From: Phycisphaerae bacterium
GTDB taxonomy: Bacteria; Planctomycetota; Phycisphaerae; Sedimentisphaerales; Anaerobacaceae
Direction: 5' to 3'
DNA length: 64,000 bases
NCBI GenBank assembly: GCA_028714255.1
Contig: JAQTMR010000010.1
Span: forward strand, 1-64,000
Shown here in pieces: positions 1 through 64,000 of the stretch (position 1 is its first letter; each line of letters begins with the position of its first letter). Position numbers and translations under genes: made by a program. The notes beneath the pieces were generated by a model. That model had not been told where the DNA came from and did no database searches. It saw only the letters and a list, made by a program, of their open reading frames with translations.

Positions 1-61
1 GGCACCGGATAAAATACCTTAAATGCAAAATAAGCCTTTTTAACTGGGCCTGCGTTCATTT

Positions 62-134
62 AGCTGCTGATGGGATTTGAACCCATGACCTCGTCCTTAC
101 CAAGGAAGCGCTCTACCAACTGAGCTACAGCAGC
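62..134 (-). tRNA. tRNA-Thr (anticodon GGT)
   Basis: Read on the minus strand, this 73-nt stretch folds as a cloverleaf. The 7-bp acceptor stem GCTGCTG/CAGCAGC is perfect, the T-arm GGTTCAAATCC is standard, and the anticodon loop TTGGTAA gives anticodon GGT. The anticodon stem CTTCC/GGACG has one mismatch at its second pair. CCA is not encoded. The discriminator base is T. Confidence 0.95.
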
Positions 135-445
135 GATAATTCGCCACTCGACAATACTGAAAACGCGTCGAGCCGCAAACAAAAGTTACACTACAACCTT
201 CTTTCCTGCCTCAATAAATCTAAATAACTGACGCAGGAACCCGTAGATTCCGCCAAGTTTATTTAGTGCAAAACAGGTAATTTATGGAAATAAGCGTAAA
301 AGTGCAAACATAAAAACCGAAAAAAAAGCAAAAAAAAGCAAAAATCTTCAAATTTTCACCTTTTTTGTGAAAAATCACGTAGAAACGACCTTTACCGTCC
401 TGCTATTATATAGATAACTTCCTACTATTTGCAAACGAGACACTG
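135..445. other. AT-rich intergenic region with phased A-tracts
   Basis: No gene is seen here. Around 311-350 runs of five to eight A recur about every 10 bases, the pattern expected of intrinsically curved DNA. The region separates the tRNA-Thr gene from the 3' end of the HEAT-repeat gene, so any promoter activity here would have to serve the tRNA. Confidence 0.5.
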
Positions 446-2695
446 TTAATTACCCTTGTCTTTAGGCTTATTTGCGTCTTTGAGCGAACCAGAATGCTTA
501 GTCCATCGCTGCACCTGCTCGGCCCACATTGGCCGCCTTTCCGTAGTCTTTATTTTAGCCAGTGCCGCCAACACAATGTTAGGCTCAGTCGTCGCCGGTA
601 GCTCTGCAAGATACTTATCTATCGACAGCACTATCGCGTTATCAGGGCCTAAGTCTTTTTCCAATAAACTATTGTTTACCAATTGAGCGACAGCGTCCAC
701 TTTCGGCCATCTCAAATACACATCCAATAGCTGGGCCAAAACCGCTTCTTTTTCTGCCGTGGTACTGGCGCCTTCCCGAAGCAGCCCCAGATACTTCGCC
801 GCCTGTTCGAACATGCTGGTTTTGCTGTAAAGTTGCGCCAGCTTACCACGGACATTTTTGAGCATTTCCGCCTTATTTTCGCCGCTGGCCTTGCGCTCCA
901 CTATCTCAAGGAAAGAGAGCTTCTGTTCGTCTGAGAGCGTTGCCCCCATATCTTGCGAACTAAATCGTTCCATCCATTGACCCAGCGTGTTGGCATCGAC
1001 GGACTTGAATATCGTCAGCATCGTTTGCCAGGCCGGCTCACCATCAGCGGCCCCGAGCTTTTCCGTCAGCCAGGTCAAATCATCACTGTTGCCTACTTCG
1101 CCGGCAAGCTCTATTACTCTCTGCCTTATTTTCGCACTGCTGTCGTTGGCAAAACCTCCCCTTAATTTGCCGAGTGCTTTTGTTTTATCTATATTTATAA
1201 TTCCCTCCACCGCCGCCTCGCGGACCAAATCCGTTTTGTCGCTGAGACCTTCTTCGAACAAGCGTTCAAACGCTTTCGATGCCTCGGTTTTGTGCGTGCT
1301 GCGCGGGCCGCACAGACCTGCCATTGCACCAAGCAACTCCCCGCGAAGAACGCCGTCTGCTTTGTCTTTTTGCTGGTTATATCTTTCCGCGAGCAGACTA
1401 AAATACCTGTCAACCTCCCCTGAAGTTAAGCCGTCCTGCTCGAGTAGCTTTCGTATAACTTCAGCGGCTTTTTGTGCCTTCTTCGGGTCCTCTTCGACAA
1501 GGAACTTCGCCGCCCATTCCAGTGTATCTTTTCTTATCTCCTCGGGAATCTTCACCTCTGAACCAGGCAAAAACGCATAGTAACACGCCCCGCCGAGCGC
1601 GACAAACAACTCTATTTTCACCTCATCGTCCTTCTCGATTTCGAGTTGTTCCAGTAAACGCTGGGATGAATTCAACTGTCCCATTAGAGACAGCAGCTTT
1701 GCGGTCTTCAGCCGAACGTCCCTGTCCCTGTCAGAAACCAGATTGACCAGAATGGGGCCGAGTTCAGCGGGCAGTTCCGATTTTGTTCCTACGCGCCATT
1801 GAGAAACTTTCTCCAGAGCCCACAATTTTATTATCTCTTTGGTATTACCCAAATGCTCGGCGAGAAACTGTCCCTTCACCGTGTCATCATTTATACCGTC
1901 ATATATCCTGTCAAGCGCCGACAGGTACAGCCCCTGCCACAAGTTCAGTTCAGCTTCCATCTCACGTAGCTGTGATTCCTGCCGAACCTGCCAGTCTCGC
2001 AGAAATTCATCTCTGCCTTTGCGCTTGAGCTCATCTATTATCTGCCTGCGCGTCTGCATATCCTTGCCGACCGGTATGCCCAGCGAATGCAGCGTATTCT
2101 CCGCCTCGTCCGCTACCTGCTTGTCAGAATCATCAAGCAGCCTGATGAGCTGAAATGTCGCCCTCATATTCGGCTGAAGTTTCAATGTATATATTGCATT
2201 CAATCTCGCCTTCACAGGCAGTGAACTGTCCGTTGCCATTTTTTCGAGCGGCCCGGATATCTGCTCATATTTGAAAAGCAGCGTCGCCTCAGCCGCCAAC
2301 TTCGCCTCGCCAAAGTCCTTTGTTGCTAAAATATCAAGAAGTGGCTGAACAAAATCATCCTCCGCCTTTATGGATTCCTGCATCCCCCTGGACTGACTTA
2401 GCGATTTACAGACAGCGATTCGTGCGGAGCTGTTTTCACCCTGCGACAATGCCGAGAGCAGAATTTCCCGCGCCAGAGGGTCTTCGCTGAACAGCATTAC
2501 CGTCGCCGCGTCGATTCGTATCTGCTCGCTTGCCCCCTGAAGCAAAGCGTCCTTGTTGATTTTCAATTGCCTGCTAAGCTCAACTTTGGCTGCTGTTTTA
2601 ACTTTATCGGGAGGTTGTGTTGACTTGTTCTGACTGACGCCCCCCTCTTGGCAACCCATCGCAAATAGTAGTATTACCAGATATAATTTCTTCAT
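446..2695 (-). CDS. HEAT-repeat lipoprotein
   Basis: A 749-residue exported protein. The N-terminus has a short charged region, a hydrophobic stretch and a lipobox-like A-M-G-C at about residues 12-15, so it is probably lipid-anchored. Most of the protein (about 50-600) is built from roughly 35-residue helical repeats of HEAT or armadillo type, with recurring patterns such as 'D..VR..A..LL'. The last 150 residues look TPR-like. Such solenoids are protein-binding scaffolds and no catalytic motif is visible. The product is a conserved-hypothetical type common in planctomycetes and its partner cannot be read from the sequence. It is a single gene, with the XerC/D-type gene on the same strand 140 bases upstream. 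Confidence 0.8.
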   Translation of the reverse strand: MKKLYLVILLFAMGCQEGGVSQNKSTQPPDKVKTAAKVELSRQLKINKDALLQGASEQIRIDAATVMLFSEDPLAREILLSALSQGENSSARIAVCKSLSQSRGMQESIKAEDDFVQPLLDILATKDFGEAKLAAEATLLFKYEQISGPLEKMATDSSLPVKARLNAIYTLKLQPNMRATFQLIRLLDDSDKQVADEAENTLHSLGIPVGKDMQTRRQIIDELKRKGRDEFLRDWQVRQESQLREMEAELNLWQGLYLSALDRIYDGINDDTVKGQFLAEHLGNTKEIIKLWALEKVSQWRVGTKSELPAELGPILVNLVSDRDRDVRLKTAKLLSLMGQLNSSQRLLEQLEIEKDDEVKIELFVALGGACYYAFLPGSEVKIPEEIRKDTLEWAAKFLVEEDPKKAQKAAEVIRKLLEQDGLTSGEVDRYFSLLAERYNQQKDKADGVLRGELLGAMAGLCGPRSTHKTEASKAFERLFEEGLSDKTDLVREAAVEGIINIDKTKALGKLRGGFANDSSAKIRQRVIELAGEVGNSDDLTWLTEKLGAADGEPAWQTMLTIFKSVDANTLGQWMERFSSQDMGATLSDEQKLSFLEIVERKASGENKAEMLKNVRGKLAQLYSKTSMFEQAAKYLGLLREGASTTAEKEAVLAQLLDVYLRWPKVDAVAQLVNNSLLEKDLGPDNAIVLSIDKYLAELPATTEPNIVLAALAKIKTTERRPMWAEQVQRWTKHSGSLKDANKPKDKGN

Positions 2696-2837
2696 AAGCC
2701 CGTTTCTTAATTTAGTTGTATAGATGATAATCCCTGTACCATACTAATGTCAATTGCCTATCGGCCATTTTCACTATTCGGATATAAGTTTTGCAAAAAA
2801 TTTTCGCCTTGTCCAAAACTGTTTTAAACAAAATCCA

Positions 2838-3785
2838 TTAAGGTCTTGGGTGAAATTTCCTGTGAATCTCACGCAGCCTTTCCTGGTCAACATGCGTATA
2901 AATCTGGGTCGTGGCTATGTCAACATGTCCGAGCATTTCCTGCACGCTTCGCAAATCAGCGCCGCCGGCCAACAGGTGCGTCGCGAAACAATGCCTCAAC
3001 GTATGCGCGGTCAATTTCTTGGGCATGCCTGCACGGGCTGCGTATTTCTTGGTTAATCGCCATATTTCAATACGACTCATAGGTCGCCCTGTTCGTGAAA
3101 GCAGCAAAAAATCTCCGCTGAAAGGCTTGACCAAACCGGGACGCAGTTCCCGCAGGTAATCGACTGTGGCCGTGATAGCTGCTTTGCCGACCGGTATAAT
3201 TCGCTCCCTGTTACCTTTGCCTAAGCAGCGCAGGTAGCCGATGTCAACGTTCAAGTCGCCCGTCTTCAGACCGGCCAACTCACTGGCACGCACCCCCGTG
3301 GCATAAAGCAGTTCGAGCATCGCCCTGTCACGAAAGTAAAAAGGTTCCTCATCACTTACTGCGTTAATGATACTTACAACTTGTTTCTTGTTGCATATAA
3401 TAGGAAGCCTTTGCCACAACTTTGGGCCTTCGAGAATCGTAGCTAAATCATCTTTGACAAGGCCGGTAAGTTTGCCGAACCGAAGTAACATCCTTATGGC
3501 GACAAGGCATCGCTTAATTGAGCTTTCATTTTTTTGTTCGTCCTCCGTGAGGACTCGCAGATAATTGTGGATAAGGGCCGGCTTTATTTCGTTTAGCTGA
3601 CTTATTTTCCCCTCGCTCGATTCGCAGTATTCCAGAAACCCCACCAGGTCCCTGCCGTATGCCAGAATAGTATTGCCCGATAGACCCGCCTCGACAGTCA
3701 GGTAATTGAGAAAACTTTTTGCCTGCTCCCCTAACGGTAAAGACAGTAACTTTTCACCAATAGATTTTAACTGAACTGAGGCCAT
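2838..3785 (-). CDS. xerD: Tyrosine recombinase, XerC/XerD type
   Basis: A 315-residue site-specific recombinase. The N-terminal SAM-like core-binding domain covers about residues 20-110 and the catalytic domain about 130-305. All the catalytic residues of the family can be placed: Arg166 in 'TGVRASE', Lys190, His261 and Arg264 in 'HTLRH', His287 in 'LGHVD', and nucleophile Tyr296 in 'IYTHV'. The length matches cellular XerC/XerD proteins, which resolve chromosome dimers at dif. XerC and XerD cannot be told apart safely; the C-terminal motifs resemble XerD slightly more. The gene is not flanked by integron cassettes or phage genes, so a housekeeping role is more likely than a mobile integrase. 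Confidence 0.9.
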   Translation of the reverse strand: MASVQLKSIGEKLLSLPLGEQAKSFLNYLTVEAGLSGNTILAYGRDLVGFLEYCESSEGKISQLNEIKPALIHNYLRVLTEDEQKNESSIKRCLVAIRMLLRFGKLTGLVKDDLATILEGPKLWQRLPIICNKKQVVSIINAVSDEEPFYFRDRAMLELLYATGVRASELAGLKTGDLNVDIGYLRCLGKGNRERIIPVGKAAITATVDYLRELRPGLVKPFSGDFLLLSRTGRPMSRIEIWRLTKKYAARAGMPKKLTAHTLRHCFATHLLAGGADLRSVQEMLGHVDIATTQIYTHVDQERLREIHRKFHPRP

Positions 3786-3905
3786 CTTGCTCGTTTCAAC
3801 TAAATACCGACAACTAACATAAATATCGGCGTTAAAACAAGTTAATCTTTAACTGTAAACTTGCCGCGGGTGATAGACAATCATTTTGAAAAAAACAATT
3901 CCTTC

Positions 3906-3934
3906 TTGAGCTAATACACCACTGCATATATAAT
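3906..3934 (+). promoter_or_regulatory. Sigma-70-type promoter
   Basis: A TTGAGC (-35) at 3906-3911 and a perfect TATAAT (-10) at 3929-3934 are separated by 17 bases. They lie about 30 bases upstream of the lipoprotein start at 3963. Confidence 0.75.
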
Positions 3935-3962
3935 CACCCGGATTACAGAAAAGGTAGGTAAA

Positions 3963-4553
3963 ATGAATAAACTCAAATCATTACTGCTCACGGCTTGTCT
4001 GGCCGTTTCGGTGTTGGCTGGCTGTGCAGGACCATACAAGGGCCAAACAGTCGAACAAATCTGCCCCGCTGGGTTGGACAAACAGCAGGCAATGCAAATC
4101 GCCGAAGATGTCCTCGGTAAATTGCAGTTTACCATTGCCAAGTCCGACACCGACCTCGGCGTTATAAAAACCAGGCCTTTGGCAGGAGCGCAATTCTTCG
4201 AATTCTGGCGCAGAGATAATGTCGGTGCCTTCAGTGTTGCCGAATCAAGTATGCACAGCATCCGAAGAATTGCAGAGCTGGATATAACACAGCAGGGTTC
4301 GCAGTTGTGTATCCATTGCAATGTAAATACACAAAGACTTCGTCTGCCTGAACGCGAACTCAGTAGCAGCTCACGCGCTTATGATATGTTTTCCGAGGGC
4401 AGCCAGTCAAGACAGACGTTAATACTGCACCCTGGACAGAAAAAAGATATGGCATGGGTCGATTTGGGAAACGACTCTAAATTGGCAACGGTGATTTTGA
4501 AGCGAATCGAAAAGAAAATCGCTAAGATGCAAAATGGCGTAAGCCATCCCTAA
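3963..4553 (+). CDS. Small lipoprotein of unknown function
   Basis: A 196-residue protein with a clear lipoprotein signal peptide: a positively charged start, a hydrophobic segment and the lipobox L-A-G-C at about residues 18-21. The mature part has no domain I can name. Its N-terminal third ('QIAEDVLGKLQFTIAKSDTDLGVIKTRP') resembles the alternating helix/strand pattern of small periplasmic domains that recur in bacterial lipoproteins. A strong promoter lies directly upstream and the start has a plausible AGGTA ribosome site. No neighbour is close enough downstream on the same strand to define an operon before galE. Confidence 0.8.
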   Translation: MNKLKSLLLTACLAVSVLAGCAGPYKGQTVEQICPAGLDKQQAMQIAEDVLGKLQFTIAKSDTDLGVIKTRPLAGAQFFEFWRRDNVGAFSVAESSMHSIRRIAELDITQQGSQLCIHCNVNTQRLRLPERELSSSSRAYDMFSEGSQSRQTLILHPGQKKDMAWVDLGNDSKLATVILKRIEKKIAKMQNGVSHP

Positions 4554-4570
4554 GCGGAAGGAAAATAGTT

Positions 4571-4615
4571 GTGACCCTTTCGGGGTCATCCTGAGCAACT
4601 GAAAGGAGTCGAAGG
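4571..4615 (+). repeat. Short dispersed repeat overlapping the galE ribosome site
   Basis: The hairpin GACCC-tttcg-GGGTC is followed by a 'cctgagcaactgaaaggagtcgaagg' segment. This is a variant of the TTCGACTxxGCTCAGG repeat family also seen near 7434, 20529 and 57035. Its AAGGAG serves as the ribosome-binding site of the TTG-started galE gene. Confidence 0.55.
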
Positions 4616-5599
4616 TTGAGAATACTCATCTGCGGTGGAGCAGGGTACATCGGCAGTAATATGACCTCTTTACTCGCCGCCGGAGAACACCGCCCGGTTG
4701 TTTACGATAACCTCAGCAAGGGACACAAAGCCGCCGTCGCGGATTGTGACTTCGTCGAAGGTGATTTGGCCGATTACAACCTCCTTGTCGAAACACTCAA
4801 AAAATACGAAATCGATTCTGTGATGCACTTCGCCGCTTTTATCGAAGCCGGAGAATCCGTCCTCAACCCGCTCAAGTATTATCGAAACAATATCTCCAAT
4901 ACGCAAACCCTGCTGACCGCGATGGAAGCAGTCGGCGTCGAAAAATTCGTCTTTAGTAGTTCCGCCGCCGTGTACGGCACGCCGCAGCATGTCCCTATCG
5001 CTGAAAATTCACCGACCGCGCCGATTAATCCTTATGGCGAGACAAAATTAGCCGTCGAAAGAATGTGCTGCCACCAAAGCCGCGCCGGTAAACTCCGCTA
5101 CGCGTCACTACGATACTTCAATGCCGCGGGAGCCGGAGCAAATTCCACTCTCGGCGAGGACCATCGCCCCGAATCACATCTCATTCCATTGGCTATTGCC
5201 GCCGCTATGGGTAAATCCGATGCAGTCAAAATCTACGGAACCGATTACCCTACCCCCGACGGTACCTGTATCCGAGATTACATTCATATCGAAGACCTCT
5301 GCCGGGCACACCTTCTCGCACTTGTTAAACTCGACACGCAAACCGAGCTTGTTTACAACCTCGGCAACGGCAATGGCTATTCGGTAAGGGAAGTAATCGA
5401 AACAGTCAAAAAGGTCAGCGGCAAAAAATTCAAAGTGATAGAATCGCAGCGCCGCCCGGGCGACCCTCCGATACTGACATCCGACGCCTCAAAGGCAAAG
5501 AACGAACTCCTCTGGAAACCGAAATGGGCCGAGCTTGGGAAAATCATAGACTCCGCCTGGCAGTGGCATAACAAATATCCGCAAGGCTATCCGGATTAA
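4616..5599 (+). CDS. galE: UDP-glucose 4-epimerase
   Basis: A 327-residue short-chain-dehydrogenase-type epimerase that interconverts UDP-glucose and UDP-galactose using bound NAD. The nucleotide-binding motif G-G-A-G-Y-I-G is at residues 7-13, a Ser-rich segment 'SSSAAVYG' at 114-121, and the catalytic Y-x-x-x-K is Tyr140/Lys144. The C-terminal 'R.GD' segment for the UDP-sugar ('RRPGDPP') is also present. The start is TTG at 4616, because the Rossmann strand begins immediately and an AAGGAG precedes it. Together with the DUF1080 protein and sugar kinase downstream it forms a small carbohydrate block. Confidence 0.93.
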   Translation: MRILICGGAGYIGSNMTSLLAAGEHRPVVYDNLSKGHKAAVADCDFVEGDLADYNLLVETLKKYEIDSVMHFAAFIEAGESVLNPLKYYRNNISNTQTLLTAMEAVGVEKFVFSSSAAVYGTPQHVPIAENSPTAPINPYGETKLAVERMCCHQSRAGKLRYASLRYFNAAGAGANSTLGEDHRPESHLIPLAIAAAMGKSDAVKIYGTDYPTPDGTCIRDYIHIEDLCRAHLLALVKLDTQTELVYNLGNGNGYSVREVIETVKKVSGKKFKVIESQRRPGDPPILTSDASKAKNELLWKPKWAELGKIIDSAWQWHNKYPQGYPD

Positions 5600-5630
5600 A
5601 ACCCCGGGACACCAATTTAAGGAATTGCAA

Positions 5631-6383
5631 ATGAACATTAAATTCCTCTGGTCAGGCGTTTTTGCTCTGTTGCTAATAGCGATAACGGGCTGTTCTCCCT
5701 GGAAGGTACACGATACCAGCCGCCCCCTGCCGGCAGTTATCACCCCCGCCGAACAGCCGGGCCGGCCGCCGTCAGACGCCGTCATTCTCTTCGATGGCAA
5801 AGACCTCTCCAACTGGGTATCCGAAAAGGATGGCGGCCCCGCCAAATGGAAGGTCGAAAATGGATTCTTGGAAGCAGTAAAAAAAACCGGCAACATCCGC
5901 ACCAAGCAGGCGTTCGGCGATTGCCAGTTGCATATCGAATGGGCCTCGCCGGCAGAAGTAAACGGCGCCAGCCAGGACCGCGGCAACAGCGGCGTATTCC
6001 TTATGAGCAAATACGAAGTACAGGTACTCGATTCTTACGACAACATAACCTACGCCGATGGCCAGGCCGGTGCCGTCTATGGCCAGAACCCGCCGCTCGT
6101 CAACGCATCCCGCCCGCCCGGACAATGGCAGAGCTACGACATAATCTTCCATCGTCCGGTTTTCAAACTCGGCCTGGTTGTCAAGCCTGCGACAATCACC
6201 GTCCTGCAAAATGGAGTCCTCGTTCAGGACAACTTCGAGATTAAGGGCGCAACCGTATGGAAGAAACGCGCAAAGTATAGTCCCCACGCCGACAAGATGC
6301 CCCTTATGCTCCAGGACCATGACCAACCCGTTCGATACCGCAACATCTGGCTCCGCGAACTGCCGGAATCGAAAAACAAGTAA
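5631..6383 (+). CDS. DUF1080 (3-keto-disaccharide hydrolase-like) lipoprotein
   Basis: A lipoprotein of about 250 residues with lipobox I-T-G-C near residue 21. The mature protein matches the DUF1080 / 3-keto-disaccharide hydrolase family: it opens with 'LFDGKDLSNW', has 'W.VENGFLEA', and contains the concanavalin-like core 'F.DCQLHIEW..P' and 'GNSGVFLM..YEVQVLDSYDN'. Some family members cleave 3-keto-glycosides in sugar-oxidation pathways, and the family is strongly expanded in planctomycetes. The chosen start is ATG 5631, seven bases after AAGGA. A TTG two codons earlier is possible but sits too close to that site. It lies 31 bases after galE. Confidence 0.85.
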   Translation: MNIKFLWSGVFALLLIAITGCSPWKVHDTSRPLPAVITPAEQPGRPPSDAVILFDGKDLSNWVSEKDGGPAKWKVENGFLEAVKKTGNIRTKQAFGDCQLHIEWASPAEVNGASQDRGNSGVFLMSKYEVQVLDSYDNITYADGQAGAVYGQNPPLVNASRPPGQWQSYDIIFHRPVFKLGLVVKPATITVLQNGVLVQDNFEIKGATVWKKRAKYSPHADKMPLMLQDHDQPVRYRNIWLRELPESKNK

Positions 6384-6399
6384 GCTGTCTTTCAATATT

Positions 6400-6434
6400 G
6401 TCATTGCGAGGAGCGAAGCGACGAAGCAATCTCA
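6400..6434 (+). repeat. GTCATTGCGAG repeat element (single arm)
   Basis: The sequence GTCATTGCGAGGAGCG... ends in GCAATCTCA. It is one arm of the dispersed element found in full at 56671-56746 and as another single arm at 56313-56341. Confidence 0.7.
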
Positions 6435-6453
6435 GCTTTATGGGAGAAACACA

Positions 6454-7419
6454 ATGAACGAAATCTTCGTAGGCGTCGATTTAGGCGCAACATATATAAA
6501 GACAGGCTGTTTCGACTCGAACCTAAAACTCCTCGCTAAAACATCAGCCCCAACGCAGGCCGAAAAAGATGCCAATGTAATAATAGATAATATCGCTGCG
6601 ACAATCGAGCAGTGTATAACCAACGCCGGCCTTTCTATAACCGATGTCTCTGCAATAGGCCTCGGCTGTCCGGGCCCTGCTAAATACAAAGATGGTATCA
6701 TCGAAGCCGCCCCGAATCTGCCTACCTTAAACAATGTCCCCATCCGCCAGATGCTAAGCGGCAGATTAGCAGGCAAGACAATCGTCTTCGAGAACGATGC
6801 CAATGTCGCCTGCCTCGGCGAATTCACCACAGGTGCAGGAAAAGGTATTAACGATATGGCCTTCTTCACCCTCGGCACAGGCATCGGCAGCGGCATAATA
6901 ATCAATGGCAAACTGCTCACCGGCCCGACCGGCAACTCCGCCGAGCTGGGCCATACCATAATCTACCCCAATGGCCGATTATGCACCTGCGGCCAGCGAG
7001 GCTGCGCCGAAGCATATGCCTCTGCTGCCAATACCGCAAAAAGAGCCGTCGAGGCTGTCACCGCAGGCGAAAAATCCAGCCTTAAAAAAACTTTCGACGA
7101 CAATGGCGAAATCACCTGCAAAGATGTCTTCGACCATTCAAAAGCTGGCGACGAATTAGCCAAAAGAATAACTGACGAAACCGCCGAGTTCCTTGCCATT
7201 CTTTGCGTGAATGTTTTGCATACTGCTGAACCAAAGCGGATTGTCTTTGCAGGCGGAATGATTGCCGCCGGCGACATTTTGCTGAATCGGATAAAATACT
7301 TCTTCGATGAGCACATTTGGAATCTGAAGGCCGAATCCGTCGAGATTTGTTTCGCTGCTCTTGGCGAAGACGCCGGCATCATCGGCGCCGCAGCCTTGGC
7401 TAAGGCTAAGCTAAAATAG
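6454..7419 (+). CDS. ROK-family sugar kinase (glucokinase-like)
   Basis: A 321-residue ATP-dependent sugar kinase. The N-terminal phosphate loop is 'GVDLGATYIKTG' (about residues 6-17). The ROK sugar-binding core includes 'FENDANVA' and 'LGTGIGSGI', and the ROK zinc signature C-x-C-G-x-x-G-C-x-E follows 'ELGH'. Members phosphorylate glucose or other aldohexoses, while others are transcriptional repressors with an added N-terminal HTH. No HTH is present here, so an enzyme is likely. The start is ATG 6454 with GGGAG upstream. The reading frame stays open for about 90 codons further upstream, but that part runs through the preceding gene and a repeat. The stop is TAG. Confidence 0.9.
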   Translation: MNEIFVGVDLGATYIKTGCFDSNLKLLAKTSAPTQAEKDANVIIDNIAATIEQCITNAGLSITDVSAIGLGCPGPAKYKDGIIEAAPNLPTLNNVPIRQMLSGRLAGKTIVFENDANVACLGEFTTGAGKGINDMAFFTLGTGIGSGIIINGKLLTGPTGNSAELGHTIIYPNGRLCTCGQRGCAEAYASAANTAKRAVEAVTAGEKSSLKKTFDDNGEITCKDVFDHSKAGDELAKRITDETAEFLAILCVNVLHTAEPKRIVFAGGMIAAGDILLNRIKYFFDEHIWNLKAESVEICFAALGEDAGIIGAAALAKAKLK

Positions 7420-8598
7420 GTAATTACAGCAGACCCTTCGACTATGCTCAGGGCATGTTGGCTTTGTTGGTTCGACAGGCTCACCATAAATGGTTCGACT
7501 TTGCTCACCATAAATTGGGTTCGTTTGGGTTCGTTTTGACCAAGTGTCCATTGTTCGTTTTTCGTTGTAATTTATTGTTAACGCTAATGTTGTAATCATT
7601 TGACTTTTTGAAAAATTGGGTTCGTTTTGCATAATTTGTTATTTTTGATTGACACCCCTTCAGCCACGAAGACTCTAAGGCACAAAGTCCTTGGGACTCC
7701 TTGCGGAGAAAAATTAACCACGAATGAACACGAATAGACACAATTTTTTACCGCGGAGAACGCAGAGAAAAGTTAGACACAGATTTCACGGATTTACACT
7801 GTTTTTTGACGCTGATTGCGCAGAGTACGCAGAGGGGTTTTGGTCGGCGTGCGTTCTTCGGCAAGGCCATTTCTCCCCCTTAGGGGTGTGAAAGGCCGTT
7901 GCCTTGTCCGCCGAATTCCTTCGGACTTCGTTATTAAGCCGACCAATTTTTCGACCTGGTTCGACGGCGTTCACCACAGATCGCTCAAGACAGGACAAAC
8001 TTTTGCTTTTTTTCATAATGTTTAGATGTAAAAAAAGCCTCCTTTATTAAGGGCGGAGATGCGCGTTTGGTTGAAAAGGCAGGAACTAAAGATTTGCAAA
8101 TATTTGTAAGGAAAGGATTAAAAAATTTTTAATTAGCCGGTTTGGGGGTTGGGTAGAGGCGTTTTTGATTGAAAAGAATATAGGGTGTAGGGTTTAGGGG
8201 ATAGGGAAAGAGAAATTGGCCACGAATGAACACGAATGGACACAATTTTTTACCGCGGAGAACGCAGAGAAAAGTTAGACACGGATTCACACAGATTAAC
8301 ACGGATTTTTTTCATAATGTTTAGATGTAAAAAAAGCCTCCTTTATTAAGGGCGGACATGCGCATTTGGAGTGAAAATTATGCCCGTCTTCGCCGAGGTC
8401 TTCGCTTCCGCCGCCGCCAAAGGGCTATGGCGGACAGGTCGCTTCGAGGTGCTGGCTTGATTAAGTCGTTGCAATTAAAGAAACAAAAAAAATTTCAAAT
8501 TAGCCGGTTTTGATGCGAGAGTAGCTGCGGTTTTGATTGATTTTTTCGCTGCCAATTCTTATTTTATCTACCACATAGGCATAGATAGGTGGCTGCCC
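7420..8598. repeat. Repeat island with a duplicated multi-block unit
   Basis: About 1.2 kb without a credible gene. It holds TTCGAC...GCTCAGGGC elements at 7434-7454 and 7469-7493. Three ordered blocks then occur twice. The first contains 'ccacgaatgaacacgaat' plus 'taccgcggagaacgcagag' (about 7722-7782 and 8219-8281). The second contains 'cataatgtttagatgtaaaa' and a following segment to 'gggcgga' (about 8008-8072 and 8307-8370). The third contains 'attagccggttt' (about 8131 and 8497). Spacing between blocks differs between the copies, which fits duplication followed by deletions or insertions. Confidence 0.7.
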
Positions 8599-9480
8599 CT
8601 ATTTATTCCGAAGCTGCTCTAACGCCAGAAGATGGGCAATCTCTATCGCCACATGAACCGTGCAATGACAGTATGGTGTTTTAAAGTCTGGCAGGTACAC
8701 TTTTGCGGTTGCCTTGTCGCAATGGTTGCGCACTTCGAACTCCACCCACACCCACTTCTCACGATCGCGTTTCCCGTCATTGAGAAATGTCATAGTGTCG
8801 TGATGTGCATGCAGTTCGTTAGAGAGCCGTGAGATCTCCCTTACTATGGGATTGTGCTCATAGTCAGATTCCAGTTCGATCGTTGTGACCCAGTTACTGA
8901 TGATATCTGACCGCTCTGCCTCAGATAGGGCATCGAACTCCTCTGTGGAGTATCCGCACTGGCTTGGGTCGAAACCTTCGCCGATGCGTTTGTTGGTGGC
9001 TCGTAGGGACATCACTTCGCCGATGAGGCCGTCGGCAATTGTGAGACGTACAGCATCAGAAAGTCCTCGAAACTCTTCCGACCCGAGTACCAGATAAGGG
9101 AAGTTGTAACCGTGTGCAACGCGAAGTTTCAACTCAATGAACGCGCGACGCCCTTTTTTGCCGGATGATCCATTTCGGAGGTGATAGTTGCTACCAACAT
9201 TAAACCCGTTTTGCAAACCATCGAACTCGATGCAAACAAGAGGTGTGTCTTTTTTGTCGCATACGATGAAGTCGATGCTGGTCTTCTTCAACTGCTCGTA
9301 CTCCTCTGAGTCATCAACCATGTCAGTTCTGGCAGCGAACACATTTAGAAAGGGAAGGTTATGGTAGATGTGGTAGTGCTTTCCCCAAGTCTCATTGAGT
9401 TTTTGGAAGCACCCCCGCTCCATGCGACTACCGAACACTGTTTTACGAACACCCATTGCTCTTAACGTCTCCGCAAACAA
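8599..9480 (-). CDS. DUF2726-like PD-(D/E)XK nuclease-type protein
   Basis: A 293-residue protein with no signal peptide or membrane segment. Residues about 60-115 carry a restriction-endonuclease-fold signature: 'SIDFIVCDKKDTPLVCIEFDGLQ', where the Asp and the Glu of I-E-F-D fit a D...ExK-like active site as in DUF2726 proteins, followed by a conserved-looking Lys/Arg stretch. The C-terminal 100 residues ('YCHCTVHVAIEIAHLLALE') do not match a domain I recognise. It stands alone between a repeat island and repeat-bearing DNA, with no methylase or helicase partner nearby, so it may be a recent arrival. Function as a nuclease is inferred from the fold motif only. Confidence 0.65.
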   Translation of the reverse strand: MFAETLRAMGVRKTVFGSRMERGCFQKLNETWGKHYHIYHNLPFLNVFAARTDMVDDSEEYEQLKKTSIDFIVCDKKDTPLVCIEFDGLQNGFNVGSNYHLRNGSSGKKGRRAFIELKLRVAHGYNFPYLVLGSEEFRGLSDAVRLTIADGLIGEVMSLRATNKRIGEGFDPSQCGYSTEEFDALSEAERSDIISNWVTTIELESDYEHNPIVREISRLSNELHAHHDTMTFLNDGKRDREKWVWVEFEVRNHCDKATAKVYLPDFKTPYCHCTVHVAIEIAHLLALEQLRNK

Positions 9481-9584
9481 CGATTATATCATCATAAAAC
9501 AGGAAACACAGACTGTCTCTGCCAGCATAAAAAGTTTTCGATGCTTGTTCATATTATTTCCTGCGTAATCTGCGTTTAATTTTT

Positions 9585-10268
9585 TTACTGATTCCAGTCT
9601 TCCCAGCCGGAGTCGCCTCTTTCATCGAAGGTCTTAAAGATGTATCTTGGACAGTTATAAAAATATCTCGTAACGCAGTAGGCACAAGCACTTACGAGCC
9701 TGTTGACGGCCCCTTCGGCCCCGCGCTCGCCCGTCTCGAAACTGACCTTAATACTCCTGTTTCCTTCCGATTCCGGCCAGACCTTCTCGCCCGTAGCCGT
9801 CTGGAAAAGAGAGGCCTGAACACTTAATAATCCGTTGTAATAATCCGTTCCGTGCATTTCGGCAAGCTGGCAATTTTCGACAGTTACGAGCAGTACGGTA
9901 TCAGCGCCCAAAGCTTTGCCCACTTCTACTGGCGAGAGCGATGAAAAATCGCTGCTATCGGAGCGGAAATCGGCGAGCTGCTTATAGGTAATTATATACG
10001 GAGGCTTAACCTTGACCTTGGCTACAAGACTTTGGTGAATGGCCCTGGTCAAATAGTAGCGCAGGTTCGTCTTGGTATCGGCCCAGCCGGGCTGTTCAAC
10101 AAGCACTAATATCTTTCCGCCCTTTTGTTTGGTAAGGTCGTACTCGGCGGGGACTTTCTTTTCGTAGGCGCCTTCCGAACCCACAATGCCTACCATCCCG
10201 CAGCCGCTATTTAATAAACCCGCAGCCAATACGACAACAACAATCAGTTTCTCTATTTTCTTTGTCAT
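9585..10268 (-). CDS. Conserved planctomycete-type lipoprotein
   Basis: A 227-residue lipoprotein with lipobox L-N-S-G-C around residues 19-23. The mature part has the pattern of a CsgG/LpoB/GNA1162-like periplasmic fold: an early strand 'KILVLVEQP', then 'VGKALGADTVLLVTVENCQL' and 'LSVQASLFQTATGEKVWPE'. In those families the phrase 'GAD.VL.V.V' marks the central strand. Identity is not certain. It follows the DUF2752 gene by 20 bases on the same strand, and the two are probably co-transcribed from the promoter near 10763-10791. Confidence 0.7.
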   Translation of the reverse strand: MTKKIEKLIVVVVLAAGLLNSGCGMVGIVGSEGAYEKKVPAEYDLTKQKGGKILVLVEQPGWADTKTNLRYYLTRAIHQSLVAKVKVKPPYIITYKQLADFRSDSSDFSSLSPVEVGKALGADTVLLVTVENCQLAEMHGTDYYNGLLSVQASLFQTATGEKVWPESEGNRSIKVSFETGERGAEGAVNRLVSACAYCVTRYFYNCPRYIFKTFDERGDSGWEDWNQ

Positions 10269-10288
10269 AATATTTTCTCTCTTTTTAT

Positions 10289-10753
10289 TCAGCCCTGCCT
10301 GTTTTCCGCGATTGCCCGTATTAGCGTAAAGGCCCAGCCGGCGGCAGCAATAATTGCCAGAGCTATTATAAGATATTTTATTTTAATTTCGAATAACCGG
10401 TCAAGAAAACTAAAATATATCCCGGAAACGGATATAAACAAAGCTAAAATTGTCGAGATTGCCAACACGCAGCATAATAACGCCGCGGCAGGCTGGGCGT
10501 AAAACGATTCGGCGATTTTGCCCCGGGCAAAGGCTGTTACCGAAGTGGTTACTCCGCAGGTTGGGCAAGGCAGGTTGTATCTCTGCTTGAAACCGCAGGG
10601 AAAAGGCCACAGGTTGATTTTGTAATGTCCTGTCAGCGCAAAGACGCCGAAGAAAGCCGCCATCGCAAGGAATACGCCCCCGGCGACAAAACGCTGGTGA
10701 TGCGATGCGCTAAAGAAAATCTTGCCTTTATTTAGCTGTTGGCTTGCCTGCAT
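10289..10753 (-). CDS. DUF2752 small membrane protein
   Basis: About 154 residues with three or four hydrophobic segments. The DUF2752 hallmark is visible between the first and second segments: 'PFPCGFKQRYNLPCPTCGVTTSV', with three conserved cysteines and the P-x-C-G-x-T core, followed by 'ARGKIAESFYAQP'. The family is membrane-embedded and of unknown function. The chosen start is the ATG at 10753. A TTG at 10774 would add seven residues, but that codon lies within the spacer of a good promoter, so the mRNA would begin after it. The message may be almost leaderless. It is followed closely by the lipoprotein gene. Confidence 0.8.
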   Translation of the reverse strand: MQASQQLNKGKIFFSASHHQRFVAGGVFLAMAAFFGVFALTGHYKINLWPFPCGFKQRYNLPCPTCGVTTSVTAFARGKIAESFYAQPAAALLCCVLAISTILALFISVSGIYFSFLDRLFEIKIKYLIIALAIIAAAGWAFTLIRAIAENRQG

Positions 10754-10762
10754 AACTGCGTT

Positions 10763-10791
10763 AGAATAGGGCAATGTTATGATTCTGTCAA
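10763..10791 (-). promoter_or_regulatory. Sigma-70-type promoter for the DUF2752 gene
   Basis: On the minus strand, TTGACA (10786-10791) and TATTCT (10763-10768) are separated by 17 bases. The expected transcription start is only a few bases before the ATG at 10753. Confidence 0.6.
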
Positions 10792-10814
10792 GGTCGCAAA
10801 GAAAAGAGTAGATT

Positions 10815-11627
10815 ATGGTATTGGAACAAAAAGATTTAAGTGAAATGCTGGAAGCAGCTACCGTTGCGGCGCGTTTAGCAGGTCAGCACGCGATGGAAGA
10901 AATCAATTTTACCGCCGTTTCGACAAAGAACGGCAACGAGCTGGTAACAGGTGCTGACGCCCAGTGCCAGCGGATAATCATCAATCGAATCAAGGAGGCC
11001 TACCCCGACCACGGCTTTATCGCCGAGGAAGGCAGCGAAGGGGCGATATTCAAACAAGCGCCGCGAGGCAATGATTTCTGGTGGGTTGTTGACCCGATAG
11101 ATGGAACCAACAATTACGCCGGCCGAATGCTCCTGTTTGTTGTCAGCATCGCGGTAATGCACGAGGGCGAACCCATTGTCGGCGTTATTTTCGAGCCGGC
11201 TACAGACTCGATGTTCACTGCCGTAAAAGGAGGCGTCGCGCAGTTGAACGGCAGGCGAATAACCGCCGGCGAGAAAAATATGGATGAATTTTCGAGCATA
11301 GGGCTGGACAGTCATTTTGACCAGGGCGTGCCGGGCTGGGTCTGCGAGATTATGCAGAAAACGAAGTTTCGCAACCTGGGCACAACCGCCCTGCATCTCG
11401 CTTACGTCGCAACAGGAGGTCTTGTTGCCGCTATCGTCAACAGCCCGAAGTTGTGGGACATAGCAGCCGGTGCGCTGATTGCCGAGGCCGCAGGGGCCGT
11501 TGTCAGCGATTGGCAAGGCGGGAAAATCTTTCCTGTCGATTTAGACAGCTATCAGGGGCAGGAAGTGCAGATAATAACAGCGAACAAGAAGGTACACGCG
11601 GAACTGCTCGGTATTATGAAGTCTTAA
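10815..11627 (+). CDS. suhB: Inositol monophosphatase family protein
   Basis: A 270-residue metal-dependent sugar-phosphate phosphatase of the IMPase/FIG superfamily. The metal-site motifs are complete: Glu71-Glu72 in 'FIAEEGS', 'WVVDPIDGTNNY' with Asp93 and Asp96 at about 90-101, and a C-terminal 'LWDIAAGALIAEAAGAVVSDWQGG'. The family hydrolyses inositol-1-phosphate or related phosphates such as fructose-1,6-bisphosphate, and the exact substrate cannot be read. It is transcribed divergently from the DUF2752 gene. Its stop overlaps by three bases, tail to tail, the stop of the PEP-CTERM gene. Confidence 0.9.
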   Translation: MVLEQKDLSEMLEAATVAARLAGQHAMEEINFTAVSTKNGNELVTGADAQCQRIIINRIKEAYPDHGFIAEEGSEGAIFKQAPRGNDFWWVVDPIDGTNNYAGRMLLFVVSIAVMHEGEPIVGVIFEPATDSMFTAVKGGVAQLNGRRITAGEKNMDEFSSIGLDSHFDQGVPGWVCEIMQKTKFRNLGTTALHLAYVATGGLVAAIVNSPKLWDIAAGALIAEAAGAVVSDWQGGKIFPVDLDSYQGQEVQIITANKKVHAELLGIMKS

Positions 11628-12211
11628 TTCCGGCGACTTTTTTTCATAAATGCTGCGCCGAAGCCGAGCAGACAAATTGTCATCGGCTCCGGGACCGGGT
11701 TTTCATATGGAGGCTCACCATCTTGCTCACTCCATGTAGTACCGATGATAGCCTGGTCATAGTCGCCGGGTGTTCCCCTGCGGGCGAACTCAGCGACTAT
11801 TGTGTCGCCGTTAAAAATGACCAAATCGAAATAGACAGGATAATCGGGGTCGTAATCAGGGTCCTCATCGTCCCACTGGTAGTATGTTTTGTAGCTGAAG
11901 AGAAGACCGCCGTTAGTAAGCTCGGGGCCGAAAAGGTAAGCGGTTTTGTTGCTGTCAGCTAAGGTGGTGTCCCAGCCCGCACTTATATAATCGAAGGAGC
12001 CTGTCCACTCCGGAGGCTGTGTGAAGATAAGACTATCCGCAACGTAACCATCGAGATCCGGAATAAAATGTGCGACGCATGTAACAGGCTGATTGGGCTC
12101 CACGCTCAGATACCATTGGTCCCAGCCAGTTACGATTGTGGCCTGTGCGGGCGAGGTTAATCCGAGGCACATCAGCCAAACTAATATGCAAGTTACTACC
12201 GACTTTTTCAT
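11624..12211 (-). CDS. PEP-CTERM secreted protein
   Basis: About 195 residues from ATG 12211. An N-terminal signal peptide (K-K-S, hydrophobic core, cleavage near 'PAQA') and a C-terminal PEP-CTERM tail are clear: 'VPEPMTICLLGFG' followed by a hydrophobic stretch and a basic end 'MKKSRRN'. Such tails are recognised by an exosortase, which is not in this window. The mature region is rich in aromatic and acidic residues and probably forms a beta-sandwich; no named domain is recognised. An in-frame GTG 12 codons upstream is possible, but the signal peptide favours 12211. Confidence 0.82.
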   Translation of the reverse strand: MKKSVVTCILVWLMCLGLTSPAQATIVTGWDQWYLSVEPNQPVTCVAHFIPDLDGYVADSLIFTQPPEWTGSFDYISAGWDTTLADSNKTAYLFGPELTNGGLLFSYKTYYQWDDEDPDYDPDYPVYFDLVIFNGDTIVAEFARRGTPGDYDQAIIGTTWSEQDGEPPYENPVPEPMTICLLGFGAAFMKKSRRN

Positions 12212-12404
12212 ACTCCGCTTTCCCCTAATCAAATATCTAAGCCGCACGCGGCAACTATTTATAACTACTTAATCGATAGACAAATGGTACATACAAACGA
12301 TGAGTTTTCTTGCCCCCTGACATTAACGAGCCTAAATTGTAGCATTTTTCTGCCCTTATGTCAAGGGGAAAAACCCGTATTTTGGGGCTTTTCAAATTTT
12401 TTTA

Positions 12405-12433
12405 TTGACAGCTGTTTTAGAGGATGTTTTAAT
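12405..12433 (+). promoter_or_regulatory. Sigma-70-type promoter upstream of the amber-interrupted dockerin gene
   Basis: A perfect TTGACA at 12405-12410 and TTTAAT at 12428-12433 are separated by 17 bases, about 50 bases before the ATG at 12485. A strong AGGGGAG ribosome site follows at about 12472-12478. Confidence 0.7.
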
Positions 12434-12484
12434 GCCCTGCGACATTCGAAGTGGGATTTTGGTAAATTTTCAGGGGAGTTTATT

Positions 12485-13207
12485 ATGCTTAACCGAAAGG
12501 CATTTTTACTAACGGGGATTGTCTGTCTTGTAATTTCAGGTCTTGTCTTGGCCTACGATGTCCCTAATCCGAATCTGAACAACGACGATATAGTTGACTT
12601 CGCTGATTTCGCTATGTTGGCAAATAACTAGCTGCGAACGGGGGACGGCCTTACCGGTGACTTCGACGACAGCGACACCGTAGATGCTGAAGACCTGATG
12701 GTTTTTTGCTGGTACTGGCTGACTGAATACAGCGAATATCAACAGTGTCAGGATGCGGATTTGGATATTGATGGTATAATCGCATTCGAGGACATGGCAC
12801 TTTTCGCGCAGAACTAGCTGGTGACAGGCGAAGGGCTTGCAGGCGATTTCGATATAAGTGATTTGGTAGATTATAACGATTTGTCGGTTATGACGGACTG
12901 CTGGCTCGAAGGCACAAGGCCGGAAGGTATCTGGGAGCAATTCAAGGCCGCTTTAGCTGTCGGGGATGTCAATAAGGCTCTTATGTTTATGGCGGAGACG
13001 TCGAGAGATAGATATGCCGAGATTTTCCAAATCATATATGCAGACCTGCCCGCCTTTGTCGCAGGGATGGGCAATTTGATTTTGGATTCGCAGGATGAAG
13101 GAAAAATAAAATACGAAATGCAGCATCAGGTCGGCGCAGAGACATATCTGTTCCCTGTAATTTTTATTAAGGATGATCAGGGAGCTTGGCGAATATACAG
13201 TTTCTAA
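12485..13207 (+). CDS. Secreted dockerin-type protein interrupted by two in-frame TAG codons
   Basis: From ATG 12485 one frame runs to 13207 with only two stops, TAG at 12629-12631 and 12815-12817. A signal peptide is followed by four dockerin-like calcium-loop segments and a C-terminal domain of about 90 residues that looks NTF2-like ('WEQFKAALAVGDVNKAL'). In segments 1 and 3 the TAG sits where related repeats have Trp: compare 'DFADFAMLANN*LRTG' here with 'DFADFAMLAENWQKSG' in the protein ending at 50286. Both sites read AAC-TAG-CTG. Segments 2 and 4 keep their Trp codons. Promoter, ribosome site and frame are intact. It is either a very young pseudogene or a gene read through at amber codons. 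TAG is an ordinary stop elsewhere in the window. Confidence 0.75.
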
Positions 13208-13220
13208 CGAAAGGTTTGAG

Positions 13221-13535
13221 ATGTTAAAGAAACATAGGGACTTTTTACTGACGTGTTTGGAATTGGGACTTCTTGTACTTTTAACACCGAAGATATTTTG
13301 GAAGATAGCTTTGTCCGTAGGCCCGATTGAAATCTATGTATTAGGACATTATACCTATTTATGGTTTTCTGCTGCGATAGCTGTTGTGTCCGTTGTTTTG
13401 ATTATTTTTACTCTGCTGCAACGGTTTGTAAAAAGCGTGCATATCAAGATTCTTGTTATATGGGGCATACTTATTCTGGCCACTTCTGTAATAACCAGTT
13501 TATTTGCGCCTTTTATGATCAGTGGTGCTTTTTGA
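13221..13535 (+). CDS. Small three-helix membrane protein
   Basis: A 104-residue protein with three predicted membrane segments, roughly residues 13-35, 45-72 and 80-103, and no recognised domain. The start is ATG 13221 with AAAGG upstream. A longer version starting 16 codons earlier would overlap the preceding gene. It begins 13 bases after the dockerin frame ends and is followed by another gene 34 bases later, so the three are probably one transcript. The continuation of this operon argues that transcription still passes through the amber-interrupted gene. Confidence 0.6.
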   Translation: MLKKHRDFLLTCLELGLLVLLTPKIFWKIALSVGPIEIYVLGHYTYLWFSAAIAVVSVVLIIFTLLQRFVKSVHIKILVIWGILILATSVITSLFAPFMISGAF

Positions 13536-13569
13536 TAAATGGTTTTCTTATTGAATAAGGAATAAAGAT

Positions 13570-14502
13570 ATGAAAAACACAACCACGATATTATTGGTTT
13601 ATTGTTTAGTTATCTTTTGCATATGTCGTTCGGTTTATGCATGGTCAGACAAAGCAACACACGCAGCAATTACTGAAAAGGCCGTTCAACTATCGACGAT
13701 GGACAATTACTTTAAAAACCAGTTAGGAATTTCACAGGGCTTGAGTGCAGAATTTCAGACGATATTTTACCCCGCATTGGAAGACCGCATGGCCGACCTT
13801 GACTCTGATGATGAAAACGCCATAGCCGTGGTGTCGATACCTAACGGGTGTTATGTTTATACAGCATCATATAACGTTCGTAAGTTTTCAGAAGATACCG
13901 GAAGAATAGAGTGGACTTATTATACTGGCGGCACTACGTATGGAATAACGGTAGATGATAGTGATAATGTATATGTAGCGGGAGTTAAGACAGGTTCACC
14001 TTACGCCTCTGTATGGAAACTGGATAGCACCGGAGAACCGGTGTGGACTTATGATACTACTGGCAATCATACGCACGGAATAGCGGTAGATGACAGCGGC
14101 AATGTATATGTAGCAGGATACAGGGCGGGTTTACCTTATGCTTCTGTATGGAAACTGAATAGTGCCGGAGAACTAGTGTGGACTTATGATACTAGCGACA
14201 CTACGACTGGAATAGCGGTAGATAAAAGCAGCAATGTATATGTAGCAGGGTACAGGGCGGGTTTACCTTACGCTTACAAAATTGGTTGGAAATTAGATTA
14301 TAATGGAAATCTTATTTGTGCTATTAACGATAGCTCTTATGGGGGAGGTCGTGGACTAAGTATATCGGTAGGGAATGCTGGAAAAACATATATGGGTCTT
14401 GATTCTGATTATTATGAAGGGGGCGCGGGGAGATTTAATAACAACTGTAATCCTTCACAATTATATAACACTCAGCTTGCATATGGAATTGCAGTAAAAT
14501 AA
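13570..14502 (+). CDS. Secreted chimera: phospholipase-C-like N-terminus joined to beta-propeller repeats
   Basis: A 310-residue protein with a signal peptide cleaving near 'VYA'. The mature protein would begin with Trp, followed by 'THAAITEKAV', as in zinc-dependent phospholipase C and S1/P1-type enzymes, where the N-terminal Trp binds zinc. Only about 60 residues of that domain remain. From about residue 75 the protein consists of SBBP-type propeller repeats, with 'DDSGNVYVAGYRAGLPYASVWKL' type units of about 43 residues. It ends abruptly at 'YGIAVK', where the repeats continue with 'DDSGNVY'. It therefore looks like a fusion truncated at its 3' end. Enzymatic activity is unlikely. Confidence 0.65.
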   Translation: MKNTTTILLVYCLVIFCICRSVYAWSDKATHAAITEKAVQLSTMDNYFKNQLGISQGLSAEFQTIFYPALEDRMADLDSDDENAIAVVSIPNGCYVYTASYNVRKFSEDTGRIEWTYYTGGTTYGITVDDSDNVYVAGVKTGSPYASVWKLDSTGEPVWTYDTTGNHTHGIAVDDSGNVYVAGYRAGLPYASVWKLNSAGELVWTYDTSDTTTGIAVDKSSNVYVAGYRAGLPYAYKIGWKLDYNGNLICAINDSSYGGGRGLSISVGNAGKTYMGLDSDYYEGGAGRFNNNCNPSQLYNTQLAYGIAVK

Positions 14503-14814
14503 TTTTTAGAATTATAATGCTATGTAACAAAATCACCCGACCCGAATTTACGAAAGAGCAGAGAAATTTAAGATTTAAGATTTAGGGAATTGGTGGTGCG
14601 AATCCCACGCTACATATCTCGCAATGAGGAAAATGGATTCCTGCTTTCGCAGGAATGACTATTATCTCTGTGCTCTCGGCGTGCTCTGCGGTAATAAAAA
14701 TAACTGTATCAATCCGTGTAAATCCGGGAAATCCGTGGTTAAAATTACCTCGCCCCCGCCGTTTTGCGAAGCAAAACGAAGCCGCGGGGGCACGGTGATG
14801 TTCGCACCCTCACG
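14503..14814. repeat. Repeat-filled intergenic region with hairpins
   Basis: No gene is seen. It contains a TTCCTGC-tttc-GCAGGAA hairpin (14638-14655). Words of the periodic repeat family follow ('aatccgtgtaaatccggg', 14710-14740). A strong nested palindrome spans 14752-14791, with GCCCCCGC pairing with GCGGGGGC and an inner CGTTTTGC-gaa-GCAAAACG. It lies beyond the 3' end of the GspK-like gene and could act as its terminator. Confidence 0.6.
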
Positions 14815-17595
14815 TCACCGTGGGTCGGGAACGAGCTGCATAGCACGGATTTTTACCTTGCCGAAATACGGGACAAGACTGGTCGCTGGGTAATCCGGAT
14901 TTCGATAGACATCGCTCCTGTCTAAAATAGCTATGACCCTTTTTTGTGGGCCTTCGACTATGGGGTTGCCGTCTTTATCTTTTCCAATACCTGAGCAAAC
15001 ACGGACGAGGATATAAGCGGTAAAGACGTCGCTGCGAACCGTAACTAAGTTGCTAATACGTGCGAAAATAACATCGCGTTCCTCGAAATCATCCGGAGCA
15101 TTATCCGGCGTAAGGTCTGGAAATTCTGTTTGGTTAGCATCGTCAATACCGTAATAATCAATGTGGTAATTCAGATCGGCGCCAAGATTGACATCACAAA
15201 GCCGGCCAATACTTTCAAAGCCGGCAGCGCCCGGCCGAACTCCATAGTCATTAGGTTCACCACAAGGTATTTTTGTTTTATCCCGACAGGCAACGATTGC
15301 ATGGGCGAGAGCGGTATTGTTATAGCCGCTTTTTCTCTGCGAGACCCAGGGTAATTGTGCCAGGACATACCACGGAGCGGTATTGATATTTATCTTGCCG
15401 GGGACTTCCCACTCCGGACTTTTGTCCAGGTCTGTTTCATCTACCCAGCCAACAGGGTCTGATAGTGTCTTTCCATCACCATCATTATTTATGTTGTCCA
15501 TCTGCGGCTCGAAAATGGTCAGGTACTGGAACAGGTCTTGATAGTCCGGGTCGGCCAAATTGAGGCGGGCGGTATCTTCGGTATCAGCCGAGCCGATATC
15601 ATAAGCTTTTTTGCGAAAGATTGTTCCGATTTCGCCGACGTTCGTGAAATCTCTATTAGCCGGATGCGCCTGAATATAAATCGAATCTCCGGTTCCGGAT
15701 GGAGGGTAGGCATTGTAATCGCCGAGATTCGGAGTCCTCAGAGTAAGGGCAGGGTCCCACAATCGCCTTATGCACTTGTGTTTGGTAATGTCCCTTTGCA
15801 TACTTTGAGCCGTATTAGTAACATTTTCCCATACGCTGGCGTCGAAGCCAGTCACTGTTACGGCATCGACTGTGAGCCAGTAGGCTGGATCGGAACCTAT
15901 CTTGCGCTGCAGCTCTATGACGCTGCCCGGCCAAACGACCTTGACGCCATAGCTGCCGAGAGTAATTGTTTGAGGGTGAGGGGGGCCGATATCCGGGTAG
16001 TTATCGCCGGTGAAACTTATATTAAACGGCGTGCTCTCCGGGCCCTCGAAATATATCACATGAAAACTCTTTGTACCCGACCAGATGATATCAACTGTTC
16101 CATAGTACTGGATATCGAGACGCCATTCACCCACCACAGGATGGTCATCTTCTGGATAGGGCTTGTGAAGCTCTATCGCATAAGACAAATCAAAATCGGT
16201 CGGGAAGGTCCACGACCCCGTGCCTGAACGCGGCTTGAACTTGCGAGTCAGCTCGGATATGTAAACGCAGGGCTGCTCGAAGCCGTAATAAACGCTATTG
16301 TCAGGGGTTCGATAAGTACTAACTTTGTTGTCGGAGTCAGGGATGCTGGATGTCGGCCCATCGACGCAGTCGATAAGATTTACAGTAAGCTGCGCAGCTA
16401 CGGCATCCGGGTTGGGATAGCTGGTGCCGAGCGCATCTACTATCGCTTCGTATATGGCGGTATTACTATCATTGTTGATATTTACCATTGCTTCGTTGCC
16501 GCTCGGCTTGATAATCCGGTCCATATTATAGGTAGTAAGAAAATGTCTTCGGTCAGTTTTATCAGAGTAATCAGGGTTTGTAATCCTCGGCTTCCAATCA
16601 TCAAGCCCCCAGTTGTCAGAGCTGTCATAAAGACCGCCCGGGGCCCCGTATGCATCGCTCGTACATGGGTCTTCATCCTCGAAACGCGATACACATTTGC
16701 TGTCAATGCAATAGCGATATTTTAATTCGAGTTCATCGGATATATCGAACGGCAGGTAATCATCATAGGGGTCTTCTATCCTCCATATCAATTCATCCTG
16801 ATAATCCGAATATGATTTATTATCAGGATTGCGGGCGTTGTGCAAATTGCTGATTGTGTCGGTTCCTCTCAAAATCTCGTCAAGGTCTATTTGCATCTGG
16901 CTCGAGCCATCGACTCTCGACGCGTCACTGCTGGCGGGGTCGAACTCGTAAGCGGTGTTGACATTAATCATCCCGCCGTTGTCGATGATTCTTATGGCCG
17001 CGTATATGGGTTTGCCCTTGTCGGATGTTATATCGTCAAGCTCGATCCATTTCGAATCCGCTATTCCGTCACCATCAGCATCAGCTAACTGGTTTTCCAG
17101 GTCGCCATTCGAGTCCAATTCAATATCAGGATACTCCCGGATGACCTTTCGAGTACCAGGAGGGTCAACATTTATATTTTGGGTTAGAAAGAACCTGTTA
17201 TGCAGATACCCTGTAACATCGCTTATCTGCCGCCAGTAATAATTATTAGCATCGCCTTTGTACGGTTCGATACTTGCCAGCCATTTGTCCTCGTCGCCGG
17301 GGTAGTCGTAGTATTCTTGCACTGTTGCGCCCTTCGGCATGCCCGGGACGTCCGAGGCAAGCTCCTGCGAAATCCGGTCGATGATGGATTCGACCGCGTA
17401 ATTAAGCTCTTTGTTTTCCGATATATTCGACGTCGCCATCCTGTCCACTCTGGCTATCATAATAAACATCATGCCGATGATGGCCAGGATACTGGTCAGT
17501 ACCACGGTCAGGATTATGGCCGAGCCGACAATCTTTCGTGACTCGTGACTCGTGACTCGTCGCTCGTCGCTGGTGAATTGTAGTTTATTGTCCAT
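14815..17595 (-). CDS. GspK-like large minor pseudopilin
   Basis: About 926 residues, far longer than the usual 300-350 of GspK. After a low-complexity basic leader comes 'GSAIILTVVLTSILAIIGMMFIMIARVDR', the hydrophobic helix of type II secretion GspK proteins, followed by 'NYAVESIIDRIS'. A later 'PGKININTAPWYVLAQLPW' is the helix-hairpin-helix-like GspK signature. Large loops between these are rich in Asp and Pro and unassigned. GspK caps the pseudopilus tip. The leader is encoded by tandem 'actcgtg'-type heptamers (17538-17575). The first possible ATG is 17628, and 17595 is preferred because it leaves a shorter leader. It is the last gene of the secretion operon. Confidence 0.75.
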   Translation of the reverse strand: MDNKLQFTSDERRVTSHESRKIVGSAIILTVVLTSILAIIGMMFIMIARVDRMATSNISENKELNYAVESIIDRISQELASDVPGMPKGATVQEYYDYPGDEDKWLASIEPYKGDANNYYWRQISDVTGYLHNRFFLTQNINVDPPGTRKVIREYPDIELDSNGDLENQLADADGDGIADSKWIELDDITSDKGKPIYAAIRIIDNGGMINVNTAYEFDPASSDASRVDGSSQMQIDLDEILRGTDTISNLHNARNPDNKSYSDYQDELIWRIEDPYDDYLPFDISDELELKYRYCIDSKCVSRFEDEDPCTSDAYGAPGGLYDSSDNWGLDDWKPRITNPDYSDKTDRRHFLTTYNMDRIIKPSGNEAMVNINNDSNTAIYEAIVDALGTSYPNPDAVAAQLTVNLIDCVDGPTSSIPDSDNKVSTYRTPDNSVYYGFEQPCVYISELTRKFKPRSGTGSWTFPTDFDLSYAIELHKPYPEDDHPVVGEWRLDIQYYGTVDIIWSGTKSFHVIYFEGPESTPFNISFTGDNYPDIGPPHPQTITLGSYGVKVVWPGSVIELQRKIGSDPAYWLTVDAVTVTGFDASVWENVTNTAQSMQRDITKHKCIRRLWDPALTLRTPNLGDYNAYPPSGTGDSIYIQAHPANRDFTNVGEIGTIFRKKAYDIGSADTEDTARLNLADPDYQDLFQYLTIFEPQMDNINNDGDGKTLSDPVGWVDETDLDKSPEWEVPGKININTAPWYVLAQLPWVSQRKSGYNNTALAHAIVACRDKTKIPCGEPNDYGVRPGAAGFESIGRLCDVNLGADLNYHIDYYGIDDANQTEFPDLTPDNAPDDFEERDVIFARISNLVTVRSDVFTAYILVRVCSGIGKDKDGNPIVEGPQKRVIAILDRSDVYRNPDYPATSLVPYFGKVKIRAMQLVPDPR

Positions 17596-17645
17596 ATTTT
17601 GTTTCTGTCCTCTCCGTAAGGAGTCCATAGGACTGTGACCTAAAC

Positions 17646-18497
17646 TTATTTTCTCAAATAAACAATATGCGTAAATTTCCTGCCATTTTTTATAATGCCT
17701 TTGGAATCATACAGTGTAAAAGTGAACTTCAGCGCCTCAGGAGAAAGGTACTTGGGCCAGACAGCAATTTCACTGTCTTCAGGCCGCCATTCGTTAAAAT
17801 TTTTGGATATAGGTGTGGTTGACTCCCAGTCTTCCCCGCCGACATATTGTATCGTGAAATCATCCACTCCCCTGGCCATATACATCACCAATAACCTGTC
17901 GAAATCATCACTATCCTCAGGGTTTAAGGGCTCGCCCATAATGTTATTTGCGTCAAATTTCTCTGCGGTCAATTCCGCCAAAAACGTTGTATTACTATAT
18001 TCATTTACTGGTGAGACCAAATCGAAACTATTCACACCCGAATCAGCGGTTATTATCGTCTGTCTCCTTACCAGTATCTTTTCCTTCGGCTCGGCGGACG
18101 TATTGGCAATGCCATAAAATATACACGCAGCATTACCCACAACTGTTTTTTTGTCTGGACTGCCGTATTGCCCGGTGGTTTGGAAATCCCCGATTGCAAA
18201 AAATATGATACTGTCGAACCTTACGTCATTAGTATCCTTGACAAAGTTTACTTTCCCACTCGGCTTCCACAACATCCCTTCGAAGTCGGCGTCGAGCTGG
18301 TTGGTAATAGCGCGGAGCTTCTGCATAATCTCCGTATTTGCGATGGCTGTGCGGTAGGAGTTTATGCTGACCTTGAAAATTATCCCTGCGAATAAAAATA
18401 TTATCCCCAGAAGGGCAACCGAAACCACAAGCTCAATTAATGTAAAGGCCCTACAGGTTCGTTGTTCATTGTTCATTGTTCGTAGTGTATTTTTCAT
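17646..18497 (-). CDS. Minor pseudopilin, GspJ-like
   Basis: About 283 residues. The prepilin signal is 'CRAFTLIELVVSVALLGIIFLFAGIIF', with Ala rather than Gly at the -1 position before Phe, and Glu at +5. The downstream part, with two-stranded repeats and 'RAITNQLDADFEGM', resembles GspJ/PulJ. The leader contains 'NTLRTMNNEQRT', encoded by short tandem repeats (around 18455-18490). The start ATG 18497 avoids an upstream extension from repeat DNA. It sits 50 bases before the GspK-like gene, the usual J-K order of type II secretion operons. Confidence 0.75.
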   Translation of the reverse strand: MKNTLRTMNNEQRTCRAFTLIELVVSVALLGIIFLFAGIIFKVSINSYRTAIANTEIMQKLRAITNQLDADFEGMLWKPSGKVNFVKDTNDVRFDSIIFFAIGDFQTTGQYGSPDKKTVVGNAACIFYGIANTSAEPKEKILVRRQTIITADSGVNSFDLVSPVNEYSNTTFLAELTAEKFDANNIMGEPLNPEDSDDFDRLLVMYMARGVDDFTIQYVGGEDWESTTPISKNFNEWRPEDSEIAVWPKYLSPEALKFTFTLYDSKGIIKNGRKFTHIVYLRK

Positions 18498-18524
18498 CTT
18501 TTTTATTTTTGCCACAGAGTTCAC

Positions 18525-18678
18525 AGAGACCTCAGAGATAAAAAGAATTTAATTATCATTAACTTTGCTTTCTCCGTGTTAATCTGTGTTAATCCGTGTC
18601 TAATTTTTACTTTCATCTTTTTAACTCTTGCCACAGATTTTCGATTCTCTGTGTCACTCGGTGTTCTCTGTGGCTAAA
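18525..18678. repeat. Periodic repeat words between pseudopilin genes
   Basis: This spacer is made of the words 'gtgttaatctgtgttaatccgtgtc' and 'ccacag...ctctgtg', members of the roughly 10-base periodic repeat family described for 7.7 kb, 20.5 kb, 37.7 kb and 53.9 kb. Confidence 0.6.
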
Positions 18679-19542
18679 TCAAAAACTAATCACCTTCTGA
18701 TAAATCGCTATACAAGGCCCAAGGCCGCCGCTGACCGGAGGCGGAACCACCCAGACCTTCGGTAAACTAATCGGGCTACCCTGCCAATCCGTGTTGTCCC
18801 AGTCCTTGTCGAGCAGAATGGTATTAGGAATTTCCCGATAACGTTCCAGCACACGATATATCCGGCCGGTTGCGTCATCGACGATTCTGTACCCGTCGTT
18901 AATAAATGTTATTTTGTTGGGGTCGTTTATCGAAAGCTCGTTATCTTTACCAGTTACCTCTGTGACATCGACTTTAACCGGCACGGGCCGATCACCATCA
19001 TCACTGCCGCTCGGTGTGCGGTATTGCATATTTGGGCTTATCCTTCTGCATACGAAGACCGTTACCTGCACGGGCGGATTCGGATTGGTCGCAAGGTTTT
19101 CCGTGAGCCTGCACAAAGCCGACCAGAAATACTGCTTATCTGAAACGTTAATTTCGGGGTCCGAAGGGTACGCGAATTCGTCGGCATCAATATTCCCTGT
19201 TGCCGTTGCGGGAAATACTGACGGGTCATTGAAATCCGCAAGCGCCGTTCGCGACAAGCCGCTAAGCACAACATCATCAAATGAGTCGTCCGGGTCACCT
19301 TCAGCGTATATTCTTATCTTCGCAAAGGCCTCGTCCGCCGCCACCGCAGCGATGGTCCGCTCGGTGGCGATTGTCGTTAGATGAATGCCGACTGGGAACA
19401 CCCCTGCTATAAAAATCATCCCGACAGACAATATCCCTATTGCTATCAGTATCTCGGTAAGGGAAAAGCCGTGGCTCGTGGCTCGTGGCTCGGCACTCGT
19501 TGTTCTGCATTCTACATTCTTTGTTCTATGTTTTTTGTTCAT
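18679..19542 (-). CDS. Minor pseudopilin, GspI/PilV-like
   Basis: About 287 residues from ATG 19542. The prepilin motif is 'SHGFSLTEILIAIGILSVGMIFIAGVFPVGI' with Gly at -1 and Glu at +5, and the phrase 'LIAIGILSVGM' is typical of GspI/PilV. The leader 'RTKNVECRTTSAEPRATSHG' is low complexity and corresponds to tandem short repeats in the DNA (19477-19525). The rest is a secreted beta-rich domain ending in 'CIAIYQKVISF'. A possible upstream start at 19593 would overlap the preceding gene. It is part of the minor pseudopilin set that initiates pseudopilus assembly. Confidence 0.75.
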   Translation of the reverse strand: MNKKHRTKNVECRTTSAEPRATSHGFSLTEILIAIGILSVGMIFIAGVFPVGIHLTTIATERTIAAVAADEAFAKIRIYAEGDPDDSFDDVVLSGLSRTALADFNDPSVFPATATGNIDADEFAYPSDPEINVSDKQYFWSALCRLTENLATNPNPPVQVTVFVCRRISPNMQYRTPSGSDDGDRPVPVKVDVTEVTGKDNELSINDPNKITFINDGYRIVDDATGRIYRVLERYREIPNTILLDKDWDNTDWQGSPISLPKVWVVPPPVSGGLGPCIAIYQKVISF

Positions 19543-19582
19543 TGTTAATTGCTTGCCTCGGCGTAGGTCACCGAAGCCGGGT

Positions 19583-20416
19583 TCATTGTTCAATCATTGT
19601 CCCTGTATATGGGTTTATGTAAGTCTCTTTATGGTTATCAACGAAATATTTAAGATAATCCGTATATCTCCTGGCAGGATTTGCCTTTTCAAATACTGTC
19701 CTGTCATAAATTATAAAACTCCTTCTGCTCGGCTCTTCAACAAGACCAAGTTCAGAATAATCATCCTGAACAAATTGTCCTATATTATTATCTCTGATAT
19801 TTTCAATAGAATTAAAAATGTCGTCATACCAAGACCCAACAGGATCTGACGGCCGATAGACACCCTTTCTATTTCTGGTTTGTACAGTTCTTACTGTTAA
19901 CTTACCCGATGGGGAAAAGACAATCGAAAAAGAAGTTGTATCGATTAGCTCCCAATCACTGTCAATTCTGTTATCGTTATCAACAATCTGGTCGGGGTTG
20001 GGCGAACCCAGATTCAAATCCATTACACCGACTGAATCAGGCAGCTTGATTGGTTTTATACCTTTAACTGCTGTAAAAATATCTCCATCTGTTTGCTGAG
20101 AACTTAAATTTTTCCGAGGTTGATAAATTATAAAAATCATATATTGCGATGCCTTCAACGGCGCGTTGTTCGGGTCGTCTTTGTAGTAGGCATACTGGAA
20201 CCTTACGCCTGCGTAACGCTGCTCTTTTGCGGCGATTGCCCGGGCAGCGGAAAAAGCTGCGCTTATCATGGCCTTTCCGCCGGACTCGGCTTCGACGGAC
20301 TTATACAAGCTGCGCGCGGCTGGCAGACCGAAAACGACGAGAAGCGCTATGATTGCGATGACCACAATCTCTTCCATCAGCGAAAGACCGGGTTTTGTTC
20401 GTAGTTTGTAGTTCAT
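19583..20416 (-). CDS. Minor pseudopilin, GspH-like
   Basis: A 277-residue protein with prepilin signal 'KPGLSLMEEIVVIAIIALLVVFGLPAARSL' (Gly at -1; Leu at +1 instead of Phe; Glu at +5). 'SAAFSAARAIAAKEQRYAGVRF' after the helix, and strands such as 'FSIVFSPSGKLTV', match GspH/FimT-type minor pseudopilins. The leader is short, only nine residues. It lies downstream of a 312-base repeat-filled gap within the same operon. Confidence 0.75.
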   Translation of the reverse strand: MNYKLRTKPGLSLMEEIVVIAIIALLVVFGLPAARSLYKSVEAESGGKAMISAAFSAARAIAAKEQRYAGVRFQYAYYKDDPNNAPLKASQYMIFIIYQPRKNLSSQQTDGDIFTAVKGIKPIKLPDSVGVMDLNLGSPNPDQIVDNDNRIDSDWELIDTTSFSIVFSPSGKLTVRTVQTRNRKGVYRPSDPVGSWYDDIFNSIENIRDNNIGQFVQDDYSELGLVEEPSRRSFIIYDRTVFEKANPARRYTDYLKYFVDNHKETYINPYTGTMIEQ

Positions 20417-20728
20417 AGTTTTGCCACAGAGGCACTAAGGCACTAAGAGTTAACTATATTTATTTTTTAACTTTTTTTGCCACAGAGGTCATCCGCCTTC
20501 GCCGAGGCTTCGTCGGACAGGCAGAGAACCCTTCGACTTCGCTCAGGGCAGGCACAGAGATATACAATAAAAAAACAGTGTTAATCCGTGTTAATCCGTG
20601 TCTGCGTTTTATTTTCATTTTTTTGCCACTAAGTCGTCAAGATGGCTTACGCCAGCCCAAAGGCACCAAGGTTAAATATATCCTTTTTTTACTTTTAATT
20701 CTTTGTGACTTAGTGTCTTTGTGGCCTA
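20417..20728. repeat. Repeat-filled gap in the pseudopilin operon
   Basis: No gene is seen. It contains 'ccacagaggcactaaggcactaag' type words, a 'cgccttcgccgaggcttcgtcggacagg' element (about 20490-20520), a TTCGACTTCGCTCAGGGC element (20529-20549) and 'gtgttaatccgtgttaatccgtgtc' (20579-20603). All belong to the dispersed repeat families of this genome. Confidence 0.65.
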
Positions 20729-21415
20729 TTACCTGCTTTTTATATCATCATCCGTGCCGAAATCTCTGTCCGGCCCGGCTGAAATAACTATCGGGAAAGT
20801 CCTCGGCGAATCCTGCCCCGGCTCGCTCGATGTGGGTTCGGTTTCTTCCTCAACGTTTTCGTAATAGCTGTATCGCAGCGTCTGGCCCCACGGGTCAATC
20901 ACCCTAAACAGTGGATAAAACTTGCCGTCAATTTCAATAGTCATTTCATCGCCGTTGGCATCTTTTTGGCTTATCATGGATTTATCGATTTTATCCATTA
21001 CCTTTTTACTTTCGGGTACCCTGCCCAGGAAGAAGTACATCACCTCACTACCGGAGTAATTCGCATCGTGCGTACCACCGGCGATTGATGTGACACTTGT
21101 TACACCCTGTGCAGCTTCCATCGCAGCTTTAAGGTCACTTTCTGAAAAACCGTTGCAGTCCGGCGGAAAATCAAGCTGTGCATACGAACCCTTGAAGTTA
21201 TATCCGTAATCGCCGAATTCTCCCAGCGCCGCGTCAAGCAGTTCGAGGGTGCTTTTGATAAGTCTGTCTTTGCCCTGGGTGTCTATACGGCCGGCGATAC
21301 CGATTACCATTGCCGCCAGTATCGCGATTATCGCCGTGACAACCAGTATCTCGATAAGTGTAACGCCCGTTAGGTTCGACAAGCTCACTATAAATTTGTG
21401 TTTGCTGCTTTTCAT
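20729..21415 (-). CDS. Pseudopilin, GspG-like
   Basis: A 228-residue protein. The prepilin signal is 'LTGVTLIEILVVTAIIAILAAMVIGIAGRI', with Gly at -1 and Glu at +5. It ends with 'PIVISAGPDRDFGTDDDIKSR', the calcium-binding GspG-type ending in which 'SAGPDG..GT.DDI' is diagnostic. The leader contains 'IVSLSNLTG', whose DNA (21373-21394) matches the GGTTCGACARGCTCACYATAAA repeat also found at 7469-7493, so a mobile repeat forms part of the signal peptide. It is one of three GspG-like proteins in the cluster. Confidence 0.8.
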   Translation of the reverse strand: MKSSKHKFIVSLSNLTGVTLIEILVVTAIIAILAAMVIGIAGRIDTQGKDRLIKSTLELLDAALGEFGDYGYNFKGSYAQLDFPPDCNGFSESDLKAAMEAAQGVTSVTSIAGGTHDANYSGSEVMYFFLGRVPESKKVMDKIDKSMISQKDANGDEMTIEIDGKFYPLFRVIDPWGQTLRYSYYENVEEETEPTSSEPGQDSPRTFPIVISAGPDRDFGTDDDIKSR

Positions 21416-21478
21416 AACTTTTAGCTTATCCAGTCGCGTGCGGGGGCGGGTTCAGTCGCTGCGACGGCTCAAGTTGTT

Positions 21479-22426
21479 TCAGAAGTTGTGGATGTCGTCG
21501 CTTGTCCCATACAGGCCGTCCGGCCCCGCCGAAATCAATATGTAAGAATCCGGTCTGTGGGGCCAGGCTGTTGTTGTTATCTTGCCGTCCCTGATGCCAT
21601 AGATATTGTCTTCGCCGTAGTCGAATTTATACAAGTTTTTAGGAGGTGGCGCTAAGGAGTGGGCTTTACCTGAGCTTCCGTCAGCCGTTATGCTCTTTAA
21701 TGCAATAAGATAAAAATTGTCATAGGCGTTGTAAATCTGATTTTTGTGGTCATTAGGGTTATTAGAAACATTGGGGTCAAATATCTTGCTGGAGGTATTT
21801 GCCTTGTAATATAGAATCGGAGTCCCCGCCTTGACAGCCTTGGCGGAATTTCCCGTACTGAGGGTCATTCTCCTTACGCCGAATGCGTCACAAATCACAT
21901 ATCTATCTGCATCAAGTCCACTACCACCGATATTATCAAACAATCCATCCTCTTTACCAGTTGAGTTACCGAGCCGGAATACATTTGCGCTCGCAAGCTC
22001 CAGATAAGGGCCTTTTCTGGCTTTCAAATTTTCCTCTTTCACCACATCCGATTCAGTTCCATCGAGATATATCATATTTGCCCCAGCTTTATCTTTACCA
22101 TCTGCCCTCCAGGCCGAATCGGGATGAAATCCGAGCAGGTCCCAGCCGACAAGGGCCTCGGCGAGTGTCTCGGCACCGCAATAAGCATAGTCAATGTCTT
22201 CAGAGAGACTTGGATCGTAGCCGTGTGATGGCGGATAATCACCGAAATCGCCTTTGAAGGCCGTCAGGGCCATCTCGATGGTCGCAAACTGCGCCTTCTG
22301 CTGCGTCTCTTTGGCCATGGTTTTTACCGTCGTCAGGGCAGGGACAAGCATCGCGACCAATATGGTGATTATCGCCATGACTATTAACAGTTCTATCATT
22401 GTGAAAGCTGATTTTTTAGGCTTCAC
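21479..22426 (-). CDS. Pseudopilin with GspG-type ending
   Basis: About 315 residues, starting with GTG 22426. This is supported by GGAGG eight bases upstream; an ATG ten codons earlier would lie before this ribosome site. The prepilin signal is 'KSAFTMIELLIVMAIITILVAMLVPAL' with Ala at -1. The long mature domain ends in 'DSYILISAGPDGLYGTSDDIHNF', the GspG-type terminal motif. It is a clear paralogue of the next gene upstream: both share 'QKAQF..I..AL..F.G....YPPS', 'YCGA..L.EALVG.DL.GF.P' and 'ILYYKA.TS'. The pair is typical of planctomycete clusters with multiple major-type pseudopilins. Confidence 0.8.
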   Translation of the reverse strand: MKPKKSAFTMIELLIVMAIITILVAMLVPALTTVKTMAKETQQKAQFATIEMALTAFKGDFGDYPPSHGYDPSLSEDIDYAYCGAETLAEALVGWDLLGFHPDSAWRADGKDKAGANMIYLDGTESDVVKEENLKARKGPYLELASANVFRLGNSTGKEDGLFDNIGGSGLDADRYVICDAFGVRRMTLSTGNSAKAVKAGTPILYYKANTSSKIFDPNVSNNPNDHKNQIYNAYDNFYLIALKSITADGSSGKAHSLAPPPKNLYKFDYGEDNIYGIRDGKITTTAWPHRPDSYILISAGPDGLYGTSDDIHNF

Positions 22427-22516
22427 AGTCGTTGCCTCCTGTAAATTTATCCACATCCTGCGGATTTACCGCTATTACCCTGCTTTTCCTTCGGCTGCGC
22501 CGAGGCCAGCCGCAAG

Positions 22517-23419
22517 CTATTTGTTAAAATTAAATATGTCATCGTCCGTGCCGTATGTGCCGTCAAAACCTGCGGAAATCAGAATATAAGAATCGGGCCT
22601 GTAAGGCCTGCCTTCTTCCATGCTGATTCTGCTGTCCTTTGTGATTTCATAAAACTTTTCAGTACTTACAGTGGAATCTATGGGGTGAGTGAGTGATCCT
22701 GTTGTATCCCACGGCAGTCCCAGCTGGACTAATTTGTCGTTGTCCAGATAATTGTAAATATTATTTGCGTTCTCATTGTATGCCGTCGGCAAGTTATTTG
22801 AGTCATGTATGTAGCCTGATGTATCGGCCTTGTAGTAAAGTATCGGCATGCCGACGCCTTTTCCGGTAACCCTGTGTTTAACACGATTATAAACGTCGCA
22901 AAGAACGTACAAATCTTCATCAAGCGTATCTGTGTTTCCTGCTCCATACAGGTCTGCCATTTTGTAGGCATCGGAAGTCTGCTGCAGATACGTCTTTCTG
23001 GACTTTAAATTCTCCGCGTCGGTCGGGAAAAGAGGATCCCCGGTTGGATTATTATCGTATAGCTTTGTCTCAGTGGCCCCGTCTATTGTGCAATCAGCCC
23101 TGAAGCGTGAAAGCGGGTTAAAGCCCATCAAATCCTGTCCTACCAGGGCCTCGCAAAGCCTCATCGCTCCGCAGTATTCCTCGCCTGCCTCGTCCTGAGC
23201 GATTGAAGGCGGATAGCCGTCCCACTCGCCGCTGAAAAGCTCCAGCGCGGAATCGATGCTGTGGAACTGGGCCTTTTGCCGGACTTCTCTTGCGTACCGT
23301 TTGGCCATATTCAGAGACGGCACGAGCAGACCTATGAGAATGATGATGATACTCATAACGGTCAGCAGCTCTATAATGGTGAATGCTCTTTTTTCGAATT
23401 GTTTGGTGTTCTGTTTCAT
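22517..23419 (-). CDS. Pseudopilin with GspG-type ending
   Basis: A 300-residue paralogue of the preceding entry. The prepilin signal 'KRAFTIIELLTVMSIIIILIGLLVPSL' has Ala at -1 and Glu at +5. The mature domain ends in 'DSYILISAGFDGTYGTDDDIFNFNK'. The start ATG follows a good GGAG seven bases away. It is the first pseudopilin gene after the GspF/PilC gene in the operon. Which of the paralogues is the major pseudopilin cannot be read from the sequence. Confidence 0.8.
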   Translation of the reverse strand: MKQNTKQFEKRAFTIIELLTVMSIIIILIGLLVPSLNMAKRYAREVRQKAQFHSIDSALELFSGEWDGYPPSIAQDEAGEEYCGAMRLCEALVGQDLMGFNPLSRFRADCTIDGATETKLYDNNPTGDPLFPTDAENLKSRKTYLQQTSDAYKMADLYGAGNTDTLDEDLYVLCDVYNRVKHRVTGKGVGMPILYYKADTSGYIHDSNNLPTAYNENANNIYNYLDNDKLVQLGLPWDTTGSLTHPIDSTVSTEKFYEITKDSRISMEEGRPYRPDSYILISAGFDGTYGTDDDIFNFNK

Positions 23420-23470
23420 TTTTATTCTCCTTATTATTGCTTGATTAAGCGCCCTGTTTCGGCCCGGTTT

Positions 23471-24727
23471 TCAATTGCCGGAGCTTAGGGTCGTTATAAC
23501 TTTTATCATCGGTAAAAATATTGACAAGACGATGGTCATAGTAACAAGGCCGAGTACAATAATCATAATCGGTTCGAGCAGTGACATCAGCGAACCAACC
23601 ATCACGTCAACCTGCTCGTCGAAATTATCTGCTACCTTCAGAAGCATCTTGTCCAGGTCGCCTGTTTCCTCACCGACAGAAACCATATTGGCGATGATTA
23701 AATCAACGGTTTTGGATTGGCGTAACGGACCGGCGAAAGTATCGCCCTGCCTGATTGAATTGTGAACTTTGCCGAGCATGTTGGCATAGACCTCATTTCC
23801 CGCCGTCTCCCGTGAAGTATTAATAGCGTCCAGAATCGGTACGCCGGCGCCAATCAGCGTTCCAAGCGTCCTTGTCCACCGCGTAACGGCTACTTTGCCG
23901 CTAAGACTACCGATGACCGGAAGCTTCAGTTTGATGCTGTCCAGTACGAGTCTGCCGGTACGGAATCTCCTTATAATTTTTAATATAAAAACTATCCCAA
24001 ACGGCGCCCCTATCAAAATCGCCCAGCCATATTGGTACGCTATCCAGTCACTCATCCCGAACACAACTTGCGTTAGCGCCGGCAGCTTTGCGCCCTCGGT
24101 CATATCACTCAGCACGGTGGTAAACGTGGGTATCACTTTCCACATCAACATCAAGAGAATGGCAAATGCCGCCGACAAAACCACAAGCGGATAAACCATT
24201 GCGCTTTTGACTCGGGATTTAAGTTTCTGGTTTTTCTCCATAAAATCAGCTACGCGTGATAATATCAGGTCCAGCACGCCGCCGGTCTCACCTGCTGCGA
24301 CCATATTGACAAGCAGCCGGTCGAAGCACCGTGGAAATCTGCCAAGAGCTTCCGAGAGCGTTGCGCCGCCCTCGATGTCATCTGCTACATAACCGATGAC
24401 CCTCTTGAATGTCCCTGATTTTTGCTGCTCCTGCAGAATACGCAGTGACCTCAGGATGGGCAGTCCTGCATCCTGCAGCGTAGAAAGCTGCCTTGCGAAC
24501 TGCGTTACTAATTTGACTTTGACCTTTCCCCCTGCGCCGCGCCTCGGCTTAGGCTTCGCGCTGGTTTTTTCCGCGGCTTTTCTTCCGGCCCCATGCTCAC
24601 GAACCTTCGTGGGGAAATAACCCATATTTCGTATCTTGCTTATCGCCTCTTTCTGGCTCAGAGCTTCTATTTCATCCTTTATCCCCACGCCCTGTGAGTC
24701 CAGTGCTTCATATTGAAAAACAGGCAT
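23471..24727 (-). CDS. gspF: GspF/PilC inner-membrane platform protein
   Basis: A protein of about 418 residues with two T2SSF domains, at about residues 75-195 and 280-400. Features include 'FARQLSTLQDAGLPILRSL', 'L.RFP..F..L..NMV.AGE.GG.LD' and the second-domain counterpart 'WTRTLGTLIGAGVPILDAI...SVGEETGDLDKML'. Three membrane helices lie at about 170-195, 225-245 and 380-405. It couples the cytoplasmic ATPase to pseudopilus assembly. The start is ATG 24727, eight bases after GGAGG. An upstream GTG three codons earlier overlaps that site. Confidence 0.92.
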   Translation of the reverse strand: MPVFQYEALDSQGVGIKDEIEALSQKEAISKIRNMGYFPTKVREHGAGRKAAEKTSAKPKPRRGAGGKVKVKLVTQFARQLSTLQDAGLPILRSLRILQEQQKSGTFKRVIGYVADDIEGGATLSEALGRFPRCFDRLLVNMVAAGETGGVLDLILSRVADFMEKNQKLKSRVKSAMVYPLVVLSAAFAILLMLMWKVIPTFTTVLSDMTEGAKLPALTQVVFGMSDWIAYQYGWAILIGAPFGIVFILKIIRRFRTGRLVLDSIKLKLPVIGSLSGKVAVTRWTRTLGTLIGAGVPILDAINTSRETAGNEVYANMLGKVHNSIRQGDTFAGPLRQSKTVDLIIANMVSVGEETGDLDKMLLKVADNFDEQVDVMVGSLMSLLEPIMIIVLGLVTMTIVLSIFLPMIKVITTLSSGN

Positions 24728-24787
24728 CTTAAACACCTCCTTCAGGTTGATGGCTTAATATGAAATATCCCACAACCATAATTATTC

Positions 24788-26557
24788 TTATGCCTCCGTA
24801 GAAATCGTTTCCTTTACTACTTCCTCGATAGTGGTAATGCCGTTGTAAATGGCAGTCATGCCGTTCTCACGCAGCAGCGTCATACCGTTCTCCTGTGCCG
24901 CTTCACGCAGGAGATTTGTCGAGGCCTGATTCATAATTAACTCGCGTATCTTATCGGTGAACAGCATAATCTCATAAATAGCCGTTCGTCCTCTGTAGCC
25001 GGTGTTATTGCATTTGTTGCAGCCTCGGCCATAAAAGAAGTTCTTGCCCTTGACATCCGCCGGAGTAAGCCCCAGTTCCATCAACTGAGCTTCGTTTGGC
25101 TCGAATGGCGCCTTGCACCCTTCACATATCTTCCTGACCAGTCGCTGAGCAACAATACCTTCAAGCGTAGCAGTAATAAGAAACGGCTCAACACCCAAAT
25201 CCAAAAGTCTCGCTATTGAACTTGGAGCATCGTTTGTGTGCAGGGTAGTGAACACTATATGGCCTGTCAGAGACGACTGAGCCGCGATTTCTGCTGTTTC
25301 GAGGTCGCGGATTTCACCGACCATTATGACATCAGGGTCCTGACGCAAAATCGAACGCAGACACTTTGCAAATGTCAGTCCGATATCAGGCTTCATTTGG
25401 ACCTGAATAATACCGTCAATATCATATTCTACAGGGTCTTCGGTGGTGATTATTTTCGTCTCAATGTCGTTGATTTCGGTCAACGCCGAGTAAAGGGTGG
25501 TGGTTTTGCCGCAGCCGGTCGGACCGGTAACGATTATAATACCGTTAGGTCTGCGAATAAGCTGACGGAATACTTTAAGGTCGTATTGACTCAGTCCCAA
25601 TTTTTCCAAATCCAGGCTCAGAGTGCTTCTGTCAAGGATACGCAGCACTACGCTTTCACCGAACATTGTGGGTAGAACACTAACGCGCAAATCGACAGGC
25701 TTGCCCTGGACGGTCAGTGCTATTCGGCCGTCTTGCGGCAGCCGCCTCTCGGCGATGTCCAGGCTCGCCATAACTTTTATACGCGAGCTTAATGCCGCAG
25801 CAATGTGTCTTGGCGGGGGAACCATTTCGTAAAGCACACCGTCAATACGGTAGCGCATCTTATATTCATGTTCAAAAGGCTCAAAATGAACGTCTGATGC
25901 TTTATCACGAATGGCCTGAAGTAAAACCAGGTTCAGCAGCTTTTTGACAGGGTTCGACTCCGATAATTCCTTTAGTTCATCGAGGTCGATACTTTGGTTT
26001 CTGCCGTCAAATTCCGCAAGGAAGCTGTCCGCCTGGATTTCGCCTATTAATTCATTGATGTTTTCATCCTGCTTGGTTTCATAGTATTTGGCCAAAACAT
26101 TTTCCAGCGCATCTGAGTCGGTTATCTTCGCTGTAACTTTGGAACCCATCAATGTGCTCAAATCATCGGTTGCTCGGAAGTTATCAGCGCTGTCAAGAAC
26201 AACACACAACTCATTTTTCTCTTTGTTATATTCGATTGGCACGACGTGGTATGTCTTTGCCATTTGTGCCGGAACCTTATCGATTACCTCGGCAGGGATG
26301 TCAATATCACCCAGTTTTATATATTCCATGCCGCGCTGGGCAGCGAGTGCAATCTGCAGCTGGTCTTCATCGACTAAGCCGAGTTCAAGAAATATCTGGC
26401 CTATTCGGACAGGATCGGGCCGTTGCTTTTGAATTTTCAGGCATTCATGAACCTTCTCTCTTGTCAGGGCACCCATTTTTATAAGTATCCTGCCGAGGGT
26501 CCTGCCCCTTAATTGTTCGATGGGAGGGAGTGATTTTGCTACTTTTAGTTTTTCCAT
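24788..26557 (-). CDS. pilB: GspE/PilB-type assembly ATPase (1)
   Basis: About 589 residues from ATG 26557, which has AGGTGA upstream. An N-terminal MshEN domain (about 15-165) is followed by the ATPase core. Walker A is 'GPTGCGKTT' at 345-353, the Asp box 'ILRQDPDVIMVGEIRD' is at about 403-418, and the His box 'TGHIVFTTLHTNDA' follows. The zinc cysteines of GspE are Cys478, Cys481, Cys513 and Cys516. It powers pilus or pseudopilus extension in the cytoplasm. It lies between the PilT gene and the GspF gene, 60 bases upstream of the latter, and is the likely partner of that GspF. Confidence 0.93.
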   Translation of the reverse strand: MEKLKVAKSLPPIEQLRGRTLGRILIKMGALTREKVHECLKIQKQRPDPVRIGQIFLELGLVDEDQLQIALAAQRGMEYIKLGDIDIPAEVIDKVPAQMAKTYHVVPIEYNKEKNELCVVLDSADNFRATDDLSTLMGSKVTAKITDSDALENVLAKYYETKQDENINELIGEIQADSFLAEFDGRNQSIDLDELKELSESNPVKKLLNLVLLQAIRDKASDVHFEPFEHEYKMRYRIDGVLYEMVPPPRHIAAALSSRIKVMASLDIAERRLPQDGRIALTVQGKPVDLRVSVLPTMFGESVVLRILDRSTLSLDLEKLGLSQYDLKVFRQLIRRPNGIIIVTGPTGCGKTTTLYSALTEINDIETKIITTEDPVEYDIDGIIQVQMKPDIGLTFAKCLRSILRQDPDVIMVGEIRDLETAEIAAQSSLTGHIVFTTLHTNDAPSSIARLLDLGVEPFLITATLEGIVAQRLVRKICEGCKAPFEPNEAQLMELGLTPADVKGKNFFYGRGCNKCNNTGYRGRTAIYEIMLFTDKIRELIMNQASTNLLREAAQENGMTLLRENGMTAIYNGITTIEEVVKETISTEA

Positions 26558-26795
26558 TTGGTTTTCACCTCTAACCAAAGTTAACCTTACATCTACAAGA
26601 ATTATATCACATTAAAACCTTCTTGGCAAGTAAATTACAAATTGGACATTTAGTTGTTAGGACTTATGGGTCGGCTATTCTTGCCTTTTTACAGCTATTT
26701 ATCGGATAGAAAAGCCCCCTATTTTAACCTAAAAAAATACCAGCCAGATTTGTTTCTGTGCTGGTATTTCATAAAATCGGCTAATTTTGTTCCAA

Positions 26796-27935
26796 CTATG
26801 TCCTTAAAATCTCCATATCATCCTCGCCCTCCTCTGCCACTGGTTGTTTCTTTCCTTTTACCTTGCCTAACTTGGCCAGAGCCTTATCCGCCAATGCTCC
26901 CGGCTGGCGGGCCTTGTTCAGCATTTCTTCCTTGGTAATCTTGCCGGTTTCATAGAGCACCCAAAGATGTTCATCGAGAAGCTGCATACCTAATTTCCTG
27001 CCTGTTTGGATGCTCGAATCGATTCGGTAGGTCTTGTTTTCACGGATAAGATTAGCAATCGCAGGGGTAACAACCATAAACTCATAGGCGGCGACTCTTC
27101 CTCTGCCGGTAGCCAGAGGACAAAGTTCCTGGCTGAGGACCGCCATCAGATTGGAGCTTAACTGGGTGCGAATCTGCTCCTGCTGGTTCACCGGGAATAC
27201 GTCGATAATTCTGGTAATTGTTCCTGCTGCGCTTATTGTATGCAGCGTACTAAAGACAAGGTGGCCGGTCTCGGCAGCTCTAATAGCCGCCTCGATAGTT
27301 TCCAGGTCTCGCAGCTCACCTACCAAAATCACGTCCGGGTCCTGTCTCAAAACACGCCTTAGTGCTTCACCGAAGCTCGGAACATCGACACCAACTTCTC
27401 GTTGATTAATAATAGATTTTTTATGCTTGTGATAATATTCTATCGGTTCTTCGATTGTTACAATATGGCGGTCGAAGTGTTCGTTAATATAGTTCACCAT
27501 ACAAGCTAAGGTAGTCGTTTTGCCGCTGCCGGTCGGGCCTGTAACCAAAAACATACCTCTTGGCCGTCGGCACAAAGCAGAGCAAATCTTGGGTAAACCT
27601 ACCTCTTCGAATGACATAATTTTAGTTGGAATAAGGCGTAATACTATCGAAATATCGCCTTTTTGACGAAAAACAGATACTCTAAATCTTGCCATATCGC
27701 CATAGGCAAAACCAAAGTCGGTTCCTCCCTCTTCCTGAATCTCCTGCTGATTTCGCTCAGGAGCTATGCTTTTCATAAGTGCCACGGTATCGTCTGCATC
27801 GAGGACTTTGGTCTCAAGGGATCTGAGTTGGCCGTCTATTCTCAATACCGGTGCTCGACCGGTAACCAGATGTATATCAGAGCCTCTTTGCGTGACACAT
27901 GCCTGTAGGAGGCGGTCCATATTAACTGTTGCCAT
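26796..27935 (-). CDS. pilT: PilT-type retraction ATPase
   Basis: A 379-residue hexameric ATPase of the PilT family. It lacks the MshEN domain and zinc cysteines of the PilB type. Walker A is 'GPTGSGKTT' at 133-141, and 'RQDPDVILVGELRDLET' and 'AETGHLVFSTLHT' follow. The C-terminal 60 residues are charged and unconserved. PilT disassembles type IV pili, so its presence argues that the cluster makes a retractable pilus rather than a pure type II secretion pseudopilus. It is placed between the two PilB-like genes. Confidence 0.92.
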   Translation of the reverse strand: MATVNMDRLLQACVTQRGSDIHLVTGRAPVLRIDGQLRSLETKVLDADDTVALMKSIAPERNQQEIQEEGGTDFGFAYGDMARFRVSVFRQKGDISIVLRLIPTKIMSFEEVGLPKICSALCRRPRGMFLVTGPTGSGKTTTLACMVNYINEHFDRHIVTIEEPIEYYHKHKKSIINQREVGVDVPSFGEALRRVLRQDPDVILVGELRDLETIEAAIRAAETGHLVFSTLHTISAAGTITRIIDVFPVNQQEQIRTQLSSNLMAVLSQELCPLATGRGRVAAYEFMVVTPAIANLIRENKTYRIDSSIQTGRKLGMQLLDEHLWVLYETGKITKEEMLNKARQPGALADKALAKLGKVKGKKQPVAEEGEDDMEILRT

Positions 27936-27966
27936 TTTTACAGAATCCTTAATAAGCTGTTTTTGT

Positions 27967-29703
27967 TTATTCCACCGCGACGTCGTCGGCTTGCGCTATA
28001 CCCGCTACTTCTTCGGGAGTAGTCAGACCTTTGAATATCTTGGCCTTGCCGTCATCCCTTAGCGTTCGCATCCCGGCTGCTATGCAGGCCTTTCGTAAAT
28101 CTGCCGTAGCGGCCTTTTCAAAGGCCAGTTCCCTTATCTTGCTGTTTAGTTCTACCATCTCGAATACTGCAATTCGGCCTTTGTAGCCGGTACTCTGACA
28201 CTGGCTGCAGCCGGCACCTTTATAGATGGGATTTTTTTTGATATCCTCAGGAGTAATACCAACCAGTCGTAAATAATGTGGGTCGGGATTTTCATTAATT
28301 ACTTTGCACTTACTGCAAATGACTCTTACAAGCCTTTGTGCCATAATAGCTTGAATAGAGCTGGCTACGAGGAATGGCTTGACACCCATATCTATCAGAC
28401 GCGTAATTGCGCTGGGGGCATCGTTCGTGTGCAAAGTGCTGAAAACCAGGTGTCCCGTAAGAGCAGCCTGGATGGCGGTATCCGCAACGATACCGTCTCG
28501 AATTTCTCCGACGAGTATAATATTCGGAGCTTGTCGCAGCATTGCCCTGAGAATCTTGTCGAATGTCAGCTCGATTTCATCTCTTATTTGACACTGATTC
28601 ATCCCGTCAAAGTTGTATTCCACGGGGTCTTCCGCGGTAATAATTTTCTTGTCAGGCCTGTTAAGCTCCTGAAGTGCCGCATACAGAGTCGTGGTTTTTC
28701 CGCTTCCGGTCGGCCCTGTAACCAAAAATATACCGTTGGGCCTTTTAATTATTCTTACAAATCGTTCGTAATCATACTGTTCGAAACCGAGCGACTGAAT
28801 ACCGATATTGACCGAATCACGCCGCAAAATTCGCAATACTACGCTTTCTCCGTGGTTGCCCGGCAGAGCGGAAACACGAAAATCGACGTCATTATCTCCA
28901 ATCATACGTTTAATACGGCCGTCCTGTGGCAATCTTCTTTCTGCAATATCCATACCGGATAGAATTTTGAAGCGGGTCATTATGGGCGCTTGCATATTCT
29001 TGGGGATATTATCTTTTTCCAGACAAACGCCGTCAACGCGGTATCTTACGCGCACCCTGTCTGCCATCGGCTCGATATGAATATCGCTGGCACGCATATG
29101 ATATGCGTTATCTATTATCAAATTTACCAGCTTGACAATCGGGCTGTCATCACCTTCGCCGGTGTCACCGGCGCGGAGGGCTTCTGCCTGTAACTCTCGG
29201 CTGGCATCGGCAAGCTCGGCGGCTGTTGCGTCGATGCTGTGTCTCAACTTGTCATCTTCCTCACTTCTTGCTTCTTCCACTGTCCCCTGGATATACGACT
29301 TGATTTTTGAGGGGTTTGCCAGACAGTAATCCAGTTCCTTATTCAAGCGAAACCGAAGTGTGTCCATCATGTCTAAATTTAACGGGTCACTGATAATTAC
29401 TTTCAATCTGCCGTCATTCATACCAAGAGGCAGGATGCTATGCCTTTTTATAAGGTCTTCCGGGATAAGCTTTATTACATCAGGCGGAATAGCGGTTTTA
29501 TCCAGGTTCACATACTCCAGCCCGAATTGTTTGGCAAGTGCCTTGGTAAGTGTTTCTTCGTCCACCAGGCCCAACTCGAGCAATATCTGGCCAAGCCGTT
29601 TATTACTCGTTTTAGAAGTCTTGATTGCATCAATAAGAGGCTGCTTCTTCACCACCCCGGCTTTGTAGAGTATTTCACCTAAATGTCTGCGTTTTTCTGC
29701 CAT
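27967..29703 (-). CDS. pilB: GspE/PilB-type assembly ATPase (2)
   Basis: About 578 residues from ATG 29703. An MshEN domain covers about 5-135, Walker A 'GPTGSGKTT' lies at about 330-338, and zinc-type CxxC pairs occur in 'ICSKCK' and 'GCSQCQ'. In the Asp box the usual R-Q-D-P-D is R-Q-A-P-N, followed by an intact 'IILVGEIRD'. It is a diverged paralogue of the ATPase at 24788. Two extension ATPases with one GspF suggest alternative motors or a shared platform. It overlaps nothing and is separated by 31 bases from pilT. Confidence 0.9.
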   Translation of the reverse strand: MAEKRRHLGEILYKAGVVKKQPLIDAIKTSKTSNKRLGQILLELGLVDEETLTKALAKQFGLEYVNLDKTAIPPDVIKLIPEDLIKRHSILPLGMNDGRLKVIISDPLNLDMMDTLRFRLNKELDYCLANPSKIKSYIQGTVEEARSEEDDKLRHSIDATAAELADASRELQAEALRAGDTGEGDDSPIVKLVNLIIDNAYHMRASDIHIEPMADRVRVRYRVDGVCLEKDNIPKNMQAPIMTRFKILSGMDIAERRLPQDGRIKRMIGDNDVDFRVSALPGNHGESVVLRILRRDSVNIGIQSLGFEQYDYERFVRIIKRPNGIFLVTGPTGSGKTTTLYAALQELNRPDKKIITAEDPVEYNFDGMNQCQIRDEIELTFDKILRAMLRQAPNIILVGEIRDGIVADTAIQAALTGHLVFSTLHTNDAPSAITRLIDMGVKPFLVASSIQAIMAQRLVRVICSKCKVINENPDPHYLRLVGITPEDIKKNPIYKGAGCSQCQSTGYKGRIAVFEMVELNSKIRELAFEKAATADLRKACIAAGMRTLRDDGKAKIFKGLTTPEEVAGIAQADDVAVE

Positions 29704-29765
29704 ATAAACCCAATACTGGTTGCTAAACCCTCTATTATACCACAATCATTATCCGGACGCAACCG

Positions 29766-30998
29766 TTACAACTTCAGCCGGAGCATATTTAGAGCCGTTT
29801 GTGCTGCATGCAGTCTCATAAAATCTCTGCCATAAGGAAAAACAAAGCGTTTGGTTTCACAGCCGTTGCCGGAATCTATGCTAATATACACCAGACCAAC
29901 AGGCTTTTGTTCGCTCCCGCCGCCAGGCCCAGCTATGCCGGTTATACCTATGGCAAAGTCCGTTTCAGCTCTTTTTCTGGCCCCTTGGGCCATAGCTTCC
30001 GCTACCCGGCAGCTCACAGCACCATCCTCTTCAATTAACTCGGCTTTTATGCCAAGCTCCTTGATTTTGGCAGTATTGCTGTAAGTAACCCAGCCGTATG
30101 TAAAATATCGGCTTGCCCCGGCGGTATCGGTCAGTAATTTCGCTAACGCCCCGCCGGTGCAGGATTCCGCTACCGCTATTGTCTTTTTCTGCTGAGCTAA
30201 TTTCGCCCCCACCACTTCTGCCAAAGTCTGCTCCCCTGTGCCGTATATTAGTTCGCCCAGAATCTCTCGCAACGTTTGCTCATCCTTCTCGGCCATCTGT
30301 TGCGCCTTAACTTTGTCTTTTGCTGTTGCGATAATGGTCAGAGTGATTACACCATAGTGGACGGTGCAGTTAATTAGTGGGTTTCTGCCCCGCTGCATAA
30401 GCCCGCCGAGTTTTTCGGCAACACTTGACTCCCCTGCCCCGAAGCACTTTAGTTTCAACACGGCAATTGCTTGTTCGCCGGCAAATCTTTTCAACTCCGT
30501 AAGAACTGATTCTTCGAACATCTGCTTCATTTCCGATGGCACACCGGGTAAAACAAAAAATAATTTATCTTCTGCTTCAGCCCTTATCCCCGGAGCTGTA
30601 CCGCGAATATTCTCGATAGCCTTTGTACCAGCGGGTATATATGCTTGTATGTTATTCTTCTCAGGCATCGGCCGGTTTCTGCTGGCGAATATACTCTGAA
30701 TTTTCTCAAGCAGGTTGTTTTGTAACTGCAATTCGCTGCCGAGAAATTTGGCAAGTCCCTGCCGTGTCAGGTCATCGTCGGTCGGGCCGAGTCCGCCGGT
30801 TATCAGAACTATGTCAGCGTCGCCGCTTGCCAAATTCAGCATTCGCACAATCGAATCTATATCATCGCCGATGGTGTAGGAACTGACTACAGGTATGCCG
30901 ATTGCAAACAGCCTTTCGCTTAGATATAAAGTATTGGTGTTTAGTGTCTGACCGTTAAGAAGTTCATTGCCGATACTGACGATACTTGCTTTTCTCAT
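29766..30998 (-). CDS. cinA: CinA: nicotinamide-nucleotide amidase / MoCF-like protein
   Basis: A 410-residue two-domain protein. The N-terminal molybdopterin-binding-like (COG1058) domain has 'SIGNELLNGQTLNTN' and 'ITGGLGPTDDDLT'. The C-terminal PncC amidase domain, about 255-410, has 'VAESCTGGALAKLLTDTAGAS', 'GITGIAGPGGG' and 'KPVGLVYI'. The amidase converts NMN to nicotinate mononucleotide, and the N-terminal domain has ADP-ribose pyrophosphatase activity in some species. It is the gene immediately upstream of the pilus operon, but CinA is a housekeeping pyridine-salvage enzyme and a functional link is not implied. Confidence 0.93.
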   Translation of the reverse strand: MRKASIVSIGNELLNGQTLNTNTLYLSERLFAIGIPVVSSYTIGDDIDSIVRMLNLASGDADIVLITGGLGPTDDDLTRQGLAKFLGSELQLQNNLLEKIQSIFASRNRPMPEKNNIQAYIPAGTKAIENIRGTAPGIRAEAEDKLFFVLPGVPSEMKQMFEESVLTELKRFAGEQAIAVLKLKCFGAGESSVAEKLGGLMQRGRNPLINCTVHYGVITLTIIATAKDKVKAQQMAEKDEQTLREILGELIYGTGEQTLAEVVGAKLAQQKKTIAVAESCTGGALAKLLTDTAGASRYFTYGWVTYSNTAKIKELGIKAELIEEDGAVSCRVAEAMAQGARKRAETDFAIGITGIAGPGGGSEQKPVGLVYISIDSGNGCETKRFVFPYGRDFMRLHAAQTALNMLRLKL

Positions 30999-31040
30999 AG
31001 CTCTTTATTGAAACGTTATTCTCTTTTGGTTTATAGATTT

Positions 31041-32378
31041 TTATTCTTTTGTTTCTACGGATATTTGGGTTACGGTGCCTATGCCATTGGCAACCTGTGG
31101 AATAATCCCTTTGCGGACATAAACGGGATGGACCATTTCGCGGATTGCGGAAAGTTTTTTCCAGAAGACCGCAGCGGCGATTATACAAAGTACCCCGCTT
31201 ATCTGCAAAGTGTGAGGAGCGCCTATCTTGTGGGCTATGCTTCCAGCCAGCAGGCTGCCGATGGGGGCTGTGCCCATAAAAGCCATCGTATAAAGACTCA
31301 TAATTCGACCTCGTTTGTCATCATCGACTACCGTCTGCAAAATGGTATTAATTGAGGCCATCTGCACCATCATTCCAAATCCTGCGAGTAAAGTCAAACA
31401 TAGAGAAAGCCACACATTGCGCGAGAAAGAAAATCCAATAATACCCACGGCAAAAATGCTTATGGCGAAAACCACTATTTTGTCGAGGTTCTTAACGGTT
31501 CTGCGGGACGCAAGAAACACTGCGCCGCAGAGAGCGCCGATGCCGACCGCACCCATAAGAAAGCCGAGCGTCCTGGGCCCGCCATGCAGGATGTCCTTCG
31601 CGAATACAGGCATAAGCACGGCATAGGGCATACCGATGATACCAATTAAAGCAAGCAGCAGCAAAATAGCCCTTATTGGTACAAACCTGTATGCGTAAAG
31701 CAGGCCGTCCCTGAACCCTGTTATGATATGGCCGTTATGACGATTAAGGCTGCGAGGCGTAAGTTTAAGGGCAAGCAGCGCCCCTATAACAGCCAGATAG
31801 CTTACAGCGTTTAGTGAAAAGCAGACACTTTCCCCTACCGCGGCGATTAGCACTCCTGCTATCGAAGGGCCGATAAGCCTGGCGCCGTTGAAGGTCAGGG
31901 AATTAAGTGCGATGGCGTTGGGGATGTCTTCCTGTCTGTCAACCAGTTCATAGACAAAAGCCTGCCGGATAGGGATATCGAAGCCGTTAATTAGGCCCAT
32001 AAATACGCTCAGGCACATTATCTTCCATACGGTGATGGTATGGGTAACGATGAGCACAACGAGTATCGTCGCCTGGAGCATGGAGAGGATTTGGGTAACA
32101 ATAATCATCTTGTGTCGGCTCCATCTATCCGCTAGAACGCCTGCAAGAGGCGCAGCGATACAGGTTGGAATCTGGCTGGCAAACATAACTGCTCCGAGAT
32201 AAAAGGCAGAGGAGGTCATCCGATAGACAAGCCAGCTTATGGCGACCTGCTGCATCCATGTTCCTATAAGACTTATGCTTTGGCCGGCAAAAAAGAGCCT
32301 GTAGTTTCTATGCTTAAGGGCCCGCAAAATCAATTTCACTCCGCGGGTATCGTTTATTTCATTATTTACAGCACACAT
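31041..32378 (-). CDS. MFS transporter (MFS_3 / EntS-like)
   Basis: A 445-residue protein with about twelve membrane helices. The opening 'LKHRNYRLFFAGQSISLIGTWMQQVAISWLVY' and the loop 'GVLADRWSRHK' between helices 2 and 3 are characteristic of the MFS_3 group, which includes enterobactin exporter EntS. The substrate is unknown. A further group signature, 'NAIALNSLTFNGARLIGPSIAGVLIA', is present. It ends 42 bases upstream of cinA on the same strand and may share its transcript. Confidence 0.88.
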   Translation of the reverse strand: MCAVNNEINDTRGVKLILRALKHRNYRLFFAGQSISLIGTWMQQVAISWLVYRMTSSAFYLGAVMFASQIPTCIAAPLAGVLADRWSRHKMIIVTQILSMLQATILVVLIVTHTITVWKIMCLSVFMGLINGFDIPIRQAFVYELVDRQEDIPNAIALNSLTFNGARLIGPSIAGVLIAAVGESVCFSLNAVSYLAVIGALLALKLTPRSLNRHNGHIITGFRDGLLYAYRFVPIRAILLLLALIGIIGMPYAVLMPVFAKDILHGGPRTLGFLMGAVGIGALCGAVFLASRRTVKNLDKIVVFAISIFAVGIIGFSFSRNVWLSLCLTLLAGFGMMVQMASINTILQTVVDDDKRGRIMSLYTMAFMGTAPIGSLLAGSIAHKIGAPHTLQISGVLCIIAAAVFWKKLSAIREMVHPVYVRKGIIPQVANGIGTVTQISVETKE

Positions 32379-32698
32379 CTTTTTATCTTATCGAATAAAG
32401 CTTCTTAAAACTGCCGTGTTAGATGGCCGATTATATTCTTCGGTGCCAAAATATCGGTTAGTTTTCTGCCCTTTAAGCATAAATGGTACAGGTTAGGCCA
32501 TATTGAGTAAAGAGGGAAGTTGAAGTGCGGGATTATAGAGAAAGCAAAATGAGCAGGATAAGGACCGATGCTTTCCCCGCAATCAAACGCAAATTCACCT
32601 TGTCTCTGTTGCACAGGAAAGCCTGGATTTCCAGGGTGTTTTTTGCTATAATAAACGGCAACATATGGCTTGGGCTAAATCCCGGAGGCAGGTCGAAG
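32379..32698. other. Intergenic region with weak promoter before the beta-helix gene
   Basis: No gene is seen. The frame upstream of 32699 stays open, but the extra 58 codons show no signal peptide and look non-coding. TATAAT at 32647-32652 is a good -10 element. The matching -35 (TGGATT, 32624-32629) is weak. GGAGG at 32684-32688 is the ribosome site. Confidence 0.45.
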
Positions 32699-35452
32699 AT
32701 GAAAAGGTTATTGTTAATTACGGCATTCTCCTTGTGCTGGACACAGGTTTCGGCGCAAACGTTATATGTTTCCTCCGGAGAATACAGCAGCATCCAGTCT
32801 GCAATTGACGATGCCGGCGATGGTGATACCATTATCGCCGACCCAAATACGTACTACGAAAACATCAACTTCCTCGGCAAAGCGATTACTCTCCGCTCCA
32901 CAGACCCGAATGACCCGAATGTAGTAGCGGAGACTATAATTGATGGCTCAAATCCCACTGACCCTAATATTGGCAGCGTAGTAACTTTCAATAATGGTGA
33001 AGACGCCGATTCAGTGTTGAGCGGATTTACCATTCAAAACGGCACAGGCCAGACGGACCCGACCGTTACCTGGCGCATCTGGACAGGAAACAACGGCGAC
33101 GGCGGCGGAGCTTTATGCACCGGTGCATCGCCGACCATCACAAAGAACGTTTTCAGAAATTGCAGGGCGGAATACGGCGGCGGTGGTATTTTCTGTCAAA
33201 ATCACGCTTCTCCCGTAATTACGCACAACACATTCCTGAATAATTATGCTGTCTGGTATGGCGGGGCTGTTTTTGCAAGACTATATAGTTCGCCTACGAT
33301 TTCAGACAACATATTTAAGGAAAACCAGTGCAAGTATCTCGGAGGAGCGGTATATCTTGCGGACCACAGCTATTCGAAGGTTACAAATAACTGGTTTGAA
33401 AAAAACGATTGTGAAGTATTGTACGCCGGTGCTATATATTATTTTGTGAGCGCGTCTCCCGTTATTGCGTGTAATTTTTTCATTTCCAACACGGCACAAA
33501 CCACCGGTTCAGCGATGAATATGAACGCTGGCTCAACGGGGGTTGTTATCAATAATTTTTTCAAAGGTAACTCTACTCGAGCATCGGGTGGTGCGGCAAT
33601 AAGAATCAGTAGCGGCGGATATGATTTGATAGCCAACAATATTATCGTTGAAAATACCGGCGTTGGCATATCCACCGAATCCGGCTCCGCCCCGGTTGTC
33701 AAAAACAATAACGTCTGGGGCAATACCGTCAGCAACTATGGCGGCACACTGAGCGACCAGACAGGCATCAACGGCAATATATCAGACGACCCCCAAATCG
33801 CACCGGCACTGCCGGAACCATTCAATTCCTTTTTTGAGTTTAGCCCGGACTCACCCTGCACCGATTCCGGAAGTAATGATTCAGTTCCAAGCTGGCTTAC
33901 ATTGGATTATGACGGAACAAGCCGGCTGGTTAATGATGTGGTTGATATGGGGCCGCAGGAGTATCATTGGCTCAGAGTCCCGCAGGATTTCGACACGATT
34001 CAGCAGGCGGTTAACGCCGCCCAGTCTGGAGACGAAATTGTTGTTTCGCCCGGTTTCTACAGGGAAAACGTTGATTTCCTCGACAAGAATATTCGCCTGC
34101 GAAGTCTGAATCCGTTTGATTCGAACTGTGTTGCACAAACGGTCATTGATGGAAATGATGTGAATAGTTGTATTAAAATTCTCTCAGGCCAGGATGACAC
34201 CACGGCTGTTGCGGGTTTTCGGATTCAAAATGGCCGTGGCCAGTTTGGCGGCGGCATACACGTTGGAAATTCCATAGGGCCGCAGTTGATGTATAACTAC
34301 ATTACCGGTAACACTGCCTTCAAGCCGTCGGGCAGCACTACCGGCGGCTACGGAGGCGGCATAGATTGCCGCAGTTACTCCTATGCGGAGGTTGTGAATA
34401 ATACGGTTATAGGTAATTTCGCAGAAGCTGCCGGCGGCGGTGTCCACGTCGGGCCGGGCTCAACCTGCCTGATTGAAAACAACAGGATTCTCGAAAACAA
34501 AACAATTGGTGAGGCCGGTGGTGGTATTTACTGCTATAACAAAACGACCGCCTGGATAATTAACAACGAAATCGTCGGCAATACCGCTGAGACTGCATCC
34601 GGTGGTGGCATCTGGGTATGGGAAAGCCCGGGTGGAATTATTGAGGACAATGTAATTATTGGCAATGTTTCGACACCAACCTACCCGGGCGGAAGCGATA
34701 GCCGTGGCGGTGGAATTGGAATGCTGAAAGCGTCAACGCTGATTAGAAATAATCTTATTTGTGGAAACAAGGCCACCCAAGGAGGCGGCATCTGGGTACA
34801 ATACGAAGGCAGCAGCAAGGTGGTGAACAATACTATCATCGGCAATATTGCCGATTTGGAAGGTGCGGGCATCGCGGTTGCTTGGGGCGTTTATTCACAT
34901 ATAATAAATAACATCATCGCAAATAACGGCTCAGGAGGAGGCGTATATGTCAAACCATCTGGCACAATGCCTTCGGAGCCTAATCTGATTGCTAATGACA
35001 TCTGGAACAACCAGGACGGCAATTACCTTGGCGACATAAGTGACCTGACCGGCACGGCCGGCAATATATCCGCCGACCCATGCTTTATCGACGCTGGTTT
35101 CTGGGACGCTAACAGTACCCCTGAAGACCCGAATGATGATTATTGGGTTCAGGGTGACTATCGAATCGGTTATTACTCGCCCTGCCGCGACTCGGCCAGC
35201 CCCGATGGTAATGATATACCTCAAGTGGATGTTGATGGAAACTCCAGACCTCACTTCACCGGCTTCGACATCGGTGCGTATGAGCTTCAAATTTACGATT
35301 TGACCGCAACCGGAACGGTTGATTTTACAGACCTTTCGTTACTGGCCGACTTTTGGCTTGCCGAGGGGTCGTCAATACCCGCGGACTTGGATGATAACGG
35401 CTTAGTTGATTTCTATGATTTTGCCCTGCTCACCAGCGACTGGCTGAAATAA
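32699..35452 (+). CDS. Secreted two-domain right-handed beta-helix protein with C-terminal dockerin-like repeats
   Basis: About 917 residues with a signal peptide cleaving near 'VSA'. Two homologous parallel beta-helix domains follow. Each begins with a 'YSSIQSAIDDAGDGDTIIADP' or 'FDTIQQAVNAAQSGDEIVVSP' unit, then 'F.L..K.I.LRS..P.D.N.VA.T.IDG', then many rungs of the type 'GGGI......P.I..N.F..N'. The C-terminal 60 residues carry two dockerin-like motifs, 'GTVDFTDLSLLADFWL' and 'GLVDFYDFALLTSDWL', both with the terminal Trp. Such proteins often bind or cleave polysaccharide, but no catalytic site is evident. ATG 32699 is chosen because it starts the signal peptide. Confidence 0.85.
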   Translation: MKRLLLITAFSLCWTQVSAQTLYVSSGEYSSIQSAIDDAGDGDTIIADPNTYYENINFLGKAITLRSTDPNDPNVVAETIIDGSNPTDPNIGSVVTFNNGEDADSVLSGFTIQNGTGQTDPTVTWRIWTGNNGDGGGALCTGASPTITKNVFRNCRAEYGGGGIFCQNHASPVITHNTFLNNYAVWYGGAVFARLYSSPTISDNIFKENQCKYLGGAVYLADHSYSKVTNNWFEKNDCEVLYAGAIYYFVSASPVIACNFFISNTAQTTGSAMNMNAGSTGVVINNFFKGNSTRASGGAAIRISSGGYDLIANNIIVENTGVGISTESGSAPVVKNNNVWGNTVSNYGGTLSDQTGINGNISDDPQIAPALPEPFNSFFEFSPDSPCTDSGSNDSVPSWLTLDYDGTSRLVNDVVDMGPQEYHWLRVPQDFDTIQQAVNAAQSGDEIVVSPGFYRENVDFLDKNIRLRSLNPFDSNCVAQTVIDGNDVNSCIKILSGQDDTTAVAGFRIQNGRGQFGGGIHVGNSIGPQLMYNYITGNTAFKPSGSTTGGYGGGIDCRSYSYAEVVNNTVIGNFAEAAGGGVHVGPGSTCLIENNRILENKTIGEAGGGIYCYNKTTAWIINNEIVGNTAETASGGGIWVWESPGGIIEDNVIIGNVSTPTYPGGSDSRGGGIGMLKASTLIRNNLICGNKATQGGGIWVQYEGSSKVVNNTIIGNIADLEGAGIAVAWGVYSHIINNIIANNGSGGGVYVKPSGTMPSEPNLIANDIWNNQDGNYLGDISDLTGTAGNISADPCFIDAGFWDANSTPEDPNDDYWVQGDYRIGYYSPCRDSASPDGNDIPQVDVDGNSRPHFTGFDIGAYELQIYDLTATGTVDFTDLSLLADFWLAEGSSIPADLDDNGLVDFYDFALLTSDWLK

Positions 35453-35635
35453 CTGCCCTTCTTTGTCGCCACATATATTCTTATCTCAGATATAGCCTTA
35501 TCCTTTTTCTCCAAAGTAAATCCCTTCAATTGGACGATATAAATAGGCAGTAGGAATGGAATCAGAAGGAGATAAAATACGCCATATACAACCCTGTCCT
35601 TAAACAGAGCGAAGGGACACGGCCCCAGATGTGAA

Positions 35636-36088
35636 GTGGGAAAATCCTTTACGCTTGTAGAAATACTGATAGTTGTCGCTATTCTCGGCATCCTCGCTGC
35701 TGTCGTCCTGCCCACTCTTCAGGACCACATTCAACAGGCCAAGGAATCCGCTGCCAAAGACAATCTCCGAATATTGCGAAATGCCATCGGACTTTACGCT
35801 GCCCGCCACGATGGCGTTGCACCGGGCTATCCCAATGACGACCCTTCCCAAACCCCAAACAGGACGTCGCTATTTTTCCAACTCGTAGGGGAAAAGTATA
35901 TTAACCAATTCCCTGAAAACTCATTCAACGGCTATGAGTTCCCTCGGATAAAAATGGTTGGTAATGACGACCCATTCCCGGATACGCCAACCGGCAATTA
36001 CGGCTGGATTTACAAACCGGCGGCGAAAGAAATTCGCCTCGACTGGCCCGGAACGGACAGAGACGGCGTCAGCTACTACGATTATTAG
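35636..36088 (+). CDS. Stand-alone prepilin-type protein (GspG-like)
   Basis: A 150-residue protein with a minimal leader: 'GKSFTLVEILIVVAILGILAAVVLPTL', with Ser at -1 rather than Gly. The mature part has the GspG pattern 'QAKESAAKDNLRILRNAIGLYAARHDGVAPGYP' and a short C-terminal beta domain, close to the small type IV pilin-like proteins numerous in planctomycetes. The start is GTG 35636 with no good ribosome site, so the real start may differ or expression may be low. It lies apart from the pilus operon, and its stop (TAG) overlaps the end of the convergent lipoprotein gene by four bases. Confidence 0.65.
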   Translation: MGKSFTLVEILIVVAILGILAAVVLPTLQDHIQQAKESAAKDNLRILRNAIGLYAARHDGVAPGYPNDDPSQTPNRTSLFFQLVGEKYINQFPENSFNGYEFPRIKMVGNDDPFPDTPTGNYGWIYKPAAKEIRLDWPGTDRDGVSYYDY

Positions 36089-36708
36089 CGCGGGCCGTTA
36101 TTCGCATCTGGAACTTTAGTAAAGATAAGGCGATCCCCTTCTTCCTCTCCTAAACCAACTCGCAGCTTCCCTTTTTCTTCAAATATTGGCTTATCTTTTG
36201 GGCTATTGGGGTCGGGTGCAAATGCGGCTATATCCGGCGAATTGAATAAATCAACCGTCCATGTCTTTCCATCATCCGAGACTTCCCCTGTGATAAGATA
36301 CTCCCACGAACCCTTTACCATGCCGCCATCGAACAGGTATAGGCAAAACTGTTCTATCTTTATATTTACCGCCAGCTCACGGCTCTGCGGGTTGTAAGAA
36401 ACGTTGAAATCTCCTGCATAAACGAAGCCATGCTCGCCTTTAGGACCTGGAACTTCGGTTTTACGGTTAGCCCTGATATTAGCCATGCCTATAGGATTGA
36501 CCGCCGATGAAATTGTACCGTCGCCTTCAAAGATAATTCGCCAGTAATTTAATTTATTCTTATTGGCCTCCCACGCCCCGGCAAGAAACTGGGGGAATTC
36601 GCTGCCATCTTCAATGGTTACCTTAGTACCGCTTTTATTTTGGCTGACTTCCTGACAGCCGCCTAACACCAAAAGAACAAATCCCAATAATACCATTAAC
36701 TGCTTCAT
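36085..36708 (-). CDS. Lipoprotein of unknown function
   Basis: A 207-residue protein with lipobox L-G-G-C at about 15-18. The mature region, 'FLAGAWEANKNKLNYWRIIFEGDGTISS', resembles planctomycete lipocalin-like 'GTWE' domains in which a short beta-barrel begins with G-x-W. Beyond that it is unassigned. It has a good signal and a normal length for a small lipoprotein. Its 3' end overlaps the convergent pilin-like gene by four bases. Confidence 0.7.
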   Translation of the reverse strand: MKQLMVLLGFVLLVLGGCQEVSQNKSGTKVTIEDGSEFPQFLAGAWEANKNKLNYWRIIFEGDGTISSAVNPIGMANIRANRKTEVPGPKGEHGFVYAGDFNVSYNPQSRELAVNIKIEQFCLYLFDGGMVKGSWEYLITGEVSDDGKTWTVDLFNSPDIAAFAPDPNSPKDKPIFEEKGKLRVGLGEEEGDRLIFTKVPDANNGPR

Positions 36709-36900
36709 AATATTATATTCCCTTATCCTTATCAGCCGCTGATTTCACAAGTACCTGTTTTTTGACGCCGGTTAGGTTGATTCTCTTTGATTCTTAAATA
36801 CTATCTTCAGCGCCATCAGCGAAATCTGTGTCTAAAAATAATACCCTATTGCGTCAATCTGCGTTCGGAAATTATAACACAAATCTGCATCAAAGCAAAC

Positions 36901-36934
36901 AAAAAAAGAGGCAAGCCTTAGGCCTGCCTCTTTT
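36901..36934 (-). terminator. Rho-independent terminator
   Basis: A 14-base stem (one mismatch) with a TTA loop is followed, on the minus strand, by a run of T. It lies 30 bases after the PEP-CTERM gene at 36964. A near-identical hairpin follows the paralogous gene at 38626. Confidence 0.85.
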
Positions 36935-36963
36935 CAATAACTAACATCAGGTTCCTGGTCGCC

Positions 36964-37524
36964 TTATTTCTTGCGGCGTTTCAGTAACAAGCCTCCCAAA
37001 CCAAGCAGGGCCATCGTTGCCGGCTCAGGAACAGCACCAACGTGAATCGCCACCGGTGTCAGATTATCATTGTAAAAGCCGCCGTCCGCGTAAGTGAATT
37101 CTGGCGCCAGCCAAAGGTCATCATCCCAGAAAGTCCCGATAGTAATAATGGTTGAGTCCGGTACATCAGGCACGTGATAATCAAAGCTGTACAATACGCC
37201 AGTAGCGCCCCTTACAGGTATGGTGCCATCACTCGCAAAGAAGTATTCAACCAACTGTCCGCCGGTATTGAGTGAACCGGGCATAGTGCTGGTAAAATTG
37301 GCATTGAATACCTGCGGATTGCTCGCTACACCGCCGGCTCCGCCATCGCTAATTGCATCAATCACCATAGCGATAACATTGACGTCATCCATTATGTTAA
37401 TCGTGATGACATCACTGGGTGAATAGTGGTCTTTGGCGTCAGCCGGGTCAACTTGAAAGTAAGGGGCCGCTGATGCCATTGAAGCCATTCCTAAAACCAT
37501 CATCAAAACTACTAACTTCTTCAT
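36964..37524 (-). CDS. PEP-CTERM protein with cohesin-like domain (copy 1)
   Basis: A 186-residue exported protein. The signal peptide ends near 'ASA' and the mature domain (about 22-160) opens with 'FQVDPADAKDHYSPSDVITI' and contains 'TGVLYSFDYHVPD', a beta-sandwich pattern like cohesin-type modules. The PEP-CTERM tail is 'VPEPATMALLGLGGLLLKRRKK'. The start is ATG 37524, seven bases after GGAG. It is a tandem paralogue of the gene at 38626. The central 150 bases of the two genes are nearly identical while the ends differ, which suggests gene conversion. The cohesin assignment is inferred. Confidence 0.82.
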   Translation of the reverse strand: MKKLVVLMMVLGMASMASAAPYFQVDPADAKDHYSPSDVITINIMDDVNVIAMVIDAISDGGAGGVASNPQVFNANFTSTMPGSLNTGGQLVEYFFASDGTIPVRGATGVLYSFDYHVPDVPDSTIITIGTFWDDDLWLAPEFTYADGGFYNDNLTPVAIHVGAVPEPATMALLGLGGLLLKRRKK

Positions 37525-38072
37525 CAAATTTCTCCTTAAAAAAAATTATTTACTTCAAAATGACATTTTTATCCGCTACTAAAGCGGGATTCCGAAACAA
37601 TGTTTTTAACTTAATTAACTTAACATACCTCCTTTCAGAATCACTGATTATGCAGATTGCACACTGGGTGTAATTTTTCTCTGTGTTCACTGTGAACTCT
37701 ATGGCTTTTGAAATACTCGGGTTAACCACTGATTACACAGATTCACACCTGTTTATTAGAAACCCTCAAAACCACATAAAAGCGCAAAATAACCGGAACA
37801 ATGTAAACTTAAGAGTTTTCCTTACCCCAAAAAACTAAGCGTAAAAAAATAACGCAACCGGTGAGTTTTCCCTTTATCCCCGTTTCTGTGAGTCATCTTT
37901 CCCCCGAAAGATTAAAAGCAGTATATCAGAATGCCCCCGCCAATGCAAGAGAAAAATCGTTCTTTTAAAAAAAATCTTACATTCTTTCAGGGAAGATTAG
38001 ACGCAGATTACGCTGATTGCGCTGTTTTTTAATACCATTTTTTGTGGAATAGTCTGTAAAATCAGCGTCTAA
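37525..38072. other. Intergenic region with repeat words
   Basis: No gene is seen. It carries 'gtgttcactgtgaactc', 'cactgattacacagattcacac' (37726-37750) and 'agacgcagattacgctgattgcgctg' (37992-38022), members of the periodic repeat family. The last of these directly borders the GxxExxY gene. Confidence 0.5.
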
Positions 38073-38453
38073 TTATCGCCGGCGGGCTGTTTCAAATATC
38101 TTCCGCTTTACCTCCAGTGATTCACCGAAGTTCAGTAATAAACCGACATCAATATTCGTGGCTTTTAAGTAATTAACCAACTGGGCCTCATGGGCGGGAT
38201 TAACGGCACCGACCGCCTTAATCTCCAGTATTACCTTGTCAGCAACAACTATATCCGCGAAGTATTCACCGACGGTTTGTTCGTCATAATATACCAGGAT
38301 TGGTTTTTCGGATATAGCATCAAACCCCATTTTACGCAGTTCCAACACCATTGCATTATGATAAACTTTTTCAAGAAAACCGTATCCCAGCTTATTATGA
38401 ACATTCTGAGCCGCTTTAATAATCTGTTGGGTCAATTCTTGATGTTTATACAT
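38073..38453 (-). CDS. GxxExxY family protein (PD-(D/E)XK fold)
   Basis: A 126-residue protein of the GxxExxY family. The name-giving motif is Gly25-Phe-Leu-Glu28-Lys-Val-Tyr31. The nuclease-fold core follows: 'YFADIVVADKVILEIKAV', where Asp and the E-x-K of 'LEIKAV' form a PD-(D/E)XK site, and 'HEAQLVNYLKATNIDVGLLLNFG'. The family occurs in many copies in some PVC bacteria and its role is unknown. A GGAG lies seven bases before the ATG. Periodic repeat words flank the gene on both sides (37992-38022 and 38475-38530), which may mean it moves as a cassette. Confidence 0.88.
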   Translation of the reverse strand: MYKHQELTQQIIKAAQNVHNKLGYGFLEKVYHNAMVLELRKMGFDAISEKPILVYYDEQTVGEYFADIVVADKVILEIKAVGAVNPAHEAQLVNYLKATNIDVGLLLNFGESLEVKRKIFETARRR

Positions 38454-38474
38454 TCTTTTTCTCCTTTTTCAGCG

Positions 38475-38530
38475 GAATCTGCGCAGTCAGCGTCTAAAAA
38501 TAATATCTGTTGTGTAAATCAGCGTCCCAA
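38475..38530. repeat. Periodic repeat words upstream of the GxxExxY gene
   Basis: The words 'atctgcgcagtcagcgtct' and 'gtgtaaatcagcgtcc' occur here. The same stretch up to the terminator at 38561 matches the DNA next to the terminator at 36901 ('tctaaaaataat', 'ataacacaaa'), so it belongs to the tandem duplication of the PEP-CTERM genes. Confidence 0.55.
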
Positions 38531-38560
38531 AATCATAACACAAACAGCATTTAAATGAAC

Positions 38561-38595
38561 AAAAAAAAGAGGCAAGCCTAAGGCTTGCCTCTTTT
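38561..38595 (-). terminator. Rho-independent terminator
   Basis: A perfect 10-base stem GAGGCAAGCC/GGCTTGCCTC with loop TAA is followed on the minus strand by a T-run. It ends the PEP-CTERM gene at 38626 and duplicates the hairpin at 36901. Confidence 0.88.
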
Positions 38596-38625
38596 CAACA
38601 ACTAAAACTTAAGGTTCCTGGTTAC

Positions 38626-39189
38626 TTATTTCTTACGTCTAAGTAACAGGCCGCCCAGACCGAGCAGTGCAATTGTTGCCGGCTCAGGAATGCCAACGTG
38701 AATCGCCACCGGTGTGGCATTATCATTGTAGAAGTCGCCGTTCGCGTAAGTGAATTCTGGTGCTAGATACCAATCATCATCCCAGAAAGTCCCGATAGTA
38801 ATAATGGTTGAGTCCGGTACATCAGGTACGTGATATTCAAAGCTGTACAATACGCCAGTAGCGCCCCTTACAGGTATGGTGCCATCACTAGCAAAGAAGT
38901 ATTCAACCAACTGTCCGCCGGTATTGAGTGAACCGGGCATAGTGCTGGTAAAATTGGCATTGAATACCTGTGGCTCGCTGGCCGTACCAATCGCATTACC
39001 ACCTGGGTTATCGGTGATTGAATCGATCACCATAGCGATAACAGCGGTGTCATCATACAACTGAATCGTGATGACATCACTCGGTTCATAGTGATCTTTG
39101 GCGTCAGCCGGGTCAACCTGGAAAACAGGTAACGCCATAGCCATCGAGGCCATTCCAAGAACCAAAACAAGAATTAACAACTTCTTCAT
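38626..39189 (-). CDS. PEP-CTERM protein with cohesin-like domain (copy 2)
   Basis: About 187 residues; tandem paralogue of the gene at 36964. Signal peptide, 'FQVDPADAKDHYEPSDVITI' opening, an identical central segment ('NANFTSTMPGSLNTGGQLVE') and the tail 'IPEPATIALLGLGGLLLRRKK' are all present. Two adjacent ATG codons follow GGAG, and the second (39189) has the better spacing. Both copies keep intact frames, signals and terminators, so both are probably expressed. Confidence 0.83.
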   Translation of the reverse strand: MKKLLILVLVLGMASMAMALPVFQVDPADAKDHYEPSDVITIQLYDDTAVIAMVIDSITDNPGGNAIGTASEPQVFNANFTSTMPGSLNTGGQLVEYFFASDGTIPVRGATGVLYSFEYHVPDVPDSTIITIGTFWDDDWYLAPEFTYANGDFYNDNATPVAIHVGIPEPATIALLGLGGLLLRRKK

Positions 39190-39344
39190 CATCTTCTCCT
39201 TTCAACTTTTCACCGCCTCAAAACACCCTCCACACACAGGTACTTCGAAGCAGCCAATATTATTTACAATTTTCAAACCTTTACATCAAAATCTGATGAT
39301 GGTGGGCACTGGGCCCACCATCATCTGTATTTACATTTAACTTA

Positions 39345-40457
39345 TCACGGACACTTCAGCCACGGGCAAGTTTGCCTGAATGGCGAACCCCACCCACTGA
39401 TCAAAGCAGTCAGTGCACCAACGTCACTGGTGTTTACCCTGCCGTCACCATTTAAGTCATTACAGGGCTTACATGTAGTAGAGCCGACAGCAGTTGTGCA
39501 CCTGAACGGAGAGCCTAAACCGCTAATGAAACTAGTCAATGCGCCAACGTCACTAGTGTTTACTCTCGTATCGCCATTGACATTGCCGAGGCATGCTGGT
39601 GTCTCATTTTGACAACACGGCTTGCCCAAATTGGGACCTGTCAGGAAGCACCAGATTGGTCCTGCGTTTGGATCGCCGCAGGAATTCTTCTCAACGATTT
39701 GCCAGTAATACTTCGTATAGACGGTCGTTACCGTAGCATAGGTCGTTGTGCCTACCGGTATGCCGGAAGCTACCAGCGGCGGTGGGGTCGTAGTGCCGAA
39801 ATAAACGTCCTGTGTGGCCGTATTGGCGCCAGGAGTCCAGCTAAGTATCGGATTTGGTGCTATGCATGTTGCACTGGCCGCTGGTGTCGGATTCGTTGCT
39901 ACATCAGGCACTGGCGGGCACGGTGATATCTTTCCGCTGCACAGCGTAACAGTCGGGACCTCATCAGGGCTTTCCATAACAACGCCGCCGCGGGCTCCGT
40001 TCTCGGTAACATAGTAATTGCAATCAATTCCTGGAACGTTAGCGTAGAACTTCAGCAAAACACCGCTCAAACCCGGCTGCATGCCGAAACCTGCGCACGG
40101 GTCGCTTTCATAGCATGGGTCATTGGTATAGAGCGAACCCATCTCAACTGTAACACTGGAGCCGGGGATACTGCCGGGAGCGTAAGGCGTGTTGTAGTCG
40201 GTAATAGTACCGTCATCAATCACGATTTGGCCAGGATAAATCCTGTAATTCGCATCCACCATTTCTACCTTTGTGATGGTGGCGCCATTGTCGACGGTGA
40301 TGTCCAGGCCGAACGCCCGAATCAAATTCGCATCACTTAAGTACGACACCGTAACGCAATTGGCGTCATCATCGCAGGTGATGGCTACATTTGATTCCAC
40401 TGCCATCGCCGGAACCGCCATAAGCAGCACCAGAAAAAATAATACGATTTTCCTCAT
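39345..40457 (-). CDS. Secreted protein with C-terminal type-I-like dockerin
   Basis: A 370-residue exported protein with signal cleavage near 'AMA'. The N-terminal 150 residues look like a cohesin-like beta-sandwich ('VAITCDDDANCVTVSYLSDANLIRAFGLDITV'). A fibronectin-like region with 'NPILSWTPGANTATQDVYFGTT' covers about 190-275. The end holds two canonical dockerin calcium loops, 'GNVNGDTRVNTSDVGALTSF' and 'DLNGDGRVNTSDVGALTALI', which match true type I dockerins better than the other dockerin-like proteins of this window. Cysteines are numerous. It may be cell-surface or extracellular. The cohesin partner is not certain, although the neighbouring PEP-CTERM proteins are candidates. Confidence 0.82.
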   Translation of the reverse strand: MRKIVLFFLVLLMAVPAMAVESNVAITCDDDANCVTVSYLSDANLIRAFGLDITVDNGATITKVEMVDANYRIYPGQIVIDDGTITDYNTPYAPGSIPGSSVTVEMGSLYTNDPCYESDPCAGFGMQPGLSGVLLKFYANVPGIDCNYYVTENGARGGVVMESPDEVPTVTLCSGKISPCPPVPDVATNPTPAASATCIAPNPILSWTPGANTATQDVYFGTTTPPPLVASGIPVGTTTYATVTTVYTKYYWQIVEKNSCGDPNAGPIWCFLTGPNLGKPCCQNETPACLGNVNGDTRVNTSDVGALTSFISGLGSPFRCTTAVGSTTCKPCNDLNGDGRVNTSDVGALTALISGWGSPFRQTCPWLKCP

Positions 40458-40976
40458 AATACACCTTTCCTTTCTTTTCTTCTTATCGCAGAGCTACACA
40501 ACTCCGCATCTTGGTCTTTTCTCATCTCATAGGAATTTGTAATTTCAATATATCTGGTACGAATGCTTGTTTTCATACTTGAGCACAATGCCTAACCTGA
40601 CAGAAATAGACGGCCAGAAAAGACATCTATTTGTTGCTCTTCTGTCTCCTCCTTTCCCGCCAGTTGGCGAAAGTTCGTGCCAAAAAGCTCCTTAGCACAG
40701 TGTTTCTTATTGTGAAGGTTGAGTGTAAGGTATCATAAGCTCTCAAAAAAATCAAGGAAAAATTGCAAAAAAAATCAAAAAAATCAGGAAAATCCAAAAA
40801 TTCAGGGTAAACGTTTGATTTTTATGGGAACATTGTGAGGAGACATTCTTTGGCTGTTAATTTGGGCAAATACGCCTTTTTGGGTTGTTTTTAACCATTT
40901 TTCCCATTTCAAGTCAGGATTTCGCCGGAAAAATTATTTTTTCGCTATTTTACCCCTTTTTTGTTATTTTGCCGCT
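40458..40976. other. Long AT-rich intergenic region with phased A-tracts
   Basis: No gene is seen between the dockerin gene and rodA. A-tracts of five to eight bases repeat with roughly 10-base spacing at about 40745-40800, suggesting curved DNA. No strong promoter or ribosome site for rodA is visible. Confidence 0.45.
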
Positions 40977-42245
40977 ATGTATAAATTCCTTACAGGCTGG
41001 CTTCTGGCCGTGAGATTAACACTGCTCGCCGCTACACTAGCCCTGCTTTTGTTGGGCATAGCAGTCATTTACGCGATTGGCTGCCCGGATTCCTCCGCCA
41101 TAGCTTTAGCGAAGGCGGAACAGGCCGGCCCTGATGACCAAACCGGCGATTTGGCTAATCTCTGGAAAAAACAGGCCGTATTTGCAGCCATGGGAATGGT
41201 TGGCTTCATCGCTGTTAACCTTGTCAATTATAGGCGATTAGGGGTATTGAGCGGAGGGATATACGCATTTATGCTGGCCCTTTTGGCCGTCTTACTGCTC
41301 GATAAAGTTGTAGATATTCCCTTTATCCCTGTTATTAATAACGCTCGCCGGTGGATAAAAATTGGAAGTGCCCTGCAGTTTCAGCCGTCTGAGTTTTGCA
41401 AACCGGCTTACATCCTCGCTCTTGCCTGGTACCTCAGGTACAGAAGCAACTATCGAAATTTCAGCGCCCTAATCGGCCCTTTCATCCTGACACTGCTGCC
41501 GATGCTTCTGATTCTGTTTGAACCAGACTTGGGTACGGTGCTTCTGATGATGCCCATTTTGTTTATGATGCTGTTTGTCGCCGGAGCCAAAGGCAAACAC
41601 CTGTTACTTATTATATTGATGGCGATGCTGTTTAGTCCCCTGCTGTGGAGGGAGATGAAACCTTATCAGAGAATCAGAATAAGCAGCGTTTTGTTACAGA
41701 GCGACTGGATTCAGAAAAAAGCCGAACAGTACCCTGCTCTCGGCGAAATCCTGGTCGGAAAAAAATTCAACGCAAAACAATGGGAGAGCCAGTGGGGTTA
41801 TCATTTGACACGTTCGAAATTTGCCGTTGCTTCCGGCGGATTGACTGGGTACGGCTTTCGGCAGGGACCTTTTATCAAATATGATTTTCTCGTCCATAGA
41901 CACAACGATTTCATATTCTCCGTTATCGCCCACCAGTGGGGCTTTCTCGGCTGCCTCGGCCTGTTTGGACTTTACGCCGTTATTATCAGTTGCGGCCTGG
42001 AAATCGCGGCGCACAATTCTGACCCGTTCGGAAAATTGCTTGCGGTCGGAATCGTGGTGATGTTTGCCGTTGAGGTTATCGTCAATATAGGTATGGCTAT
42101 AGGGCTAATGCCTATCACTGGCCTGACTTTGCCGTTGGTAAGCTACGGCGGCTCAAGCCTGCTGGTTAGTATGATTTCTATAGGCCTGCTAAATAATGTC
42201 GGAAGGTGTAGGCCTTTTACTATTGCTCGAAAACCATTTGAGTAA
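40977..42245 (+). CDS. rodA: RodA / FtsW-family SEDS glycosyltransferase
   Basis: A 422-residue membrane protein with about ten helices. The SEDS signature is complete: 'NNARRWIKIGSALQFQPSEFCKPAYILALA' and, near the end, 'MPITGLTLPLVSYGGSSLLVSMISIGLL'. 'FEPDLGT' carries the catalytic-loop Asp. RodA polymerises glycan strands for elongation, and FtsW does so for division. The sequence resembles RodA slightly more but the distinction is not firm. It is convergent with murJ, whose product flips lipid II, so the substrate supplier and the polymerase lie side by side. Confidence 0.9.
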   Translation: MYKFLTGWLLAVRLTLLAATLALLLLGIAVIYAIGCPDSSAIALAKAEQAGPDDQTGDLANLWKKQAVFAAMGMVGFIAVNLVNYRRLGVLSGGIYAFMLALLAVLLLDKVVDIPFIPVINNARRWIKIGSALQFQPSEFCKPAYILALAWYLRYRSNYRNFSALIGPFILTLLPMLLILFEPDLGTVLLMMPILFMMLFVAGAKGKHLLLIILMAMLFSPLLWREMKPYQRIRISSVLLQSDWIQKKAEQYPALGEILVGKKFNAKQWESQWGYHLTRSKFAVASGGLTGYGFRQGPFIKYDFLVHRHNDFIFSVIAHQWGFLGCLGLFGLYAVIISCGLEIAAHNSDPFGKLLAVGIVVMFAVEVIVNIGMAIGLMPITGLTLPLVSYGGSSLLVSMISIGLLNNVGRCRPFTIARKPFE

Positions 42246-42262
42246 TCAGCTCGTGTCTTTCG

Positions 42263-43942
42263 TCATTTCCCCTGCTGGGAAATGTCTGTTTCTTTCACGG
42301 CTTTTATGCTGCCCATTAATTCTCCCAGTTCAGGCGCACCGAGAAGCCACACCACCGTAAAAAAGCTAATTGCCCCTGCTGGTATGCACACCGCAACCAC
42401 TATCCAGTTCCGAACGCCCCCAAGCTGATATTGCAGTAGGTACACTACCGCCGCCATAGCCGCACTGCCGGCAATTGTGCGCAAAACACTTATCAATATC
42501 TTTCGGCCTCCGAAGTTCCCGACTTCTCCGCCGCTGCCCTGTCGAAGGTTCAGACGCCTGCGCAGCAAATACAATAAAACTACCGCATTGATGATAAATG
42601 TAATCGCCGTCGAAAGACCGAAAGCCCCTGCCCCCAAAGATGGTATCCACAGCATTGTTACTAACATCCCTAAATTCAAAAACACCAGCCAGCAGGAAAT
42701 CTTCAGCGGCGTAACCGTATCTTTGAACGAATAAAACGCCCGTGTCAGTATCAGATAGCTGCAATAGGCCGGCATACCCAACGCATACATCTTAAGGATA
42801 AAGGCTGATTGTTCTGCGTCCGCTGCCGTAAAGTTCCGCCGCATATAAATAAGTTTTATAATCGGTTCCGCCAGAATGAATAGCCCCACACCTGTTGATA
42901 TCCCCTCCATCAAGGCCAGCCGTAACGCCCGCCCGATACTGTCGCACAGGTTCCGGATGTCCCCGCGGGCTGCGTATCGAGTCAATAGCGGAAAGACCGC
43001 CACACCTACCGGGATAGCCAGCACTCCCATAGGAAACTGATATAGCGCCCTCGCCGCATTGACCCGAACGATGACGCCCTCGGCCAGCGGACGTTGCAGC
43101 ACCCACCCGAATATATTAATTGTCGGATGCGCAGAAACAGCAGTTAAATTCCACGAGATTATCGTAGCTAATAATTCCGAAATCTGCAAAAACCCCAGCC
43201 CCAGCAGCACCGGCGCAAGTAATTTCACCATAGGTTTTATACCTGATTCCACAGGTCTTAACCGCAACTTCAGTGAAAAGCCGCTTTTGTGCAGAAGCCA
43301 TAATACCGCCGCGAGCTGAACGACCCCTGCCGATGTCACGCTGATAGCGACAATTATAAGTCTGTCGGATAGCTCCTCTCTTAGAGCCGGTGCTACCCAC
43401 CACGCTGCGGTTATGCCGAAGATATTGAGTATAATCGGCGCCGCCGCCGGGTAGGCAAAGTGTCCCCTGCAGTTAAGTGCCGCCGACCCCATCGCCAGCA
43501 GGCACACCGTAACCATATATGGAAACATAATCGACGCCAGAATCATCAGAAGTTTCCGGTCTTCCGGCCCCGGCAATAACGCCGTGATAAGAAAAATAAC
43601 TTCCGCCGCCAACATAATCACTGTTAGCGTCACTGCCAGAAGTGCCAGTGCGTTTGAAAGAAGTTTGCACGCCTTTTCAAAACCGCTTCTTTCAGAAGTC
43701 TCCGTAAATATAGGCACGAACGCCGAGGTCAAAGCGCCTTCGCCGAACAGCCGACGGAACAAATTCGGAATCTGAAAAGCAAGACCATAAGCATCAGTTA
43801 GTCGATTAGCCCCCAGTGACGTGATGGCCATATCACGCAGCATCCCGAATACCCGTGAAACCAGCGTTATGACCGCAACTGTCTTGGCCGAGCCGAAGAA
43901 GTGTTCCCGTTCAGTATGTTCATCGTGAAGTTTTGTATTCAT
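42263..43942 (-). CDS. murJ: Lipid II flippase MurJ
   Basis: A 559-residue protein with about fourteen membrane helices of the MVF/MATE-like family. The first helix region reads 'TVAVITLVSRVFGMLRDMAITSLGA', 'AFQIPNLFRRLFGEGALTSAFVPIFTE' is the MurJ hallmark, and 'INIFGWVLQRPLAEGVIVRVNAARALYQFPMGVLAIPVGVAVFPLLTRYAARGD' covers the central cavity with conserved Arg residues. It translocates lipid-linked peptidoglycan precursor. The presence of MurJ and a SEDS polymerase means peptidoglycan is made. It has its own promoter just upstream. Confidence 0.93.
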   Translation of the reverse strand: MNTKLHDEHTEREHFFGSAKTVAVITLVSRVFGMLRDMAITSLGANRLTDAYGLAFQIPNLFRRLFGEGALTSAFVPIFTETSERSGFEKACKLLSNALALLAVTLTVIMLAAEVIFLITALLPGPEDRKLLMILASIMFPYMVTVCLLAMGSAALNCRGHFAYPAAAPIILNIFGITAAWWVAPALREELSDRLIIVAISVTSAGVVQLAAVLWLLHKSGFSLKLRLRPVESGIKPMVKLLAPVLLGLGFLQISELLATIISWNLTAVSAHPTINIFGWVLQRPLAEGVIVRVNAARALYQFPMGVLAIPVGVAVFPLLTRYAARGDIRNLCDSIGRALRLALMEGISTGVGLFILAEPIIKLIYMRRNFTAADAEQSAFILKMYALGMPAYCSYLILTRAFYSFKDTVTPLKISCWLVFLNLGMLVTMLWIPSLGAGAFGLSTAITFIINAVVLLYLLRRRLNLRQGSGGEVGNFGGRKILISVLRTIAGSAAMAAVVYLLQYQLGGVRNWIVVAVCIPAGAISFFTVVWLLGAPELGELMGSIKAVKETDISQQGK

Positions 43943-44252
43943 ATAAACAACTCAGCTTACTATACAGAAAAAGATTAAATTGTCAAAAATCCTCTTTTAG
44001 CTTCGAATATAAACTCGCACTTCCGAAAAAATCGCCCGTATAAGCAAAAAAACTGATTGGGTGCCTAAAATAGACACTTTAGCCGTAGATAATACCTAAA
44101 GCACGCGGGGTAATCGCCCGAAATATTCGTTGTTAAATGATGTTTTTTGAGGCGGTATCCTGATTTTGTGGACCTATAAACGCTTTTATTCCTATGTATG
44201 CGTTCTATACAGCTGTACGCAAAATGATAACCTGCTTCATCGGAGGCTGTAA
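43943..44252. other. Divergent intergenic region
   Basis: No gene is seen. It holds the murJ promoter and, on the other side, GGAGG at about 44240-44244 for the TPR gene at 44253. Between 44000 and 44200 no clear site is visible apart from AT-rich stretches. Confidence 0.5.
43959..43986 (-). promoter_or_regulatory. Sigma-70-type promoter for murJ
   Basis: On the minus strand, TTGACA (43981-43986) and TATAGT (43959-43964) are separated by 16 bases, about 17 bases before the ATG. Confidence 0.7.
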
Positions 44253-46667
44253 ATGCTTAAGAAGCGGCTTTTTTTAGTAGCTTTTGCGATGCTTATCTTT
44301 TGCCCTTTCCAGACTTGGGCAAGAGACGCTTCGGATTCGGAACGCTATTTTTCTCCATCTCTAGGGCAAAAATTCTATGAAATAGCTTATGAACTGGCCA
44401 ACCCTGTTCCGAGCGATAAAGATATTAACGGACCAGAAGTCGAACAGGCCGTTACTTTCTTAAATGCCACACTCGAATTGGACAACAGAGCTAACTACGT
44501 TTACCCCCTGCTGATTAAACTTGTCGCTCAACACCCATCCGGGCAGGATTATTCTGACATGGTACAGAAAGTACTTGCGCGGTACCTGGATGAGTCTGCC
44601 GATTTTGAGCCGGCTCGACAAGCGGTTCAGTATCTGCTCGAAAGGCTCGACTCGCGTGAGCAGAGGGAACAGCTTCTTACTGATTTATTGCAGAATTTAG
44701 GCGGCAAAAACGACCGCTTCGATTCTGAGTTAGCTACTTTGCTTGGGTTGTTGCTGACTGAAAAGGCCGATACCAACACCGCTCAATCTGTTTTCATTCA
44801 GGCCCTTAACAGTAATAAATACAATAAGCTGGCTTTTGCACAACTCGCTGAAATTATGCCTGAACAGATATCGCCGGCGATGTACCTTGAACACTTCAGA
44901 TTAGCGTTAAGTGAAAATCCGCTCGATTTGGAAACTGCCCTCGCCTTTGCGCGATACGCCGAACAGATTCAGCTTTACCAGACCGCCGCAGATGCCTACA
45001 AACATTGTGCCGAGCTATTCAGTTATCTTTATCCTTCGCAGCTCCTGCCGCCTTATATCTACCTTCCCTGGATGCTCAGCAACTACAACACCCCGCGAAA
45101 TCAGCATGACTGTTTGCAAATTGCCTCTCAACTTCGCCAGAATGGACAATTCGACCTGCTTGCCGAAGCTATTGCCGCCAAAGCCGCTGCGAAAATCGGC
45201 AATACCGAACAGGCCAACCAGATATTCCAGACCGCCGAGCAAAAAATCAATAATCAGCCATCACTGATTGATAATCAGTCTATCGCTTGGTTTTATTGTT
45301 TCGCCTATCCGGATGTGAACAAAGCGCTCGACTGGGCCAACAAGGCTTACTCGACGGAACCCAACTCACCGACAGCCGCTGCTCTTTTGGCCTATTCGCT
45401 TGTGATGAACGAACAAATAGATTGGACCAAACCGCTTATCGAAAACTATGAGCATAACCAAATCGCCGATTTAACTCTCGCACTGATTCAACTGACCCAG
45501 GGAGAAAAAGATTCAGCTATAGAGAACCTGAAGTTGGCAATCGATATTGACCCGGGCTCGCTCGAGGCTGGATACGCCAGACAAATCCTTAGCCGTAATG
45601 GCGGAGAATATATTCCGTCCATTGACCCTGATATAACACTGACAGCCTTGAGAGGTACATTCGGAGAGGCGATTGTCCCCGCATTCGTTAAGCCGGACGA
45701 AATTATTTCCGCACGATTGAACTTCCGAGGCAGCGAGTTTTCTTATGGTGTCGGATTCGACAGCACTGTCGCGATTACAAATAACTCTTCAGAGCCGCTT
45801 GTAATCTCCGACGACGGATTATTCACAGGCTATCTCAGAGTCGATGCCAACATTACAGGCGACCTCAATAAATATATCCCCAACCTCGCCTCTCTCAAAA
45901 TTAGGCCTGCTTCTCCCATCAAGCCCGGCAGCAGCCTTTTTGTTCCTTTACATCTGCAAACTGCCGAGCTTTGGCAGATGTTGTTTACATATCCCCAGGC
46001 GTCCGTTAACATAGAATTTACCCTTTACCTTGACCCTGTAACCACCGGCGATGGCCGAGTAATCAGCCACATACCTGACTTAAAACCGACCACGGCTGTC
46101 GTGAAGCGTTCCGGAATCGACATTACAGGCAGATACCTGCGAAATCGGCTTACTACCCTCACTAAGGGTCAGCAGGGCCAGAAAATTAAAACCGCCCAGC
46201 TTTTTGTCGGCCTTCTTATGGAGCAATATGCGATGGCAGGCCGTGAGCCGTTTTATAAATTCATCTATGCCGACTGGATGCCGCCTTTACTGAAATCCGC
46301 ACTCGTATATAACCTCGCCTCGGATGATTGGGTCGCTAAGGTAAATGCTATGACTGATATGACTTCTATGCCGCTGGACTATGAATTCACAAGCGCACTG
46401 GCGGAAAATCTGAATGATACTCACTGGCCAATTCGTTTAATGACTATGTACCTGCTGGCCAAAAATCCGAACAGCAATTTCACTAAGGTTCTCGATTGGA
46501 CTGCCAAATACGATTCGAACACTCTTGTCCGCGATATGGCTATCGCCCTCGGCGGCACTCCTCCTCCGCCCCCGGATCAGGATCAATCGGCTCAGCCGAC
46601 TCAAACCAGTACTCAGCAGCAGTCTGCTCAGCAGCAACAACCCCTGTCGCAACGCTTGACCGACTAA
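44253..46667 (+). CDS. Large exported TPR-repeat protein
   Basis: An 804-residue protein with signal peptide (cleavage near 'TWA'). Residues about 60-450 form TPR-type helical hairpins: 'LAFAQLAEIMPEQISPAMYLEHFRLALSENPLDLETALAFARYAEQIQ', then 'KALDWANKAYSTEPNSPTAAALLAYSLVMN', then 'SAIENLKLAIDIDPGSLEAGYARQILS'. A central beta-rich domain follows (about 470-640) and a helical HEAT-like end. The last 35 residues are a Pro- and Gln-rich tail, 'PPPPPDQDQSAQ...QQQ'. It is a scaffold-like protein of unknown role, with GGAGG eight bases before the ATG. No homologue beyond TPR can be named. Confidence 0.75.
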   Translation: MLKKRLFLVAFAMLIFCPFQTWARDASDSERYFSPSLGQKFYEIAYELANPVPSDKDINGPEVEQAVTFLNATLELDNRANYVYPLLIKLVAQHPSGQDYSDMVQKVLARYLDESADFEPARQAVQYLLERLDSREQREQLLTDLLQNLGGKNDRFDSELATLLGLLLTEKADTNTAQSVFIQALNSNKYNKLAFAQLAEIMPEQISPAMYLEHFRLALSENPLDLETALAFARYAEQIQLYQTAADAYKHCAELFSYLYPSQLLPPYIYLPWMLSNYNTPRNQHDCLQIASQLRQNGQFDLLAEAIAAKAAAKIGNTEQANQIFQTAEQKINNQPSLIDNQSIAWFYCFAYPDVNKALDWANKAYSTEPNSPTAAALLAYSLVMNEQIDWTKPLIENYEHNQIADLTLALIQLTQGEKDSAIENLKLAIDIDPGSLEAGYARQILSRNGGEYIPSIDPDITLTALRGTFGEAIVPAFVKPDEIISARLNFRGSEFSYGVGFDSTVAITNNSSEPLVISDDGLFTGYLRVDANITGDLNKYIPNLASLKIRPASPIKPGSSLFVPLHLQTAELWQMLFTYPQASVNIEFTLYLDPVTTGDGRVISHIPDLKPTTAVVKRSGIDITGRYLRNRLTTLTKGQQGQKIKTAQLFVGLLMEQYAMAGREPFYKFIYADWMPPLLKSALVYNLASDDWVAKVNAMTDMTSMPLDYEFTSALAENLNDTHWPIRLMTMYLLAKNPNSNFTKVLDWTAKYDSNTLVRDMAIALGGTPPPPPDQDQSAQPTQTSTQQQSAQQQQPLSQRLTD

Positions 46668-46921
46668 CCCGCTGAACCAAACATCTAAAATCTGCTCCGT
46701 ATTCTTGTGTTGCTTAGATACTTTTTTCCACTGCTCACCTGCTCTACTGTTCTACTTTCTCCGCTTCGGTCGGCTTACGGAAATTTATCCTGTGGACAAC
46801 AGCAAACCACTTTTCAATTCTTTATTCTCAACTCTCTACTCTCAACTTACTATTTTCTCCGCCTTTGGCGGCTGGCCTCCGGCAGCAACAGCGCATCTGA
46901 ACAATTGGCCCGACTATCGAA

Positions 46922-47959
46922 TCATTTCGTTTCGACATTCGTATCTGGCAAAGACTGCTTTTCCTTCTTAGCCTCTTTTTCTAATTCTCTCTGAAAATAA
47001 GTCAAATGTTCCTTATTCGTCTTGTCCTTTGCCTCATCTATCATGTCCTGCAATTTGCCAGAAGCGTTTCGATTCCCAAAAGATTCAACGTTTGTTTTAA
47101 TCAAAAGATTCCACAGCTTTTCATCGTACCTCTTATAATTGTCGAGGGCGTTAACTAAGGCCGTTTTAACTTCTGATGTATCCAACCCATATTGGTGATA
47201 GCGATCGAAAGATACTATTATCGCCTGTTGCAATTTAATATCTACTTGTGAATCTGAAAACAGTTCAAGTTCACTATTTATAGATTTACGTACCTCCAAT
47301 AAAATATTGCCATTTATTTTCTTGCTTTCAGCGGTCATCTTTATTTGTCCTGATTGCACAGCATCCTTGAGCTTTTGGAAATCATAATCGTTGTTGTCTA
47401 TAACTTTCCTTGCCTCTGTATCGTTCATAATATTTTTTTGATAAGCATACCTCAATAGCAACGTAGATGATCCAATTGCCTTACTTCTGAGGATAGTTTG
47501 CTCTGAGTGATCCGAAAAAATGTCACAGGTTACTTTTGCTACTGTGAGACTTTGTTTGATACTGAGTTTTTCCTGCCAAGAACCGCTCAGCATATGCATC
47601 AATGCTCTTCGCCAAAAAGGCGATTGTGATTTGTTTTTAAATTCAGCTATCAACGGTGAAATATCCTCAAGACCATTGGTTTTTTGTGGATAATACTCAT
47701 AAAAGAAACTTAAAGCCATTGATCCCACCATTTCCCAATCTTCGGGTTGAGTAACTTCCTGAAGTTCCTCACTGCATTGTCTTGCCGCAATTATGAGTTC
47801 ATCAGCACTAAGTTTGGCAAAATAATCTCTATAAGCATTACTGTCTGCTTGCTCATTCAGCTTCTTGATTTCTTGCCAATAATTTCTTTGCGACGAAGCT
47901 TCTACAGAACATACAAAAACAAATATTAATACCGCCAATACCAATTTAGATGTTTTCAT
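46922..47959 (-). CDS. Exported helical partner protein, copy A (candidate immunity protein)
   Basis: A 345-residue protein with an N-terminal signal peptide ending near 'VEA'. The rest is mostly helical and matches no family I know. It is a diverged paralogue of the gene at 49220. Both carry 'EYLDSLTAEQLIEAGRQCSDE'-type starts ('DYFAKLSADELIIAARQCSEE' here), 'FFYEYYPQKTNGLEDISPLI' versus 'FFIGYYPKTAGLGDLRPIF', and end in 'KKQSLPDxNVET'. The ATG is two bases after the stop of the upstream gene, and its GGAGG lies inside that gene's last codons, so the two are translationally linked. An exported partner is what would be expected of immunity against a periplasm-acting enzyme; that role is a hypothesis. 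Confidence 0.7.
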   Translation of the reverse strand: MKTSKLVLAVLIFVFVCSVEASSQRNYWQEIKKLNEQADSNAYRDYFAKLSADELIIAARQCSEELQEVTQPEDWEMVGSMALSFFYEYYPQKTNGLEDISPLIAEFKNKSQSPFWRRALMHMLSGSWQEKLSIKQSLTVAKVTCDIFSDHSEQTILRSKAIGSSTLLLRYAYQKNIMNDTEARKVIDNNDYDFQKLKDAVQSGQIKMTAESKKINGNILLEVRKSINSELELFSDSQVDIKLQQAIIVSFDRYHQYGLDTSEVKTALVNALDNYKRYDEKLWNLLIKTNVESFGNRNASGKLQDMIDEAKDKTNKEHLTYFQRELEKEAKKEKQSLPDTNVETK

Positions 47960-47961
47960 GT

Positions 47962-49050
47962 TTAATTACCTCCTTTATTACCTATAGGTTGACATAAATC
48001 CTGCTTAGAAAACCTGGTCATTGCCTCAACAGGCGTAACCTTGCCACATTGGGTAGCTGGCATAAGCGTGTCATACCAGTCTCCAACTGTACCGTCAAAG
48101 TCATCGTGCTCTTCAAGATTATCTTTCGCATCATTGCTACCGGCACTCCAAGTGCCTGAAAAACCGTTATAACTTAAAATATCTGTCTGGTCTGAAATAT
48201 CATAATTATAACTAGTTCCTTCGTAGCTTCGCTCCATAGCCCATACATTAATGCCATTTAGTTCGTAGCATACTTCTACAAGTCCATCACATCGTAGACT
48301 GCTAATATTGGATAGATTGCCATTCCAATTAACTGGTAACAGCGCATCATTCCACTCATAATCTAAAGGCGCACGAGCAACCAACTGTTTAGCCGTTTTG
48401 ATGATAGCTAATCTTTTGGCATAGGTGATGTCTGAAATATTTGTATAACAACCATAGCATGGATATCCGGGGTAGTTGGTCATAGTTGTTAAACTATGGT
48501 CGTCAGTGGGGCCTGACATTTCAATAATTTTAAAATTATCCGCATTATCCAAATCATCCCTTGTACAACTGCCTAAATACTTATAAATCAACGCTGCATG
48601 GCCTCGCTCTTTTTGAGGAACACCTGTTTTGTTAATGTCCCGATACACCGCATTTCCGAGATTGAGCATCACAACGGTCATTTTAACTTTATCCGATGTC
48701 GTAACACTTCCGTTTATGTGTCTCAATTCGAGCCCCATATCTCTTTCCGCGCTGCTGCGCCCGACCCCTTCAACCCACAATGTCGAAGGCGGAGTCGTCG
48801 TCGCCAAATCCCATGTGAGCGTTGTCTGCTCAGCCGATTTATTCTGGTCCTGCCACAACTTAATACTGCCTGTCTTTATAAGCTCCAGCGTCCCTTCATT
48901 TAACTGCTCCGCCGACAACTCAATCTTGGCAAGGTCGTCATCAGGGCCGGTTCCGCTCTCGTATAAATCCGGCGTATCATCGCCGTTATCATCATCGCAG
49001 TTTACCAGCAAATATGCACCAACATTTTCTTCGTCGCCCTCTGAAACCAT
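47962..49050 (-). CDS. Orphan C-terminal cassette of the large secreted protein, diverged catalytic-type domain
   Basis: A 362-residue frame lacking a signal peptide. Residues 1-131 are almost identical, also in DNA (48652-49065 versus 50901-51314, about seven mismatches by eye), to the linker region of the protein ending at 50286. After 'VVMLNLGN' the sequences diverge sharply but remain related: 'GHAALIYKY' versus 'GHSGVVVEY', 'EMSGP' versus 'EMPGP', 'IVKTAK', and 'LRCDGLVEVCYE' versus 'LRCDGLTEVCYE'. The first ATG corresponds to an internal Met of the long protein, with no good ribosome site, so it is probably not expressed as an exported protein. It may serve as a donor for recombination. 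Confidence 0.7.
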   Translation of the reverse strand: MVSEGDEENVGAYLLVNCDDDNGDDTPDLYESGTGPDDDLAKIELSAEQLNEGTLELIKTGSIKLWQDQNKSAEQTTLTWDLATTTPPSTLWVEGVGRSSAERDMGLELRHINGSVTTSDKVKMTVVMLNLGNAVYRDINKTGVPQKERGHAALIYKYLGSCTRDDLDNADNFKIIEMSGPTDDHSLTTMTNYPGYPCYGCYTNISDITYAKRLAIIKTAKQLVARAPLDYEWNDALLPVNWNGNLSNISSLRCDGLVEVCYELNGINVWAMERSYEGTSYNYDISDQTDILSYNGFSGTWSAGSNDAKDNLEEHDDFDGTVGDWYDTLMPATQCGKVTPVEAMTRFSKQDLCQPIGNKGGN

Positions 49051-49065
49051 TGCTCCCGAACTTCC

Positions 49066-49219
49066 GGTGGACTCCGTCCCCCTTGACTGCCCTAACGCTG
49101 TTGCTGCCTGCTGTTCGGATACTATTTTACCCGTATGCCTTCGGCATACTAACTGTTCGTTTCCTCATTCCGGCCTCCGGCAGCAACAGCGCGTCTGGAT
49201 AACTAACCCGACTATCGAA
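49066..49219. repeat. Cassette junction with 13-bp inverted repeat
   Basis: The perfect 13-bp inverted repeat CGCTGTTGCTGCC (49096-49108) / GGCAGCAACAGCG (49179-49191) brackets about 70 bases, including the hairpin GTATGCC-ttc-GGCATAC (49132-49148). The right arm and the following ~70 bases recur at 46871-46960, where the other cassette ends. This marks the border between the two copies. Confidence 0.65.
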
Positions 49220-50260
49220 TTATCTCGTTTCGACATTCGGATCTGGCAAAGACTGTTTTTTTCTTTCGGCCTCTTTTTTCAGGCATCGTTTAATAGATTT
49301 AAGTTCTGATTGAAGCGGCACTTTTATATGATCGTCCGTCTCGTTTTTCATTTTCAGTTCTAACTTATCCGCCATACTCTTTGCTATTTGTTCGCCATCC
49401 GGCATTTGCAGTTTCTCTATCCCTATCTGTGCAAGTAATCGCCATGTTTTTACATCGTATTTTTCATAATTTCTCACCGCGTTGATAAGGGTATTTTCTA
49501 CTTCGGCTCTATTTTCGCTTGGTTTGTCGAGAAGGTCACGCAACAACGCAAAAGAGACCCTTTGCAATTCAGGATTCAAATTCGGCTCACCGGATATATT
49601 TATCAGCCGATTTAAAAATCTCGTGTAATACTCGGTTATCTCTTGTGACTTCTTCTCCTGATTGCCCTTATTTGCGTCGTTTGCATCATTAACCGAAGAC
49701 ACATTTTTCATATTTCGATTCTCGATTTCTCCAAGTGTAGCTTTAGTTGTATAAAGTGCCTCATTGACTACTCGGTAGTAAACATTTTTTCTCTCAAGAA
49801 TCTTATCTATATTATTTATCACTTCACGTAATTGGTTATCCGATAGTTTTTGAGACCAATCAACCCCAAAGGCGTGAATTAATGTACTTCGCCACATGTC
49901 AGTTTGGTTTGTGTCTTCTATGTCCCTGAAAATAGGTCGAAGGTCTCCAAGACCGGCAGTCTTGGGATAATAGCCAATAAAAAAACTAATCACAAATCCG
50001 GTGCCTTCGGCAAAGCCATTTTTTTGAAACGATGCATTACCCTCATCGGAACATTGTCTTCCTGCCTCAATCAGTTGCTCAGCAGTAAGAGAATCCAAAT
50101 ATTCGGTAAACTCCTTGCTTATCCGATCGTTTTCCGGAATACCTTCTGCCTTGTCATAAGCAATTATATATTCTTTTATTTTCTCCCAATATGGTTCTTC
50201 TGCTTTTGTGACAGTTACACTCATGCACAGCATTATAGTTATGTATACTATGTTCTTCAT
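49220..50260 (-). CDS. Exported helical partner protein, copy B (candidate immunity protein)
   Basis: A 346-residue protein with signal peptide (cleavage near 'TKA'). Helical and unassigned; paralogue of the protein at 46922 with about one third of positions matching by eye and a nearly identical C-terminus 'RKKQSLPDPNVETR'. It starts 25 bases after the large secreted protein gene, with its own GGAG seven bases before the ATG. The consistent pairing of each C-terminal domain with one of these proteins suggests a functional pair. Peptide-binding or chaperone roles are equally possible. Confidence 0.7.
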   Translation of the reverse strand: MKNIVYITIMLCMSVTVTKAEEPYWEKIKEYIIAYDKAEGIPENDRISKEFTEYLDSLTAEQLIEAGRQCSDEGNASFQKNGFAEGTGFVISFFIGYYPKTAGLGDLRPIFRDIEDTNQTDMWRSTLIHAFGVDWSQKLSDNQLREVINNIDKILERKNVYYRVVNEALYTTKATLGEIENRNMKNVSSVNDANDANKGNQEKKSQEITEYYTRFLNRLINISGEPNLNPELQRVSFALLRDLLDKPSENRAEVENTLINAVRNYEKYDVKTWRLLAQIGIEKLQMPDGEQIAKSMADKLELKMKNETDDHIKVPLQSELKSIKRCLKKEAERKKQSLPDPNVETR

Positions 50261-50285
50261 TATAGGTCTCCTTTTCCCGTAAAAA

Positions 50286-53200
50286 TTAGTTTCCGCCTGT
50301 ATGACCGATTGGCTGACACAAATTTAGCTGATAAAGTGTTGTCTGCCAGTAAGTCCCACGATAAGCCTCGAAATCCCCATGTCCGCATTGGGTTGCAGGT
50401 GCCATATGTTGCTTCCAAGACAAAGGAACAAACTCATTGTGTTCTTCCTGATATGAATCAACACGGATATCATAATGGGTGCTTCCATCGACAATTTTTC
50501 CCCAGACCATTTTACCATTAATTTCATAGCAAACTTCTGTCAGGCCATCACATCTAAGATAATCTATATCAGTTATGGTGTTATTCCAATTGGAAGGTAA
50601 TAGTACTTTAATGAATGTATAGTTGACACGTTGGTCACGTAATGCCTTTGCCGTTTTGACAATTCGTAATCGGTTGGTGTATTCCAAACCCCACGAATAG
50701 CAGCCAAAAGACGGCAGGTGAGGAATATCCGTAAATGTACCCAGAGTAACTTCATCGGGCCCAGGCATTTCTACCACCCAAAATTTGCTGGAGTCGTTAA
50801 AATCGCTCGGTGTGCATTCACCAGTATATTCAACAACGACGCCCGAATGCCCAACCGACAAATTTCCAATCCCGAATAAGTCAAGTGCTCGGCAAACGAT
50901 GTTTCCAAGATTAATCATCACAACGGTCATTTTAACCTTATCCGATGTTGTGACACTTCCGTTTATGTGTCTCAATTCGAGCCCCATATCTCTTTCCGCG
51001 CTGCTGCGCCCGACCCCTTCAACCCACAATGTCGAAGGCGGAGTCGTCGTCGCCAAATCCCAGGTGAGCGTTGTCTGCTCAGCCGATTTATTCTGGTCCT
51101 GCCACAACTTAATACTGCCTGTCTTTATAAGTTCCAGCGTCCCTTCATTTAACTGCTCCGCCGACAACTCAATCTTGGCAAGGTCGTCATCAGGGCCGGT
51201 TCCGCTCTCGTATAAATCCGGCGTATCATCGCCGTTATCATCATCGCAGTTTACCAGCAAATATGCACCAACATTTTCTTCGTCGCCCTCTGAAACCATT
51301 GCTCCCGAACTTCCATTATTCCCGCCATTATAAATCTTCAAATCAGGCCTTGTAAAATCTACATACGCCGTTTTGCCTGCTGCATAAAAGGGTTTGGTTA
51401 CGCTATCGTCCCCATGGGTTCCAAGCATAGAAGGGTTATACGGGTCATCTATGGTCATTACAACCCCGACAGGCAGGCCAGCAGCTTCTACTTTGGCCTC
51501 GTAATCGTAATCCGCCCCTTCTGGCCAAATTGTTCCTAAATGGACAACCTTAACTTCATAACGCTTGCCCGCCCGAAATTGATTGTAGGTATTGGTTGTC
51601 ACCACGCCGAACACAGGCCCCTGATGATGTATAACAAATGGCGATGTCCCGCCTTCTTCATAAACGACCATGTCATATCGCTCCGATTCACTGCTGCTCC
51701 AGTCGCCCACCGTCAATCTCAACTCGCAAATCTCATCCGCAGACGGAGCCTCACCGTTATCAGAGGCGCTTGCCGGGTAGCTGCCCTGCGTTGCCTCAGC
51801 CCCGTCGTTTGTGCCGTCACTATCAGTATCGGGCTGGGTGGGATTGGTGCTGTATATCAACTCTTTTAGCAAAGTCAAACCATCACCGTCAGTGTCGCTG
51901 TAGATATTGTCCATCACAAGAGGGTTAAGGCCATATCCAATCTCCCAGCTATCCGACAGCAAATCACCATCACTATCAAATTCTCCGGGCTCGGTACCGC
52001 CAACAACCTCGTTCCAGTCTGAAATCCCATCTCCGTCACTATCAGTCTTGAGAGGGTCTGCCCCATAGGTATTAACTTCATCCCCATCGCTCAACCCATC
52101 GTTGTCGGTATCGCTGTCCCACGGATCAGCACCTAACTGAGATTCTTCAAGATTAGTAAGACCATCTCCCGTGGGATAATTTTCAAAGTCATAACCAGCC
52201 CAGCCGCCATCATAATCAGGGTCAAAATAGGTATGGAAAGATAAATCCCAGTGGTCAGCCTCCCAGCCGTCAGGCATACCATCACCGTCGCTGTCCTGAT
52301 TATTAGGATTAGTCCCACAAGGTATTTCACCCCAGACGTGACCGTTGTAACCGGCGCCGTTCTTTCCGGAACTAACGCCCTCAGGATAATCTTCAACGGG
52401 TACTACGTCGTGCCATCCGTCAACTAATCTGTCATCATCACTGTCTATTTTGAGGGGATTAGTAAAATATGTATAAATTTCTTCCTCGTCATCCAATCCA
52501 TCACCATCTGTATCCCCGTCAGTAGGATTGGTCCCGGCATTATATTCTTGAGCATTCGTCAATTGGTCCATATCAGCATCATAACCACCGTCACTGGAAA
52601 TTCTTGGGTCTATAAACCGAGAGTAGGCAATTGTTTGATACTCAACCTCCCAGCCGTCTAACCTTCCATCACCGTCGGTGTCATTTGAATCAGCATTTAA
52701 GTCACAATCATCCCAATCATGACCCGCCCACGGGTATGGATGATAGTCGCTACAGTTACCGTTGTAACAGAGCTCGACATAATCATTTACTCCGTCATCA
52801 TCAGTATCAGGATTATTAGGGTCAAAACCCCAACTGGCTTCAACCCCGTCATTTATGCTGTCGCCATCGGTATCAGGATTAAGTGGCTTCGCACCATAGC
52901 TGGCTTCGTCTCCGTCCGTTAAGCCGTCATCGTCGCTGTCGCTATCCCACAAATCAGTACCGGCAGCGTATTCGTCGGCATTATTTAATCCATCACTATC
53001 AGTATCGCCGCTGCTGTCATTAATTGTTGGATTCAGGCCATTCTCAATTTCCCAGTTGTCTGGCATCCCATCAGAATCTGTATCGGCATCGTTCGGGTTA
53101 GTAACATAACCGTAAGTCCCGTTTATTTCGTCATAGTCGGAAAGACCATCCCCATCTGTATCCGGCAAAACTGTGATGGATATGGTTGCTGTATTGCTTT

Positions 53201-53678
53201 CATATTTGCCATCATAAGCAAAAAATGTAAAACTATCATTGCCGTCATAATCTGGCAATGAAGTATAAGTTGCCGTATTTCCGTCAAGCGTAAGAGTCCC
53301 GTTCGACGGATAGGCCATTGTGAAATATGCAAGCGTTTCGTCATCTTCATCACTGGCTTCGAGTGTAATTGTCACGGATTTGGCCTGAGTTACTGAAACA
53401 CTGTTGCCCTCAGCTACCGGAGGAAAAAATATTTCTTCCAGCCAATACCAGCTAAATTCCTCCAGGTCATTTACGTCAACAATTCCATTATCGTCGAGGT
53501 CGCCGTCAAGGCCGGCTCCCGACTTCTGCCAATTCTCCGCCAGCATCGCAAAATCAGCGAAATCCACGAATTCGTCACCATTCAGGTCAGGCGACCAAAA
53601 AGGCTGTGTAGCCGTTGCCAAACTGCAAACCCACAAACACAAAACCCCCATTGCTGAAAAAAGTCTTGTCCCTCGCAT
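50286..53678 (-). CDS. Large secreted protein: dockerin, beta-sandwich, thrombospondin type-3 repeats and C-terminal permuted-papain-like domain
   Basis: A 1130-residue exported protein. Order: signal peptide (to about 23); dockerin-like pair 'FVDFADFAMLAENWQKSG' and 'GIVDVNDLEEFSWYWL' (30-85); a cadherin/Big_9-like sandwich 'TLTLDGNTATYTSLPDYDGNDSFTFFAYDG' (90-165); about a dozen calcium-binding TSP3 repeats 'DTDGDGLSDYDE' (170-640); a second sandwich domain (650-800); a constant linker (820-945); and a variable C-terminal domain (950-1130). The last has 'VGHSGVVVEY', 'VEMPGPDE' and 'LRCDGLTEVCYE', in the His-then-Cys order of permuted papain-fold hydrolases (YiiX/NlpC-P60-like). It is followed by the partner gene at 49220 and an orphan copy of its C-terminal part. 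Confidence 0.82.
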   Translation of the reverse strand: MRGTRLFSAMGVLCLWVCSLATATQPFWSPDLNGDEFVDFADFAMLAENWQKSGAGLDGDLDDNGIVDVNDLEEFSWYWLEEIFFPPVAEGNSVSVTQAKSVTITLEASDEDDETLAYFTMAYPSNGTLTLDGNTATYTSLPDYDGNDSFTFFAYDGKYESNTATISITVLPDTDGDGLSDYDEINGTYGYVTNPNDADTDSDGMPDNWEIENGLNPTINDSSGDTDSDGLNNADEYAAGTDLWDSDSDDDGLTDGDEASYGAKPLNPDTDGDSINDGVEASWGFDPNNPDTDDDGVNDYVELCYNGNCSDYHPYPWAGHDWDDCDLNADSNDTDGDGRLDGWEVEYQTIAYSRFIDPRISSDGGYDADMDQLTNAQEYNAGTNPTDGDTDGDGLDDEEEIYTYFTNPLKIDSDDDRLVDGWHDVVPVEDYPEGVSSGKNGAGYNGHVWGEIPCGTNPNNQDSDGDGMPDGWEADHWDLSFHTYFDPDYDGGWAGYDFENYPTGDGLTNLEESQLGADPWDSDTDNDGLSDGDEVNTYGADPLKTDSDGDGISDWNEVVGGTEPGEFDSDGDLLSDSWEIGYGLNPLVMDNIYSDTDGDGLTLLKELIYSTNPTQPDTDSDGTNDGAEATQGSYPASASDNGEAPSADEICELRLTVGDWSSSESERYDMVVYEEGGTSPFVIHHQGPVFGVVTTNTYNQFRAGKRYEVKVVHLGTIWPEGADYDYEAKVEAAGLPVGVVMTIDDPYNPSMLGTHGDDSVTKPFYAAGKTAYVDFTRPDLKIYNGGNNGSSGAMVSEGDEENVGAYLLVNCDDDNGDDTPDLYESGTGPDDDLAKIELSAEQLNEGTLELIKTGSIKLWQDQNKSAEQTTLTWDLATTTPPSTLWVEGVGRSSAERDMGLELRHINGSVTTSDKVKMTVVMINLGNIVCRALDLFGIGNLSVGHSGVVVEYTGECTPSDFNDSSKFWVVEMPGPDEVTLGTFTDIPHLPSFGCYSWGLEYTNRLRIVKTAKALRDQRVNYTFIKVLLPSNWNNTITDIDYLRCDGLTEVCYEINGKMVWGKIVDGSTHYDIRVDSYQEEHNEFVPLSWKQHMAPATQCGHGDFEAYRGTYWQTTLYQLNLCQPIGHTGGN

Positions 53679-54517
53679 AATATATACCCCTCAATAATAT
53701 AGTTATTTGTTTATTAAGCTCCGCAAATACAGGTTAGTGTTTGGTTAATTTTTCATTTTTTTCTCCCTTCAAAAAAAATTAGTACTTGTGTTTATTCGTG
53801 TTCATTCGTGGTTAATTTTTCTATTAAATCCGTGCAAACTTGTGCCTAAGGTATCCGTGTCTGTAAAATCTCCGCGTAATCAGCGCAATCAGCGTCTAAA
53901 AAATCCGTGGTTAAACTTTTTTTGTCGGAATTTCCCCTTTCTCCTCCTTTTAAAAATAACCCCAAAAAATGCTTGCCCGGCCCCCAGCCGAACAAGCCGA
54001 GTAAAACATACTCCATAAATAATGTCAACAACAATTTTGCATTTTTCGCTTTAATTTTTAATTTTCTTTGTGCCTCTTGTACCTTTTCGTGGCTATTCAT
54101 TTTTATTCCTTTTGTGTCTTAGTGTCTTTGTGGCAAAAATTCTCCGCGTAATCCGTGAAATCCGTGTCTGTAAATTTTGTGTCCATTCGTGTTTATTCGT
54201 GGTTATTTTTCCCCTTTCTCTTTTTTCACACCTTTCAAACTTTCCACGAATTCATTGTTAATTTTTTGCCTGTCTCGGCGTAGCCCTTGGCGAAGACGGA
54301 CTTGTCTCGGCGTAGCCCTTGGCGAAGACGGATCGATGCTATCCCCAATTGCCCCGGCTTCCCGCCTTAACACCGTTATTTTTACCCAAAAATCAGGTTT
54401 TAAAAAAAATTATATTGAAATCCGAACATAATTTAGTAACATTCTGTTTTTATGCCGAAAGGCATCCCTTAGGGAATATATAAGCTTTAATTCGTTCTTT
54501 TTGAAAGGGTTATGTAG
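53679..54517. repeat. Repeat-rich intergenic region
   Basis: No convincing gene. Periodic words such as 'gtgtttattcgtgttcattcgtgg' (53789-53813), 'cgcgtaatcagcgcaatcagcgtc' and 'ccgcgtaatccgtgaaatccgtg' fill 53780-54215. At 54268-54331 the unit 'tgtctcggcgtagcccttgg' plus 'cgaagacgga' occurs twice in tandem. A possible promoter TTGAAA-16-TAACAT (54415-54442) and a hairpin ATGCC-gaaa-GGCAT (54452-54465) precede the ferredoxin gene. Confidence 0.65.
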
Positions 54518-54691
54518 ATGCCGGCTAAAGTAGATAAAGCAAAATGCACAGGTTGTGAATCCTGTGTCTCAGAGTGCCCCAGTGATGCTATAAAGATGGT
54601 TGATGGAAAAGCAGTCGTAGATGCTGATGCCTGCGTTGATTGTGGCGTTTGCGTTGATACTTGTCCCGTTGAAGCCATCAGTATGGAGTAA
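54518..54691 (+). CDS. 2[4Fe-4S] ferredoxin
   Basis: A 57-residue clostridial-type ferredoxin. Two cluster motifs are complete: C-T-G-C-E-S-C-V-S-E-C-P (about residues 10-21) and C-V-D-C-G-V-C-V-D-T-C-P (about 40-51), and the two halves are symmetric with 'DAIKMVDG' and 'EAISME'. It transfers electrons at low potential in the cytoplasm, consistent with an anaerobic or fermentative lifestyle. The start ATG 54518 follows AAAGGG. The gene is short and easily missed. A tRNA-Glu gene begins nine bases after its stop. Confidence 0.93.
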   Translation: MPAKVDKAKCTGCESCVSECPSDAIKMVDGKAVVDADACVDCGVCVDTCPVEAISME

Positions 54692-54700
54692 AAAACAGTT

Positions 54701-54775
54701 GGCCCTATCGTCTAGGCAGGTCTAGGACACCGGGTTTTCAACCCGGCAACAGGGGTTCGAATCCCCTTGGGGCTA
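54701..54775 (+). tRNA. tRNA-Glu (anticodon TTC)
   Basis: A 75-nt cloverleaf. The acceptor stem GGCCCTA pairs with TGGGGCT (two G-T pairs), the anticodon arm is CCGGG-TTTTCAA-CCCGG with anticodon TTC, and the T-arm is AGGGG-TTCGAAT-CCCCT. The D-arm is the tRNA-Glu type (GTCTAGG...CTAGGAC). CCA is not encoded. Confidence 0.95.
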
Positions 54776-54792
54776 TTTAGTTTCAAGATGAA

Positions 54793-55272
54793 TCAGACCG
54801 CCATTCCGGAGACGTTGGTCTCGAAGACCATTTTATTATCGACAAGACCCTGAATATAAGCGTCGTATTTGCGCCTCGGGCGGAATTTCGTGATTTTGCC
54901 CAAAAGCAGCAGTCGTTGTCCCGGCTGAACGGTTGCTCGAAACTTCGCCGAATCGATACTCGCAAATCCGATGAAAGCATGCTCCCCCAAAATCTCATTA
55001 ACAAAGAAGCTAAGCAGCTGGGCCGCCGACTCTATCATTATTACTCCCGGCATCAACGGCCGCCCGGGAATATGACCCCGAACCCAGAATTCATTCTCTG
55101 TCACATCCTTATAGCCCAAGACCAGCATTTTTTCTTTGTCATACCAGAGGATGCCATCGAGCTGCTGCATCTCGAAACTCTGGGGATTTACTCTGCCAAT
55201 CACTTCTTTGTCTAAGATTGGTTTTGCTGTCAGGTCTATTTTTGTCAAATCAAACAATAATGCAGGTGGCAT
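54793..55272 (-). CDS. fabZ: 3-hydroxyacyl-ACP dehydratase (FabZ/FabA-like)
   Basis: About 159 residues of hot-dog fold. The active-site motif 'GHIPGRPLMPGVIMIESAAQL' contains His67 and Glu81 in the order and spacing typical of FabZ. It dehydrates 3-hydroxyacyl-ACP in fatty-acid or lipid synthesis. The N-terminal 30 residues ('LLFDLTKIDL') are longer than in standard FabZ, as in planctomycete and delta-proteobacterial variants. The start is ATG 55272; a TTG nine codons upstream is less likely. It is the gene downstream of the Hc1-like gene on the same strand, 130 bases apart. Confidence 0.85.
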   Translation of the reverse strand: MPPALLFDLTKIDLTAKPILDKEVIGRVNPQSFEMQQLDGILWYDKEKMLVLGYKDVTENEFWVRGHIPGRPLMPGVIMIESAAQLLSFFVNEILGEHAFIGFASIDSAKFRATVQPGQRLLLLGKITKFRPRRKYDAYIQGLVDNKMVFETNVSGMAV

Positions 55273-55406
55273 AAATGATTCCAATACAGAAACGCTCAAC
55301 GCATTTGAAACACCCGTACCCGGCTCATTTCGATAAGCCTACTGTCCAGCCGGGGCTGGGCTGAAATGCGCACAAGCTTCTGTGGTTTTTAAGTAGTTGT
55401 GCGAAC

Positions 55407-55580
55407 TTACTCGGCTGACCTGATTTCAAGAACGCGACTGCGAACAATCTGAGCAGCTTGTTTAATCTTCTGCATTTGTTTGCGAACTCGCGTTCCTGCG
55501 GCCTTATTTCCGCCTTCGGCTTTGTTAAGGTCGGCTTCTGTTTCCGCAACCAGTGCTTTAAGGGCTTCGTACTCTTGCAT
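55407..55580 (-). CDS. Hc1-like (histone H1-like) small DNA-binding protein
   Basis: A 57-residue protein. From ATG 55580 it reads 'MQEYEALKALVAETEADLNK', then 'GGNKAAGTRVRKQMQKIKQAAQ' and 'RVLEIR'. This matches the Hc1 / histone H1-like family of planctomycetes and chlamydiae in its 'GNKAAGTRxRKxMQxIKxxAQxIR' core. Chlamydial Hc1 condenses the chromosome; in planctomycetes the function is inferred. A strong GGAGG lies nine bases before the start. It lacks the long Lys/Ala-rich tail of chlamydial Hc1. It is short and on the strand opposite to more obvious spurious frames. Confidence 0.85.
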   Translation of the reverse strand: MQEYEALKALVAETEADLNKAEGGNKAAGTRVRKQMQKIKQAAQIVRSRVLEIRSAE

Positions 55581-55812
55581 CAAAGTGAACCTCCACTTTG
55601 TAGGTTAAAATTGCTATTTTTCAGTCTAAAACCGCTAAAAACTTAACTGCTTATTGTTGATTTGTCAAAGAAAAACGCTTTTTTTCCGCAAAAAACACAC
55701 ATTTTTTGCTTTTTTATCATCAAAACACAAGGTTTCTTAAGGCCATAGAACAAAAGGACTTATCTAACCTTATTGACCTTACCTTTGCGTATTGGCACTT
55801 AGGAGCAGAAAT

Positions 55813-56286
55813 TTAATGAAGTTTTTTGGTCAATTCCGCAATTCTCTGCCCGCGCCGCTGGCATTGCCGTTTAACCCTGTCATCAGGCTTATTGATAGAT
55901 ACCGGCCCGTAGTGGTCGCCTTGCGGGTCGCCGTGGACAATCATGCCGGCAATTATCATCGCTTCTATTATGCCCATAATCGTGGTTTCATTACCGCCGC
56001 CGATATTTGCTGCGCTGGAAAAGGCCGCTCCGATTTTACCATCCAGCCTGCCATGAAAGCCAACGGTATCGTCGAACAATTGCTTGATGGGGCCGGCCAT
56101 ATGCCCGTAGTATGTTGGCGAGCCGATAACTATCGCGTCATATTTTAGCAGGTCGTCAGCTTTTACCTTTTCGATAGATTTGCAGTCGGTTGACAAACCT
56201 GCCTCATTCATTGCCTTGGCTATTATCTCCGCCATTTCTTTTGTATTACCGCTTCTCGAATAATAAATAACTATTCCTTTTGCCAT
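55813..56286 (-). CDS. Flavodoxin-family protein (WrbA-like)
   Basis: A 157-residue flavoprotein. The FMN phosphate loop 'YYSRSGNTKEMA' (about 8-19) and 'IVIGSPTYYGHMAGPIKQLFDD' (about 51-73) are the signatures of the flavodoxin/NADPH-dependent FMN reductase group, followed by 'GAAFSSAANIGGGNETT'. It probably transfers electrons to quinones or other acceptors, being closer to WrbA/MdaB-type short proteins than to true flavodoxins. A possible GGAG lies seven bases before the ATG. It may be expressed with the ferredoxin-linked redox genes, but on the opposite strand. Confidence 0.88.
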   Translation of the reverse strand: MAKGIVIYYSRSGNTKEMAEIIAKAMNEAGLSTDCKSIEKVKADDLLKYDAIVIGSPTYYGHMAGPIKQLFDDTVGFHGRLDGKIGAAFSSAANIGGGNETTIMGIIEAMIIAGMIVHGDPQGDHYGPVSINKPDDRVKRQCQRRGQRIAELTKKLH

Positions 56287-56312
56287 CTTTACTCCTTTCT
56301 ATATCAGTTTCT

Positions 56313-56341
56313 GTCATTGCGAGCGCAGCGAAGCAATCTCA
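56313..56341. repeat. GTCATTGCGAG repeat element (single arm)
   Basis: The sequence GTCATTGCGAGCGCAGCGAAG... ends in GCAATCTCA. Its last bases are the stop codon of the GIY-YIG gene on the minus strand. It is the counterpart of the element at 6400 and of the left arm at 56671. Confidence 0.75.
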
Positions 56342-56629
56342 TAGCTCATCGTATAAGTCACGCCATTCTTTGTTAATACTATTTATCAACTCTTCTTTCT
56401 TTTTCCGTGAACCAGCTTTGATTTGCTTTTCTCTTTTAATGCTACTGATGCAATCTCCAAATGCTTCGTAATAAACAAGTTTAACTACATTGTATTTCTT
56501 TGCGAACCCTTCTACAAGTTTTTGCTTATGCTCGTACACCCGCCTTCTAATATCATTTGTCATCCCTGTGTAAAGGACGGTATTTGCTTTATTGGTCATT
56601 ATGTAAACATAAAACTGTTTTGCTGTCAT
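56339..56629 (-). CDS. GIY-YIG endonuclease domain protein
   Basis: A 96-residue single-domain GIY-YIG protein (UPF0213/UvrC-N type). The motif pair appears as 'YVYIMTNKANTVLYTGMTNDIRRRVYEHK', where Y-V-Y and Y-T-G replace GIY and YIG, followed by the conserved Arg and His. 'VYYEAFGDCISSIKREKQIKAGSRKKKEELI' matches the family's second half with its catalytic Glu. The start is ATG 56629. The gene is enclosed by repeat elements: its stop lies in a GTCATTGCGAG arm, its start overlaps a 23-bp tandem repeat, and the full palindromic element follows. Confidence 0.88.
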   Translation of the reverse strand: MTAKQFYVYIMTNKANTVLYTGMTNDIRRRVYEHKQKLVEGFAKKYNVVKLVYYEAFGDCISSIKREKQIKAGSRKKKEELINSINKEWRDLYDEL

Positions 56630-56670
56630 CAACGTATTCTGTCTTTTGTCATCAACATACTCTGTCTTTT
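56625..56670. repeat. Two tandem 23-bp repeats at the GIY-YIG start
   Basis: Two copies of a 23-bp unit beginning GTCATCAACRTAYTCTGTCT, at 56625-56647 and 56648-56670, differing at two positions. The first overlaps the start codon of the GIY-YIG gene. The palindromic element begins immediately after, at 56671. Confidence 0.85.
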
Positions 56671-56746
56671 GTCATTGCGAGCGAAGCGAAGCAATCTCTT
56701 CGTTTCAAAACGGAGATTGCCACGCCCCTAAGGGGCTCGCAATGAC
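56671..56746. repeat. Complete palindromic GTCATTGCGAG...CTCGCAATGAC element
   Basis: A 76-base element. The outer arms GTCATTGCGAGC (56671-56682) and GCTCGCAATGAC (56735-56746) are a perfect 12-bp inverted repeat. Inner arms GCAATCTC (56691-56698) and GAGATTGC (56713-56720) pair as well, and a CCCC-taa-GGGG hairpin lies at 56725-56735. The architecture resembles REP/BIME-type or MITE-type elements. Confidence 0.88.
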
Positions 56747-56749
56747 GGA

Positions 56750-57592
56750 TTATTTTTGTCCCCCCTTTCCAAGAGGTTCTGTTTCGATGTTGAATCCGTC
56801 GGGGATTTTTAGCTCGAAGACCTTTTTGTTAACCTTATTATTGACCTTTGGCTGGAGAAACTTTATTTCATAAATATCCTCTTCGGTGGTAACTGCGACA
56901 ATTTTCGCCGGCAGATGTAATTTCCTGTCAACCCAAAAATCGATAGTAGTGTAATCGTTTTTATAAATCGAATCTGCCTTAACCTTCAAATGCAGATGAA
57001 TAAAATTCTCCGCTTCACTGTCCTGCTGCTTGACTTGTGGTGAGCTTGCCTGCCCTGACCTTGCCGAATGGGTCGAATCCACTAATCCTATTTCAAACTC
57101 TTTTGTCAGGTCTTCGGCTTTACTGAAGCCGATTATTGGGAAATTTTCGCCGACCAGCTCGAAGGCGTCAACCGGTTCGTTCGGTTCAGCCTTTTGATAA
57201 CGCTTGGCCTCTTTAATCTGATAATCGATATGCGTAAGCCAAACGCCGTCGAAGATATATTGCTCGGTGTATTTCTGTTCTTCTTCGTCATCCTGTTTAA
57301 GCGTTTGGAAATTTATCCTAAGTGCCGACCGTGCTTCGCTGGGCTTCGCCCCGGCGAGTTTCCCATCTGACTTTTGATAATACAAAACGCCCTTCCTTAG
57401 CGTTTCTGATTCCAACATCGGCTGGATGAATTTATATTCAATCCGGCACTGATAGGATTTTAACTCCGCAGTTTGCTTTTTTAATTGCTCTAAAACCGTA
57501 TCTACCGAATCAGCTTTAGAGCCGGCTGCCATTCCCCCCGCCGCAAGGCAAATCCCAACTATTGCAAAAACCTTTGTTATTGTCTTTTTCAT
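56750..57592 (-). CDS. Exported LolA/DUF1571-like protein with in-frame repeat insertions
   Basis: A 280-residue exported protein with signal peptide to about residue 27. The body has the pattern of outer-membrane lipoprotein-sorting (LolA-like) and DUF1571 proteins: 'LKSYQCRIEYKF', 'RKGVLYYQ', 'IFDGVWLTHID', 'IDFWVDRKLHLPAKIVAV' and the closing 'VFELKIPDGFNIE'. Two stretches look foreign, 'AGAKPSEARSA' (about 80-90) and 'DSTHSARSGQASSPQVKQ' (172-189). Their DNA (57331-57362, 57030-57082) matches the short TTCGAC/GCTCAGGGC and GCTTCG-type repeats of this genome, inserted in frame. The start overlaps the stop of the HAD gene (ATGA). Confidence 0.7.
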   Translation of the reverse strand: MKKTITKVFAIVGICLAAGGMAAGSKADSVDTVLEQLKKQTAELKSYQCRIEYKFIQPMLESETLRKGVLYYQKSDGKLAGAKPSEARSALRINFQTLKQDDEEEQKYTEQYIFDGVWLTHIDYQIKEAKRYQKAEPNEPVDAFELVGENFPIIGFSKAEDLTKEFEIGLVDSTHSARSGQASSPQVKQQDSEAENFIHLHLKVKADSIYKNDYTTIDFWVDRKLHLPAKIVAVTTEEDIYEIKFLQPKVNNKVNKKVFELKIPDGFNIETEPLGKGGQK

Positions 57593-58197
57593 TTGCGGAT
57601 TTCGCTCCTGTTTTTAATAATCTCAAGTATCTGGTCTATTCTTTCAATACAAAAGTCCGCATGTTTGGCGAATTCATCTGCCCGCTTGTGATTAGCCAGC
57701 AGCACCGCCCCTGCTCCCGCGGCCCTGGCGCACTGCAAATCAAAAAGATAGTCACCCACCATCAATGTCTCTTCCGGCCTTACATCGAATATCTCGCATA
57801 TCCGCAGCACGCCGAATGCGTCCGGCTTAACCGGCCCGTCTTCTCTATCGACAATAGCGTCGAATTGCAAGTTGTGCTTTTTAGCGATGGCCAGCGCATT
57901 ACTTCGTTTATTGCGTGTCAATATTCCGATACGGATGCCCGATTTGCGAAGTGCTGAAAGCGTTTGTTCTGCGCCGACATTGAGGCTTGATTCTGTTACC
58001 GCCTTCTGCTCGTGATAGTGTAATATTTTTTCTATATCTTTACGCTGACGCGGCGACATCTTTTCCATCGCCTCCAGGATAGGCCCGGAATTTTTATCCA
58101 GCCCCATCTCTTCTCGGATGGCGTCAAAATCGAAGAACGGCTGGGTTATTGTTCCATCCAAATCGAATATCACAGCTTTGATGGGTATGTCTCGCAT
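57589..58197 (-). CDS. HAD-superfamily phosphatase (phosphoglycolate-phosphatase-like)
   Basis: A 202-residue HAD hydrolase. Motif I is 'VIFDLDGT' with nucleophile Asp12 and Asp14, motif II 'ILTRN', motif III the Lys in 'GPVKPDAFG', and motif IV 'MVGDYLFDLQCARAAGA'. The alpha-helical cap between motifs I and II is the C1 type. Members hydrolyse small phosphoesters such as phosphoglycolate. The substrate is not determined. It overlaps the following gene by four bases (ATGA), indicating an operon, and starts seven bases after the LysR gene ends. Confidence 0.88.
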   Translation of the reverse strand: MRDIPIKAVIFDLDGTITQPFFDFDAIREEMGLDKNSGPILEAMEKMSPRQRKDIEKILHYHEQKAVTESSLNVGAEQTLSALRKSGIRIGILTRNKRSNALAIAKKHNLQFDAIVDREDGPVKPDAFGVLRICEIFDVRPEETLMVGDYLFDLQCARAAGAGAVLLANHKRADEFAKHADFCIERIDQILEIIKNRSEIRK

Positions 58198-58203
58198 CTC
58201 GCT

Positions 58204-59085
58204 TTACGATTTTTTGCGGAGCAACTCGATAAAGTATCGGACAGCCTGTCCTAAAATTTTGTTCTTGCTAACGATTATGCCGGTCGGCCTTACAAATTTC
58301 TCATTTGAAAAGGGTATTGCCTTTATTGTTCCGCTGCTGACTTCCTGAACTATCGTGTTTTCGGGCAGTATGCTTATCCCAGCGTTTATTTCTATGGCCC
58401 GTTTTATAGTTTCAACATTGTCAAATTCCATCACCGGCCGAACAGCAATATTGTAACGCTGTAAGATACCGTCTATCCATTTGCGGGTAGGAGTGTCTTT
58501 TTCGAACGCAATAAATCTCTCGAACTGCGCTTTATGGATATCTATTTGTGATTCGCCTGCCAAAGGATGCTTGGGACTGCAGACCAAAACCAGAGGCTCA
58601 TCGTCAAGGTCATAAACTTCCAGTCTTTTATCCCGCCTCGGTACAGCTACAAGACCGATATCAGCTTCGCCGGCCAAAACCAGTTCATAAATCCTCGCCG
58701 AGCTCAAATATTCGATATGAACGTTAACATCAGGATACTTGACCATAAATTTCTTAACATAATCCGGAAGCGTATGCATACCGATACTATAAATCGCAGC
58801 TACATTTATCCTGCCTGCCGAGGGTTTATGCAGGGTGTTCAATTCACTTTTGAGTTGCTCATACCTTCCGATGATGTCCTTGCAGGCATCGTAAAACAAT
58901 CGTCCCGTAGTAGTCAGTTCCAGCGGCCTTTTTTTCCTGTCCAGTAACTGGACCTTGTGGGCCAGTTCCAGTTGTGCGAGTTGCTGGGAAACCGCAGATT
59001 GGCTTAGAAGATGCTTTTCCGCTGTTTTCGAGAAGCTTTCCAGCTCAACCAAATCGCAGAATATCTTTAAAGTTTCTATATGCAT
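58204..59085 (-). CDS. LysR-family transcriptional regulator
   Basis: A 293-residue regulator. The N-terminal winged HTH is at about residues 3-62, with recognition region 'FSKTAEKHLLSQSAVSQQLAQLE'. The LysR effector-binding domain covers about 90-293, with 'RINVAAIYSIGMHTLPDYVKKFMVKYPDVNVHIEY' and 'GEADIGLVAVP'. It resembles CysB/CysL/CbbR-type regulators of nitrogen or sulfur genes. It is divergent from gdhA, and the shared intergenic space includes a short dyad (59098-59115). Control of gdhA is likely but not shown. Confidence 0.9.
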   Translation of the reverse strand: MHIETLKIFCDLVELESFSKTAEKHLLSQSAVSQQLAQLELAHKVQLLDRKKRPLELTTTGRLFYDACKDIIGRYEQLKSELNTLHKPSAGRINVAAIYSIGMHTLPDYVKKFMVKYPDVNVHIEYLSSARIYELVLAGEADIGLVAVPRRDKRLEVYDLDDEPLVLVCSPKHPLAGESQIDIHKAQFERFIAFEKDTPTRKWIDGILQRYNIAVRPVMEFDNVETIKRAIEINAGISILPENTIVQEVSSGTIKAIPFSNEKFVRPTGIIVSKNKILGQAVRYFIELLRKKS

Positions 59086-59097
59086 TATAAGCTTTTC

Positions 59098-59115
59098 TGA
59101 TAGATTATATTATCA
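59098..59115. promoter_or_regulatory. Candidate LysR-type operator
   Basis: The inverted repeat TGATA-N8-TATCA lies 13 bases upstream of the LysR ATG in the divergent region. Its size and symmetry fit the T-N11-A operators of LysR regulators. Confidence 0.4.
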
Positions 59116-59252
59116 TTAATATCTTGCTCTGCATTATTAAGTATGTTTATATTACCGTAGCCGTTAGTTGTTTTCAAATTAATTGTCCGGATTTTCTATT
59201 AGCCTGACTTATTACCAAGGCCGGACATGAAAACTGAAATTTATTTTTTTAA

Positions 59253-60614
<1,362 letters not shown>

Positions 60615-60635
60615 AAAAACTGACGGTTAATTCTC

Positions 60636-60667
60636 AAAGGACGCTCTTGTTCAAGGGCGTCCTTTTT
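60636..60667 (+). terminator. Rho-independent terminator of gdhA
   Basis: The stem AAAGGACGC...GCGTCCTTT, extended by weaker pairs around a short TT loop, is followed by TTTTTAT. It sits 22 bases after the gdhA stop. Confidence 0.88.
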
Positions 60668-60706
60668 TATTGCCTATCTCCCAAAATACGATTACAATCG
60701 CCTGCG

Positions 60707-61510
60707 ATGGAAAAGGAAATCGACATAAACAAAACCATCCGCCAACATGCAGAGATAGAAGATTTTTTCTCCGGTGGTTTTACTGTCAGGACTGAAACTG
60801 CCAAATCCCAATTACAGCAGTCCACCCTTGAGCGAGATTCCGCTCCCGCCCAAGGGCGAGGTCTCGCTGAAGGCGGAAAAGGCCAACAGGACAAAGAAGA
60901 CTCAACCGACAAAGTCGCAGAGCTTGAGAAAATCGCCGATGAAGTTTGCCAGTGCCGCAAATGTGAACTCGGCTCGCTGCGTACCAACGCCGTTCCTGGC
61001 GAGGGCAATCCGAATGCTCGCATACTTTTCATCGGTGAAGGTCCTGGGGCTGACGAAGATGCTCAGGGACGACCTTTCGTCGGAAGAGCAGGAAAACTGT
61101 TGGATAAGATAATCGCAGCTTGCGGGCTAAAACGCGGTGATGTATTCATAGCCAATATCGTGAAGTGCCGGCCGCCCGGAAACCGTGACCCGCTTGCTGA
61201 TGAAATAATAAACTGCTTTCCATACCTTCAAAGGCAGATTGAAATAATAAATCCTGATGTTATTGTGACTCTGGGGGCCCCGGCGACCAAAACTTTATTA
61301 AACACAAACAAACCGATAGGCCAATTAAGGGGGCAATTCCACGAATACGTCGCGGGCCTTGGCAGCACGCCGATAAAGCTTATGCCGACATATCACCCCG
61401 CATATCTTTTACGCAACTATTCTCAGGAGAATCGCAGAAGGGTCTGGGATGATATGAAAGAGGTTCTTACCGCACTCGACCTGCCAATCCCGGAACACCG
61501 CGGCAAATAA
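60707..61510 (+). CDS. Family 4 uracil-DNA glycosylase
   Basis: A 267-residue iron-sulfur uracil-DNA glycosylase. The four cluster cysteines are Cys83, Cys86, Cys154 and Cys170. Motif A is 'GEGPGADEDAQGRPFVGRAG' (110-129) and motif B 'HPAYLLR' (230-236). It removes uracil from DNA to start base-excision repair. ATG 60707 is chosen, because an earlier in-frame start lies inside the gdhA terminator. A linker at about residues 41-60 ('LERDSAPAQGRGLAEGGKGQ') is encoded by a palindromic element, with GCGAGA (60832-60837) / TCTCGC (60862-60867) outside and CGCCC-aa-GGGCG inside. This looks like a repeat inserted in frame. Confidence 0.92.
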   Translation: MEKEIDINKTIRQHAEIEDFFSGGFTVRTETAKSQLQQSTLERDSAPAQGRGLAEGGKGQQDKEDSTDKVAELEKIADEVCQCRKCELGSLRTNAVPGEGNPNARILFIGEGPGADEDAQGRPFVGRAGKLLDKIIAACGLKRGDVFIANIVKCRPPGNRDPLADEIINCFPYLQRQIEIINPDVIVTLGAPATKTLLNTNKPIGQLRGQFHEYVAGLGSTPIKLMPTYHPAYLLRNYSQENRRRVWDDMKEVLTALDLPIPEHRGK

Positions 61511-61847
61511 CCCCGCGTTATTCTCAAAAAGTGCCTTTCGGGAGTAAAATGCCATGAAGGCAAAACCATAAGGACCTGTAATGATATGTTTAATCTGGCT
61601 AATAAGGCCGTTTTTGCGGCAAAAATCAAGATTTTCATTCCTAACGCTTTATCTTGCGATTAAGGGTGAAAAAAAGTTTCATTTTTTTTATTTTTTCTCT
61701 TGACATTTTTATTGGACTAAAATACTATAACGGTGGAGAAGATGAGAATTTGACAAAAGAGGATGTCTTCGAACAACATGTTTTTATGCTTCTGTGAGCA
61801 CGGAAGTGTGAGAAACGTGTAAACAGCGAAGAAGAGGAGATGAGAAG
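61511..61847. other. Intergenic region with promoter and long leader
   Basis: No gene is seen. Apart from the promoter at 61700-61728 it contains an AT-rich stretch (61670-61700) and an untranslated leader of about 110 bases rich in G and A, ending in GAGGAG before the PEP-CTERM start. No known riboswitch is recognised. Confidence 0.5.
61700..61728 (+). promoter_or_regulatory. Strong sigma-70-type promoter
   Basis: A perfect TTGACA (61700-61705), 17-base spacer and TACTAT (61723-61728), upstream of the PEP-CTERM gene at 61848. Confidence 0.8.
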
Positions 61848-62636
61848 ATGAAGAGAGAAGGGGAGCGGGTGAGCGCGCGAGGTCTGGTGTTGTTGGTCGC
61901 GCTGTTAGTTACTTGGGGAGTAGTTCCTGCGTTTGCCGATTTTGGGTACACCCCTGTTAGTTCACCGCCGGGCGGTGAGTTAAGTCACGCACAGATACTG
62001 CAGCAGATTTACGACCAGAACTTCACGGCTAGCGGACTAAACTATGTTGGCGATGGTGGTGTTACTGCGCAACGAGTGTATGATTTTGATAATATATATT
62101 ATAACACCACTCACGTATATAACCATACTTCCGACGACGTTGACCAGATATGGATGGATGGTACGGTAACCGTGACTGCCATTGCCAAGTACGCGACTTA
62201 TAACCAGGCATTCGGCTGGAATGGAGGCGGAACAAGTTCCTACTCCTCTGATTTCACTCAGTTGGTTGACCAAGGCGATATCGGCGAATCAGGGGTTTCC
62301 TTCCAAATCGAGGAAGGCGATCAATTTCTCTGGGGTTATCAGGCGAAAGAAAACCCAAGCTGTTCATGGTGGGAAGATGGTGAGAATCTGGAATGGTGGT
62401 CCAGACCTGAGAGTAACTGGCACTGTCCCGGAGAAGACCACATGGTTACTTACTATATGGAAGGCACCAGCCCGGGTGAAGCCGTCTGGACAATCTTTAT
62501 GGAAGACCTGCGTCTTTATGAGTCCGACAAAGACTACAATGACTTTGTCGTAGAAATAAGGGCCATCCCCGAGCCGGCATCGATACTGTTACTCAGTTTG
62601 GGCGGCTTGGCTATGTTGAGGAAACGTAGAGCTTAA
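61848..62636 (+). CDS. PEP-CTERM protein with DUF4114-type domain
   Basis: A 262-residue exported protein. The signal peptide cleaves near 'AFA'. The C-terminal half holds 'MEDLRLYESDKDYNDFVVEIR', the calcium-linked signature of DUF4114 domains ('D.DYND.v..v'). The PEP-CTERM tail is 'IPEPASILLLSLGGLAMLRKRRA'. The N-terminal half ('THVYNHTSDDVDQIWMDGTVTVTAIAK') is unassigned and aromatic-rich. It is the first of three adjacent genes for exported proteins on the plus strand. It has its own promoter and terminator, so it is monocistronic. Confidence 0.88.
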   Translation: MKREGERVSARGLVLLVALLVTWGVVPAFADFGYTPVSSPPGGELSHAQILQQIYDQNFTASGLNYVGDGGVTAQRVYDFDNIYYNTTHVYNHTSDDVDQIWMDGTVTVTAIAKYATYNQAFGWNGGGTSSYSSDFTQLVDQGDIGESGVSFQIEEGDQFLWGYQAKENPSCSWWEDGENLEWWSRPESNWHCPGEDHMVTYYMEGTSPGEAVWTIFMEDLRLYESDKDYNDFVVEIRAIPEPASILLLSLGGLAMLRKRRA

Positions 62637-62665
62637 ATCAAAACGAAAAACTTAATCGAAAACCA

Positions 62666-62698
62666 AAAAGCTGTGAACCTTTTCACAGCTTTTTTTTA
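62666..62698 (+). terminator. Rho-independent terminator
   Basis: The stem GCTGTGAA/TTCACAGC with loop CCTT is followed by eight T. It ends the DUF4114 PEP-CTERM gene. Confidence 0.92.
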
Positions 62699-62811
62699 TT
62701 CCTGCCGGACGATAGTTGCTAAATTTTTTGTACCATTTCCTCTTATTCATCCCCGGATTGCCTATTTTATAGGACAAGAAAGATAAGGCCGGTTACGGGG
62801 GGAGATGTCAC

Positions 62812-62840
62812 TTGACTTGAAAAAGCATTTTGGATACAAT
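62812..62840 (+). promoter_or_regulatory. Strong sigma-70-type promoter
   Basis: TTGACT (62812-62817), 17-base spacer and TACAAT (62835-62840), upstream of the PEP-CTERM gene at 62989. Confidence 0.75.
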
Positions 62841-62988
62841 GTAATCGTAAAGAAGAATGAGGGGCGAGTTTCAACTCCACCCATATCTATTTCAGCAAGT
62901 GTAAAGAGGGGTTCAGGACTTTGCTATTAGATTGTGTCCTTGGACACTATGCAGAGTTCTTGCATCAAGAAGAGGGGAAGAGGGGAAT

Positions 62989-63891
62989 ATGAGAAGTATA
63001 TGGTTCTCGACAATTATCGTAGCGGTCATAATTGGTATAACCACGTCTGTTTTTGCTGTCCCGATTTATACCGTTGATGATTACAGGTCCAGATGGGGCA
63101 CTTACTCAAGCAAAATAATCGTGACAGATTCCAAGGCTCCTCATAGCGAGGTAGTCTTGAACACCGGCACCGGTAAGAGAATGACCGACATCGCCGTAAC
63201 GCCGAGCAGCTCAAGCCTTTATACGATAACGGGCGACGGGGGCACATCACTTTATCGTTTTGATGTTGATAATGGCCGTTTGCTGGATAGCTGGAATCTC
63301 GGCATACAGGCAGCAGGGTTCAAAAATGCCCTCGTAGCTGAAAGTGATACATCACTGCTTCTTATGTCTAATGATAAAACAAATCTCTGGAGGATAAATC
63401 TGGACAACACGGGTAACTATGTATCCACCAGTACCATCGGAAACATCGGCAAATACTCTTCCGGCGATTTGGCAATTTCTCCGAATGGCACGATTTACTT
63501 TTCTGCCGTGGACAGCAGTAATAGCACCACCGCCAAAAACAGACTTTACACGATAGACCTTACAGGAACTAAACCTTTGGTAACCGAAATTGGAATAATA
63601 CATAAAGCCGGCAGCAATCCACGGAGGAGTTGGCTCCCTCAAATATACGGACTGGCTTTTGATGAAGACGGCGTTCTCTATGGCGGAAGAGGTGTTTTCG
63701 GTGTCGCGGAAGATATTTATAAGATTAACCTGCTTGATGCCAGCGCTACCTTCGCATGGACTATGCATTCTTCAAGCGGCATCAACGGATTAGCCAGCGC
63801 CCCCGGGATTACCAATGTTCCTGAGCCGGCAACGATTTGTTTGCTTGGTCTCGGTTCTTTAAGCCTGATTGGCAGGAAAAAACATACATAG
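62989..63891 (+). CDS. PEP-CTERM protein with beta-propeller-like body
   Basis: A 300-residue exported protein. The signal peptide ends near 'VFA'. The body consists of repeated blades such as 'MTDIAVTPSSSSLYTITGDGGTSLYRFDVDNGRLLDSW', 'DLAISPNGTIYFSAVD' and 'IYGLAFDEDGVLYGGRG', the pattern of WD40/NHL-type propellers. The tail 'VPEPATICLLGLGSLSLIGRKKHT' is a PEP-CTERM motif. Start ATG 62989 is chosen because it begins the signal peptide and follows GGGGAA. The frame extends 19 codons upstream without sense. The stop is TAG. Confidence 0.85.
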   Translation: MRSIWFSTIIVAVIIGITTSVFAVPIYTVDDYRSRWGTYSSKIIVTDSKAPHSEVVLNTGTGKRMTDIAVTPSSSSLYTITGDGGTSLYRFDVDNGRLLDSWNLGIQAAGFKNALVAESDTSLLLMSNDKTNLWRINLDNTGNYVSTSTIGNIGKYSSGDLAISPNGTIYFSAVDSSNSTTAKNRLYTIDLTGTKPLVTEIGIIHKAGSNPRRSWLPQIYGLAFDEDGVLYGGRGVFGVAEDIYKINLLDASATFAWTMHSSSGINGLASAPGITNVPEPATICLLGLGSLSLIGRKKHT

Positions 63892-63973
63892 TTAAAAATC
63901 AGAGGTCTGAAATACGAAGCGTTTTGTGCTCCGCAGGACGACTCTGATGAAGATAAAAACTGAGGAGGAGAAT

Positions 63974-64000
63974 ATGAAAAAGTTAATCGCGGCAGTTATT
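63974..64000 (+). CDS. Start of an exported protein gene (cut by the window end)
   Basis: A strong GGAGGAG at 63964-63970 is followed by ATG at 63974 and 'MKKLIAAVI', the beginning of a signal peptide. The gene continues past the window. By position it is probably another PEP-CTERM or similar secreted protein. Confidence 0.6.

What the first reader, a model, noticed from the sequence alone, without database searches (positions are those of the whole stretch)
46905..53678. Polymorphic-toxin-like locus: full-length secreted protein plus an orphan C-terminal cassette, each with its own exported partner
Seen in the sequence: a 1130-residue secreted protein with repeats is followed by a 346-residue exported protein. 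Immediately downstream a second unit starts inside the constant linker (48652-49065 is nearly identical to 50901-51314, about seven mismatches by eye), then switches abruptly to a diverged C-terminal domain, and is followed by a diverged paralogue of the exported partner. The far end is conserved again (46871-46960 versus 49171-49260). So a variable core of tip domain plus partner lies between conserved flanks, as in Rhs, CDI and MafB loci with orphan toxin/immunity cassettes. Both partners have signal peptides, which would suit protection of the periplasm against a peptide- or peptidoglycan-cleaving tip. No such system built on a TSP3/dockerin stalk is known to me.
Basis: partly seen in the sequence, partly recalled or inferred. 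Interest (0 to 1): 0.88.

Follow-up and report, generated by a model that had tools for sequence, protein, structure and literature searches.

The report
Secreted enzyme with swappable tip cassettes
A planctomycete carries a long secreted protein whose enzyme tip has been exchanged by recombination, with a displaced spare tip beside it and a matching exported partner for each tip, a toxin-and-antidote-like layout on a calcium-binding-type carrier domain that related bacteria combine with many different enzymes, including a protein-arginine deiminase.

Summary
The constant linker is 98% identical between the two units (405/413 nt). It switches abruptly to tips that are only 45% identical, and each tip gene is followed by a gene for an exported helical-repeat partner. 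Trees reject the two tips as sisters (AU p=0.0006) although their linkers are identical in protein, so linker and tip have different histories. The tip is a YiiX/C92-type permuted NlpC/P60 fold (Z 11.7) with conserved His and Cys, which points to lipid (acyl) chemistry rather than peptidoglycan cleavage. The linker is an unnamed domain resembling the calcium-binding middle domain of protein-arginine deiminases. In the same class it carries many different C-terminal domains: HExxH metallopeptidases, DUF7689, an arginine-deiminase catalytic domain and unknowns. Most are followed by a same-strand gene. Partner homology follows tip type (7/7 detected pairs; 0/308 across types), and carriers include PT-HINT and RHS proteins. 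Polymorphic-toxin-like organisation is well supported; toxicity and immunity are untested. Two results caution against plain immunity: outside this carrier, relatives of the tip are fused in cis to HEAT-repeat domains, and one partner type resembles SurA. Verdict: a new carrier for a known kind of system, possibly the wider family behind PAD architecture.

The parts
50286..53678 (-). Unit 1: full-length secreted protein, 1130 aa (signal peptide by eye, dockerin-like segment by eye, Big_9, 11 TSP3 repeats, linker, enzyme tip)
50907..51344 (-). Unit 1 linker: PAD_M-like domain (constant carrier domain)
50902..51314 (-). Linker repeat copy 1 (98% identical to copy 2)
50289..50936 (-). Unit 1 tip: permuted NlpC/P60 (YiiX/C92-like) fold; invariant His codon 50847-50849, invariant Cys codon 50550-50552
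49220..50260 (-). Partner 1: exported all-helical repeat protein, 346 aa
49172..49278 (-). 3' block copy 1: end of partner gene plus 49 nt after the stop
49097..49190 (.). 95-bp dispersed palindromic intergenic repeat at the junction of the two units
47962..49050 (-). Unit 2: orphan linker + tip ORF, 362 aa, without stalk or signal peptide
48653..49065 (-). Linker repeat copy 2
47965..48687 (-). Unit 2 tip: same fold family, 45% identical to tip 1, sister to a Nitrospirota tip; His codon 48598-48600, Cys codon 48289-48291
46922..47959 (-). Partner 2: exported helical partner, 345 aa, 28% identical to partner 1
46874..46980 (-). 3' block copy 2

Best explanation
A polymorphic-toxin-like locus. 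A Sec-exported carrier (TSP3 stalk plus a PAD_M-like, calcium-binding-type linker) displays an exchangeable C-terminal enzyme, here a YiiX-type permuted NlpC/P60 enzyme that probably hydrolyses or transfers lipid acyl groups. The exported helical-repeat partner encoded just downstream binds its own tip and keeps it harmless in the producer's periplasm (immunity or inhibitor). New tip+partner cassettes arrive by recombination through the linker and push the old linker-tip-partner downstream as a silent orphan, as in Rhs loci. Shown: anatomy, linker/tip discordance, tip diversity on the same linker, tip-partner matching, tip fold with conserved His and Cys. Inferred: lipid substrate, Ca2+ dependence, antagonistic role, neutralisation by the partner.
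For: Linker 98% identical and abruptly replaced by tips 45% identical. Tip tree pairs unit 2 with a Nitrospirota tip (97/98) and rejects unit1+unit2 (AU p=0.0006), while the linkers are 121/121 aa identical. Same linker domain in 14/161 order and 44/397 class genomes with many C-terminal domain types, most followed by a same-strand gene (27 of 32 with a C-terminus of at least 80 aa; three of the other five run off the contig), many of those starting like exported proteins by eye. Partner homology only within tip type: 7/7 pairs, 0/308 across, 0/20000 shuffles. Two further matched pairs outside that table: L134/L138 partners E 1.5e-36; L102 versus C1 of this same genome, tips 3e-9 and partners 5e-83. 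Partner arrays: three after one tip (L104), four at C1, two at L129. Partners without a tip in G095, G110, G104. PT-HINT in carrier L138 and RHS repeats in L140. Tips and partners are AT-richer (GC 0.37-0.43) than stalk and linker (0.48-0.50). The locus is absent at both flanks in two congeners. The tip's structural neighbours include antibacterial effector TseH (Z 7.0) besides YiiX (11.7).
Against: No toxicity or neutralisation data. Outside this carrier the tip family is fused in one chain to HEAT-repeat domains (L031, L032, L035, L037, L038, L039, L041), and L031's fused domain is 54.5% identical to L034's separate partner, which suits a pro-region or chaperone better than an antidote; the window partners resemble that HEAT group only weakly (hhalign probability 88%, 11% identity). 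Partners of tip type D resemble the SurA chaperone N-domain. Nine of ten metallopeptidase-tip partner pairs show no detectable homology. Partner and tip trees in the window family do not clearly agree: partner 2 with L027's partner is rejected (p=0.015), partner 2 with L027+L029 is not (p=0.215). Same-strand adjacency alone is common in bacteria. No known toxin-delivery domain is present in the window protein.
Confidence: 0.52

Rival explanations
1. Secreted enzyme plus dedicated exported chaperone or pro-region: the helical partner folds the tip or holds it inactive until secretion, like a lipase foldase or protease propeptide, and the pair may be split or fused.
For: HEAT-repeat or helical domains adjacent to or fused with the tip in 20 of 24 loci over many phyla, in both gene orders; split/fused equivalence L034/L031 at 54.5% identity; type D partners resemble SurA_N.
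Against: Tandem arrays of diverged partners after one tip and partner genes without any tip are hard to explain for a foldase; partners diverge faster than tips (28% versus 45%).
Confidence: 0.25
2. Modular secreted or surface hydrolases for nutrition or matrix processing that exchange catalytic modules on a Ca-binding scaffold, with accessory partners; no antagonism involved.
For: Stalk domains (TSP3, Big_9, dockerin-like) and enzyme types (metallopeptidase, lipase-like, deiminase) are common in extracellular enzymes.
Against: Orphan cassette, partner arrays, tip-matched partners, HINT and RHS carriers and a patchy strain-level presence are typical of conflict systems.
Confidence: 0.17
3. Plain tandem duplication of one unit followed by fast divergence, with gene conversion keeping the linkers alike; the second unit is a decaying remnant.
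For: A dispersed 95-bp repeat at the junction could have promoted duplication; the second ORF lacks stalk and signal peptide.
Against: The tips are not sisters (AU p=0.0006); unit 2 keeps His, Cys and the other invariant residues; linker differences are almost all synonymous.
Confidence: 0.06

Closest known systems
Rhs main/orphan toxin-immunity loci (Salmonella, PMC3967940)
   Same: Full-length gene with a downstream orphan C-terminal fragment sharing a near-identical stretch just before the tip (95% over 522 bp there, 98% over 413 bp here); orphan lacks initiation and export signals; each tip has its own partner gene.
   Different: No RHS repeats in the window protein; PAD_M-like linker and TSP3 stalk instead; partners exported; toxicity not shown.
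Polymorphic toxin systems at large (Zhang 2012, PMC3482391)
   Same: Constant export region, variable C-terminal enzyme, downstream partner; HEAT-repeat immunity and NlpC/P60 toxins are listed there; HINT and RHS occur in relatives of this carrier.
   Different: That paper has no TSP3 or dockerin carrier; the linker domain is unnamed in Pfam and NCBIfam.
Permuted NlpC/P60 effectors Tox-Act1 and TseH (PMC12994826) and YiiX (PMC3142127)
   Same: Same fold (YiiX Z 11.7, TseH Z 7.0) and His-before-Cys order; Tox-Act1 and TseH are antibacterial effectors with phospholipase activity.
   Different: Delivered by T6SS; no sequence-level match to the tip; the tip here is a separate clade without a Pfam or NCBIfam model.
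Protein-arginine deiminase (PAD_M + PAD_C)
   Same: The linker profile matches the PAD4 middle domain at its NCDxDN motif; one linker protein (L145) carries a PAD catalytic domain (E 9.5e-62 to human PAD1).
   Different: The window protein has a YiiX-like tip instead of PAD_C; PAD_M similarity is weak by single-sequence Pfam (E 0.09).

Membership tests
Polymorphic toxin system | Same constant region with non-homologous C-terminal domains in different loci | tested here: met
   18 tip clusters among 26 loci on the same linker domain
Polymorphic toxin system | Downstream partner gene specific to tip type | tested here: met
   (7/7 detected pairs within type, 0/308 across); but 9 of 10 metallopeptidase-type partner pairs undetected
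Polymorphic toxin system | Orphan or displaced tip+partner cassette through homologous linker | tested here: met
Polymorphic toxin system | Toxin-associated processing or repeat domains (HINT, RHS) | tested here: not met
   absent from the window protein; present in linker relatives L138 (PT-HINT) and L140 (RHS); common in, but not required of, such systems
Polymorphic toxin system | Tip is toxic and the cognate partner neutralises it | not testable with these tools
   needs an expression assay
Rhs, CDI or MafB proper | RHS repeats, filamentous haemagglutinin/TPS domain, or MafB-N in the carrier | tested here: not met
   only Big_9, Cadherin and TSP3 models match
Permuted NlpC/P60 (YiiX/C92) superfamily | Fold with catalytic His before Cys | tested here: met
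   YiiX Z 11.7, 3KW0 Z 9.5; H30 and C129 invariant in 23 sequences
Permuted NlpC/P60 (YiiX/C92) superfamily | Match to the curated C92 family model (PF05708) | tested here: not met
   no Pfam model matches the tips; treated as a new clade of the fold
PAD_M domain (linker) | Match to the PAD middle domain | tested here: inconclusive
   profile to PAD4 E 0.0034; Pfam PAD_M E 0.09 below cutoff; L145 joins linkers to a PAD catalytic domain
HEAT-repeat proteins (partner) | Antiparallel all-helical repeat structure | tested here: inconclusive
   pLDDT 82.5, 15 helices, no strand; no HEAT Pfam above cutoff; hhalign 88% to HEAT partners

The most novel reading that the evidence does not exclude
The linker defines a large, undescribed family of bacterial secreted proteins in which a PAD_M-like calcium-binding domain carries exchangeable enzymes matched to exported partners. 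Protein-arginine deiminase, the enzyme later acquired by animals, is one of those payloads, so PAD's calcium-controlled two-domain architecture would derive from a modular effector (toxin-like) system.
Probability: 0.3. Interest if true: 0.88.

Novelty: new variant of a known kind. Interest (0 to 1): 0.76.

Why it matters
It suggests that one class of Planctomycetota uses a widespread polymorphic effector layout on a carrier domain not found among the systems in the literature searched, gives a testable tip+partner pair with a predicted catalytic Cys and His, supplies a previously unnamed enzyme clade tied to helical partners across many phyla, and links the PAD middle domain to a family of exchangeable extracellular enzymes.

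Tried and rejected
Pfam, NCBIfam and PADLOC on the four window proteins gave only stalk domains. PDB sequence searches with tip and partner profiles found nothing useful, and Foldseek alone was weak for the tip (VIA-align gave the match) and only generic helical repeats for the partner. Plasmid and phage collections hold no relative of the tip. The 3' block as a folded RNA or terminator: no better than shuffles. The 3' block or 95-bp element as a cassette-specific recombination site: rejected, because the element is dispersed over the genome in about 25 copies. A tip search in an even draw of 392 phylum genomes found only the window, so the tip is rare although the linker is not. PDB searches with the C-terminal parts of L131, L144 and L147 gave no enzyme match and L132 only a weak lipase hit. 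The coding content of the N run beside the G025 partner was left alone.

Full report
What is there. On the minus strand, 53678-46922 holds two units. Unit 1 is a 1130-aa secreted protein (Big_9, eleven TSP3 repeats) followed by a 346-aa protein. Unit 2 is a 362-aa ORF that begins inside the linker, followed by a 345-aa protein. The linker is 405/413 nt identical between the units. Of eight differences, six are synonymous and two fall in one Ile/Leu codon. At one edge identity drops at once to the tips (45% identical), at the other to unrelated intergenic DNA. The partners are 28% identical. The locus is absent from the two congeners held: synteny stops at 46573 on the left and 54404 on the right, on different contigs in G009. 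Stalk and linker have GC 0.48-0.50, tips 0.40-0.43, partners 0.37-0.39.

Is it a real exchange? Yes. In a tree of nine tips, unit 2 pairs with a Nitrospirota tip (97/98), and holding unit 1 and unit 2 together is rejected (p-AU 0.0006), although their linkers are identical over 121 residues while linkers of relatives are 41-53% identical. Linker and tip therefore have different histories. The closest described parallel is the Salmonella rhs main/orphan pair: 95% identity over 522 bp, the orphan lacking initiation and export signals (PMC3967940).

What the tip is. In 23 sequences from many phyla the residues G11, H30, R128, C129, D130, G131, E134, C136 and E138 are invariant. The predicted structure (pLDDT 78) matches YiiX (Z 11.7), the Bacillus C92 enzyme (Z 9.5), effector TseH (Z 7.0) and HRASLS3 (Z 6.6). 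This is the permuted NlpC/P60 fold, which binds fatty acid in YiiX (PMC3142127) and acts as a phospholipase in Tox-Act1 and TseH (PMC12994826). No Pfam or NCBIfam model covers the tip.

What the partner is. The model of partner 1 is confident (pLDDT 82.5) and all-helical. Across phyla, 20 of 24 loci with the tip family have an exported helical or HEAT-repeat protein next to the tip, upstream or downstream, or fused N-terminal to it (the adjacent and fused regions were read by eye and by Pfam where a HEAT model matched). The fused domain of L031 is 54.5% identical over 343 aa to the separate partner of L034. So the pair is functionally tied, but that pattern alone does not say whether the partner inhibits or helps the enzyme. 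The window partners resemble the HEAT group only weakly (hhalign probability 88%, 11% identity).

The decisive comparison. The linker is a domain of its own (alignment A6). It occurs in 14 of 161 genomes of the order and 44 of 397 of the class, in large secreted proteins with many different C-terminal domains: the YiiX type, DUF7689, HExxHxxxxxH metallopeptidases (five loci), a PAD catalytic domain, a lipase-like domain (weak) and several unknown types. Of 32 such proteins with a C-terminus of at least 80 aa, 27 have a same-strand gene within 250 nt downstream; three of the other five run off the contig. Adjacency alone is not strong evidence, because operons are common. The matching is: in 26 loci with 18 tip clusters, all 7 detectable partner-partner homologies join loci with the same tip type, none of 308 cross-type pairs does, and no one of 20000 label shuffles reached this. 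By type the detected fractions are 5 of 6 (YiiX type), 1 of 1 (type D) and 1 of 10 (metallopeptidase type), so the last rests on little. Two further matched pairs lie outside that table: partners of L134 and L138 (E 1.5e-36), and L102 versus a second locus of the window's own genome (C1, about 416.5-424.5 kb), where tips match at 3e-9 and partners at 5e-83 although the C1 carrier has a dockerin-like stalk and no recognisable linker. Loci are not phylogenetically independent, so the shuffle count is a guide, not a probability.

Signs of conflict biology. Partner arrays follow one tip: three in L104, four on C1, two in L129. Partners stand without a tip in G095, G110 and G104. A pretoxin HINT domain passes its cutoff in linker protein L138, and RHS repeats occur in L140. 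Against: cis fusions of enzyme and HEAT-repeat domain, SurA-like partners for type D, and no clear agreement of tip and partner trees within the window family. Zhang et al. 2012 list HEAT-repeat immunity proteins and record an immunity domain (Imm35) fused to papain-like toxins, so cis fusion is not disqualifying.

The linker itself. Its profile matches the middle domain of human PAD4, residues 150-257, at the NCDRDN calcium-binding motif (E 0.0034). Pfam PAD_M on the window linker alone gives 0.09, so sequence similarity by itself is inconclusive. L145 of the same class resolves much of the doubt: it carries linker copies followed by a full PAD catalytic domain (E 9.5e-62 to human PAD1) and a downstream exported gene 26 nt away. 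Published work reports that calcium binding in PAD_M controls PAD_C, and that bacteria outside the cyanobacterial clade have a divergent PAD_M (PMC8826395). By analogy the linker may gate the tip with calcium; this is inference.

Mechanism, with status. Export of the carrier: inferred from the signal peptide seen by eye. Display on a stalk: inferred from TSP3 repeats. Tip chemistry: inferred from fold and conserved His and Cys. Tip-specific partner: shown as an association. Neutralisation by the partner: inferred (about 0.5), with chaperoning the main rival (about 0.25). Cassette exchange by recombination through the linker: shown by discordance. Orphan silent: inferred from the missing stalk and signal peptide.

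Limits. Signal peptides and the dockerin-like segment were read by eye. Reads were not available, but eight differences between linker copies and a unique junction argue against an assembly artefact. Most relatives are metagenome assemblies. The partner in G025 closest to partner 1 (65% identity) lies next to a run of N and was not pursued.

Noticed in passing
L156 (G000:C1 416500-424500): A second tip+partner locus in the same genome: a dockerin-like protein with a Cys-rich tip like that of L102, followed by four tandem exported paralogues whose C-terminal 120 residues are nearly identical and whose N-terminal parts vary.
   Followed up: partly
49097-49190: A 95-bp palindromic intergenic repeat with about 25 copies in the genome; it also separates the C1 paralogues and contains the inverted ends GGCAGCAACAGCG.
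   Followed up: partly
L145 3617-8251: A planctomycete protein joining PAD_M-like linkers to a protein-arginine deiminase catalytic domain (E 9.5e-62 to human PAD1), with an exported gene just downstream.
   Followed up: partly
L104 4115-5857: Three tandem exported paralogues (40-80% identical) after one linker protein with a tip of possible papain-like type (WNCHGST...LQHSATC).
   Followed up: partly
L031, L032, L035, L037, L038, L039, L041: HEAT-repeat-type N-terminal domain fused to the YiiX-like enzyme domain in several phyla; separate adjacent genes in Clostridia, Verrucomicrobia, Hydrogenedentota and others.
   Followed up: partly
L074 3767-7609: A 3.8-kb run of N sits directly upstream of a partner gene 65% identical to partner 1 (G025:C44), after a TPR gene; left alone.
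   Followed up: no
L019, L022, L024, L104, L074: A TPR-protein gene precedes the linker protein (or, in L074, the N run) in several loci and may belong to the system.
   Followed up: no
window 17646-29745: A run of pseudopilin-like, GspF-like and GspE/PilT-like genes (type II secretion or type IV pilus type), a possible export route; read from ORF starts only.
   Followed up: no
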